Assembly (NCBI GenBank): GCA_022340745.1
Contig: JAJDNL010000265.1
Location: 1 to 40,698 of the forward strand
DNA length: 40,698 nucleotides
Origin: Deltaproteobacteria bacterium
GTDB taxonomy: Bacteria; Desulfobacterota; Syntrophobacteria; BM002
Reading direction: 5' to 3'
The notes under the pieces are model-generated. The model ran no database searches, was not told where the DNA came from, and saw nothing but the letters and a program-made list of their open reading frames with translations. The translations under genes were made by a program, and so were the position numbers. This document shows, one piece after another, positions 1-40,698 of this stretch. The first letter of the stretch is position 1. Each line of letters begins with the position of its first letter.

Positions 1-346
1 CGAGGACAAGCCTGAGGTTGTCCGAGGCAGCCCTGATGTTGTTCGTTATATTGATCATGCCATGAAGGGTCATTCCTTTTCGCCAACTCATGAGGCTATC
101 CATCATACATTTGGCGTCATTGATGAGCCCCATGGCTTCCAGGGTGAGCTCTTCCAAATTGACATCCGACTCAGTGTGGAGACGACAACAATTCACTTTG
201 TACCAGGCTTCCGCCAACCGCTCTGAAGTTCTCACCCCTCTAATGGAACCATTTTCAATTTCCTTGAGCACTGCCTCCAAGATTTCTAGGGCTTCATAAA
301 GGTACTCAATGGCCTCGTGAAGTTCCGCCAGGCTTAGCTTCAGCAT
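1..346 (-). CDS. Partial helical hypothetical protein
   Basis: An open minus-strand frame starts at ATG 346 and runs off the left edge with no stop, giving 115 visible codons. The product is strongly amphipathic and Leu/Glu-rich at its N-terminus (begins MLKLSLAELHEAIEYLYEAL), and looks like a helical bundle. I recognise no family motif, signal peptide or membrane segment. Start choice: ATG 346 is the first Met of the visible frame; no strong ribosome site precedes it. The function is unknown and the C-terminus lies outside the window. Confidence 0.6.
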   Translation of the reverse strand, partial: MLKLSLAELHEAIEYLYEALEILEAVLKEIENGSIRGVRTSERLAEAWYKVNCCRLHTESDVNLEELTLEAMGLINDAKCMMDSLMSWRKGMTLHGMINITNNIRAASDNLRLVL

Positions 347-394
347 CGTGTTTCAAATTCTCCAGGCTCAGGAACATAGATTACAAACGCTTTT

Positions 395-727
395 CTATGC
401 TGCCTTTCTCATCTCAGCTGCATCTGCTGCCAGATTCATCTCAGCTGCATCTGCTGCCAGTAACATAACCAAACGTATTGGCAAATATCCGATGACCGTG
501 GTGGTTTGGCGGAGATCCATGAGCTCTTTCAAGTCATCATAGCTGTACCACCTCAAGCCTTTAGCGCGAGTTTCGAAATAGTACTGAGCATCAATAGGTG
601 AGATCTCGAGTCCGGGTTTCACGAGACTTTCCTTCTCTTTAGTACCCCAGAACACCTTATGGTCATTGGGTGCTATCCTCGAAGCTTCAGCCACAAAAAG
701 CGTAACCATACGGTGGTTTCTTTTCAC
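395..727 (-). CDS. Hypothetical protein with a duplicated C-terminal 9-residue unit
   Basis: A 110-residue frame begins at GTG 727 (or ATG 709, which would give MVTLFVAEAS). No known domain is recognised. The C-terminus contains the unit AADAAEM twice, produced by a 27-bp direct repeat in the DNA (410-463). The gene is followed by the partial gene at 346. The upstream sequence has only a poor ribosome site, and a sigma54-like TGGCAC on the minus strand (near 763-758) lacks the required GC at -12. It could be a decaying gene, so confidence is modest. Confidence 0.4.
   Translation of the reverse strand: MKRNHRMVTLFVAEASRIAPNDHKVFWGTKEKESLVKPGLEISPIDAQYYFETRAKGLRWYSYDDLKELMDLRQTTTVIGYLPIRLVMLLAADAAEMNLAADAAEMRKAA
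410..463. repeat. 27-bp tandem direct repeat
   Basis: Two adjacent copies of a 27-bp unit beginning CATCTCAGCTGCATC occur at 410-436 and 437-463; the last three bases of the second copy differ. The length is a multiple of three and keeps the overlapping minus-strand frame open, duplicating nine residues. Confidence 0.75.
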
Positions 728-845
728 TCTTATAGGAGAGCAAATGAAATATTTGTGCCAGCTGGCTTATCTACATATCATATTGAAATAACAGTATATT
801 TTCAAATTTAAGAGTGTGTGGAAATCTTTAGAAACTATACAATCC

Positions 846-862
846 GTAAAAAATCCTGACAG
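846..862 (+). promoter_or_regulatory. Candidate upstream activator site, hsp20 promoter
   Basis: GTAAAAAATCCTGACAG lies 112 bp upstream of the -24 element at 958. A nearly identical element (GTAAAAAATTCTGACAG, 3968-3984) lies 111 bp upstream of the sigma54 promoter at 4079. The conserved sequence and spacing suggest a binding site for one enhancer-binding protein. The binding protein is not identified. Confidence 0.5.
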
Positions 863-957
863 TCACACCAATTTGGCCATCAGCTTTAATCCCGCATTCA
901 TTTCTTAATATCCTACTATATTAAGCACTTAGCATCTCGATTTTCCTGTCCTCTTTC

Positions 958-973
958 TGGCACAACCTTTGCC
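958..973 (+). promoter_or_regulatory. Sigma54 promoter for hsp20
   Basis: TGGCACAACCTTTGCC matches the sigma54 consensus TGGCACR-N4-TTGC, with GG at -24 and GC at -12. The expected start is near 985, leaving a leader of about 115 bp before the Hsp20 start at 1099. The surrounding AT-rich sequence resembles the promoter region at 4079. Confidence 0.8.
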
Positions 974-1098
974 TAATCTTCAATCAGCATCGTGAAAAAG
1001 ATGTCAAGAGTTAGATCTCGATATCTGTTCAGGATGAAGAAGACAATTTAGTTTGTGCCTGGGGAGGGCACATAAAGAGCGAGAAGGAGGTGAGTCGC

Positions 1099-1542
1099 AT
1101 GGAATTGGTACCTTGGAGACTGTTGAGGGAACCAACTACAAGGCGGAAGGAAATGGAAGATCTCTGGAAACGATTGTTCGGAGAAGTTGATTTTCCCAGA
1201 CCTTTTGGGGAAGAGTGGCTGCCCGCGGTGGATATTTCAGAAACCAAGGATAAACTCGTCATTAAGGCAGAGATGCCGGGTTTGGATCCCAAAGACGTCG
1301 ATGTCAGCATCTCGGCGGATGTCCTGACCATCAAAGGTGAGAAAAAAAAGGAAAAGGAGGCGAAGGACGAACACTACCATTGTGTGGAGACGTGCAGTGG
1401 TTCCTTCCAGCGCTCATTCCGTCTGCCGCACACCGTGCAGACCGGCAAGATTGACGCGATCTTTGACAAGGGCGTTTTGAAAATAACGCTTCCCAAAACA
1501 GAGGAGGCCGAGAAGAAAGAAGTCAAGATCAAGGTGAAATGA
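1099..1542 (+). CDS. hsp20: Hsp20-family small heat shock protein
   Basis: A 147-residue protein of typical length for a bacterial alpha-crystallin chaperone, which holds unfolding proteins in the cytoplasm without ATP. The N-terminal arm (about 1-45) contains MELVPWRLL. The alpha-crystallin domain (about 45-140) starts at PAVDISETKDKLVIKAEMPG, includes the conserved DVDVSISADVLTIKGEKK and GSFQRSFRLP segments, and ends with the GVLKITLPK motif followed by a Lys/Glu tail. Start ATG 1099 is set by the AAGGAGG ribosome site at 1084-1090; the GTG at 1090 overlaps that site. The sigma54 promoter at 958 implies activator-dependent control rather than a classical heat-shock sigma factor. Confidence 0.93.
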   Translation: MELVPWRLLREPTTRRKEMEDLWKRLFGEVDFPRPFGEEWLPAVDISETKDKLVIKAEMPGLDPKDVDVSISADVLTIKGEKKKEKEAKDEHYHCVETCSGSFQRSFRLPHTVQTGKIDAIFDKGVLKITLPKTEEAEKKEVKIKVK

Positions 1543-1585
1543 TCAAACTGCGGCCCCTCCCCGGGCCTCAAACTTCGGAGTTTGA
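1543..1585 (+). other. Alternative hairpins between hsp20 and the zinc-ribbon gene
   Basis: TCAAACT occurs at 1543-1549 and again at 1568-1574, and AGTTTGA at 1579-1585 can pair with either copy. The inner pairing forms a 7-bp stem with loop TCGG. No T-run follows, so it is not a standard terminator. It may stabilise or process the transcript between the two genes. Confidence 0.4.
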
Positions 1586-1626
1586 TAGCAGTAAAAGGGT
1601 CGATTGTGAAAAAGGAGGTGGTGAAA

Positions 1627-1845
1627 ATGCCTAGAGGAGATAGAACAGGGCCAAGAGGCCAGGGGCCTGGAAAAGGTAGAGGCAGGGGCCGAGGTGGTGG
1701 TCGCGGTGGAGGAGGTGGCTTTGGAGCAGGCCCTGGTGGAGACTGCATCTGCCCTCATTGTGGTGAAAGACGACCTCACCAGTTGGGAAGCCCCTGCTTT
1801 GAGAAGAAATGCCCCAAGTGTGGGGAGGTTATGACACGAGAATAA
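1627..1845 (+). CDS. Gly/Arg-rich zinc-ribbon protein
   Basis: A 72-residue protein starting at ATG 1627 behind AAGGAGG; upstream in-frame codons are ignored for this reason. Residues about 1-40 are Gly/Arg/Pro-rich (begins MPRGDRTGPRGQGPG), similar in style to DUF5320 proteins. The C-terminal half has four Cys as two CxxC/CxxxxxC-type pairs (ICPHCGE and KCPKCGE) separated by a Cys-containing linker, expected to bind zinc or iron. It has a clear paralogue on the minus strand at 17584-17805. The function is unknown; a nucleic-acid or metal-handling role would be inference. Confidence 0.75.
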   Translation: MPRGDRTGPRGQGPGKGRGRGRGGGRGGGGGFGAGPGGDCICPHCGERRPHQLGSPCFEKKCPKCGEVMTRE

Positions 1846-1932
1846 ATCTTGCTGTGTCTACAAATGAGTCTCAGTTGGAACCAGCAATGTGCAGCCAATA
1901 AGGACGGGGGTTAAGCAAAGGAGGTAACTGAG

Positions 1933-2178
1933 ATGGAACAGAAAAAAGGAGAAATGCAATGCGCCTTGTGCGGCTACACATCGTCGGGTAAATTTGTCGG
2001 CGATATTTGTCCAGATTGCGGCTTGACGTTCTGGAAGTGCCATAAGTGCGGGTACACCATCACCGCGGCACTTCCCCCTGGCGTCTGTCCTGAATGCAAG
2101 GAACAATGCGATTTCCTCAACATCACCTGTTACACCCCGGAATGTGGCGGTCCTGGCCATATTGACCCCAGATTATAG
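1933..2178 (+). CDS. Double zinc-ribbon / rubredoxin-like small protein
   Basis: An 81-residue protein behind a good ribosome site (AAGGAGGTAACTGAG before ATG). It has several CxxC knuckles: CALCGY, ICPDCGL, KCHKCGY and VCPECKE, then a Cys-containing tail ending ECGGPGHIDPRL. The pattern suggests one or two tetracysteine metal sites, zinc or rubredoxin-type iron. It lies between a zinc-ribbon gene and a UspA gene and is probably co-transcribed with hsp20. I cannot assign a specific partner. Confidence 0.75.
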   Translation: MEQKKGEMQCALCGYTSSGKFVGDICPDCGLTFWKCHKCGYTITAALPPGVCPECKEQCDFLNITCYTPECGGPGHIDPRL

Positions 2179-2226
2179 CGCCAGATCGCATCCACTCTGC
2201 CATTTTTCACTTCAACGAAAGGTGGA

Positions 2227-2751
2227 GTGCCGATTTTTAACAGGGAAGAAGAGGTGGTTCAGGGTTCCCAAATCAGGGAGGAGGGAGATATAATCGAGAT
2301 CAAAAGCATTTTGTATCCCACCGATCTTTTGGGATACTCCTACCACGTCTTGCCCTACGTCCTTTTGATGTCGGAGAAGCATGATGCCGAAGTTTACCTG
2401 CTTTATGTTGTTCGAGACTTACACCATTACACCGGATTCCAAGATCCGCACACGTCCATCTCAGCCTTCATGAAGGAGGCCTTGGAAGGGGCAGAGAAAT
2501 TGATGGACGGGATTTGTGACCAGCACCTCCAGAGTTGCCCCAATTTCAGGCGAAAAGTGGTAGTGGGCGACCCTGGCCATGAAATTGTCAAAACAATTGA
2601 GAGCGAAAACATTGACCTGGTTATCATGGGGAGCCACAGCCGCAGGGGCCTTGAACGTGTCATCTTCGGCAGCGTAGCGGAATATGTCGTCAGGCATTCT
2701 CCCATGCCTGTCTTGGTTGTTAATCCTCACAGATTTAAAGAGAGGCAGTAA
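2227..2751 (+). CDS. UspA-family universal stress protein
   Basis: A 174-residue single-domain Usp. The fold starts near residue 20 (IEIKSILYPTDLLGYS). The C-terminal nucleotide-binding motif GSHSRRGLERVIFGS (G-x2-G-x9-G-S/T type) followed by VAEYVVRHSPMPVLVV is intact, so ATP binding is expected. The start is GTG 2227 preceded by AAAGGTGGA; no ATG fits. The stop abuts the GTG of the next gene, indicating translational coupling. Usp proteins act in the cytoplasm during growth arrest or stress, which agrees with the linkage to hsp20. Confidence 0.88.
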   Translation: MPIFNREEEVVQGSQIREEGDIIEIKSILYPTDLLGYSYHVLPYVLLMSEKHDAEVYLLYVVRDLHHYTGFQDPHTSISAFMKEALEGAEKLMDGICDQHLQSCPNFRRKVVVGDPGHEIVKTIESENIDLVIMGSHSRRGLERVIFGSVAEYVVRHSPMPVLVVNPHRFKERQ

Positions 2752-3693
2752 GTGAAAGTATTCGGGCCGGTCCCATCAAGAAGATTGGGGCGCAGCATGG
2801 GGATCAATAATATCCCTCCCAAATTATGCACCTATAGCTGCGTGTATTGTCAATTGGGCCGCACCCGTCGAATGGAGGTTAGGCGCGCTCCTTTCTATGA
2901 ACCAAGGGAAATTTTACAGGAAACGGAAGAGAAGATAGCACAGACCAGGAAAATTGGACTTAGCATTGATTATTTGACCTTTGTAGCTGACGGCGAACCT
3001 ACCCTCGACATCAATCTCGGTGACGAGATCGAGATGTTCCAGCCGCTGGGGATCAAGGTTGCGGTTATCACCAACGGTTCCCTGATCTCCCTCGAGGACG
3101 TGAGAGAGGACCTCGCCAAAGCCGACTGGATTTCCCTGAAAGTGGATTGCACTCAGGAAGATCTTTGGCGCAGGATAAACAGGCCCAAGCCGACCTTGCA
3201 ACTGGAGGCAATTTTAAACGGTATGCTTGAATTTGCCAGGGCTTTCAAAGGAGAGTTGGTCACAGAGACAATGCTTGTTCGCGGTGTTAACAATAACAGG
3301 GATTGTCTTCAAGAGGTTGCTGAGTTCCTAGAGAGGTTGCAACCGGCCAAAGCCTATGTGTCCATTCCCACCAGACCACCGGCTGAAAAGTGGGTAAAGA
3401 TTCCGGATGAAGAGAGTGTCAACAAGGCCTACCAGATCTTCACTGAGCACCTCGATAAGGTGGAGTGCCTAACAGGTTATGAGACAACTGATTTCTTGCC
3501 AACAGGGGATCCCTCCGAAGATATCCTGAGCATAACCGCGGTGCATCCCATGCTCGAGGAGGCTGTGAAGGAGTTTCTCCATCAGGCAAAGGCTGACTGG
3601 TCTATGATCGAGCGCCTCATACGCCAAGGTCAGCTCATTGAACTACATTACCAGGGCAAAAGGTTCTACATGAGAAGACACTCCACGAGATAG
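2752..3693 (+). CDS. Radical SAM protein, COG0731 type
   Basis: A 313-residue protein with the radical SAM cluster motif C-x3-C-x2-C (CTYSCVYC, about residues 27-34), and ADGEPTL as the downstream GGE-like SAM-binding motif. The N-terminus KVFGPVPSRRLGRSMGINNI is characteristic of COG0731, annotated in databases as wyosine-biosynthesis-like Fe-S oxidoreductases, although bacterial members have no established reaction. The C-terminus (about 255-313) resembles a winged helix. GTG 2752 directly follows the UspA stop. A truncated N-terminal copy of the same family is present at 8709-8822 on the other strand. Confidence 0.85.
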   Translation: MKVFGPVPSRRLGRSMGINNIPPKLCTYSCVYCQLGRTRRMEVRRAPFYEPREILQETEEKIAQTRKIGLSIDYLTFVADGEPTLDINLGDEIEMFQPLGIKVAVITNGSLISLEDVREDLAKADWISLKVDCTQEDLWRRINRPKPTLQLEAILNGMLEFARAFKGELVTETMLVRGVNNNRDCLQEVAEFLERLQPAKAYVSIPTRPPAEKWVKIPDEESVNKAYQIFTEHLDKVECLTGYETTDFLPTGDPSEDILSITAVHPMLEEAVKEFLHQAKADWSMIERLIRQGQLIELHYQGKRFYMRRHSTR

Positions 3694-3745
3694 AGTTGGT
3701 AATGGGATAAACCAGGACCCAGCTTTGGGCTGCCCAAAAGGGAAC

Positions 3746-3923
3746 GGCTCAAGGCTTAAGGCACAGGGCACAAGGCAAAAACAATAGAAAGAAAACGTAT
3801 ACTCTCCTTATGCCTCATGACGCAAAGCGCTAAGCGCAGAGCGCAAAGCGAAAAACTTTCAATGTCACGACTCCTGGTGTGCGCTATGCTCTGTGCGATT
3901 TGACCTGGCCCTAAGGACCAGGT
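3746..3923 (+). repeat. Dispersed intergenic hairpin repeats upstream of the histidine kinase
   Basis: This stretch has no gene. It contains iterated purine-rich short words (AAGGCACAGGGCACAAGGC), then a block of GCAAAGCGCTAAGCGCAGAGC type at 3822-3851, a partly complementary block near 3878-3897, and the hairpin ACCTGG-CCCTAAGGA-CCAGGT at 3903-3923. The same three modules recur at 38290-38515, and the first recurs at 33165-33240. They form imperfect stem-loops of unknown function. Confidence 0.6.
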
Positions 3924-3967
3924 TTTAGATGTTGAATAAGCATAAATCAGGATGGTCTTTACGGCCT

Positions 3968-3984
3968 GTAAAAAATTCTGACAG
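3968..3984 (+). promoter_or_regulatory. Candidate upstream activator site, kinase promoter
   Basis: GTAAAAAATTCTGACAG starts 111 bp upstream of the -24 element at 4079. It differs by one base from the element upstream of hsp20 and is preceded by CT, giving CTGT and ACAG ends in inverted orientation. It is likely bound by the same activator. Confidence 0.5.
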
Positions 3985-4078
3985 GCTCCTGTTTTGGACC
4001 ACAGACACCATACCCAAATATCCCTAGACTTCCCTGTGATATTAACCGCTTAATCGCTTCTCATTCCCCTGTGGTTTT

Positions 4079-4094
4079 TGGCACGTCCCTTGCC
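4079..4094 (+). promoter_or_regulatory. Sigma54 promoter for the PAS histidine kinase
   Basis: TGGCACGTCCCTTGCC is a perfect match to TGGCACG-N4-TTGC. Transcription should start near 4106, which rules out upstream in-frame start codons of the downstream gene and supports ATG 4155. The downstream segment CTCGTGAGAAGGAT resembles the corresponding hsp20 leader. Confidence 0.88.
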
Positions 4095-4154
4095 TTATCC
4101 TTCATTAGACTCGTGAGAAGGATCTCATCTGACAAAGCTGGAAATGAGTTTAAG

Positions 4155-5237
4155 ATGGAAACAACAGAGAAGCATTCTGACCTGACCTTCTATAAGTTTG
4201 TCATTCGCAGCCTGCCGGTGGCAGTAGTTACGGTGGACTCTGAATTGAAGGTCACTGGTTTCAACCCATGGGCAGAGGGATTGACCGGTTATTCAGCAGA
4301 AGAGGCACTGGGCCGATATTGCGGCAAAATCTTACAAGGGGGTATGTGTCAGACTGAATGTCCGCTAAGGCAAGTTCTCAAGAATCAACATCGGATTATC
4401 AGAATTGAGACTACGGTACGGAGCAAGTGGGGCGAGACCATTCCAGTCAGGATGAACACCGCTGCCCTATTGGGTGAAGATGGCAAACTCATTGGCGGTT
4501 TGGAGGCCTTTCAGGATATCAGCCGATTGAAAGCGCTGGAAAGGGAAAAGGCCAATCTCATCTCCATGTTTGCCCACGACATGAAATCTCCTCTTGTCAC
4601 CATTCAAGGATTTGCGAGCCGACTCCTTGCCAGAACCTCAGACTTGGGTCCAGAAAAGCAAGATAGGTATCTTGAGATTATCAGAAAGGAAGCGGCCAAA
4701 CTGGAGTTTTTAGTCGATGATTTCCTTGAACTTTCCCGTCTGCAAACTGGCAAGCTGAAGCTGAACTTCTCCGCCACATCTTTGGATAAGCTATTGCTGG
4801 AGCTATTTGAAGCTTATCAACCTAGAGGCGCACAAGCCGGAATCGAGCTCAAGCTCGAGAGGAAGGAAGCCTTGCCCATTATTGAGGCCGATGCCGACCG
4901 TCTGCGCCGGGTCTTCAGCAATCTGCTGGATAACGCCCTCAAATTCGCCAAAGAAATAGGGACCGTTACCATTGCCACCGAGCAGACTGACCGTGATGTC
5001 AGGATCAAGATAATAGATGAGGGAATAGGCATAGATGAGAGAGAGCTTCTTTATGTATTTGACCCTTTTCATCGAGGGAGAGATGTAGACGATAGGGAGG
5101 GGTTTGGTCTGGGTCTTGCCGCGGTAAAGACCATTGTGGAGGGTCATAAAGGAAGGGTGATTGCGGAAAGTGAGTTGGGTAAGGGTTCGGCTTTCACGGT
5201 AGTTTTGCCAAAGGGCAGGATTAACGAGACGTTTTAG
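4155..5237 (+). CDS. Soluble PAS-domain sensor histidine kinase
   Basis: A 360-residue protein without membrane segments. The PAS domain (about 16-125) carries three cysteines, C56, C65 and C69 (RYCGKILQGGMCQTECP), a pattern shared with other sensors in this window. HisKA follows with FAHDMKSPL and phospho-acceptor His141. The catalytic domain is complete: N box NLLDNALKFA, G1 DEGIGID, F box DPFHRG, G2 GFGLGLA. It should autophosphorylate, but no partner response regulator lies beside it. Start ATG 4155 is the first Met downstream of the sigma54 start; its ribosome site is weak. Control by a sigma54 activator is expected. Confidence 0.88.
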   Translation: METTEKHSDLTFYKFVIRSLPVAVVTVDSELKVTGFNPWAEGLTGYSAEEALGRYCGKILQGGMCQTECPLRQVLKNQHRIIRIETTVRSKWGETIPVRMNTAALLGEDGKLIGGLEAFQDISRLKALEREKANLISMFAHDMKSPLVTIQGFASRLLARTSDLGPEKQDRYLEIIRKEAAKLEFLVDDFLELSRLQTGKLKLNFSATSLDKLLLELFEAYQPRGAQAGIELKLERKEALPIIEADADRLRRVFSNLLDNALKFAKEIGTVTIATEQTDRDVRIKIIDEGIGIDERELLYVFDPFHRGRDVDDREGFGLGLAAVKTIVEGHKGRVIAESELGKGSAFTVVLPKGRINETF

Positions 5238-5385
5238 AAACCGGAAGTAGCGTTTTGTATTCAGCACCGGCACCTGTTAGACAGGGCTACCGCAACCTGG
5301 CAATCGACAAGAGGATTCAGACTGACGTGGACCCTGACAACAATGAGGAATACCAGAGTTCGCATCATTCTCGTGGACCAGTGAC

Positions 5386-6474
5386 ATGATGATAAAGACG
5401 CAAGTAAGACGCAATGACCAGCGAAAGCCAGAGCCTGCGTGCCTTAATATCGCCATGGTAGGCGGGAACTCCGCTGGCAAGTCGCTCATTAAGTTTCTTG
5501 AGACCCACAGGCTGCGCCACTTTCACGTTCGCGTTGTCGGGGTGGCTGACCTGCGTGTAGACGCTCCTGGTCTAGTCTACGCACGCAATAAGGGAATTTA
5601 CACAACCCGAGACTATAGGGATTTCTTCGCCCTCGAGGATCTGCACTTACTCATTGAGATCACGGGCCGGGACGAGGTTTTAGAAGAAATCATGAGAACC
5701 AAGCCCGAGCATGTCAAAGTGATTGATCATCTCAGCGCCAGGCTTTTCTGGGACCTCATCGAAGTGCAAGAAGAAAAGATAAACTGTGAAAGGAGGTTGG
5801 CACATTCAAGCCGATTGGCGACCGTAGGACGCATGGCCTCCTACCTGGCCCATGAAATTCGCAATCCCCTGGTTTCCATCGGTGGCTTTGCCGCTACTAT
5901 CCAGAATTCGTCCGAGTTGCCTGAAATGCTGAAGCCGAAAGCGCAGATCATTATAGACGAAGTCAGGCGCCTCGAAGCTGTGCTCAAAAGCATGCGGGAT
6001 TTCGTCCGCCCCCTGAAACAGCATAAGACCAGATACAATTTCAACACGTTAATACAACGGGCACACGGCTCCCTGGAGCCAGAATTTAAAGCCATTGCTT
6101 TAGAATGCGTCATGGATCTCGACAGTGAGATGCCGGATTGCCTCTTTGATGCAGATCTTATGCTAGAGGCGTTAGTCACCATTATCAGGAGGCTAATGGA
6201 ATTCATGGAACCGCCCCAAAGACTTTCACTGAAAACCGAGGTGTGCTGGGACACCATAGGTATCTACATCCAGGGAAATGGCGGCTGGATTCCGCCAGAT
6301 CTTTTACAGAACATGTTCAACCCTTTCGCAAACCAGCACGAGGGCGATACTGGCCTAGACATGGCGATGAGCAAGAAAATTATCGAAGATCACGGCGGCG
6401 AGATTAGGATAATCAGCGAAAAAGACACGGGGACCACCGTGATCATTGAACTGCCCATTGAGGCGGCCTGGTAA
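5386..6474 (+). CDS. Histidine kinase with N-terminal nucleotide-binding (Rossmann-like) domain
   Basis: A 362-residue protein. Residues about 20-125 look like an NAD(P)-binding fold of the homoserine/dihydrodipicolinate dehydrogenase type: NIAMVGGNSAGKSLIKFL, then VVGVADLRVDAPG, and LHLLIEITGRDEV. The glycine loop also reads as a Walker A (GGNSAGKS). A short coiled linker leads to HisKA with LAHEIRNPLVSIGG (His156). The ATPase domain is degenerate: the N-box asparagine is absent (LVTIIRRLMEF) and G1 is unclear, though a GDTGLDMAMS G2-like loop and the C-terminal strand remain. It may be a cofactor-sensing phosphotransfer protein rather than an active kinase. It follows the PAS kinase by 150 bp. 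Confidence 0.82.
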   Translation: MMIKTQVRRNDQRKPEPACLNIAMVGGNSAGKSLIKFLETHRLRHFHVRVVGVADLRVDAPGLVYARNKGIYTTRDYRDFFALEDLHLLIEITGRDEVLEEIMRTKPEHVKVIDHLSARLFWDLIEVQEEKINCERRLAHSSRLATVGRMASYLAHEIRNPLVSIGGFAATIQNSSELPEMLKPKAQIIIDEVRRLEAVLKSMRDFVRPLKQHKTRYNFNTLIQRAHGSLEPEFKAIALECVMDLDSEMPDCLFDADLMLEALVTIIRRLMEFMEPPQRLSLKTEVCWDTIGIYIQGNGGWIPPDLLQNMFNPFANQHEGDTGLDMAMSKKIIEDHGGEIRIISEKDTGTTVIIELPIEAAW

Positions 6475-6498
6475 ACGTAGATGGTTTTGAAGGTATAA

Positions 6499-6816
6499 CC
6501 CGGATATTTCATGAATTACTTGCTGCAACCACGGATATGGTCGTCCTTCCTGACGTCCTCGGATGTCGGCCCCTGCGACGTAGCGTTCAGGTACGCCTCT
6601 GAACCAATCCCGCGGTACCGCGGGACGGTTGCCAGGTGGCACCCCCATCCTCTTCGCGCTCGCTGCGCTTCCGTCTTCGCAAAGGCTACGACGAGACAAG
6701 CCGCTCAGTCCCGCAAGCGGGTTCCCAGTTTCTTCGCGCTCGCTGCGCTCCGCTCAGTCCCGCAAGCGGGTTCCCAGTTTCGCGGTCTCGCGACAGCAAT
6801 TCATGAAATATCCGGG
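6499..6816. mobile_element. MITE-like element with 19-bp perfect terminal inverted repeats
   Basis: CCCGGATATTTCATGAATT at 6499-6517 is the exact reverse complement of 6798-6816. The 318-bp element between contains two 32-bp direct repeats (6701-6732 and 6750-6781, beginning CCGCTCAGTCCCGCAAGCGG) and two copies of TCTTCGCGCTCGCTGCGCT. There is no transposase gene. Related ends are seen at 7060-7112, near 26270-26293 and at 28000-28045. Confidence 0.7.
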
Positions 6817-6831
6817 CTTAAGGAGCAAACC

Positions 6832-7059
6832 ATGCAGGTAACAGACAAACGGATACATCAGGTGAAATTGGAGCTCTCTCTTAAAGAGTGCAAACACTTG
6901 CGCAAAGCCATCGATCACTATCTGATGCTTTATGATCTGATTGATGATCCTGAAAGGATCTACCCGCCGCTTGAGACTGATCTCGACACTCTGAAAGCCA
7001 TGTCAAGCCACCTGAAACTGGTTGAGACTGCAACTGTCGTTGAAGAAATTGGACTTTAG
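6832..7059 (+). CDS. Small helical hypothetical protein
   Basis: A 75-residue acidic protein starting at ATG 6832 behind AAGGAG (6820-6825). The frame continues upstream into the MITE-like element but that part is repeat sequence and not coding. The sequence is helical (LELSLKECKHLRKAIDHYL), with a single Cys and no recognised domain. The ribosome site lies just outside the element's right terminal repeat, so the element may have replaced the original promoter. Confidence 0.55.
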   Translation: MQVTDKRIHQVKLELSLKECKHLRKAIDHYLMLYDLIDDPERIYPPLETDLDTLKAMSSHLKLVETATVVEEIGL

Positions 7060-7112
7060 CCCTGATTGGTTACGAATCACTTGTTACAAAGGAAATTCGT
7101 GAAACATCCGGG
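7060..7112. repeat. Short degenerate copy of the MITE-like ends
   Basis: The left part (GATTGGTTACGAATCACTTG) and right part (AAATTCGTGAAACATCCGGG) resemble the two ends of the 6499-6816 element and pair imperfectly with each other, giving a 53-bp hairpin with almost no interior. It appears to be a solo-end or deleted copy. Confidence 0.5.
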
Positions 7113-7195
7113 CTCGGCCAGGAGAATGTTTATTGTTATTAAAGATGAGATGGCTTCCCCTGAGGCCTTCTCCTTTTCGGTCGAGGGGCGGACCT

Positions 7196-7420
7196 ATGAA
7201 TATGAAAAAGAGAGTGTTGTTTGGCATAGATGACTCCGCATTTGCCAGGCAGGCCATAGCCGGGGTAGGCGGCCTACTGAGACATAGTGCAGATGCAAAG
7301 ATCACAATATTCCATGACGCTCCTGACCCCGGATTCTATCTATTCTCAAAAGTGGTTCGGCTCAGTCCTGCGGTCATGGAAAATTATCAGAACCTGTTAT
7401 TGTTTTCTAGATCTCGATGA
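7196..7420 (+). pseudogene. Truncated UspA family gene (N-terminal stub)
   Basis: A 74-residue frame from ATG 7196 (MNMKKRVLFGIDDSAFARQA) matches the beginning of a Usp domain and resembles the N-terminus of the tandem Usp at 29300. It loses similarity after about residue 60 and stops at 7420, before the second half of the fold and the G-x2-G-x9-G motif. Its 3' end overlaps the end of the convergent MBL gene. It is probably a remnant; an expressed stub cannot be excluded. Confidence 0.6.
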
Positions 7421-8048
7421 CCTTTCCAACTCCACACTTAGTAAATATTTCGGGATGTGCCCCCTTTATTTCTGACTTGTACTGAGTGCAATGACAAGGG
7501 CAGACCAGGTTTAAGTCGGCAAGGAGTTCGAGTTCTCTGAATCCGTGGAGACCTCCGATGAGTGCATAGGGCTTTCCAAATACCGACGCAGCTTTAAAAA
7601 TACTTCTCACCCCCGGATGAGAGCACCCAGTTACCAAGACCAAACCTTCCCTGGCTTTGACAACAAGGGATTGTTCCATGTTTTGGAGCTCCCCTGTGGA
7701 AAAAACGTTTTCTTGGATTTGGCAATGATTTTTAATTGGCACCACGTGAGTCGCGCCAACTGGTAGAGGGCAGGAATTGGGGATGTAGACTGTGGCGTTT
7801 TTATTGAGCCTGAGTAACTCCGTGAGTCCTCCAGTGTGATCCCAATGCGCGTGGGAAATGAAAATTTTGGCGAGCGTTGAAGGCTCAAAGCCTAGTTTCC
7901 GCAAGTTCTCTATCAGCAGTGAGCCTTTAGCACCGGTATCGAAGAGCAGCCTTTGGCCATTTTCCACCTCAACGAGGCAAGCAAAGCCCCAGTCAGCACC
8001 GAAGCCTTCCTCCACCGTGTCGTTGTCATATACAATTGTGATTTTCAT
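7407..8048 (-). CDS. MBL-fold hydrolase, COG1237 type
   Basis: A 213-residue metallo-beta-lactamase-fold protein with the metal motif SHAHWDHTGG, a second site at TGCSHPGV and a C-terminal GGLHGF histidine. This arrangement and the N-terminal KITIVYDNDTVEEGFGADWG are typical of COG1237, which includes proteins named for an aminobenzene-phosphate synthase activity in methanopterin synthesis; in bacteria the substrate is generally unknown. It is the last gene of the long minus-strand series, 10 bp after the methyltransferase gene. Confidence 0.85.
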   Translation of the reverse strand: MKITIVYDNDTVEEGFGADWGFACLVEVENGQRLLFDTGAKGSLLIENLRKLGFEPSTLAKIFISHAHWDHTGGLTELLRLNKNATVYIPNSCPLPVGATHVVPIKNHCQIQENVFSTGELQNMEQSLVVKAREGLVLVTGCSHPGVRSIFKAASVFGKPYALIGGLHGFRELELLADLNLVCPCHCTQYKSEIKGAHPEIFTKCGVGKVIEI

Positions 8049-8058
8049 CTGTGAACAA

Positions 8059-8697
8059 TTATTTTTTGCATATCATCAGTCTGCTCTTGCCAGATTGCGA
8101 GTGAGTCAAATCAACCCGGGAGAAGATTTTTCTCAATCGCTGCAGTCCGCCCTTGACAAATTCACGGGCGTCACCGGACCCCATGGTGATCAATCGCACC
8201 TTGAAAAGGAACTTAACAAAAGGATGGCTTGGTACTTCATGCTCCATAAGCAAAACCACGCCATCGGGATGTGTCACCCGTTTCATCTCCCACAGGGCCC
8301 TTTCACGAGCCTGCCCCTTTAATTCGTAGAGAGCGTGGGAACAGCTGACTACGTCGAAGCTTCTAGCGGAGAAGGGCAGTTCCGCCGCATCCCCTTCGAC
8401 GTAAAGCGCCCGGGTGTCAGCCTCCTTTTCCTGGGCTTTACGCAGCATACCGTGGGAGAAATCGTACCCCACCAACAGAGCTTCGGGATATCTTTCGGCG
8501 AAGGCTAGAATCACCGATCCTGTGCCGCAGCAGACATCCAGAATGCTGGGAGCGGGTTTCGTTTCAAGCTGGGCAGCATCTACCAGAAAATGTCGGGTAT
8601 CGTCTTCATCTTGCCGGGCATGAAGCCTAATAAAAGCATCGTAAAAATAAGAGAAAAGATTGTAATATTTTCGTCTTCCTACCCTGAGACCTTCCAT
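8059..8697 (-). CDS. Class I SAM-dependent methyltransferase
   Basis: A 212-residue protein of the UbiE/Methyltransf_11 type. SAM motif I is ILDVCCGTGSVILAFAERYP, followed by the acidic residue of LLVGYDFS, motif GDAAELPFSARSFDVVSC, and the post-motif segment VTHPDGVVLLMEHE. The C-terminus is basic. Substrate is not evident; a lipid, quinone or small-molecule acceptor is possible. It is directly upstream of the MBL hydrolase and probably in the same transcript. Confidence 0.85.
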   Translation of the reverse strand: MEGLRVGRRKYYNLFSYFYDAFIRLHARQDEDDTRHFLVDAAQLETKPAPSILDVCCGTGSVILAFAERYPEALLVGYDFSHGMLRKAQEKEADTRALYVEGDAAELPFSARSFDVVSCSHALYELKGQARERALWEMKRVTHPDGVVLLMEHEVPSHPFVKFLFKVRLITMGSGDAREFVKGGLQRLRKIFSRVDLTHSQSGKSRLMICKK

Positions 8698-8708
8698 GGA
8701 AGAACCTC

Positions 8709-8822
8709 TTATTGATCGGAGCAGATTTTGGCCAGAATATTATTAATTCCCAAGCCACGTCCCAACCTTCGGGATGGAACGGGCCCGAACACCCTCACTC
8801 CGTAAACCTCCTCAGCAGACAT
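8709..8822 (-). pseudogene. N-terminal remnant of a COG0731 radical SAM gene
   Basis: In minus orientation a short frame from ATG 8822 (or GTG 8798) reads VFGPVPSRRLGRGLGINNI, almost identical to the N-terminus of the intact radical SAM protein at 2752. It ends after ILAKICSDQ at TAA 8711-8709, exactly where the C-x3-C-x2-C cluster should begin. The frame has a GAGGAGG-like ribosome site upstream of GTG 8798. The frame is also open upstream to the cooC stop. It is a 5' gene stub, not a functional enzyme. Confidence 0.7.
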
Positions 8823-8891
8823 GACGCAACAGAACAATGAGCCTAGCCCGGAAGAATAATCAAAATCAATTTCCACAGGCTTAACCCGACT

Positions 8892-9698
8892 TTATGCACC
8901 AGCGGGCTGCGAGGTTATACGGTCCTGATCGTCCACAACTTCGTCAAGCAGCCTGGCAAAAATCTCATTGGCCGCCTGGAGAGCCACTGACTTCGACGGT
9001 AGTTGAATGGTTGGTTTTCCTTCCAGGTCAAACTGGTAGATGAGTTCGTCTTCAGGGATGGTGGCTACAGATGCAGGACCAAGGCCTTCTATCTGTTGAG
9101 ACACAAGCCTTGTCAGTCCTTGCCGATATTGGTTGATCACCAGGAACTTCCGACCCACTCGTATACCGAGTTCATCCACTAGGTCACAAATCCTTCGGGC
9201 GGAGAGCATACCTCGACGGCTGGGATCGCTCACCACTAATAACACATCGATGTCTTTGCTGGTCAGCCTGCTGAAATGCTCCATTCCTGCCTCATTGTCA
9301 ATGACGAGGTAAGGGTAGTTGCTTAGCAGCCGGTCGATGCACTTACTCAGAAGGTTATTGGCAGCACAATAACAGCCCGGCCCTTCAGGTCTGCCCATGA
9401 CGATAAGGTCGAAATCCTCAGCCTCCACCAAGGCCTGCTCCACCTTCATCTCAATGAATATATCCTTGGTCATACCCACCGGGACACTCGTTTTCATCGC
9501 TTCCCTGGCTTGACCCAGGGTCCCTTCCACCGTCAGCCCCAGGACCTCGTTGAAGTTGGCATTGGAATCAGCATCCACCGCCAGGATGGGGGTCATATCA
9601 TGCTCTTTCAGAAAGCGGACGAGCAACCCAGCCAGCGTAGTCTTCCCTGTCCCTCCTTTGCCGGCCAGAGCAAAAGTGTATGCCCTTTGCCTTAACAT
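8892..9698 (-). CDS. cooC: CooC/AcsF-type nickel-insertion ATPase
   Basis: A 268-residue P-loop ATPase of the SIMIBI class. It has the deviant Walker A FALAGKGGTGKTTLAG near the N-terminus, the early VDADSNANFNEVLG switch region, and the CxC metal site in RPEGPGCYCAANNLL that defines CooC/AcsF proteins, followed by VIDNEAGMEHFSR. These proteins load nickel into CO dehydrogenase or acetyl-CoA synthase in the cytoplasm. No CODH gene is in the window, so the client is unknown. It lies downstream of the NuoEF/HoxU-like genes and a ferredoxin. Confidence 0.88.
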   Translation of the reverse strand: MLRQRAYTFALAGKGGTGKTTLAGLLVRFLKEHDMTPILAVDADSNANFNEVLGLTVEGTLGQAREAMKTSVPVGMTKDIFIEMKVEQALVEAEDFDLIVMGRPEGPGCYCAANNLLSKCIDRLLSNYPYLVIDNEAGMEHFSRLTSKDIDVLLVVSDPSRRGMLSARRICDLVDELGIRVGRKFLVINQYRQGLTRLVSQQIEGLGPASVATIPEDELIYQFDLEGKPTIQLPSKSVALQAANEIFARLLDEVVDDQDRITSQPAGA

Positions 9699-9776
9699 TG
9701 GAATTCTCTTTGCTGAGGTTTTGGGTGGTTCAATACCTTAAGATACCGGTTCTCTCATGTCTTGATGTTAACCCCA

Positions 9777-9806
9777 ATGTTGCATACCTACATTGCTACG
9801 CAACAT
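9777..9806. promoter_or_regulatory. Inverted repeat between ferredoxin and cooC genes
   Basis: ATGTTGC at 9777-9783 and GCAACAT at 9800-9806 form 7-bp inverted arms around a 16-bp spacer that itself contains TTGC. The arms share the TTGC/GCAA core of the palindromes near the ORP cluster. No sigma54 promoter is evident downstream. It could be an operator or an mRNA hairpin. Confidence 0.35.
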
Positions 9807-9812
9807 CAAGGT

Positions 9813-10166
9813 TTATTGAAGTGACTCAAGCCCTTCAATTGTTTTCTCTGCGATGGTTCTTATCCTGTTATAATGTTTGATCCATCTTGTCAGACACTTT
9901 GCAGCCTCCTCGGCGTCTCCCAAGTGTCTTTCACAGGCCTCCATGCATTCCTTGGTTTTTTCTATGTTCACTTCTACATCTGCCGCCACTCTTTCGCCGT
10001 CATGCCTTATTGCCTCTTCTGGACACAAGTCATGACAAGTTCCACAGCGAATGCAATCTTCCATATTGATGGATGCCGTGTCATTCTCGAGTAATATTGC
10101 CCCCGAAGGACATTCCTCAACACAGTCACCACAACCTGTGCACATCTCTGACTGTACCCATGGCAT
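9813..10166 (-). CDS. 2[4Fe-4S] ferredoxin with helical tail
   Basis: A 117-residue protein from ATG 10166, chosen because GGAGG lies just upstream; an earlier in-frame Met at 10247 would overlap the preceding gene. Residues about 8-50 contain two ferredoxin motifs, MCTGCGDCVEECP and CIRCGTCHDLCP, each C-x2-C-x2-C-x3-C-P. The C-terminal 60 residues are helical with two Cys (KECMEACERHLG) and have no recognised domain. It sits at the end of the diaphorase genes and probably exchanges electrons with them. Confidence 0.85.
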   Translation of the reverse strand: MPWVQSEMCTGCGDCVEECPSGAILLENDTASINMEDCIRCGTCHDLCPEEAIRHDGERVAADVEVNIEKTKECMEACERHLGDAEEAAKCLTRWIKHYNRIRTIAEKTIEGLESLQ

Positions 10167-10236
10167 ACTGCATCCTCCCTCTAAAATTTTTGCCTGCGCC
10201 GCTCTGTCGATCACACCAAAACCCCTGTCGAGGTGA

Positions 10237-10929
10237 TTATTCGACAAGCATTCTCACTTTTGAGGAGTCCTCTGACCCAGCCGCTTCGGAGTACTCCGGT
10301 TTCAGCACGAGGGCACCGGTGGGACAAACGTTGGCGCAGGCAAGGCAGTGATGACAGGATAGATCTGCCGGGTCACCACTACCGAAAAATGCGATCATCG
10401 TGTCAAAGCCTCGGTTGGTAAAGGTCAACAGGTTCTGGCCGTTTCTTTGCCGGCAAATGTAAACGCACTTACCGCAAAGCACGCAGCGGAAGGGGTAGTA
10501 GGTGAAGAAAGTGAGATCGACTTCCTCGTCAACATCACGCTCAAGAAGCTCCAACGGCCTCGATTTCAAACCGACCTTGAGATGTTTGGCGATACGGATG
10601 AGCTGACAGCTACCCTTGACCGGGCACTCCTTTGGGTCACGGTGGTGCGCGGACATAAGCAATTTGAAGCCCATACGCTGAAGGCGCCTGACTGCTGGAG
10701 TGTCGGTCTTCACCAGCAAACCTTCGCGAACTTCCTCGGTGCATGAGGTCACCGGGCGGTCAAGACCGTCGATCTCCACAAAGCACAACCTGCACGAGGC
10801 GTGGGGATGCTCCCTCGTCTTGATAAAACACATATTGGGGATAAAAATCCCATTCTCAAGACACGCCTGAAGAACGGTTTTTCCCTCTTCTACCTTGATC
10901 TCTTTGTCATCGACTATTAGATTGATCAT
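10237..10929 (-). CDS. HoxU/NuoG-N-type Fe-S subunit of a diaphorase
   Basis: A 230-residue protein. The N-terminal plant-type [2Fe-2S] domain has C34, C46, C49 and C63. The next segment should bind a His-Cys3 [4Fe-4S] cluster, but only HHRDPKECPVKGSC is present: the middle Cys of the usual C-x2-C-x5-C is missing. Two [4Fe-4S] motifs follow: CVLCGKCVYIC and CHHCLACANVCP. This is the small Fe-S subunit fold of NAD-reducing hydrogenases and of NuoG. It is downstream of the NuoF-like gene and probably wires NADH oxidation to an unidentified partner. Confidence 0.85.
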   Translation of the reverse strand: MINLIVDDKEIKVEEGKTVLQACLENGIFIPNMCFIKTREHPHASCRLCFVEIDGLDRPVTSCTEEVREGLLVKTDTPAVRRLQRMGFKLLMSAHHRDPKECPVKGSCQLIRIAKHLKVGLKSRPLELLERDVDEEVDLTFFTYYPFRCVLCGKCVYICRQRNGQNLLTFTNRGFDTMIAFFGSGDPADLSCHHCLACANVCPTGALVLKPEYSEAAGSEDSSKVRMLVE

Positions 10930-10991
10930 AGTTGCTTTGGCTTCAACGTGATCCGGTACACTCCTTCAGTGGCGATGGAGGTGACCTTTGC

Positions 10992-12932
10992 TCAGTTGCT
11001 TGCCGATTTCTCCTCAGGAACTCGCTCGATAATGGGTGCCAGCTCCGGCGGCGAAACCTTTTCCACCGCGTCGTATTCCGGAGGACAAACCACCATACAT
11101 TCCCCGCATTTGACACATAACTCTTGGTCAATCGCCTTCTTTCTTCCCGTGGTTGTGAAAATAGCTTCCACTGGACAGCAACCAACACAGACATCACAGC
11201 CCCGAGCGCACTTTTCAAGGTCGATATAGTAAGCGGTGAGGGGCCGACACTTGAGGGCCGGACACCGCTTTTCCTTGACGTGTGCCTCGTATTCTTCGAA
11301 GAAATACTTAAGCGAAGTAAGTACCGGATTGGGTGCGGTTTTCCCCAGCCCACAAAGGGAACCATTCTTGATGTCCTCGCTTAGCGTTTGAAGAAGCTCC
11401 AGGTCCTCCTCCTGTCCTTCGCCCTTGGTGATGCGGTCCAAAATATTGAGAAGATGGCGGGTGCCGATTCGGCAAAAGGTACATTTGCCACATGATTCCT
11501 TTTGGGTAAAGTCGAGGAAATACCGGGCCACGTCAACCATGCAGCTGTCCTCGTCCATCACTACCATGCCACCTGAGCCCATCATCGCCCCTGCCTCGGT
11601 GAGGGAGTCGAAATCGATGGGGGTATCAAGAAAGCTTTCTGGCAAACAGCCCCCTGAGGGTCCGCCGATCTGTACTGCCTTGAAACCCTTCTTTTTCGGA
11701 ATTCCGCCGCAGACATCAAAGATGAGTGTCCTCAGGCTTGTTCCCATGGCAATTTCAACCAGCCCCGGGTGTTTGACGTTGCCGACTACGGAGAAAATGG
11801 CGGTGCCAGGGCTGCTCGCAGTTCCAATGGCTCTAAACCACTCTGCGCCTTTTTCTATGATAGAGGGCACGGAGGAGAGAGTCTTAACATTATTTACTAT
11901 TGTCGATCGCCCCCAAAGGCCTTTTTCCACCGGATATGGCGGGCGGTGCTGTGGCATTCCTCGCCTTCCTTCAATAGACTGAATAAGCGCAGTCTCCTCG
12001 CCGCAGACAAAGGCCCCGGAGCCCTGGAACACAGAAACATCTAGAGTGAAAGATGTGCCCAGAATGGAGGTGCCAAGGAGAGTAAGCTCTTTGCCGCTCT
12101 GTATCGCTTGTTTCATGGTTTTGACCGCAAGGGGGTATTCCGCCCTGACATAAATAATGGCCTTATCCGCCCCAACTCCATAAGCACAGATGGCAAGCCC
12201 TTCCAGCAACTGGTGGGGGTTGCTTTCAAGAATAGTGCGGTCCATATAGGCGCCGGGGTCCCCTTCATCAGCGTTGCAAATCACAATTCTTCCGTCCGTC
12301 TCCACGTCTCTTGCGATTCTCCACTTGCGGCCGGTGGGAAAGCCAGCACCGCCTCTGCCCCTCAGTCCCGAGGTTTCAATTTCACTGATCACTTCCTCGG
12401 GATCAGAACCCAGAGCCTTAACCAACCCGGAATAGCCCCCCTCGGCGATGTATTGATAAATGTCATCAGGATCGATGCGACCGCACTGTTCCATTACCAG
12501 TCGTTGTTCGAGATTAAAGCGCGGAAAGTCCATCACCGTGGGGAGCAAGTCGTTTGCCTCCATGGCGCCTAGCACGTATTTCAGGACGGGATCTCCTAGC
12601 TCCAGGTAACTTTTCACCAGGGTTCGCACCCTGCTTTCGTTGATTTGGTAATAACAGATGGGGGGAAACCCCGAGGCGGGATGATCGATTATGACTAAGG
12701 GTTCCGCATAGCAGTGGCCAAGACAGCCAACGGAAACGATCCGGGCTTCTATGGACTTGAGGGCAAGCTCTTGTTCAAAGGCCTGCTTGGTCTCGGCCGC
12801 CCCTGAGGCCAAGCCGCAGGTGGACATGACAATATAGATGGTGGGAATACCGTCGGTTTTTTTCTCTTCAGCCCGCTGGGCCGCTTCCCCTTGGATGGGT
12901 GCAAAACGTTTTTTGACATCGACCCTACTCAC
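10992..12932 (-). CDS. NuoF/HydB-type NADH:acceptor flavoprotein subunit
   Basis: A 646-residue protein. The N-terminus (about 28-115) is a thioredoxin-like [2Fe-2S] domain (STCGLASGA, VGCLGHC). The core has the NADH/FMN motifs RGRGGAGFPTGRKW and ICNADEGDPGAYMDR, then GGPSGGCLP, and the N3-type [4Fe-4S] ligand set ESCGKCTFCRIGT plus a downstream Cys in NGSLCGLG. Two C-terminal ferredoxin motifs follow (CDVCVGCCP and CVKCGECMVVCP). This matches the beta subunit of bifurcating hydrogenases and related enzymes, located in the cytoplasm. Start GTG 12932 overlaps the stop of the NuoE-like gene by 8 bp, implying coupled translation. Confidence 0.92.
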   Translation of the reverse strand: MSRVDVKKRFAPIQGEAAQRAEEKKTDGIPTIYIVMSTCGLASGAAETKQAFEQELALKSIEARIVSVGCLGHCYAEPLVIIDHPASGFPPICYYQINESRVRTLVKSYLELGDPVLKYVLGAMEANDLLPTVMDFPRFNLEQRLVMEQCGRIDPDDIYQYIAEGGYSGLVKALGSDPEEVISEIETSGLRGRGGAGFPTGRKWRIARDVETDGRIVICNADEGDPGAYMDRTILESNPHQLLEGLAICAYGVGADKAIIYVRAEYPLAVKTMKQAIQSGKELTLLGTSILGTSFTLDVSVFQGSGAFVCGEETALIQSIEGRRGMPQHRPPYPVEKGLWGRSTIVNNVKTLSSVPSIIEKGAEWFRAIGTASSPGTAIFSVVGNVKHPGLVEIAMGTSLRTLIFDVCGGIPKKKGFKAVQIGGPSGGCLPESFLDTPIDFDSLTEAGAMMGSGGMVVMDEDSCMVDVARYFLDFTQKESCGKCTFCRIGTRHLLNILDRITKGEGQEEDLELLQTLSEDIKNGSLCGLGKTAPNPVLTSLKYFFEEYEAHVKEKRCPALKCRPLTAYYIDLEKCARGCDVCVGCCPVEAIFTTTGRKKAIDQELCVKCGECMVVCPPEYDAVEKVSPPELAPIIERVPEEKSASN

Positions 12933-13461
12933 CGGATTCCCTTTCCGCTTTTTCCCTTTCCTCGCGTTCTCTTTCAACCTGAAATTGCACGAAAATGCCC
13001 TCCACTCTGCTTGGCTGGATGTGGCCTTCCACGGTATCGTCAACTACAGCAACGGGGGCCAAGGCACAGCAGCCCACGCAGGCTACCCTTTCGATGCTGT
13101 ACTCACGGTCAGGGGTGGTTTCCCCGTCCTTGATTCCCAACTTACGTTCAAAATTCTCCAGAATGATGTCCCCGCCAGCCACGTGGCAAGCGGTACCCAA
13201 GCACACTTTGAACTGGTGCTTGCCGGGCGGATGAAAGCGAAACTGGTTGTAAAAAGTTGCAACCCCATACACCTCGCTGGGAGAGATGGACAGGTGCTCT
13301 GCGACCATCTCCATGGCAGCCCCGGACAGGTAGGCATGCTTCTCTTGGATAGACTGAAGAATGGGAATGAGGTTTCCTCTCGACTTTTCGAAAAGAGGCA
13401 GCATGGCCGTTATCTCTTCGACCATTGCTCTTTCTTCACCAGCCAATTCGGGAGTTGTCAT
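12925..13461 (-). CDS. NuoE/HydC-type [2Fe-2S] subunit
   Basis: A 178-residue thioredoxin-like protein (ATG 13461; GTG 13467 is an alternative with a better-placed ribosome site). The [2Fe-2S] ligands are in CLGTACHVAGG and VACVGCCALAP, the C-x4-C and C-x3-C type pairs of NuoE. The helical N-terminal part includes LIPILQSIQEKHAYL, typical for the family. The C-terminus is highly charged (EREREEREKAERE). It forms the diaphorase with the overlapping NuoF-like gene. Confidence 0.92.
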   Translation of the reverse strand: MTTPELAGEERAMVEEITAMLPLFEKSRGNLIPILQSIQEKHAYLSGAAMEMVAEHLSISPSEVYGVATFYNQFRFHPPGKHQFKVCLGTACHVAGGDIILENFERKLGIKDGETTPDREYSIERVACVGCCALAPVAVVDDTVEGHIQPSRVEGIFVQFQVEREREEREKAERESGE

Positions 13462-13623
13462 GTACACGAAAATCACCGCCCTTCAACAATAATGAGCCTC
13501 CTCGTTCTCAAAAAACCCTCAAAAACACGATCATAGCCACCCTTCCGTGCTCAAATCATTGGATAGCCACCATCCCTCACCGCCGGATCGGTATACACCA
13601 CCTTTCCGATTGTTTTTGCTCCT

Positions 13624-14979
13624 TTAGGCTCTCAACTTTTGCAGTGCCTGCTCGGCGCAGATGGTAACGGGTTCAAGGCTCGGTTCAGAAGAACAATCCG
13701 GATTACCGGCACACATCAAGGTAGTAAGCTCTGCAATTGTTTTCCCCCCCAGGATCAGGGCATTTACGGTGTCGATCTCCTTTACAGGGGCTTCACTGTC
13801 GCTGATGATTTGACCCCCGATTACTTTTTGGCTTTCTTTGTCAAAAATCAGTTTTAGGGTCCAGGGCTTAACCCCTGGTATCATGCCGTGCTTACTCCTG
13901 GAATTCACCGTGGTGCTAATGGTCTCAAATCCTTCCTGATGGGCCAGCTCTTCAGTCAACCCCACTGAAGCAATAGACTTATCAAACAGCTTGACCGCTG
14001 AGTTGTTCATCACCCCGGGAAACTCGATATCGTATCCAGCCAACCGCTTTGCCGCGAGCCGACCTTGAATCACCGCTGGACCACGTAGTTGCCCGGTAAC
14101 CGGTCTCTTGGTAACAAAATGTTGCTTCTCCACACAATCCCCAGCTGCCATGACATCCGGAACCGAGGTTTCCAGGAATTTGTTCACCTTTACCCCAAAC
14201 TTACCAATCTCTACTCCGAGGTCCTTTGCAAGTTCCAGATTTTGCTTAACACCTATGGATACCAGAACCATTTCCGCATCAATCTTTTCTCCCGTTGCCA
14301 GCTCTACACCGGCCACCTTTCCATTTTGCCCGAAAACCTTTACTACCTTTTGACCCATCTTCATCTTGAAGCCTTTTTCAACAAGATATTCCTGGATCTG
14401 CACAGCCATTTCTGCATCCAGCATCAGCGGCAGCGGGTGACTCAAAAGTTCAATCACCGTTACATCATAATGATCCGGCTTGGTGCTGGCCAGCAGCGTA
14501 GCTACCTCGAGATTGATAAAACCAGCGCCTATCAATACTAGTTTCCGGCGGTTCTCTTTTTCGAGAAAATTGTTGATCTCGACCGCATCAGGAGCGCTTC
14601 TCAGCGAAAATACCCCCTCGAGATCACAACCTTCAATGGGAGGAACCACCGGACTTGCCCCTGTCCCCAAGAGCAGTTTGTCATAGGGCAGCTCTCTTCC
14701 ATCTGATAAGGTTATCTTTTTCTCCTCAGCATCTGCATGGGTTGCCCTTGCTATGACTAGATTAATGCCGGCATCCGCAAACATCTGGTCGGGGTTTGTA
14801 ATCGAGTCTACGGTGGCCACACCGGCCACCACGTGAGGGAGAGCTCACCGCACAATGAAACGCTCTTCTTCCCGGATAACGGTGACGTCCACCTCCGGCA
14901 TCAATCTCTTTGCCAGCATTGCTGCAGGGCCTCCTACCCCTCCCATTCCTACTATTACTAAGTGGTCTCCCTTCTTCAT
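13624..14979 (-). CDS. Selenocysteine-containing FAD-dependent NADH oxidase/CoA-disulfide-reductase-like protein
   Basis: Two collinear frames, 14979-14848 and 14844-13624, are joined in the same phase by a TGA at 14847-14845 (codon 45). The N-terminus has the FAD motif VIVGMGGVGGPAA. The sequence around TGA is FIVR-U-ALPHVVAG; family members have the redox-active Cys here (positions 42-43 in NADH oxidase and CoA-disulfide reductase). Downstream are LVLIGAGFINLEVA (NADH motif), VMAAGDCVE and a C-terminal dimerisation domain. A 7-bp GGTGGCC/GGCCACC hairpin with loop GGTGT starts 14 nt after TGA, as expected of a bacterial SECIS. Start ATG 14979 follows GGGAGGTG. The full length of 451 residues is normal. 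An alternative is a TGC-to-TGA error. Confidence 0.85.
14812..14830 (-). promoter_or_regulatory. Candidate bacterial SECIS hairpin
   Basis: On the minus strand, 14 nt after TGA 14847-14845, GGTGGCC pairs with GGCCACC around the five-base loop GGTGT. The apical loop is about 21 nt from the UGA and has G residues, as in elements bound by SelB. The stem can extend by G-U pairs. Confidence 0.7.
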
Positions 14980-15059
14980 AATTGGCACCTCCCTTTGAAA
15001 GTTTGCGCTGTGATCTTCATCTGGCAAGTCCTTCAGTAACTTCCCAATGGTACCAGCGC

Positions 15060-15242
15060 TCATTGGGCAGCTTCACATAAGTCCCCACAGTGTTCTCCTG
15101 AGGCGGACCCCCTGCCCACAAGGGTTTCGCAAGCTATCTCTTCCTGATAACATTTATCGTCCAAGCGCTTCTCGCTGAACAACAAGCCTCTCCCATGGTT
15201 TTTTTCATTTTCTAACGAGTTGTGACATTCATTGCCAAGCAT
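15060..15242 (-). CDS. Small Cys-rich hypothetical protein
   Basis: A 60-residue frame from ATG 15242, only six bases after the stop of the preceding gene. It contains five Cys (for example NECHNSLENEKN, DKCYQEEIACETL, EHCGDLCEAAQ) and no known motif. The stop overlaps an ATG at 15063 that could give the flavoprotein a 28-residue N-terminal extension, but the better ribosome site is at 14979. The ribosome site for this gene is weak. It may be a genuine operon member or a decayed one. Confidence 0.45.
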   Translation of the reverse strand: MLGNECHNSLENEKNHGRGLLFSEKRLDDKCYQEEIACETLVGRGSASGEHCGDLCEAAQ

Positions 15243-15248
15243 TCTTAC

Positions 15249-15536
15249 TTATTGCTTATGATTCGACATTTCGCTCACTGGGATGAACTCATCATAATTC
15301 TGCTCTAACCACTTGTGCAGCACTTCATCGAGAGCCTTATCCAGCCCTGGAGGACAGTCTCGAGCCCAACGGGCGATGTATCTCATGGTTTCATATTTTC
15401 CCATTGAGGGCTCTCTGAACGCGATGATGCAGGCTACTGGAAGTAAGCCAGTATCAACGACTTTCATAAGATCATCCCTGAGTGTTTGGACGAACGCAGC
15501 CACAGCTCTTTCATGTGCGAGTTGCTCTACCATCAT
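15249..15536 (-). CDS. Hypothetical protein in the flavoprotein operon
   Basis: A 95-residue protein starting at ATG 15536 with AGGAGGT upstream. It is mostly helical with tryptophans (RYIARWARDCPPGLDKALDE) and no recognised domain or transmembrane segment. It lies between the flavoprotein stub at 15689 and the intact flavoprotein gene and is probably co-transcribed with the latter. The function is unknown. Confidence 0.6.
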   Translation of the reverse strand: MMVEQLAHERAVAAFVQTLRDDLMKVVDTGLLPVACIIAFREPSMGKYETMRYIARWARDCPPGLDKALDEVLHKWLEQNYDEFIPVSEMSNHKQ

Positions 15537-15602
15537 TTATCCAAGTACCTCCTATGAGGTTTGTAACACTCGGATCTCCTTAGCCATCTGGTGATATGCC
15601 AA

Positions 15603-15689
15603 TCACTTCCCGCCGCTCCGACCTCTTTCGGCAGCCGGGCCTCCTACCCCTCCCAGCCCTATAATCACCAGCCATTCACCCTTTCGCAT
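15603..15689 (-). pseudogene. N-terminal stub paralogous to the Sec flavoprotein
   Basis: From ATG 15689, with the same ribosome-site context as the intact gene (AGGAGGGGCAAATT before ATG), 28 codons read MRKGEWLVIIGLGGVGGPAA and then diverge to ERGRSGGK and a TGA at 15605-15603. The start resembles MKKGDHLVIVGMGGVGGPAA of the intact protein. It is a duplicated 5' end lacking the rest of the FAD domain. Confidence 0.7.
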
Positions 15690-15711
15690 AATTTGCCCCT
15701 CCTTTTCGATT

Positions 15712-16164
15712 CTACTCTTTACTGTTCTCAAGCTTTAACTTTTTCAACATCCACTCATGCAGGGCAACCTGGAGGGTTTCTGCGGCAAGCTTGGCACAGT
15801 GGACCTCTTCCTCTGGCAACCCTTTCAGGGCCTCGAGAATGGTTTCACCTCCAATTTGGGCAGCTTCGTCCAGACCCTTGCCGCCAGCCAGTTCGGCGGC
15901 CATTGAACCACAGGCTACACTGGAGCCGCAGCCGTCCGTAAAGAAATTTATCTCTTCAATGTGATCATTCCTTATGCGGAGATAGATCTCCATGGTATCG
16001 CCGCAAGGGCCGGTAATTCTCCCGACACTTGAGGCATCGGTCATTTTCCCCATGAACCTTGGGTTTTGCCATCTTGAAAAGACCTCTTCCCCATAGGTCT
16101 CTTTCGACTCTTCAAAAATCTGCTCCTGTAACTTGTCAACAAAATCGTCCATCGCATCTTTCAT
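15712..16164 (-). CDS. IscU/NifU-N-type Fe-S scaffold protein
   Basis: A 150-residue protein starting at ATG 16164 behind AGAGGTGGGG; earlier in-frame Met codons give a non-family extension. The three scaffold cysteines are present: GPCGDTMEI, GCGSSVACGSMAAEL and EEVHCAKLAAETL. IscU-type proteins assemble [2Fe-2S] and [4Fe-4S] clusters for transfer to apo-proteins. The protein is longer at the N-terminus than classical IscU. Its place among Fe-S diaphorase, ferredoxin and Nbp35-like genes suggests cluster supply for this locus. Confidence 0.88.
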   Translation of the reverse strand: MKDAMDDFVDKLQEQIFEESKETYGEEVFSRWQNPRFMGKMTDASSVGRITGPCGDTMEIYLRIRNDHIEEINFFTDGCGSSVACGSMAAELAGGKGLDEAAQIGGETILEALKGLPEEEVHCAKLAAETLQVALHEWMLKKLKLENSKE

Positions 16165-16260
16165 TGGAAAAATCCCCACCTCTGCCGTTGCTATGAAGTT
16201 TAAAATTTTCATCACACTGTTCATGTCCAAAGCAAAATTTTTCCAAAATAACACCTTCCC

Positions 16261-17316
16261 TCATAGTACCTTGATGACTACAATCGTGACGTCATCCTCC
16301 TGGGCGATGTTCCCGCAGAAGTCGCTCAGCGCTTTAAGCACCGCCTTTTTGATTATTTCCGCAGGTTTATCAGCATTTGCACGGATGATTTCATAGAAAC
16401 GCTGTTTGCCGAACATCTCTCCATCTGCGTCATGGGCCTCCCATATGCCGTCCGTGCCGAGACAGATGACTTGACCTTTCACCAGACCTAATTTTTCGTT
16501 TGCCTCATATTGCCAGTCTTTATCCACACCGAGAGCCATGCCCAAACCCACAAGTTCTTCGAACTGGTCGGTATCGGAGTTATAGAAAATGGCCGGGTCA
16601 TGTCCTGCGCGCACCCAGCGTAGGACTCGATCTGCTTGATCGATAGCCAGATAAAACAGAGTCATGTAACTCCCGCTTTCATAGGTGTCCACGGTCAGTT
16701 GCTGATTCACGCTTGTGACAACTTCAGCAATAGTCCCAGGTTGGACCGCCCGCATACGAAGAAAGGCCCGCGCCGTGGTCATGAGCAACGCTGCCGCCAC
16801 ACCGTGACCGGTCACATCTCCCACTACCACTGCAACTCCTTTGCAGTCCTCCCCGCAAGGGAAAAAGTCGAAATAATCCCCTCCCGTCTGCTCGCAATAG
16901 ACAGTTGTCGCGGCTATATCGAAACCGGGTATACTCGGAATCTCTTTCGGCAGCAGGTTCTGCTGCACCTCTTGAGCCACTTGCAGCGCTTGGCAGATGT
17001 TCATTCTGTCCTCGAGCTGGGGCACCATCTCGTTGAAGGCCCTGGCGAGCATGTCGCGTTCGTCGCCTGTGGCCACGTCCATCCTTGCTGAAAAGTCACC
17101 TTCCGTGAGTCGCTGCAGCTCCCCAATCATAACCTGCAGAGGCCTGGTCATTCTCAGGGAACTCCAAAAAGCCGTTACAGTCACGATGAGAATCACCACG
17201 ATTGCGGCTATTCCCGTGACGAACCACCGTTCTTGGAGGATTAGGGGAGTGAGCACGACTAGTGGCGTTATGCTGAAGACCAACAGAGTGATCAAAACTC
17301 GCCAACGCCTGCTCAT
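16261..17316 (-). CDS. Membrane-anchored HAMP-SpoIIE (PP2C-type) phosphatase
   Basis: A 351-residue protein starting at ATG 17316 behind AGGAG. Two membrane helices lie at about 8-26 and 33-53 (VLITLLVFSITPLVVLTPL; TGIAAIVVILIVTVTAFW). A HAMP domain follows (MTRPLQVMIGELQRLTEGDF). The SpoIIE/PP2C domain has metal motifs GGDYFDFF, VGDVTGHGVAAALLM, LGTDGIWEA and QEDDVTIVVI. Such proteins dephosphorylate Ser/Thr-phosphorylated anti-sigma-antagonists in partner-switching. No STAS or anti-sigma gene is adjacent; the Ser/Thr kinase at 26307 might be an opposing enzyme. Confidence 0.88.
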   Translation of the reverse strand: MSRRWRVLITLLVFSITPLVVLTPLILQERWFVTGIAAIVVILIVTVTAFWSSLRMTRPLQVMIGELQRLTEGDFSARMDVATGDERDMLARAFNEMVPQLEDRMNICQALQVAQEVQQNLLPKEIPSIPGFDIAATTVYCEQTGGDYFDFFPCGEDCKGVAVVVGDVTGHGVAAALLMTTARAFLRMRAVQPGTIAEVVTSVNQQLTVDTYESGSYMTLFYLAIDQADRVLRWVRAGHDPAIFYNSDTDQFEELVGLGMALGVDKDWQYEANEKLGLVKGQVICLGTDGIWEAHDADGEMFGKQRFYEIIRANADKPAEIIKKAVLKALSDFCGNIAQEDDVTIVVIKVL

Positions 17317-17417
17317 TAAAAGACTCCTCTCAATTCCATCTCTCACTCAGCTTTTAAAAGATCCGGAGGTTGGTTACTTCGCACCAGGTTCCCAGCCATT
17401 TGGCCCGCCCAACTGCT

Positions 17418-17564
17418 TCAGAACATATACAGTCGGAGGCGGTGATCCAGTGCGTGAAAGATGTTAAAGCGCGCCTCGAAACATTTGGCCAATCTTAGGG
17501 CCATGTCAAAAGCGTTGTCAGTTACATGGGAAAATTTTAAGGGTAACAATATTTTCTTGATCAT
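17418..17564 (-). pseudogene. UspA N-terminal remnant
   Basis: A 48-codon frame from ATG 17564 reads MIKKILLPLKFSHVTDNAFD, a standard start of a Usp domain, and continues with ALRLAKCFEARFNIFHALDH before a TGA at 17420-17418. The remaining two thirds of the fold are missing and no continuation is found in other frames downstream. It lies between the zinc-ribbon and phosphatase genes. Confidence 0.65.
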
Positions 17565-17583
17565 GACAGATAGTTCCGTCCGA

Positions 17584-17805
17584 TTATCGTTCCCGGCTCA
17601 TAACTGTGCCGCATGCTGGGCAATGGGTCTGCTTGCACGGAACCCCGCGCTGGTGAGTGGTTTTCTCGCCACAACTGGGACAGACGCACTCCCCATTGCT
17701 GCCCCCACCTAGACTACCACGGCGCGCGCGTCCACCTCCTCCACTGCCGCTGCTGCTCCGGCCACCGCCACCTTGTCTTGGTCCACTTTGACCTCGTCTT
17801 TGCAT
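17584..17805 (-). CDS. Gly/Arg/Ser-rich zinc-ribbon protein
   Basis: A 73-residue protein from ATG 17805 behind AGGAGG. Residues about 1-40 are low-complexity Gly/Arg/Ser; the C-terminus has ECVCPSCGEKTTHQRGVPC and HCPACGTVMSRE, matching the cysteine layout and tail of the protein at 1627-1845. The two are paralogues. A metal-bound ribbon is expected. It lies just downstream of FmdB. Confidence 0.78.
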   Translation of the reverse strand: MQRRGQSGPRQGGGGRSSSGSGGGGRARRGSLGGGSNGECVCPSCGEKTTHQRGVPCKQTHCPACGTVMSRER

Positions 17806-17833
17806 CACTATCCTCCTGACTGATTGCCGGACC

Positions 17834-18079
17834 TCAACCCCGGCGGCAGCTCCCCCCAGATGAACAGGGTGGAGTATCACATCGTTCTTCCTGCCCACAA
17901 CAGGTATGGCCTGTGTTGCTATTCGCCTTGTTAGTAAAAAAAGAGGCAGCTGACAGAATTCTACTCATTCTCTGTGAGCCACAGTCACTGCAGCAGATAT
18001 GCGTAGTGCTCTCCCCACCCACCAGCAGTTTCTCTGAAATAGTCCCACATTTCTGACACTGATATTCATAAATCGGCAT
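17834..18079 (-). CDS. FmdB-family zinc-ribbon protein
   Basis: An 81-residue protein beginning MPIYEYQCQKCGTISEKLL, the hallmark of the FmdB/CxxC-CxxC-SSSS family, with the second knuckle at ICCSDCGS. The C-terminus adds extra cysteines (HTCCGQEERCDTPPC). FmdB proteins are putative regulators, originally linked to formamidase and amidase genes. It lies 21 bp after the DUF59 gene. Confidence 0.88.
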   Translation of the reverse strand: MPIYEYQCQKCGTISEKLLVGGESTTHICCSDCGSQRMSRILSAASFFTNKANSNTGHTCCGQEERCDTPPCSSGGSCRRG

Positions 18080-18100
18080 GGTAACTTCCTTTATCCATCT

Positions 18101-18388
18101 TTAATCCTTCTCATCCAGGATCTTCTTCAGTTGCTCGCCGTGGATAAAACCATCCACGTGAACCTGTACACTCTTGACTCCCGGCACATTCAGGACTGCT
18201 TCTTTGATATTGATGCCCAGTTGAAAACCCAGCGGACATAAGACCGAGGTGGGGCGAAAGGTTAGCTCAACATCTCCGTCCTGACCCACCTTCAAATCTC
18301 GAACCAGTTTCATCCGCATCACATCCATACCGGTCTCGGGGTCTATGACCTGGGCTAGACTTTCCTCTATCTTTTCTGGCAAACCCAT
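18101..18388 (-). CDS. DUF59/MIP18-family Fe-S assembly protein
   Basis: A 95-residue protein from ATG 18388 with GGAG upstream. The N-terminal IEESLAQVIDPETGMDVMRM and the segment FRPTSVLCPLGFQLG resemble the DUF59/SufT/PaaD-like family, in which a conserved Cys assists Fe-S cluster maturation. It overlaps no other gene and follows the second MinD-ferredoxin ATPase by 13 bp. It is probably an auxiliary maturation factor for the Fe-S ATPases nearby. Confidence 0.85.
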   Translation of the reverse strand: MGLPEKIEESLAQVIDPETGMDVMRMKLVRDLKVGQDGDVELTFRPTSVLCPLGFQLGINIKEAVLNVPGVKSVQVHVDGFIHGEQLKKILDEKD

Positions 18389-18401
18389 GAAATGTGTTCT
18401 C

Positions 18402-19271
18402 CTAGCCAGCGACTCCCAGAATTTCTGCAAGAGCGCGCCACATCTTGTTGATTTCATCAGAGACGGTTCCATTACCATATTCAACGATAATTTTTTTCTC
18501 GACCAGGGCCTTGGAAACCACAGTATCGTAGGGAATCATCCCAACGAAATGAACTCCTGTTTCCTCACAGTAGCCACGAATCCTGTCACTCATCTCATGA
18601 TTCAGATCGTACTTGTTGATGCAGGCTGCGGCAGGAATATTGAAGTGTTTGGCCAAAGCCGCCACCCTCTGCATATCATGTATTCCGGCAAGGGTTGGTT
18701 CTGTGACAATGAACACCAGATTGGCACCGGTAACCGCCGAGATCACCGGACAGCCAATGCCTGGAGGGCCATCCACGATAATGAGATCCAGCCCCTTTTC
18801 CTCGGCTATCAGTTTGGCGTTGTGGCGGACTATGGTAACCAGCATGCCGGAGTTTTCTTCGGCAATACCCAATTTCGCGTGGACAAAGGGACCATAGCGG
18901 GTGTCCGACACAAACCACTCGCCACAGATGTTTTCCTGCATTTCGATGGCCTCAGACGGGCAGAAGTGGGCGCACACTCCACACCCCTCGCAATCCACCT
19001 TGTCCACCACATAGTCCTGACTGATGGCATCGTAACGGCAAAGCTCCAGACATTCGCCGCACTCCACGCATGCGTCCATATCAATGAAGGCGGTGTGTCC
19101 GCCGCGAAAGGACTCTCGTGACCGAATGCTGGGTTCCAGCAGGATAAAGAGATCCGCGGCATCCACATCAGCATCTGCCAACACTTTGTTTTTGGCCAGG
19201 GCTGCAAAGCAACCGGCGATGGAGGTCTTGCCGGTCCCCCCCTTACCACTGATAATGACAACTTCTTTCAC
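18402..19271 (-). CDS. MinD-type ATPase with inserted 2[4Fe-4S] ferredoxin domain (second copy)
   Basis: A 289-residue protein starting at GTG 19271 (AAGGA upstream). Deviant Walker A IISGKGGTGKTS; VLADADVDAADLF; a ferredoxin insert with CVECGECLELC and CEGCGVCAHFCP at about 65-110; Walker B and switch II in IIVDGPPGIGCPVISA. This domain order is that of the ParA/MinD ATPases of the Desulfovibrio ORP complex. The paired copy is at 19410. These proteins are thought to act in ORP complex positioning or assembly, though the biochemistry is unclear. Confidence 0.9.
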   Translation of the reverse strand: MKEVVIISGKGGTGKTSIAGCFAALAKNKVLADADVDAADLFILLEPSIRSRESFRGGHTAFIDMDACVECGECLELCRYDAISQDYVVDKVDCEGCGVCAHFCPSEAIEMQENICGEWFVSDTRYGPFVHAKLGIAEENSGMLVTIVRHNAKLIAEEKGLDLIIVDGPPGIGCPVISAVTGANLVFIVTEPTLAGIHDMQRVAALAKHFNIPAAACINKYDLNHEMSDRIRGYCEETGVHFVGMIPYDTVVSKALVEKKIIVEYGNGTVSDEINKMWRALAEILGVAG

Positions 19272-19289
19272 AGCATTATCCTTGTATCT

Positions 19290-19400
19290 CGTTGGCACCC
19301 TCTCCACCCATTGGGGGGAGAGGGCCAGGGTGATGGGGGGTAACGATCTGTTCACCCCTCACTCTAACTCTCTCCACTCGAGGGGAGAGAGAACTAAACC
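19290..19400. repeat. CTCTCC/GGAGAG intergenic repeat between the MinD genes
   Basis: CCCTCTCCACCCATTGGGGG followed by GAGAGGG forms one stem, and CTCTCTCCACTCGAGGGGAG another, separated by TGATGGGGGG and CACCCCTCAC, which also pair. It resembles a widespread class of bacterial palindromic repeats. It separates two otherwise tightly packed genes. Confidence 0.6.
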
Positions 19401-19409
19401 ACAGTAGTA

Positions 19410-20246
19410 CTACCTACATTTGTCTCGTATCGTTGCAAAAAGATCCTGGAACTTCACCCTGTATTCAGGAATAACGTCGATGATCATTTCGCCACGCGAG
19501 TAGGCCTCAGCTATCTGCCGATCCTCTGGAATCTCCATCAAGATAGGGATGGATCGCCCCTCGCAGAACTCTTTGACCGCCAGGTCACCAATGTCAGAGC
19601 GGTTGATCACCACTCCTGATGGTATGCCTAGTTCCTGGACGACTTCCGCCGCCAGTTCTAGGTCGTTGAGACCGAACGGTGTGGGCTCAGTGACCAGAAT
19701 GCAGAAGTCACTCCCTTTCACCGCTGCTATTACTGGGCAGGAGGTGCCTGGAGGGGAATCAATGATGACCAGACCGTTGACGTTGGCCAGTGCTCGGGCC
19801 GCCTTGATGAGGGGAGGAGACATGGCTTCTCCTACCTCAAGACGCCCATGGACGAAGTCCACAAAATGAGACACCCCCTGTTCCACAATCCCGATGGACT
19901 TTGGTATTTCCGAGATTGCCTCCTCGGGACAGACTTTGCTGCAGCCACCACAGCCGTGGCACAGCTCAGGAAAGACCAGCACATGCTCTTTGACCACGAC
20001 GATGGCGCTGAAGCGGCAAATCGTGGCGCATTCACCGCAGTAGGTACATTTGTCTAGATCCACATGAGGGCGAGGTACGTAGACTTCTTCACTCTTTTCA
20101 AGGTGCGGGTTCAAAAAAAGATGACTGTTCGGTTCTTCCACGTCACAGTCGATAAGCTGCACCCCTGCGCCGATTGATTTGGCCAGATTGGTCGCTATGG
20201 TGGTTTTGCCGGTTCCGCCCTTGCCGCTCGCTACCGCAATGATCAT
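19410..20246 (-). CDS. MinD-type ATPase with inserted 2[4Fe-4S] ferredoxin domain (first copy)
   Basis: A 278-residue protein. Walker A is VASGKGGTGKTTIATN; the ferredoxin insert has CTYCGECATICR and CHGCGGCSKVCP at about 67-110; switch II is IDSPPGTSCPVIAA. It is homologous to the downstream copy and to ORP-locus MinD proteins of Desulfovibrio. Start ATG 20246 has a GAGAGG ribosome site. The two copies probably form a heterodimer or act in sequence. Confidence 0.9.
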   Translation of the reverse strand: MIIAVASGKGGTGKTTIATNLAKSIGAGVQLIDCDVEEPNSHLFLNPHLEKSEEVYVPRPHVDLDKCTYCGECATICRFSAIVVVKEHVLVFPELCHGCGGCSKVCPEEAISEIPKSIGIVEQGVSHFVDFVHGRLEVGEAMSPPLIKAARALANVNGLVIIDSPPGTSCPVIAAVKGSDFCILVTEPTPFGLNDLELAAEVVQELGIPSGVVINRSDIGDLAVKEFCEGRSIPILMEIPEDRQIAEAYSRGEMIIDVIPEYRVKFQDLFATIRDKCR

Positions 20247-20276
20247 CCTCGTGTCCCTCTCTTATCTGCTGGTCTC

Positions 20277-20549
20277 TCACCACCTTCGGCCAAAAGTTCT
20301 TCCAAAGCCGAATCCTCCACCCCGAAAGCGGCTGCCGCCGCGGCCGCCACTCCGACGAAATCCTCTCCACCCAAAAAAGCCAGGGATGGGAGAATCATAA
20401 CGGGGATCACCATAACCATCTCCCCGTCGCCAGGGCAGAAAGGATGGACGGTTATAGCGAGGACCTCGCACGGGCATGGCGCAATAACCACGTCCTCTGC
20501 CCGTCATGGGTCCCATACCCCCCGGTCCGGTTCCGTCAAATCTTGGCAT
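20277..20549 (-). CDS. DUF5320-family Gly/Arg-rich protein (short)
   Basis: A 90-residue protein starting at ATG 20549 behind AGGAGGTGATC. The signature MPRFDGTGPGGMGPMTGRGR followed by GYCA defines DUF5320. The rest is Gly/Arg/Phe/Trp-rich low complexity (FRGGGFGFGRTFGRRW). No coiled coil is present, unlike its paralogue at 22993. DUF5320 genes commonly accompany NifX/ORP-like and Mrp genes in anaerobes; their function is unknown. Confidence 0.85.
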   Translation of the reverse strand: MPRFDGTGPGGMGPMTGRGRGYCAMPVRGPRYNRPSFLPWRRGDGYGDPRYDSPIPGFFGWRGFRRSGGRGGSRFRGGGFGFGRTFGRRW

Positions 20550-20561
20550 GTTGATCACCTC

Positions 20562-21203
20562 CTATTTCTTCTTTTCCAGCTTGCTTATCCTCTCCTCAAT
20601 CCGTTTCATCTGCTCTTGAAGTTTGTCTTTCTGGTTTTTCAATTCCACCAGGTCATTGGCAGAAGTGACCTGTGGCTCAGATGAATAGTCTCTGCCCATG
20701 CCCCGGCCCATGCCCCGGCCCATGCCTCGACCCATGCCCCGGCCCATGCCTCGACCCATGCCTCTGCCCATGCCTCGACCCATGCCTCTGCCCATGCCTC
20801 GACCCATACCCACACCCATACCGGTTTTATCGCCTGGGGTGGTTGTGCCGAAATTGGCTTCCACTGAGGGGCCAGCGGCCTCCTGCAGTTGGCCTTCGAT
20901 ATATTGCTGCAGGGCCTGGCGCACGGTTCCTGTCGCTCCGAGATAGACCTTCAGGCCGGTTGCCTCCAGGGTATCAGCGGCATTGGGACCCAGATTCCCG
21001 GTTATCACCGCATCCACTCCCGAGTTGGCTACCATTTGAGCAGCCTGTATCCCCGCGCCACCGCTCATCGTAGCGGCCTCGTTGTCGAGCACTTCCAACT
21101 CTTCGGATGCGGGATCAACCACTACAAAGCATTGACACCGACCAAAGCGTGGATCAACCTCGGCGTCGAGATCTGGTCCGGTGGATGAAATTGCGATTCT
21201 CAT
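20562..21203 (-). CDS. ORP/NifX-like protein with GMGR repeats and C-terminal coiled coil
   Basis: A 213-residue protein. Residues 1-115 form the dinitrogenase Fe-Mo cofactor-binding-like fold (MRIAISSTGPDLDAEVDPRF; GAGIQAAQMVANSGVDAVIT; GLKVYLGATGTVRQALQQY), as in orange protein and MTH1175. The middle (about 128-172) is a run of GMGR tetrapeptides. The C-terminal 35 residues are a charged coiled coil (KLQEQMKRIEERISKLEKKK), similar to the helical tail of the DUF5320 protein at 22993. It looks like a fusion of an ORP-like domain with DUF5320-like low complexity. It might bind a metal cluster. Confidence 0.87.
   Translation of the reverse strand: MRIAISSTGPDLDAEVDPRFGRCQCFVVVDPASEELEVLDNEAATMSGGAGIQAAQMVANSGVDAVITGNLGPNAADTLEATGLKVYLGATGTVRQALQQYIEGQLQEAAGPSVEANFGTTTPGDKTGMGVGMGRGMGRGMGRGMGRGMGRGMGRGMGRGMGRGMGRGMGRDYSSEPQVTSANDLVELKNQKDKLQEQMKRIEERISKLEKKK
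20695..20812. repeat. 12-bp tandem repeat coding for GMGR
   Basis: About ten 12-bp units of the type CCATGCCCCGGC / CCATGCCTCGAC, some fused or degenerate, encode Gly-Met-Gly-Arg on the minus strand. Two sequence variants alternate, consistent with expansion by slippage or unequal exchange. It is coding, not a CRISPR array. Confidence 0.85.
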
Positions 21204-21248
21204 AACGGTTCCTTTTTTGTTAAATTGATTGTTACTCTATTTGACTGA

Positions 21249-21581
21249 CTAGTGATCGCAGATATTTTGACCCGCGATCAAAGTTCCTTTCAGATAGTTC
21301 TCCACCAGTGCCTCTGGCGGAGAACTGGGAGCCCCGACAGTCACCTGAATACCCTTCTCATTGAAGAGGCCAAGCGCTCTCCGTCCCATACCGCCGGCTA
21401 TCACCACGCTTACTCCCAACTCGGCCAACCAGTTAGGCAGGACTCCAGGTTCGTGGGGTGGCGGAGTATGCAGTTCCTTCTCCCTGATTTGACCATCCTC
21501 TGTCTCAATAATGGCAAACTCCTGACAATGACCGAAGTGAGCACAAAGCACTCCCTCTGCCAACGGAATAGCGAATTTCAT
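21249..21581 (-). CDS. NifX/ORP-like cofactor-binding-fold protein
   Basis: A 110-residue protein with AGGAGG before ATG 21581. It carries the dinitrogenase Fe-Mo cofactor fold (MKFAIPLAEGVLCAHFGHCQ; SVVIAGGMGRRALGLFNEKG; GIQVTVGAPSSPPEALVENY). Two Cys lie in the metal-facing N-terminal loop (LCAHFGHC). It resembles the accessory protein type found beside orange protein in Desulfovibrio. Its role is presumably cofactor assembly or carriage. Confidence 0.85.
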   Translation of the reverse strand: MKFAIPLAEGVLCAHFGHCQEFAIIETEDGQIREKELHTPPPHEPGVLPNWLAELGVSVVIAGGMGRRALGLFNEKGIQVTVGAPSSPPEALVENYLKGTLIAGQNICDH

Positions 21582-21684
21582 ATCTTTCCTCCTTTTTTCC
21601 CAAGGTTTTCATGCGTTCCTACAATACCCGCGTTAACAAGACTCACTCACATCTCCGCGTCTCTGTATCTCCGTGTCCTGCTTT

Positions 21685-22047
21685 TCACACCCAGTGTCCC
21701 TCAACGTTAGCGTCTTTCGCATGGTCAAATTCGCCCCGGAGGTAAGCCTGGATGGCGTCCTCTATTGTGCCGCTGACCCCGACAACAACCTTGATCCCTG
21801 CGGCCTGTAGGGTCTTAAACGCCTTGGGGCCACAGTTACCGGTCAGAACCACTTCCGGCTCGTGGTTCGCCACGTTTTGTGCCGCCTGAATACCAGCCCC
21901 CTGGGGTAAATTGAGGCTTTGCTGATTTTCGGCCACCTGAAAATCCATGGTCTCAGAATCCACAAGCAAGAAGTGATTGGCCCGGCCGAACCGCGGGTCT
22001 ACCTCTCCTTTTAAATCTGTCCCTTGCGCTGTCACCGCGATAATCAT
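21685..22047 (-). CDS. orp: Orange-protein (ORP)/MTH1175-like protein
   Basis: A 120-residue protein of the same fold: MIIAVTAQGTDLKGEVDPRF, then GAGIQAAQNVANHEPEVVLT and GIKVVVGVSGTIEDAIQAYL. Length and motif order agree best with orange protein (Mo-Cu cluster-binding in Desulfovibrio) and MTH1175. It lies immediately downstream of the Mrp gene, which is itself fused or adjacent to such domains in other species. Metal content cannot be read from sequence. Confidence 0.8.
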   Translation of the reverse strand: MIIAVTAQGTDLKGEVDPRFGRANHFLLVDSETMDFQVAENQQSLNLPQGAGIQAAQNVANHEPEVVLTGNCGPKAFKTLQAAGIKVVVGVSGTIEDAIQAYLRGEFDHAKDANVEGHWV

Positions 22048-22066
22048 AGGTCACCTCTCCATACTT

Positions 22067-22993
22067 TCAGTGAGCTGCAGAAGTTATCTTGTCTTCTGCT
22101 TTCTCCGTTGCCCTGACCACAACTTGAGTTAAATTCTCAAAGGCCTTTCTTACCTCTGATGGGACTGGATCAATCACGAAGGGTGTCCCTGCATCGCAAC
22201 TGATCACCATCTTAGGGTCAATGGGGATGCGGCCCAAAAAGGGAACTCCCAGCTCCAGCGCGGCCCTCTCTCCGCCTCCCACCTTAAAAAGGTCGATCTT
22301 TTCACTGCAGTGAGGGCACACCATGCCACTCATGTTCTCCACAATCCCCAGCACTGGAATATTGAGCAGCCTGCTGAAATTGACCGCCTTTCTGGAATCC
22401 AACAAGGCCACGTCTTGAGGGGTGGTCACGATGATGGCGCCATCCACATTCTTGATCAGGTGGGCAACGCTGAGAGGCTCATCCCCAGTTCCGGGTGGAA
22501 GATCGATCACCAGATAATCTAGATCGCCCCAGTTCACATCCCCGAGAAACTGCCTTATGGCCGTGTGCTTCAGCGGGCCCCGCCAGACGATGGCTTTGTC
22601 CGGATCTTGCGACAGGAGTCCGGTGGATATGGTCTTCAAACCCTTGAAGACCTTTATCGGCTCTAAACCAACTCCATAACTCACGAGAGACCGGCCTTCC
22701 ACCCCACACATTCTGGGGATGTCTGGACCGTGAATGTCCGCATCCAGGACGCCCACCTCGTAACCCTGTAGGGCGAGGGAAGCGGCGAAATTTACGCTCA
22801 CAGTGCTTTTTCCCACTCCACCTTTGCCGCTCATGACCATGATCTTGTTGCGGATGTGAGACAACTTCTGCCCGAGCCTCGCTTCTTCATGGTCCTCCTT
22901 TTCCTTCGAGGAACAGGCAGTTTCCTTTTTGCAACCACTGCAGCTTTCAGTCAGATCACACTTTTCCTTTTCCATATCTATATCCTTAGTCAT
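22067..22993 (-). CDS. mrp: Mrp/Nbp35-type Fe-S carrier ATPase
   Basis: A 308-residue protein from ATG 22993, which overlaps the stop of the DUF5320 gene (TAATG). A Cys-rich N-terminus (CDLTESCSGCKKETAC, C-x5-C-x2-C-x5-C) resembles the [4Fe-4S] site of Nbp35. Walker A is MVMSGKGGVGKST; VLDADIHGPDIPRMCG; LVIDLPPGTGDEPLS; and a C-terminal CPHC that bridges a second cluster between subunits. Such proteins deliver Fe-S clusters in the cytoplasm. It probably serves the MinD-ferredoxin and ORP-like partners of this cluster. Confidence 0.92.
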   Translation of the reverse strand: MTKDIDMEKEKCDLTESCSGCKKETACSSKEKEDHEEARLGQKLSHIRNKIMVMSGKGGVGKSTVSVNFAASLALQGYEVGVLDADIHGPDIPRMCGVEGRSLVSYGVGLEPIKVFKGLKTISTGLLSQDPDKAIVWRGPLKHTAIRQFLGDVNWGDLDYLVIDLPPGTGDEPLSVAHLIKNVDGAIIVTTPQDVALLDSRKAVNFSRLLNIPVLGIVENMSGMVCPHCSEKIDLFKVGGGERAALELGVPFLGRIPIDPKMVISCDAGTPFVIDPVPSEVRKAFENLTQVVVRATEKAEDKITSAAH

Positions 22994-23358
22994 TATCTCT
23001 CCTGCCCAGTTTCGATCTCGCTTAGTCTCTGCTCGATAGCGTTTAGCTCTTCCTGCAACCAGGCGGCCTCTTCCCGGAGGATAGCCAGTTCGTCTTCTTG
23101 GGAATGAGACGGGCCGTAGTCTGGTTCCCACGGTCCGTGATAACCTCCCCGCGGAGGAGGGTACATCCCCCCCCACCGAGGCATGCCGGTTGCCCAGTAT
23201 CGGTGCCGCCAGCCTCTGCCCCAGCCTCGGCCATACCCTCGGCCGTAGCCCCAGAACCGCTCGCCGCCGCCATAATAACCACGCGAGCCACACAACCCAC
23301 GTCCCCATCCTGTCATAGGACCCATCCCTGCAGGTCCTGTTCGATCAAATCCTGGCAT
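22993..23358 (-). CDS. DUF5320 protein with C-terminal coiled coil
   Basis: A 121-residue protein with AGGAGG upstream of ATG 23358. The N-terminal signature is MPGFDRTGPAGMGPMTGWGR followed by GLCG; the middle is Gly/Tyr/Trp/Arg-rich (GYGRGYGRGWGRGW); the last 35 residues form a coiled coil (LREEAAWLQEELNAIEQRL). The gene is translationally coupled to mrp. The arrangement is standard for the family; function unknown. Confidence 0.87.
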   Translation of the reverse strand: MPGFDRTGPAGMGPMTGWGRGLCGSRGYYGGGERFWGYGRGYGRGWGRGWRHRYWATGMPRWGGMYPPPRGGYHGPWEPDYGPSHSQEDELAILREEAAWLQEELNAIEQRLSEIETGQER

Positions 23359-23375
23359 GATTCATACCTCCTGGT

Positions 23376-23759
23376 TTAAGGCAGGTACCTCCCGCCCCGA
23401 AAACGTCCTTGCCTTTGTCTTGGTCTGCGTCCCTCTGGACAGCACCCCATTCCCGGGGTTAGCTGCCCATCCTTAAAAGCAGCCAGGGCATCATTTGCCT
23501 CACCTATTATGCCCCATATCACTTGGATACCCTGCGAGCGGAAAAGATCTTGAAAATGCCTGTTCATCCCGCCAGCAATCACTACCTCAACCCCCTCCTT
23601 GCCGAGAACGACGGGGATCTGTTCAGGGTAGTAATCCTCAGTCTCCAGCGTCTTTTTATGGATTTCCTGGTGGTCACCGACCTCTACGATCATGACCCCC
23701 TGACTGTACCCGAATCGTGGGGAAACCCTTGTGCCGTAAAGCATAATGGCCAGTTTCAT
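23376..23759 (-). CDS. NifX/ORP-like protein, first gene of the cluster
   Basis: A 127-residue protein from ATG 23759 with CGGAG before it; upstream in-frame starts lie within the sigma54 promoter and are excluded. The fold is MKLAIMLYGTRVSPRFGYSQ, VEVVIAGGMNRHFQDLF and GIQVIWGIIGEANDALAAF. The C-terminus has GMGCCPEGRRPRQRQGRFRG, a Cys pair in a basic Gly-rich tail. As the leading gene under sigma54 control, it is probably a core component. Confidence 0.85.
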   Translation of the reverse strand: MKLAIMLYGTRVSPRFGYSQGVMIVEVGDHQEIHKKTLETEDYYPEQIPVVLGKEGVEVVIAGGMNRHFQDLFRSQGIQVIWGIIGEANDALAAFKDGQLTPGMGCCPEGRRPRQRQGRFRGGRYLP

Positions 23760-23817
23760 GATCAACTCCGAAAAATAAACTCCCATTGTAAAAACCCACC
23801 GTCCACTATTTCTGAAG

Positions 23818-23833
23818 GGCAATACCTGTGCCA
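23818..23833 (-). promoter_or_regulatory. Sigma54 promoter of the ORP cluster
   Basis: On the minus strand the sequence reads TGGCACAGGTATTGCC, a full match to TGGCACR-N4-TTGC. Transcription should start near 23807, about 48 bp before ATG 23759. The 16-bp palindrome at 23921 lies about 90 bp upstream of -24, a normal activator distance. Confidence 0.9.
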
Positions 23834-23920
23834 TACGGGTGTTTCTTGATTAACTCATTGATATTCCAGAATAATCCAGCAATGATAGTAAATTGCCAGG
23901 TAGGGAAAAGAGGAAAAATG

Positions 23921-23936
23921 GTTGCAATGTTGCAAC
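23921..23936. promoter_or_regulatory. Palindromic upstream activator site I (GTTGCAATGTTGCAAC)
   Basis: GTTGCAA-TG-TTGCAAC is a perfect 7-bp inverted repeat. It lies between the divergent activator gene and the ORP cluster promoter. Related palindromes at 23979 and 25605 support a binding site of the activator encoded at 24202. Confidence 0.75.
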
Positions 23937-23978
23937 TACTCACATATAATTATCAATAATATTAAGTTTTTATATTTT

Positions 23979-23992
23979 TTGCATTTATGCAA
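23979..23992. promoter_or_regulatory. Palindromic upstream activator site II (TTGCATTTATGCAA)
   Basis: TTGCAT-TT-ATGCAA is a perfect 6-bp inverted repeat followed by C, about 58 bp from site I. Two sites in tandem are usual for enhancer-binding proteins. It may also mediate autoregulation of the divergent activator gene. Confidence 0.65.
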
Positions 23993-24014
23993 CTAGACTA
24001 TCGATATTGAAGCT

Positions 24015-24164
24015 CCCTGCAGCAAGACCTGTCGACGAGACTTGTCGACGACCTCAAGTCGAGTCGCTGCAGGGAATCTTCGACTGTAAGGAATGAGTCT
24101 ATTTTATAAAGTTCGCTCGCTAACCCCGCAGTCCGCCTTCGGCGGACGGGGAATGCGCTCGCTG
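24015..24164. repeat. Palindromic repeats upstream of the activator gene
   Basis: A hairpin with arms CCCTGCAGC and GCTGCAGGG (about 24017-24074) encloses GTCGACGAG/TTGTCGACGA repeats. It is followed at 24112-24164 by a REP-like element with core GTCCGCC-TTC-GGCGGAC flanked by TTCGCTCGCTA and ATGCGCTCGCT. The latter recurs at 28061-28112. No sigma54 promoter for the activator gene was found in this region. Confidence 0.6.
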
Positions 24165-24201
24165 GTTCAGTTCAACGTTTTTTAAACCGAAGGATGGAGC
24201 A

Positions 24202-25578
24202 ATGGCACATGACAATACGAATAATGGAGTAATACAGGACAGTCCTTCGTGGACCCAGCTCATATTAGATAGTATCGCAGACGGTGTTTTTACGGTTGAT
24301 CACGAGGGCCGGATTACCTCCTTCAACAAGGCCGCCGAGACAATCACCGGTTTCTCAAAAAAGGAAGCTGTCGGTCAATACTGCCATGAAATCTTCAGGT
24401 CCAATCTCTGCTTTGAAGCGTGCGCCTTAAAACACACCGCCGAAACCACTGAACCTATTGTCAATCTAGAAGTCAACGTCCTCAATCGAGACAATAGGGA
24501 GATCCCAATAAGTATCTCCACGGCGGTCGTCAGGGATGAAAAAGGCAAGGTGGTTGGAGCTGTGGAGACCTTTCGAGACCTCTCCCTGATCAAAGAGTTG
24601 CGCAAGGAAATCTCCAGCAGTTACTCATTCCATGACATTCTGGGACGCTCCAAGTCCATGTTAGACCTCTTCCACATACTGCCCGACATAGCTCAGAGTG
24701 ACGCCACTGTACTCATAGAGGGAGAGAGCGGCACCGGCAAAGAGCTTTTTGCCGCGGCGATCCATAACCTGAGCACCCGCAAAGATAGGCCACTAATAAA
24801 AGTGAACTGTGCCGCCCTCCCGGAAACTCTGTTGGAATCGGAGCTTTTCGGCTACAAGAAAGGGGCTTTCACGGATGCAAGAAGGGATAAGCCCGGACGC
24901 TTCCGTCAAGCCAACGGGGGCACAATGTTATTGGATGAGATAGGTGACATGAGCAAGGGAACCCAGGTGAAACTGCTTCGGGTTCTCGAGCAAAAAGAGT
25001 TCGAGCCCCTCGGCAGCACCATGACCGAGAAAGTTGACGTGCGTATCATCGCAGCCACCAACAGAGATCTGATGGAGATGATGCACCGCCGCGAATTTCG
25101 CGAGGATCTTTTCTTCCGGATCAATGTGATCCGGCTCAGTATCGCCCCATTGCGTGAACGGCGTGAAGACATCCCCTTGCTTATTGATCATTTCATGGAG
25201 CGCATTAATCTTAAGCAGTCCAAGCAGATAAAGAAGGTCTCGCCCTCAGCCCTGAGGCTCCTTTTGAATTACGACTTTCCGGGAAATGTTCGTGAGTTGG
25301 AGAACATCATCGAGCACGCAATTATCCTGACGAAAGGAATTGAGATTCAACCCCGCAACCTTCCTTCCTATTTAACGAACAAGCAAAGAGATCCTCTACC
25401 TCGTGCCGAGATCTCGGAAGAACAGGATCTCGCCGTTCTCGAAAAAATTGAGCGTGATCTCGTCGCTAGTGCTCTAGAACGAAACGGAGGCAACACCGGG
25501 GCGGCCGCGAAAGAACTGGGTATCCACCGGACTACCCTTTGGAGAAAGATGAAGCGCTACCACTTGCCCACCTCATAA
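24202..25578 (+). CDS. PAS-AAA-Fis sigma54 activator of the ORP cluster
   Basis: A 458-residue enhancer-binding protein. The PAS domain (about 15-125) has C61, C70 and C74 in the shared Cys pattern. The AAA domain has Walker A GESGTGKE (174-181), Walker [12 protein letters not shown], and the arginine-finger segment [10 protein letters not shown]. The sigma54 contact loop reads GAFTDA (221-226) instead of GAFTGA. A Fis-type helix-turn-helix ends the protein ([20 protein letters not shown]). It is divergent to the ORP cluster, as is the cognate activator of the Desulfovibrio ORP operons. It is the likely ligand of the TGCAAC palindromes. PAS probably senses a redox or metal signal. Confidence 0.9.
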
Positions 25579-25604
25579 CTGTTTGGTTGCCTGCCGCTGC
25601 AAAG

Positions 25605-25620
25605 GTTGCAAAAATGCAAC
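25605..25620. promoter_or_regulatory. Palindromic upstream activator site III (GTTGCAAAAATGCAAC)
   Basis: GTTGCA-AAAA-TGCAAC is a perfect 6-bp inverted repeat, 160 bp from the -24 element at 25765. It shares its half-site with sites I and II. It immediately follows the activator gene. Confidence 0.75.
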
Positions 25621-25764
25621 GTCTTTAGTTTGCTGATATTATTACCTAATATCACTCTTATCCCTATATCCCTTACCAATATCCCCCCCTCTTTCGAGCT
25701 GGCACATTTTCCAAATTTATAATTATTCTTGTTAAATCAATATGTTGCGATAAAAGAAGTCCAA

Positions 25765-25780
25765 TGGCACGATTGTTGCC
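25765..25780 (+). promoter_or_regulatory. Sigma54 promoter for the small Cys protein gene
   Basis: TGGCACGATTGTTGCC matches TGGCACG-N4-TTGC perfectly. The expected start is near 25792, and ATG 25845 follows an AGGAGG ribosome site. With site III it forms a complete sigma54-dependent control region, and may also drive the kinase gene at 26307. Confidence 0.9.
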
Positions 25781-25844
25781 TTTTTAAACATGCAATTGAA
25801 GCGCGGGGGCATGTATCGCCTGGAATTGAATACAGGAGGTGAAA

Positions 25845-26108
25845 ATGTTGAAAGCAAATTCGCCCCAACCACTTAACAGCGACGGCGGCAAAGCCATTGA
25901 CTGCCCTTTTTATAGTGATTGTCTGATGCAAGCTGCCAAGCACAATTGGCCTGTTTGGACCTGTGAGAAATGCCCAAACCTCAGATTAGACTTGGTCTGT
26001 AAGAAGTTCAAGTTCATCGCGCCATATTATGAGCTACTTTCAGAGATCTATCCAGAATTCAGAAGAAAGTTCGAACCAGCCATTAGTCTTTTTGATCTGG
26101 TACACTGA
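25845..26108 (+). CDS. Small Cys-rich conserved-looking protein
   Basis: An 87-residue soluble protein from ATG 25845 (AGGAGGTGAAA upstream; a GTG at 25839 overlaps the ribosome site). Cysteines occur as CPFYSDC, WTCEKCPN and VCKKF, spaced like a small metal site. No named family is recognised. Being the first gene behind a sigma54 promoter with the ORP-type palindrome, it is a likely target of the 24202 activator. Confidence 0.7.
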   Translation: MLKANSPQPLNSDGGKAIDCPFYSDCLMQAAKHNWPVWTCEKCPNLRLDLVCKKFKFIAPYYELLSEIYPEFRRKFEPAISLFDLVH

Positions 26109-26115
26109 ATGAAAG

Positions 26116-26293
26116 TGGTGGACGCCCAACCTGCGACAAAGGTCAGTCAGAATGATTCTGTCACTGCCATTCTTCGGATCTTTGAGCCCAGGTCGAGTCG
26201 CTACCGGGAATGCGCTCGCCCTGTTGAATTTCCCGCAAGGAACCCTATGCAACTGAGCGAGCTACAGCATTATCATAGAATATCCGGGCGAGG
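26116..26293. repeat. Degenerate palindromic repeat between genes
   Basis: The interval contains GAGTCGCTACCGGGAATGCG, a GCGCTCGCCCTGTTGAA segment and the right-end-like ATAGAATATCCGGGCG of the 6499-6816 element family. The frame of the downstream gene is open through it, but this is repeat sequence and not the coding start. Confidence 0.45.
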
Positions 26294-26306
26294 TGGAACA
26301 AAACGT

Positions 26307-27986
26307 ATGGCAAAGCGTCGGGTCTTAATCATCGACTCCCAAGAACAAGACGTCCGAAATTTGAAAGACATTCTGGAAGATGACGGCTACCAGGTAGCTG
26401 TGGCTTTCAACGGCCAAAATGGCCTAGAATTATCCCAAACCTTTTTCCCTGGATTAGTGCTCTTGGCGATTCAGAGCCAAGGTCTCAGAGGATTGAAGAT
26501 TCTCCAAAGTCTGAAAAAACGAATGATCACGAAAGATGTGCCGGTTCTTATCCTTCTCGAGAAATTTGATGAGGAGTATGCAGCCCAGGGGTTGCACATG
26601 GGAGCGGCAGACTATCTGCTGAAGACTGCCAGCAAGGACTTGTTGCTACGCAGGGTCGGCGTGTTAGCCCGAATTCGCCAGCTGGATCGACAGAGGCGGG
26701 AAATCATTTCCAGATATCGGGAATTTTTTGATGGTGAACAGTACGGTTTGTTTCTGTGCAGCCGAGAAGGGCGATTTCTGGATGCAAATCAGAATCTGGT
26801 CAGGATGCTGGGTTACGACAGTAGAGAGGAACTGCTTGACTCAGACATCACCAAAGGTCTCTACTGGGAACCGAAAGATCGTGAGCACCTTCAAAAGGTT
26901 ATCGAGACACAGGGCTCTATCAAGAACCATAAAGTGAACTTTAGACGCAAAGATGGCCAGAAGGTTACCATCTTGCTCAATGGCCAGGTTGTACGCGATC
27001 AAAGTGGCGCCATAATAGGCTATGAGGGCTACGACATAGATGTAACTGGGCAAACAAATGCTGCAGAACCTTCGGAGGACCATCCCGACGAACACCGATT
27101 CCTCGGCAGATTCCTAAAACAGTTAATTCCTAAGGTGCTACCTTTCAGCGGTGATTTTTTCTCCTTGATGAAGATGACTGAGTTGATCGCCGAACGTTAT
27201 GAAAAAATTGAGCGTCTTGGACGTGGTAGTTACGGTGAGGTCTGGAAGGTGCGAGATACAGAAAGGGAAGGGCGTGTTCTGTATTACGTGGCCAAGATCC
27301 CTAGGAATAAGAACTTCAATGATAAATTTCGCAAAGAGGCAGATATTTGCCAACAGTTGGAAGGCCACCCTAACGCCATCAAGATAGTCGATGTGGTGGA
27401 ACATCGTGGCCGGGTTGTATTAATCCAAGAATTTGTGGAAGGGCGCTCGCTGCTAGAACTAATGTTCGGGTCTATGGAGGAGTCGGAGAAAGAAAGAATA
27501 ATCCTTCAGTTGGTGGACGTTGTCGCCCACGCCCACAAGAACCGGATTGTACACAGGGATATCAAACCGGAAAATGTACTCATAGGCAGTGATGGACTTC
27601 TCAAACTCTTGGATTACGGCGTCGCCAAAGAATTGAAAGATAAAAAAAGTAGTAGCACCATGGTCGGGTCCAGGCCCTACATGGCTCCTGAGCAAATTAT
27701 GGGTCAGAGTCAGATCGCGAGTGATGTCTGGGCTCTTGGCGTCGTCATCTATATGTTTTATACTGGTTTGCTACCTTTTGTTGAAGCGAATCAAAAGGCC
27801 TTGATGGACCTTATTCTCACCCGGGAACCGGATCCTCCCAGACAGATCGAGCCTGATATCCCAGCGGAACTCGAGCAGATTATCCTGCAGTGCCTCAAAA
27901 AGGATCCGAAAGAACGGTTTGCTGATGCAGAGGTTCTTAAAAAAGCCATACTGGATACTTTTCCCCAGTTCGGCAGGAGTAGTTAA
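26307..27986 (+). CDS. Pseudo-receiver-PAS-Ser/Thr protein kinase
   Basis: A 559-residue protein from ATG 26307 (GAGGTGG upstream). Residues 4-120 resemble a response-regulator receiver, but the phospho-acceptor position is Ala54 (FPGLVLLAIQ) and the first acidic pair is reduced (LIIDSQEQD), so it should not take a phosphate. A PAS domain spans about 135-250. The Hanks-type kinase (about 297-555) is complete: GRGSYGEV, VAK (Lys330), HRDIKPEN (416-423), DYG (436-438) and APE. There is no membrane segment. It probably relays a signal sensed by PAS into Ser/Thr phosphorylation. It is downstream of the sigma54-driven small gene. Confidence 0.88.
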   Translation: MAKRRVLIIDSQEQDVRNLKDILEDDGYQVAVAFNGQNGLELSQTFFPGLVLLAIQSQGLRGLKILQSLKKRMITKDVPVLILLEKFDEEYAAQGLHMGAADYLLKTASKDLLLRRVGVLARIRQLDRQRREIISRYREFFDGEQYGLFLCSREGRFLDANQNLVRMLGYDSREELLDSDITKGLYWEPKDREHLQKVIETQGSIKNHKVNFRRKDGQKVTILLNGQVVRDQSGAIIGYEGYDIDVTGQTNAAEPSEDHPDEHRFLGRFLKQLIPKVLPFSGDFFSLMKMTELIAERYEKIERLGRGSYGEVWKVRDTEREGRVLYYVAKIPRNKNFNDKFRKEADICQQLEGHPNAIKIVDVVEHRGRVVLIQEFVEGRSLLELMFGSMEESEKERIILQLVDVVAHAHKNRIVHRDIKPENVLIGSDGLLKLLDYGVAKELKDKKSSSTMVGSRPYMAPEQIMGQSQIASDVWALGVVIYMFYTGLLPFVEANQKALMDLILTREPDPPRQIEPDIPAELEQIILQCLKKDPKERFADAEVLKKAILDTFPQFGRSS

Positions 27987-28004
27987 GCGGCATATTTTAT
28001 GAAT

Positions 28005-28145
28005 TCACGCCTTGGCGTGACTGCGACCACGGATAGTGCTGTTCTGCTCTTCTATTGTAGTTCGTTCGCTATCCCCGTCCGCCTCAGGCGGACTACGGGA
28101 AATGCGCTCGCTATAGCATTTTCAACAGGGCGAGCTCGAACATTT
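28005..28145. repeat. REP-like and MITE-end repeats upstream of the deacetylase gene
   Basis: GCATATTTTATGAATTCACG and GCGACCACGGATAG resemble the left end of the 6499 element. They are followed at 28061-28112 by the same GTCCGCC-TCA-GGCGGAC hairpin element, flanked by TTCGTTCGCTA and ATGCGCTCGCT, seen at 24112-24164. The left portion also has a small hairpin TCACGCC-TT-GGCGTGA. Confidence 0.55.
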
Positions 28146-28167
28146 TCTACCTACTAGGAAACCGCAC

Positions 28168-29121
28168 ATGCGCTTATCGGAAACAGGACTGGTCTATAGC
28201 GAGGTATATCTGAAGCACGAAACCGGCCGCCACCACCCCGAAAAGCCTCAAAGACTCACAGCTATCATTGAGACTCTTGAAGCCGTGGGGCTTCTGGATA
28301 AACTTCTCCGGATAGAGCCTGCGCCTGCGGAAAGAAACGTTCTCGAACTCTGCCACACCTCCAGGTACATAGATGAATTCAAGACTGCGGTGGAGCACTC
28401 CGATCCGTTTCTGAACACCCCAGAATGCATCTTGAGTCCTGCAACTTTTGAAGTTGCCCTTTGCGCTGTTGGGGGAGTGTTGAGAGGGATAGACAACGTG
28501 ATGGAAGGCACGGTGCGAAACTGTTTTTGTGCGGTACGGCCTCCTGGCCACCACGCAGAAAGCTATAAGGCCATGGGATTTTGTTTTTTTAACAATGTGG
28601 CCATCGCAGCACGATACCTTCAGCAACAATACGGTATAGAGAGAATTCTGATAATAGACTGGGATGTCCATCACGGCAACGGCACTCAATACATGTTTGA
28701 TAAGGATCCAAGCATATACTTCGCCAGCTTCCACCAAGACCCTTCCTCCTGTTACCCCGGCACGGGAAGGGGATCAGAAACGGGATATGGTCAAGGGAAA
28801 GGATTTACCCAAAACTTCCCCATGCCTGCGGGCGCAGGAGAAGAAGAATATCTAAGAGCACTGGGAAAGGTTGAGCAAAAGATGGAGAAGTTTAGGCCCC
28901 AGTTTGTCCTGATCTCTGCCGGCTTCGACGCCCACGAATCAGATCCTTTGGCGCATGTAAGCCTCACCACAAACGGGTATGAAGAGCTGACCCGAGGGAT
29001 TAAGCGCATCGCCGAGGATTACGCTCAGGGTAGGCTTGTCTCCGTGCTCGAGGGTGGCTACAACCTCGAGGCACTGGGAGAGTCAGTTGAGAAACATATA
29101 CGAGTCCTCATGGAAGAGTGA
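28168..29121 (+). CDS. Histone-deacetylase-family (AcuC-like) deacetylase
   Basis: A 317-residue zinc deacetylase. The active-site segments are VRPPGHHAE (His128-His129), IIDWDVHHGNGTQ (Asp166 and His168), and SAGFDAHESDPLA with the third metal Asp; the C-terminal EGGYNLEALGES is also present. Family members deacetylate lysines of acetylated enzymes or small amines; in bacteria AcuC acts on acetyl-CoA synthetase. No acetyl-CoA synthetase gene is present, so the target is unknown. The repeat region upstream probably holds the promoter. Confidence 0.9.
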   Translation: MRLSETGLVYSEVYLKHETGRHHPEKPQRLTAIIETLEAVGLLDKLLRIEPAPAERNVLELCHTSRYIDEFKTAVEHSDPFLNTPECILSPATFEVALCAVGGVLRGIDNVMEGTVRNCFCAVRPPGHHAESYKAMGFCFFNNVAIAARYLQQQYGIERILIIDWDVHHGNGTQYMFDKDPSIYFASFHQDPSSCYPGTGRGSETGYGQGKGFTQNFPMPAGAGEEEYLRALGKVEQKMEKFRPQFVLISAGFDAHESDPLAHVSLTTNGYEELTRGIKRIAEDYAQGRLVSVLEGGYNLEALGESVEKHIRVLMEE

Positions 29122-29189
29122 GACCAAAGAATCGGGGGAGCCGAAGCCGGCGTTGGTCTACTCATATTAATCAACGGCATTAGAATCAG

Positions 29190-29287
29190 CATAGAGCATG
29201 GGGCATGGAGCATGGAGAAATCAAAACCAACTAATGAGATTTAGATCTTTTTCCCTCTATGCTCCTCGCTCTATGCCCTATGCCAAT
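29190..29287. repeat. Imperfect hairpin of GCATAGAGC-type words
   Basis: AGCATAGAGCATGGGGCATG plus GAGCATGG faces CCTCTATGCTCCTCGCTCTA plus TGCCCTATGCC. The arms pair imperfectly around an AT-rich centre. It belongs to the same quasi-repeat class as those at 3746 and 38290. Confidence 0.6.
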
Positions 29288-29299
29288 TAGGAGCATTCT

Positions 29300-30193
29300 A
29301 TGGCCGAACACAAAACAAGAATATTATTGGCAGTGGATGGTTCGGATCAGGCTTTGGAGGCGGCGCATTATGTGAGCCAGTTGTTTGCACCAAACCGAAT
29401 CGACGTGATTCTTTTCCATGTGGCTACCAAGATTCCAGAAAGTTTCTGGGACGTCGAAGAAGACCCCAAATTGATGCTCAAGGAGGCCTCCCCACGTGCT
29501 TCGGAGCACCAGCAAGAGGAAAAGATTCAGGAACGAATGAAACGAGCGCGTCAGCTATTTCTGGACCGTGGCATGCCAGAGGACGCGGTAGAAGTCAAAA
29601 TTCAGGAACGGAAGGTGGGCATAGCAAGAGACATCTTTCATGAGTCACAACATGATTACCACGCAGTAGTTGTGGGACGCTGGGGAATGAGTTTGCTGAA
29701 AGATTTTTTGTGGGGAAGCATTGCCGATAAGCTTCTTGGACGTCTTACCCATGTTCCCCTCTGCGTGGTGGGTGGAACTCCTCAGGTTGGTAAAGTACTT
29801 GTGGGCTTAGATGCTTCCGAAGGAGCAATGAGAGCTGTAGATTACGTTGGCACCATGGTAAGCGCATATTTAAAGGTCACCCTCTATCACGCGGTCAGAG
29901 CACTTGATGAGGAGATCTTCCATAAAGCTGAAGAATCCATGAAGTCTGTTTTCGAGAAAGCCACCAATCGTCTGGAAACTGCTGGCTTTGGTCGCAACCA
30001 AATCACCACGAGGACAGCGACGGGAGTACTCAGTCGGGCTGGAGCTCTTATCCACTACGCTCTGAAGGGTGAATATGGGACCATTGTTGTGGGGCGAAGA
30101 GGTCTTTCCGAGGTGGAAGAGTTCCCTATGGGCCGGGTAAGCAACAAAGTCATTCATATGGCGAGGGAACTGGCGGTTTGGGTGGTGAGCTAA
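29300..30193 (+). CDS. Tandem UspA-domain universal stress protein
   Basis: A 297-residue protein of two Usp domains (about 4-155 and 158-297). The first begins TRILLAVDGSDQALEAAHYV and has GRWGMSLLKDFLWGSIADKL; the second begins GKVLVGLDASEGAMRAVDYV and ends with VGRRGLSEVEEFPMGRVSNK. Both nucleotide-binding loops are present. AGGAG precedes the start at 29300. Tandem Usp proteins act as cytoplasmic stress factors. The truncated Usp at 7196 resembles the first domain. Confidence 0.9.
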   Translation: MAEHKTRILLAVDGSDQALEAAHYVSQLFAPNRIDVILFHVATKIPESFWDVEEDPKLMLKEASPRASEHQQEEKIQERMKRARQLFLDRGMPEDAVEVKIQERKVGIARDIFHESQHDYHAVVVGRWGMSLLKDFLWGSIADKLLGRLTHVPLCVVGGTPQVGKVLVGLDASEGAMRAVDYVGTMVSAYLKVTLYHAVRALDEEIFHKAEESMKSVFEKATNRLETAGFGRNQITTRTATGVLSRAGALIHYALKGEYGTIVVGRRGLSEVEEFPMGRVSNKVIHMARELAVWVVS

Positions 30194-30549
30194 AAAACCG
30201 CAAAATCAAGCTGAATCACCCCAGGTCTGACCTCAATAACTGTTTTACTTACGACCCATTCCAACAATTCCCACCTCGTTCTCAGCCGCAAATTAGGCGT
30301 AAATTTTATTCTTGACAGATAATTAAGCATCGTGCCACTATGATTTAAATACGACCCTAAGATAGCACATAATTAATACACACCTCTATGAGAGTTTTAT
30401 TTTCCCTGGCTTCCTTCTCTAGCTGCACAGCGAATGTTCAGCTCAGTAGTTATTCAACTCCAGCGCTTTTTATTTCTAGTCCTCACTAACTCTCGAACGG
30501 TGTGGCGACGACTTGCCAGATTCAGAGTCCTTGGAAAAGGAAGGCAGAG
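30194..30549. other. Intergenic region without gene
   Basis: AT-rich and not coding. It holds GTAAATTTTATTCTTGACAG at about 30298-30317, loosely like the elements at 846 and 3968. No convincing sigma54 or sigma70 promoter is seen; a TGGCACG on the minus strand near 30335 lacks the -12 GC. Confidence 0.4.
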
Positions 30550-32838
30550 ATGACTACGTACGATGAAAGATTCCTGACCAGAGTTCTTGACAGCGTCACC
30601 GACCCTTTTGCCATTTATGACCGGGAATTCAAAATTCTCAAGTGCAATCAGGCGGTGATGGGCCTCTTTCACTTGCCCGAAGAACAACTGCTTGGCAGAT
30701 TTTGCTATGAGGTTTTTTTCCACCGTGCGGCCGTATGCGAGGAATGTCATGTGCAGGAAGTTTTTCGCACTGGTGAATCGAGCATGCTCGAAAAGAGCAT
30801 CACCTTGCCAGATGGAAACCAGCGTATCTTCGAAGTGCATTCTTACCCGATCAAGGACCATACAGGCCGAACAATACAGGCCGTGGAGCATGCGCGAGAT
30901 ATCACCGAGCGAAAAAGCCTCGAAAGCCAATTACAATCGACCCAAGCTTTCAGCGAAAAGATCATCAACAGCATCACCGATAATCTGATCGTCATTGAGC
31001 CTAAGACCCACACAATTGTCCAGGCGAACGATGCCTTTCACTCTCGGATTGGCCTGCAACCCCCTGCCGCAGTGGGAATGAGGTGCCACGAGGTTATGCT
31101 CGACAGGCCCACACCTTGCCCCGAATCTGGCATCGCGTGTCCAATGGAACAAACTATTCGCACCAAAGGTCCCGCCATGTCGGACAGACTTTATCCGAAC
31201 GCCGCGGGAGAGGAGCGGTTGCTCGAAGTCGCAACCTATCCACTTCTCGATTCTCAAGGTGAGATAAGCTCAATCATTCGACTGGAGCGGGACGTTACCG
31301 AAAAGCGTGAGATGGAAGAAGCCCTGGCCTTTCGTTCCAAAGAACTACAAAAAACCCAGCATCAACTGGAGACACTCTTTGACATTTCCCGGCAGGTGAG
31401 CGCTATGGACTCCCTCCCAGAGATTGTTCATTTTGTCCAGCAAATCGCTCAGGAAATTTTCCCGGAATCAGAGATGCTTTTTTTTCTTTCGGATGGTGAA
31501 AAACAGCGGTTTCTCGAGCTGGAGGAATGCAACTTCAGTGTGGTTGAACCCCTGGGGAGAGGTATGCAGGAACTCGAACAGTCTGGATTGATTTCGGATT
31601 TTGTCCAGTACGTACGAAACGTAAATGAACCGCACATAGTGAGCTCTGAATACAGCAATGACATCCCCGCTTTTCTGAGATTAATCTCAAAAAGCTATCC
31701 GAGTTGGTTCAGCCTTCCAATCGCCACGCCCAATCAATGTATTGGTTACTTCCTGCTGGGCTCAACAGTCTCACAGGAATACTCTCGCGAGGATCTGCAC
31801 TTCTTTCACAATTTATTTAACCAGATAGCAGGAGACATTGATCACCTGGTGCGCCATGACAATGAGATAAATCTGCTCCGCCAGGAAGTGACTAAACGGA
31901 CATCTCATGGAGAAATCATCGGTCAAAGTGACGAGATGCAGAAAATCTATGAACTTATCGATCTGGTATCCGGCTCCGACGCTACCGTTCTGATTGCCGG
32001 AGAAAACGGCACCGGCAAAGAACTGGTGGCACGGGCCATTCATCGAGAGAGCCATCGTGGAAGCGGCCCCTTTATAGTGGCCAATTGTTCAGCCTACTCG
32101 CCGGCTTTACTAGAAAGCGAGCTTTTCGGCCATGAAAAAGGCGCTTTTACTGGGGCGATCAAGAGGAAAAAAGGTCGCATAGAAAGGGCCAAGGGTGGCA
32201 CCTTGTTTCTGGATGAAATAGGCGACATTGCTCCTGCCACTCAAGTTCTGCTGCTCAGATTTCTCCAGGATCACTGTTTTGAACGGGTAGGTGGCGAGCA
32301 AACCCTGGAGGCTGATGTGCGGGTTTTGGCGGCCTCTAACCTCGACCTATACAAGGAGGTCGAAGCCGGTCGATTCAGGGACGACCTTTACTACCGCTTG
32401 AACGTCATTACCATAGGCATGCCTCCCCTCCGCGATCGCAAAGAAGATATTCCCATGCTCTGCAAGCGTTTCCTGGAGAAATACAGCCTCAAGGAGGGAA
32501 AGCAAATCCAATCGTTTTCCTCCTCTGCCATGCAAGCATTGCTGGATCACGATTGGCCCGGCAATGTCCGTCAATTGGAAAATGCGATTAGTCATGCAGT
32601 AATCCTTGCGCAGGGCTCAGTGGTCGAGGGAAGACACCTGCCACAATTCCTCAAACAGGTAACCGAAGAGCCGCCCTCAACTTCCATCGCAGAGAATGAG
32701 CGCAGGTTGATTCTTGCAGTGCTGCAGGAATGTAGCTGGAACAAACACGAAGCAGCGAGACAATTACAGATCAGTCGCAGCACCCTGTACAGCAAAATTC
32801 GGAGGTATAACTTGATGAAGACCACCTCCTCTGTCTGA
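30550..32838 (+). CDS. PAS-PAS-GAF-like-AAA-HTH sigma54 activator
   Basis: A 762-residue activator from ATG 30550 (GGAAGG upstream). PAS1 (about 5-120) has C52, C63 and C66; PAS2 (about 133-250) has C179, C190 and C197. A GAF-like region follows (about 265-430). The AAA domain has Walker A GENGTGKE, the contact loop GAFTGA in full, [11 protein letters not shown] and [11 protein letters not shown]. The C-terminal helix-turn-helix is [20 protein letters not shown]. Its 3' end overlaps a conserved regulatory module that is duplicated at 38.5 kb, so its likely targets are the MBL-TPR and CoA-transferase genes. Confidence 0.9.
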
Positions 32839-32927
32839 GATACGAACAGAATGGGGTCCTTTTTCCGACAGCCCAAAAAAGCCCAGCGTGATTAGATATT
32901 CAGGAGGGCCTTGCGAAAATAGGGTCC
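32830..32927. promoter_or_regulatory. Upstream activator motifs of duplicated module, copy 1
   Basis: TCTGT-N11-ACAGA (32830-32850) overlaps the stop codon of the activator gene. It is followed by GGGTCCTTTTTCCGACAG (from 32854) and GGGTCCAATTTCGCACAG (from 32922), two related motifs with starts 68 bp apart. All three recur with identical spacing at 38564-38661. Confidence 0.6.
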
Positions 32928-33067
32928 AATTTCGCACAGTAAAGCTGATTTTGCCTAAGATTCGACCCCGCCGCAGGCCCCAAACTGTTCCCCCTTCCAG
33001 CCAATAAGTACCTAAAATAACGTCAGATTAAGATATATTATAAAAATTTGCTTTGATGCTCTATTCC

Positions 33068-33083
33068 TGGCAGGAAACTTGTA
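33068..33083 (+). promoter_or_regulatory. Sigma54-like promoter of duplicated module, copy 1
   Basis: TGGCAGGAAACTTGTA resembles sigma54 promoters, with GG at -24 and TTGT in place of TTGC. It is identical in copy 2 at 38802-38817. It lies 146 bp downstream of the second GGGTCC motif and 273 bp upstream of the MBL-TPR start. Confidence 0.55.
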
Positions 33084-33164
33084 ACAAGTCCACCAGTAAC
33101 ACGTAGGCCGTTTTACTTCTTATTCGCCAATAGGCATCCGGGCCCTAAGGGAATGGTTCAAGGC

Positions 33165-33325
33165 TCAAGGTACAGGGCACAAGGTAAAAACAATAAAAAA
33201 ACTCATTCTTTCCTTATACCTTGCGCCTTGTGCCTTAAACCTCTTCTGCTGGTAAAGCCATTGCACTCTGCCCCCGGTAAGGCGGGATCGTGGACTGGTC
33301 ATGAGGACCAGATTTTCAAATTTGC
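33165..33325. repeat. Quasi-repeat hairpins upstream of the MBL-TPR gene
   Basis: CAAGGTACAGGGCACAAGGT pairs imperfectly with ACCTTGCGCCTTGTGCCTTA, and a degenerate ACTGGTCATGAGGACCAG hairpin follows at about 33294-33311. The same order of modules occurs at 3746-3923 and 38290-38515. Confidence 0.6.
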
Positions 33326-33340
33326 ATAAAGGGAGCGAAC

Positions 33341-34609
33341 ATGAGCACGGCAGCAAGAGACGAGGACAAGTTGGAATCACAACGAGAGCTGGACTCACAA
33401 CAGGAAGATGAATCCGAACCTGAGGAAGAGCCCGAGCACCCTGGGTGGTTATCCCTCGCGGAGATTCTCAAAAACCCACATCCAGTCTTTGAGAACGGAG
33501 TGTTTCTCATCGGCTATCATTTCTCCTCTAATATTTACGTGCTGGCAGGAGATTATCTTACCGTTGTTGACTCGGGCAACGACTACACCTCCTTCATCCA
33601 ATTTTTCAAGCTCGGGTTCAACCCCGCGGATATCAAAAAGATCGTCCTCACCCACGGACACCGCGACCACGCCATGGGCACGTTCGAGTTGCTGAGATAT
33701 CCTTCTGTCATGGAGAACAAGGACCTGGAGGTCATCATTCATGAAACGGGCCCTTACGAATTCAAGAAAATGATAGGACAGCTCGAACATCCCCTGATCG
33801 AAGTTAAGGGTGGAGAAACCCTGGAGTTGAGCGGCTCCGACTGGGAGGTGATTCGCACCCCCGGCCATACCATAGACGGTATATGCCTGTATCACGCTCC
33901 GACCAAAACTGCGATTACCGGCGACACGGTCTTGCCCCATGCCATGGCTGGTGTTGACAAGAATGCGGGAGGAAATCTGGAGCATTACCTGTACGGCTTA
34001 AGGTCGTTGCTAAATAGGGATATTGAAATCATACTGCCGGGTCATGGTGTACCCATGGCTCTTCATGGCGGCAAAGCTGTGGAGCAGACCTACGAAGGCG
34101 TTATGTTGAAAGTGCTTGGACTAGAAGAAGCTGAAACCAAACCTTCATGGCTGGCTGGGGCGGGCAAATTAGCTGAGAAGGGACTCTTGCAAGAGGCAGT
34201 TTATTGCTGCGACAAGGAGTTGGCGGGCAACCCAGAAAACCCAATGGCTTTGCAGCTTAAAGCTTACTCCCTTACTGATATGGGCCGATGCGAGGAGGCT
34301 CTAAAGCTTCTGGACAAGATCTTATTGCAGCAAGTCGACAATGTTCACGCTCTGCTGGGAAAGGGCCGCGCTTTGCTGGGATTGGGGAGACATGATGAAT
34401 GTTTGAAATACTTCGATGATGTCCTGGGAATCAATCCCGATATCAAGGAGGCCCATATTTACAAGGGCATGGCCCTGCATCTTGCTGGTAGATTTGACGA
34501 GGCCATGGACATAGAAAGTTTCAGGACGGAGTTCGCCGAAGGATTTAAGGCGCAGCTTGCCACAGAAGAGCAGCAAGCAAGCAAGGGCGAGCCTGAGCAA
34601 AGCTCATAA
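33341..34609 (+). CDS. MBL-fold hydrolase with C-terminal TPR domain
   Basis: A 422-residue soluble protein. Residues 1-35 are acidic and disordered. The metallo-beta-lactamase domain (about 45-250) has VLTHGHRDHAMG, a second ligand TPGHTIDG, ITGDTVLPH and LPGHGVPMALHGG. TPR repeats follow (about 265-395), for example NPENPMALQLKAYSLTDMGR and NVHALLGKGRALLGLGRHDE. The substrate is unknown; TPRs suggest a protein partner. It lies behind the sigma54-like module and is probably controlled by the 30550 activator. Confidence 0.85.
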   Translation: MSTAARDEDKLESQRELDSQQEDESEPEEEPEHPGWLSLAEILKNPHPVFENGVFLIGYHFSSNIYVLAGDYLTVVDSGNDYTSFIQFFKLGFNPADIKKIVLTHGHRDHAMGTFELLRYPSVMENKDLEVIIHETGPYEFKKMIGQLEHPLIEVKGGETLELSGSDWEVIRTPGHTIDGICLYHAPTKTAITGDTVLPHAMAGVDKNAGGNLEHYLYGLRSLLNRDIEIILPGHGVPMALHGGKAVEQTYEGVMLKVLGLEEAETKPSWLAGAGKLAEKGLLQEAVYCCDKELAGNPENPMALQLKAYSLTDMGRCEEALKLLDKILLQQVDNVHALLGKGRALLGLGRHDECLKYFDDVLGINPDIKEAHIYKGMALHLAGRFDEAMDIESFRTEFAEGFKAQLATEEQQASKGEPEQSS

Positions 34610-34847
34610 AGGTGCTACACATACCTCTTGTAATCATGGATCAAAATTAGGGTCATAGCCAGTCGGTTTGGTTACCCTCTGGGATATTTTTCTTTTTGCA
34701 ACGCATCAAAGATTGTGCTAAACTTCACTTTCACAGATTTATAATTTATGATAGCTCACACGGGGCTAGGCAAGCCAACATTTTTTAGAGTAGATGGCTA
34801 TTGGCCTTCGCCTATCGGTAACGGTCAAACAGAAGGAGGATGAGACA

Positions 34848-35036
34848 ATGGCAGAGGTTTTTTCGGCGGTTCAGGTTGGAGATGAGGTCGTTTGCAGGAA
34901 TTGTCTCAAGATGGACGAAATGGTCTCGGCGCAAAGGGGTATAACGGATTCATATTCCGCTGATGATGTGAGGGAAACTGAATACATCTGCTCCCGTTGC
35001 AATAACAAGATCGAGCCTTTTGAGATTAAATTCTAA
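34848..35036 (+). CDS. Small two-knuckle zinc-ribbon protein
   Basis: A 62-residue protein from ATG 34848 behind AAGGAGG. It has VCRNCLK near residue 16 and ICSRCNN near residue 48, two CxxC knuckles that could hold one zinc. No family is recognised. It stands alone between the MBL-TPR gene and a convergent gene. Confidence 0.65.
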   Translation: MAEVFSAVQVGDEVVCRNCLKMDEMVSAQRGITDSYSADDVRETEYICSRCNNKIEPFEIKF

Positions 35037-35043
35037 TGCGAGA

Positions 35044-35073
35044 TCAGGGCCCCAGATGTTCTTGGGGCCCTGA
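35044..35073. terminator. GC-rich hairpin after the zinc-ribbon gene
   Basis: CAGGGCCCCA and TGGGGCCCTG pair as a perfect 10-bp stem around about eight bases. It stands 8 bp after the stop, between convergent genes. No T-run follows on either strand, so intrinsic termination is uncertain. Confidence 0.4.
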
Positions 35074-35191
35074 AAAGGAAAGAATTGTAGTCCACATCTC
35101 CCAGACGATTCACACCTAGTGACAGCTCCCGGCCCATTTCCCCAGTCCGCAAATCCCGCTTTGTGGACATCGGCTTGGGGGGGGCCTCTCG

Positions 35192-35866
35192 TTAATCTAC
35201 TCCAGTGAGATGAAAAATCATTTCGCCTTTTATCCACGCTTCGATTGGGCTTGGATGGTTGAAATAGTCTCGTATGGCCTCAGCAATCTGTAGAGGATCA
35301 GATTGACATCGCATCTCGTGGCATCTAGTTAACAAGCCTGTATGGACAGCCTGAAAGATCTGGCGCATGTGGGGATAACAACGTAGCCTGGCCAGAGGAT
35401 CTTTAGACTCAAAAATCATTCTGCAGTGCTCAGCATCTGTTGAGCTGCAGGTTCTACAGACAGCAGGCCTCACATCATAGACTGAGCACATCCTGTCTTT
35501 CAGGAAGATACAAGGCAGCTCATACCTCATCTTCACTATCTCTTCATGGCTCTCGCCATTTGTGAGTTCAAGAATCCTCTCTATTTTGTCAAGCAGCACC
35601 CGTCTCTCCTGATCCGTGAAGTTTTGCTCAACATATTGACCAACAAGTAGAGCCTCTGGGGGGGTCGCCATTGGTTGATTGAAACAGCAATAGTGACATC
35701 CTGGTTTGCAGGCCAGGGGTTTATTTAGAGACTCTCGTGATGCACATTCCTGGATAGCGTCATCTGTCCACCTAAGTCCATCCAGGGCCAGTTCTAGAAT
35801 CCTGTGCTTTCGACTATTCATTCTAGTTTTATTAACCTTAGCCGTTGGCCCATAGGGTTTCTCCAC
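35192..35866 (-). CDS. YkgJ/CxxxCC-family cysteine protein
   Basis: A 224-residue protein with GCHYCCFNQP, CIFLKDRMCSVYDVRPAVCR and CSSTDAEHC, the cysteine layout of the CxxxCC (YkgJ, PF03692-like) family, which may bind zinc or Fe-S. The start is GTG 35866 (AGGAGG about 12 nt upstream) or ATG 35821 (weak site). There is no signal peptide. The role is unknown in general for this family. Convergent to the small zinc-ribbon gene. Confidence 0.75.
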   Translation of the reverse strand: MEKPYGPTAKVNKTRMNSRKHRILELALDGLRWTDDAIQECASRESLNKPLACKPGCHYCCFNQPMATPPEALLVGQYVEQNFTDQERRVLLDKIERILELTNGESHEEIVKMRYELPCIFLKDRMCSVYDVRPAVCRTCSSTDAEHCRMIFESKDPLARLRCYPHMRQIFQAVHTGLLTRCHEMRCQSDPLQIAEAIRDYFNHPSPIEAWIKGEMIFHLTGVD

Positions 35867-36183
35867 AAAACCCTTTCCCTCCTATCCCCAATGCTGTTTC
35901 ATGAGGGATCAACTCATAACTCTCAAACCCTCTCAAATCCCCCCCAGCCCCCCTTTACTAAAGGGGGATTTATGGGGATTTCTTAGCCAGTCAACCCTTA
36001 AGTCAACAACATTTCCTCATATCTTCTCCACTATGCTGGCCACGCGGCCTTTGCTCCTTATTTAAAGGTTGGGGCTGGAGCTCCGTTGTAAGCCTTTCTT
36101 TACTCGAATCTACTAACATATCAAGTAATCTAGCTTTCTTTCTCGCTGCTTTTTACTACTTACACGGTAGTACGAGGCGGCCT
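35867..36183. other. Intergenic region with a palindromic repeat
   Basis: No gene is seen. At about 35935-35980 AAATCCCCCCCAGCCCCCCT faces AAAGGGGGATTTATGGGGAT, an imperfect hairpin of a widespread class. The remainder is AT-rich and featureless. Confidence 0.5.
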
Positions 36184-36354
36184 TCAACACTCACCCTCTT
36201 TTATCTTTCTGATCTCTTCTCGACCTTCCTCACGGCTTTTCACAGGAATCAACATTTCCTGCCCCACCACATAAAAGTCATTTTCGATCTCTAAAACTCT
36301 GAGGCCTCCGGAAACATCGATCTCAACACCGTTTGTGAGTCTCGCAATCCACAT
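36184..36354 (-). CDS. Small hypothetical protein
   Basis: A 56-residue protein from ATG 36354 with GGAAGGA upstream; the upstream in-frame Met lacks a ribosome site. It begins MWIARLTNGVEIDVSGGLRV and has a charged C-terminal helix (SREEGREEIRKIKE). Mostly beta then helix. No family recognised; it follows the acetyltransferase gene in the same orientation. Confidence 0.5.
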   Translation of the reverse strand: MWIARLTNGVEIDVSGGLRVLEIENDFYVVGQEMLIPVKSREEGREEIRKIKEGEC

Positions 36355-36420
36355 TTTATTCAATCCTTCCAAGCCCGATATTAAGATGAGGCAGGATTTG
36401 TGCTTCAAATATATAAGAAT

Positions 36421-36864
36421 CTAGCTCTCGGCAAGAATTAACTTCATTACATGAAAGGCATCATCGGAAAGATCATCTTCATAATCCATGTGAATTGTCT
36501 TCGTAATCTGAAACCCGAATTTTTCATATAAGGCTATTGCTGGTTTGCGGCTCATTTCAACATTCAAGCAGACATCTATGATTCCTTTTCCCTTGAGTAT
36601 TTCCAAACAGTGCTTCAGTAAAGCTGTGCCTACACCTTTGCGCCTATGTTCAGGATGTACAGCGATTTTCATAATAGTACCTCTGATATTCTTATAACAA
36701 CAAACAGCAATTAAGTAACCTGAAATGTCTTGCTCGTCAAAGACCAGGAAGGTATGCTTTAATGTTGTTTTGAAGCCATGGTGATCCCACGGATCTGAAA
36801 AGGAAAGTCTTTCTATTTCCAAGACTTTCCCCAAATCCTTCTCGTCAGCAAATCTGATGCTCAT
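36421..36864 (-). CDS. GNAT-family (RimI-like) N-acetyltransferase
   Basis: A 147-residue protein from ATG 36864. The acetyl-CoA motif is VHPEHRRKGVGTALLKHCLE, preceded by IMKIA and followed by LNVEMSRKPAIALYEKFGF, typical of RimI-like N-terminal acetyltransferases. The substrate cannot be read. The frame is open for another 240 bp upstream but without family similarity. The ribosome site is weak. Confidence 0.82.
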   Translation of the reverse strand: MSIRFADEKDLGKVLEIERLSFSDPWDHHGFKTTLKHTFLVFDEQDISGYLIAVCCYKNIRGTIMKIAVHPEHRRKGVGTALLKHCLEILKGKGIIDVCLNVEMSRKPAIALYEKFGFQITKTIHMDYEDDLSDDAFHVMKLILAES

Positions 36865-37141
36865 GGCTGATTTTCCGTCGATGATTTTGGCTCGGGATGT
36901 AAACCCGTACCAAGGTGCCAACGTTAACAAATAGGATGAGGACAGATCAGCGAGAGAATATTCTTTACAGTCGTCTCTGATTCTTCGAGGGTGTTGGAAG
37001 AATATGCGCGAGGATGCGTAGGATTTAGGTTTTCTAAACTCGGACCAACTGGAAAACCAAAGCTGCTTACAATTAGAATAGTGGGAAGCTCGATAAGCTG
37101 TCAATGCTAAAAGCTAGAGCCAACATGTACATGGAGGACCC

Positions 37142-37837
37142 GTGGATATTTTAGTAGAGCTTTTTTCTCAACAAATAAAAACGATTAGGGAGAGAAAGTT
37201 CCATGTACCTGCTGGTCTGAGCGAAAGTGATTTCATCAACCGCCTCATTATGCCCTTAAAGCAATTGCTCGTTGAGAATGACAAGGATACCAAGATAGAC
37301 GAGAGCCGTATTCCGATCTTAGTTGTTGTACCTCATACTATTGTGCCTCTCAGTTACCAACTCGAAAGGATAAGAGAAAGTATCAATGATATTCAATTAG
37401 AACATCTCATCAAGCCCGAGTGGTTCGAGAACGCAAAAGGTGTGTCGACTCCGGGGAAACCTTATCTTCTCTTAGATGTCGAAACCGGCTACGCCATGAA
37501 AAATACCACACCCAAGAAGTGCGTTCAGACCTTCAGTGATGCAGGAAGATCTGCTTTGACTGTTGACGAGGGCATCGCGCTCATATCCCATTTCCCGGAA
37601 GTTCTGGAAAGCCACTGGGTAGATTTACCGGGCTCTGTGTTAATCCATAAATTTGTCGGAGAGGACGTCATGAAACGTGGTATGCTTAGCTCGTTACCGC
37701 CTGCTTTTGCTAAGGCAACTTTTGTTCCAACGCTCAACTACCTCTACTACAATTACTTGAGGCTTTACTATATCTACGAAGTGACCGAAACTCCTTATTC
37801 AGGATCTGCCTCCTGTGCGAAACGTTTATCGTGCTGA
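37142..37837 (+). CDS. DUF5701-like protein
   Basis: A 231-residue protein from GTG 37142 with GGAGG just upstream. The segments KPYLLLDVETGYAMKNTTPK and SALTVDEGIALISHFPEVL recall the DUF5701 family, including the SGSASCAKRL ending. The region before the end (YLYYNYLRLYYIYEVTET) is Tyr-rich and less typical. It has no known function. Confidence 0.6.
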   Translation: MDILVELFSQQIKTIRERKFHVPAGLSESDFINRLIMPLKQLLVENDKDTKIDESRIPILVVVPHTIVPLSYQLERIRESINDIQLEHLIKPEWFENAKGVSTPGKPYLLLDVETGYAMKNTTPKKCVQTFSDAGRSALTVDEGIALISHFPEVLESHWVDLPGSVLIHKFVGEDVMKRGMLSSLPPAFAKATFVPTLNYLYYNYLRLYYIYEVTETPYSGSASCAKRLSC

Positions 37838-37942
37838 TTTTTCGCTTGAAATTATGCGGGCTGGAAGGAGATGCTCAAGAAAATATGGAGATGATCTCTT
37901 AAAAATGAGTAATAGTGAAACTAGAGCTAAGGAGATAAGGAA

Positions 37943-38242
37943 ATGACAGAAATAAACAGCGATTTCTTAAAGCAAGCGGTTGAGACGCTACAGAGCCACG
38001 ACGTTGAAAACTTCCTGATCATCGCTGAGAATCCAGGATCGGAACGAAAACCAGGAGATGAGTTCCGGGCTGCTTTCGGTGGCAAGCAAAGTGTGATAGT
38101 AGCAATGCTGATGGAGGTGTTCCAAAGTAAAAAAGATAATCTAAATTTCATACTGGACGCTTTTGTATCGCTCGGCCATCTTGACAAGACAGGACAACAT
38201 GAAGAACTCGAAAAAGTGCTTGAACGGCTCAGGAGCGAGTGA
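37943..38242 (+). CDS. Small helical hypothetical protein
   Basis: A 99-residue protein from ATG 37943 behind AAGGAGATAAGG. It is helical, without Cys (for example MTEINSDFLKQAVETLQSHD), and has no recognised domain. It may form a transcript with the DUF5701-like gene. Function unknown. Confidence 0.55.
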   Translation: MTEINSDFLKQAVETLQSHDVENFLIIAENPGSERKPGDEFRAAFGGKQSVIVAMLMEVFQSKKDNLNFILDAFVSLGHLDKTGQHEELEKVLERLRSE

Positions 38243-38289
38243 AGAATCAGGGCCCCAAAAACCCGCCTTCGCCGAGGCTACGGCGCGGC

Positions 38290-38515
38290 AGGCCCGGCTT
38301 TGCACTGCCCTCATGACGCAAAGCGCTAAGTGCAGAGCGCAAAGCGTGAGGTAAACAGTAAATGGTGAACGGTAAACCGAACATGCGTTGGTTCCGCGAC
38401 TGTTCACCGTTTACCATTTACTGTTCACTCTTTTTTTCGCTATGCGCCATGCGCTATGCGCCATGCGCTATGCCCTATGCGCTCTGACCTGGCTCTAAGG
38501 ACCAGGTTCTTGATG
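38290..38515. repeat. Quasi-repeat hairpin cluster
   Basis: Contains GCAAAGCGCTAAGTGCAGAG, then an imperfect hairpin made of GTAAACAGTAAATGGTGAAC and GTTCACCGTTTACCATTTAC, then words of CGCTATGCGCCATGCG type, then ACCTGG-CTCTAAGGA-CCAGGT. Modules and order match 3746-3923. The 38243-39174 interval has no gene. Confidence 0.65.
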
Positions 38516-38530
38516 TTGAATAGAACATTC

Positions 38531-38572
38531 ATGAAAAAGTGTACCTTGATCAAGACCACCATCTCTGTCTGA
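38531..38572 (+). pseudogene. 3' end remnant of a sigma54 activator gene
   Basis: TLIKTTISV and a TGA reproduce the C-terminus of the activator at 30550 (NLMKTTSSV, stop). Sequence similarity begins abruptly at the last eight codons and continues downstream into the regulatory module. It marks the breakpoint of the duplicated segment. Confidence 0.6.
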
Positions 38573-38661
38573 GATACGAACAGAAAGGGGTCCTTTTTCC
38601 GACAGCACAGAAAACCCCACTACGAGCAGGTATTCAGGAGTCTTCTGTTAGAATCGGGTCC
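38564..38661. promoter_or_regulatory. Upstream activator motifs of duplicated module, copy 2
   Basis: TCTGT-N11-ACAGA (38564-38584), GGGTCCTTTTTCCGACAG (from 38588) and GGGTCCAATTTGATACAG (from 38656). The spacings are 24 and 68 bp, identical to copy 1 at 32830. Confidence 0.6.
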
Positions 38662-38801
38662 AATTTGATACAGCATCGCCCACCTACCCCCTAATTCCAA
38701 CCGGCAGTAGCACCAAAATCAGTTCCACCATCCCCAACTAACTACCTAAAATCACATTAAATTATGACATATCGTAAAAAGTCGCCTTGATGCCCTATTC
38801 C

Positions 38802-38817
38802 TGGCAGGAAACTTGTA
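38802..38817 (+). promoter_or_regulatory. Sigma54-like promoter of duplicated module, copy 2
   Basis: TGGCAGGAAACTTGTA, identical to 33068-33083 and 146 bp from the second GGGTCC motif, as in copy 1. It would produce a leader of about 345 bp to the CoA-transferase start. A perfect ribosome-like site AAAGGAGGTGA at about 39021 is not followed by ATG. Confidence 0.55.
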
Positions 38818-39174
38818 ATAAGTCCACCAGTAAGACGCAAGCCGTTTTACTTGTCACTCGCTCATAAGCATCCGCTTCAGAATATTAAATCAAAAGTAAT
38901 TGAATCCCAAACTCTGATGAACGTGGGATCGACTTCTTCAGGGGTGACAGAAAGGCCGGGTCATATCTGCTTTTCCCACTTGATTGACCCAATTTAATAT
39001 ACAACCATTCGCACTACCAGAAAGGAGGTGACAACGAAAACAAAAGACCGCCTCCTCCCACAAAGGTTGCTATCAAGCGAAAAACCTTGTCGATTCTAGC
39101 GGTTGATCTGATTACTGACTACGGGAGGACTGTGGCATTGGTTTCAAAAAAACCAACAGATGGGAGGTCAAAAC

Positions 39175-40662
39175 ATGGCAGAAAAGAAAGATGTAGAAAT
39201 AAACAGCAGGGCCGACACCATCGATCTGATGCATCCGGACATTAGGCCCTGGCCGGTGACGCCGCCTCCTTCGCCGGAAGAAGTGGCAAAGGTGTACGCC
39301 AAAAGGAAGGCGGAAGACTTCGGCAAATGGTGCGAGGACAACCTCAGGTATGAGTACTGCTTCGGCAAACCTGAGGCCCTGCAAGGAATGAGAATCGTCT
39401 GTGTAGGTCTCTGGAGACTGGGCAACAAGTTTGCCTCTGGTCTTCTCTGCGAGGCCGGGGCCGAGGTAATCAACGTCGAGCCACCCGAGGGGGATCCCCT
39501 GCGGCAACTCACTCCTTTTGGCAGGAAAGAGTATATGCTCGAGAGCAGGGTTACCGGCGAGAAGTGTGGCCTGGATTTCATCCACGAGATGAGGGGGCAG
39601 AAGTCCGTAACCCTGAACCTCGAGACCGAGGAGGGGAAAGAGATTTACAAGAAGCTGGTGGGCATGTCCGACGCGGTGATCGACGAGATGCCTGCGGGCT
39701 ACATGGACGGTCTTGGTCTGGGCTACAGGCAACTTTCCAAGGAGTTTCCCAGGCTGGTTTACTGTAATGTGGCTGTGCGCGGTACCTGGGGCCCCTACAA
39801 GGACAAGACGTCCAAGTTCGGGCAGTGGACCCTGGAGCCCTTCGGCGGCTGCGCCAACGCCTTTGTTCACAACACCGGTTTCCCCCAGGACCAGCTCCCC
39901 AGGGAAAGCGGCGGCTCCCCCACCAGGTCCGGCGTCTGGTTCGCTGATTTTGTCGCCGGCGAGCAGACGGCCAACACTGTCCTCGCGGCCCTTTACTGGA
40001 GGGACGAGTTGGGCGGCGAGGGCCAGTTCTGCGAGGTGACCGGCGCCGAGAGCCAGATGGATATCCTCGACTTTGACATCAGCTGGTATATGTTCAACGC
40101 CTCCATCAAGGCGAGGACGGGCGGCTGGGACCCCAACCTGAACCAGTACGAGTGGAACCCCTGCCGGGACGGCTACATGATGATCGGCGGGCAGACTGAC
40201 CGGCTGTGGTACCGTATCGGCATGTGCATTGAGCGGGACTTTCCCCAGTTTGGCCGGCTGATCCACGAAGACCCCATCTTGAAGGAGATGGGCGGCAGGA
40301 ACGCCCTGGAGATGCTGATCAAGACCTACACCCTCACTACCAGGTGGCTGAGGGACATCAACAGGATCGAGGCGGAAGAGAAGCTTTTGGAATTCGAGAT
40401 CGCTGCCGGTCCAGTTCTGTTCATCGACGAGGTCGCCGAGTTCCACCACTTCAAGTACCGCCCCTGGGTCTGCACCATTGATACCGATCATTACGGGACC
40501 CTGCTTTTCTCGGTGCCCCCGAACAACTTCCAAATGAGGACACCGCACCGGGTCAAACAGTTGGGCAGGCCGCTCGGCTACGATAACTACGAGATCTACA
40601 TGAAGTTGGCCGGTATAGGCCAAACCGAAGTCAACGAACTCAAGGAGAAGGGGGTTATATAA
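39175..40662 (+). CDS. Class III (CaiB/BaiF) CoA-transferase-like subunit
   Basis: A 495-residue protein from ATG 39175 with GGGAGG upstream. It has the family's N-terminal Rossmann part ([40 protein letters not shown]), [15 protein letters not shown], and [20 protein letters not shown]. The region where the catalytic Asp is expected reads [13 protein letters not shown], with no Asp, so it may be the non-catalytic partner of a heteromer, as proposed for BbsE/BbsF-type enzymes. It transfers CoA between carboxylic acids in anaerobic degradation; the substrate is unknown. Its third-position GC is higher than in neighbouring genes. It begins an operon that continues past the edge. Confidence 0.82.
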
Positions 40663-40663
40663 G

Positions 40664-40698
40664 ATGCATAAACTCAAGTATAACAAAGATCCACGTGA
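40664..40698 (+). CDS. Start of the next gene (partial)
   Basis: ATG 40664 lies one base after the CoA-transferase stop region and reads MHKLKYNKDPR to the edge; AAGGAG sits upstream inside the previous gene. A second CoA-transferase subunit would fit the context but cannot be confirmed. Confidence 0.5.
   Translation, partial: MHKLKYNKDPR

Follow-up and report, generated by a model that had tools for sequence, protein, structure and literature searches.

An apparently undescribed U[A/S]LPH branch of predicted selenocysteine-containing CoA-disulfide-reductase-like flavoproteins in Desulfobacterota

The CoA-disulfide reductase/NADH oxidase family was first predicted to hold selenoproteins in 2006, when an "NADH oxidase" of Geobacter metallireducens was reported (PMC1794560), and reviews carry one entry for the family, an FAD-dependent oxidoreductase/CoA-disulfide reductase with the motif UGxP (PMC9312934, PMC13188914). 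A deep-learning screen from 2025 listed another, different FAD flavoprotein (PMC12013277). The UGxP selenoprotein (COG0446, TIGR03385, WP_011365774.1) and the gene analyzed here are alike in family and in the predicted placement of selenocysteine (Sec) at the catalytic Cys position, and the UGIP relatives seen here have a hairpin directly after the UGA, as does the present clade. However, the two proteins share ~30% identity, the motif of the present clade is RU[A/S]LPH and not UGxP, YAPPxS is missing from it, and the two form separate clades with Cys lineages between them, which sets this clade outside the UGxP subfamily. The closest solved structures by profile and fold comparison were the NAD-dependent persulfide reductase NoxA-3 of Archaeoglobus fulgidus (6pfz) and CoADR-RHD of Bacillus anthracis (3icr/3ict). 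Both carry Cys where the selenoprotein has Sec (27-34% identity), and their longer chains are extended at the C-terminus (by rhodanese in the case of CoADR-RHD), an extension that the selenoprotein lacks. Another flavoprotein selenoprotein of Desulfobacterota (COG1252, motif HxxU) belongs to a different family, which was absent among the selenoprotein's NCBIfam matches listed. In the main text of the openly accessible papers searched, the U[A/S]LPH clade was not described, and it is apparently a distinct, undescribed branch of an already known selenoprotein family. The proposal of Sec in a flavoprotein made in the initial annotation of this DNA is supported; the earlier Sec prediction in the family was not noted there.

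The gene occupies positions 13,624-14,979 on the minus strand of the window, i.e., the whole 40,698-nucleotide stretch of DNA that was analyzed. Preceded by an SD-like GGGAGGTG, a single frame of 451 codons (451 aa including Sec45) runs from the ATG at 14,979 to a TAA ending at 13,624 and is interrupted solely by the TGA at 14,847-14,845 (residue 45), which lies in the context FIVR-U-ALPHVVAG. That one TGA parts two halves of the same frame, and that it falls on the catalytic Cys of the family, had both been read from the letters of the sequence; the first was confirmed by frame and translation and the second by a profile search, in which residue 45 aligned with the catalytic Cys both in A. 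fulgidus NoxA-3 (6pfz) and in the CoA-disulfide reductase of P. horikoshii (5l1n). The read-through protein contained the Pfam domains Pyr_redox_2, Pyr_redox and Pyr_redox_dim (FAD, NAD(P) and dimerisation). Its top NCBIfam match was CoA-disulfide reductase TIGR03385 at 255.9 bits, and a second sequence (L085) reached 263.8 bits, both below the cut-off of 578.8; scores of the clade were far under every NCBIfam cut-off, and the superfamily is therefore shared with TIGR03385 while equivalog membership is not. The AlphaFold2 model (mean pLDDT of 78.7, low near residues 40-60 and 426-432) presented the family fold and placed residue 45 where the active-site helix (44-55) begins, in a region of low local confidence. 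Comparison with folds in the PDB placed the A. fulgidus persulfide reductase, CoADR-RHD and CoA-persulfide reductase nearest to the model. With FAD, NAD(P) and dimerisation domains and a single redox Cys/Sec on the active-site helix (low local model confidence), the predicted product is a member of the CoA-disulfide reductase/NADH oxidase/persulfide reductase superfamily.

Codon 45 was compared across relatives at increasing breadth. A search of 60 relatives yielded seven orthologues (56-77% identity) with one TGA each, and a scan across 84,980 species, each represented by a single genome, found 34 loci, with TGA at the same place in 34/34. Further TGA forms and the first Cys forms came from wider whole-genome searches. 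Across the resulting 64 distinct related coding sequences (CDS), codon 45 was TGA in 58, TGT in five and TGC in one; no other codon occurred, in keeping with the initial expectation that this column should hold either Cys or TGA. The TGA form was found in the isolates Desulfoprunum benzoelyticum DSM 28570, Desulfofustis glycolicus DSM 9705 and Desulfatitalea alkaliphila, as well as in metagenome-assembled genomes of Desulfobacteraceae, Desulfobulbaceae, Syntrophobacteraceae and the lineage Eth-SRB2. The protein alignment was gapless across the TGA and nearly invariant around it, and both halves were conserved in all homologues. At the UGA position, Cys was present in six close homologues, each a single uninterrupted gene, and in wider CoADR/Nox relatives. 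By these sequences the TGA form is common to dozens of related sulfate-reducing bacteria, and because so many relatives share it at the reactive site, a genuine selenoprotein branch is indicated. As such genes would normally be annotated as truncated or broken, it has been easy to overlook a conserved redox enzyme of Desulfobacterota.

Immediately 3′ of the UGA, a bacterial SECIS-like hairpin, GGTGGCC-GGTGT-GGCCACC, was identified at 14,812-14,830 on the minus strand (stem arms 14,830-14,824 and 14,818-14,812, loop 14,823-14,819), starting 14 nt after the TGA. It had been annotated initially as a 7-bp hairpin at this distance; position and sequence hold, but the outermost of the seven pairs was kept in only 47% of relatives, and the conserved core consists of the inner 6 bp with a GGUCU-type loop. 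Pairing statistics were drawn from 34 distinct sequences, numbered with the U of UGA as 1. In these, the stem 19-24/30-35 was 94-100% paired per position, and three pairs were never broken despite pair-keeping changes, namely 20-34 (UA, UG, CG), 21-33 (GC, GU, AU) and 22-32 (GC, GU). Between the UGA and the G-containing loop (GGUCU/GGUGU) lie 21 nt, a spacing in the range of bacterial SECIS elements. When 8001 start-by-loop combinations over the gene were ranked, the hairpin came first (all six pairs in 94% of sequences), tied with the same stem read one base in. Codons 51-54, which lie in the hairpin, had the four lowest third-position entropies among 119 four-fold-degenerate codon columns; the chance of four given sites being the lowest four is 1/C(119,4), or ~1 in 8 million, assuming independent sites. 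Adjacent to the hairpin, all four third bases were used at Val50. Rfam produced no match for the hairpin, either at gathering or at E≤10, and single-sequence folding was unremarkable (z = -1.26); it is the comparative evidence that lifts the predicted element above chance. In the wider set, six Sec forms paired 5/6 and the remaining Sec forms 6/6, compared with 5, 4, 3, 3, 2 and 2 of the six pairs in the six Cys homologues, and the four Cys homologues that were folded no longer formed the stem-loop. Retention of the hairpin in TGA homologues and its decay in Cys homologues (2-5 of six pairs) thus agree with the initial proposal, as a matter of degree, because one Cys form (L111) pairs 5/6, as do six Sec forms.

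The source genome (3.9 Mb, 95.8% complete, a draft assembly of 301 contigs) was searched for the machinery of Sec incorporation. All four components named in the initial annotation were present: selA (630 bits), selB (402 bits), tRNA-Sec, the product of selC (75 bits against a gathering score of 47), and selD, each above its cut-off. Both selA and tRNA-Sec were also found in 10/10 tested relatives with the TGA form. The selD gene of the source genome (L102, G000:C46:2093-3016) itself contains one in-frame TGA, and its SelD is probably a selenoprotein as well. In the flavoprotein gene, the hairpin that closely follows the UGA would bind SelB, which would bring Sec-tRNA to the ribosome, so that translation would go on through codon 45.

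In a tree of 47 family members, the selenoprotein clade received 100/100 support and stood apart from two other TGA-bearing groups with the motifs UPTP and UGIP, the latter fitting the known UGxP selenoprotein. After Cys homologues were added, the branching order was L072n4-type Cys enzymes, L112-L114 (Cys), L111 (Cys) and then the Sec clade. Flanked in this way by Cys enzymes (L111-L114 and L072n4-L087n2), the clade would have made its own switch, and the tree supports a change from Cys to Sec separate from that of the UGxP selenoproteins. Support for L111 outside the Sec clade was moderate (87/83), and L111 may therefore have obtained its Cys through a later return from Sec. Overall, these results point to more than one Cys-to-Sec switch within a single flavoenzyme family. 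One genome (G587, contig C1) carries the enzyme in both versions, Sec and Cys (L142 and L143), the Cys form pairing 4/6 in the hairpin, and offers a natural pair for testing the contribution of selenium.

An in-frame UGA in a conserved frame, Cys in homologues, a stem-loop and Sec machinery in the same genome are thus found together, and with a probability of about 0.93 we read this locus as a true selenoprotein gene in which UGA is recoded, encoding an FAD reductase of the family with Sec45 and with Sec uptake separate from the UGxP forms. Because the window comes from a 301-contig draft assembly, the TGA could in principle stem from faulty sequencing or assembly, or from a nonsense mutation that arose recently, in a normal gene or pseudogene with Cys or Trp at codon 45. 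This is extremely improbable given the same TGA in 58 distinct CDS from many genera, isolates included, the conservation of both halves, and the confinement of the strongest synonymous constraint to the hairpin. Resequencing to TGC or TGG had been named as what would overturn the initial call, and the occurrence of TGA in dozens of independent genomes, including three isolates, answers it. A mechanically called 402-aa ORF begins at GTG 14,832, and translation could accordingly be imagined to stop at the TGA after a 44-residue peptide and to yield a shorter flavoprotein separately. However, the short ORF would be without the N-terminal FAD-binding strand, the glycine-rich loop and the redox residue, and neither the gapless, nearly invariant alignment over the TGA nor the six uninterrupted Cys homologues fit such a split, leaving it just as implausible. 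As far as sequence can do so, sequencing error, a pseudogene and two separate genes are excluded.

The redox site of the clade (RU[A/S]LPH) has an invariant Arg before and an invariant His after the Sec position, while other family members mostly have xCG[L/I]PYY. In known CoADR, the YAPPxS motif sits at the active site of the partner subunit, with its Tyr facing that site. No YAPPxS-type motif was found in the selenoprotein; the clade-wide C-terminal motif A[C/G][N/H]PDxSSEP aligns with it and stands in its place, here within CAGNPDCSSEP (residues 423-433; 13,681-13,713, minus strand). The literature searched yielded nothing on CoADR Tyr361/Tyr419. Of the readable Sec forms, 52/57 had a Cys at position 425 or 429 but not at both, versus 0/6 Cys forms. 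Five Sec forms (L130, L145, L146, L147 and L148) had Cys at neither position, and three of these were also without Cys at 423. An obligatory Sec-Cys pair, which had held perfectly in the first 33 readable sequences, was consequently rejected when it failed in 5/57 after wider sampling, and going by these sequences the Cys at 425/429 is possibly accessory at most.

By analogy with its relatives, the product would presumably be a homodimer in which NADH reduces FAD and FAD then reduces Sec45. Family chemistry suggests that the Sec45 selenolate would attack a small substrate at its S-S or S-SH bond, and that the mixed selenenylsulfide arising from this would be cleared by the flavin. The likely role is to reduce a persulfide or disulfide at Sec45 at the expense of NADH, and in sulfate-reducing bacteria the substrate may tentatively be placed among low-molecular-weight persulfides, polysulfides and disulfides. 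As proposed initially, Sec at this position may also shift the enzyme's redox potential and its reactivity toward polysulfide, disulfides or peroxide. NADH oxidase and NADH peroxidase also belong to this family, Sec suits peroxide chemistry, and rubrerythrin lies directly downstream of the gene in three relatives (L095, L097 and L101), all of which would suit a recoded enzyme whose selenium takes O2 or H2O2 in place of a disulfide or persulfide. Rubrerythrin linkage is nonetheless limited to these 3/35 loci, and both fold and profile comparisons rank a persulfide reductase and CoA-disulfide reductases highest, making an oxidase or peroxidase an unlikely, if serious, contender to the reductase. 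Somewhat more doubtful is a redox centre made of Sec45 and Cys425/429 of the other subunit, as in thioredoxin-reductase-like enzymes. The skewed distribution of this Cys between Sec and Cys forms, and the alignment of its motif with one located at the partner subunit's active site in known CoADR, speak for such a centre, whereas the five Sec forms lacking Cys at either position speak against it, and the loop is poorly modelled in what is a single-chain model only. Equally speculative is a reading in which this Sec enzyme of sulfate-reducing bacteria evolved independently and had its active site rebuilt, with the invariant Arg44 and His49 flanking Sec45 and, mostly, Cys425/429 supplied by the partner subunit; a selenenylsulfide would then form between the subunits, and the substrate would not be CoA-disulfide.

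Directly downstream of the selenoprotein gene on the minus strand lies a gene for a NuoE-like [2Fe-2S] thioredoxin-like ferredoxin (12,925-13,476; PF01257), possibly co-transcribed with it, followed by a NuoF-like NADH-binding subunit (10,992-13,043; TIGR01959, 457 bits), which is a neighbor only. Together with HoxU/NuoG-N-like genes and a Fer4 protein, these make up an NADH-oxidising electron-transfer module (9,813-13,476, minus strand), and the NuoE/NuoF/HoxU-like linkage was not conserved beside the selenoprotein gene in relatives. Upstream, a NifU-like protein is encoded at 15,712-16,254 (minus strand; PF01592), and a NifU-related gene was located within ~5 kb of the selenoprotein gene in six other loci. 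Synteny comparison of 35 loci revealed no neighbor common to most of them, and gene context therefore says little on function. Among relatives, NifU-, NifX- and MinD-like genes were neighbors in several, thioredoxin-like genes in five and rubrerythrin in three; such neighborhoods fit redox and sulfur metabolism and do not name the substrate. In four relatives, a Cys-type flavoprotein with the motif VPCGIPY[M/I]FGTL (L072, L074, L075 and L087) adjoins or lies near the selenoprotein gene, and these flavoproteins count among the clade's nearest Cys relatives.

The source genome also encodes a second Sec paralogue of the family (L055, G000:C90:25716-27029). Its type has the motif VSF[S/T/A][A/T/S]UPTPYYIGD followed by a hairpin, ATTACATC-GG[T/C]-GATGTAAT, and forms a separate Sec clade; further UPTP-type paralogues occur in the genus or family (L026-L028, L030-L032, L035, L036 and L043). 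Elsewhere in the window, large ORFs joined over other TGAs proved to be ordinary neighboring genes, for example at 16,263 between a SpoIIE-type phosphatase and the NifU-like gene. The minus-strand set at 15,712-23,308 comprises the NifU-like gene, the SpoIIE-type phosphatase with HAMP, two MinD/Fer4 ATPases, a NifX-like protein (Nitro_FeMo-Co) with DUF5320, and Mrp, and parts of it recur near the selenoprotein gene in several relatives. On the plus strand, the window encodes a Ser/Thr protein kinase fused to receiver and PAS domains (26,109-27,986), a histone-deacetylase-family protein (28,168-29,121) and a family III CoA-transferase (39,160-40,662).
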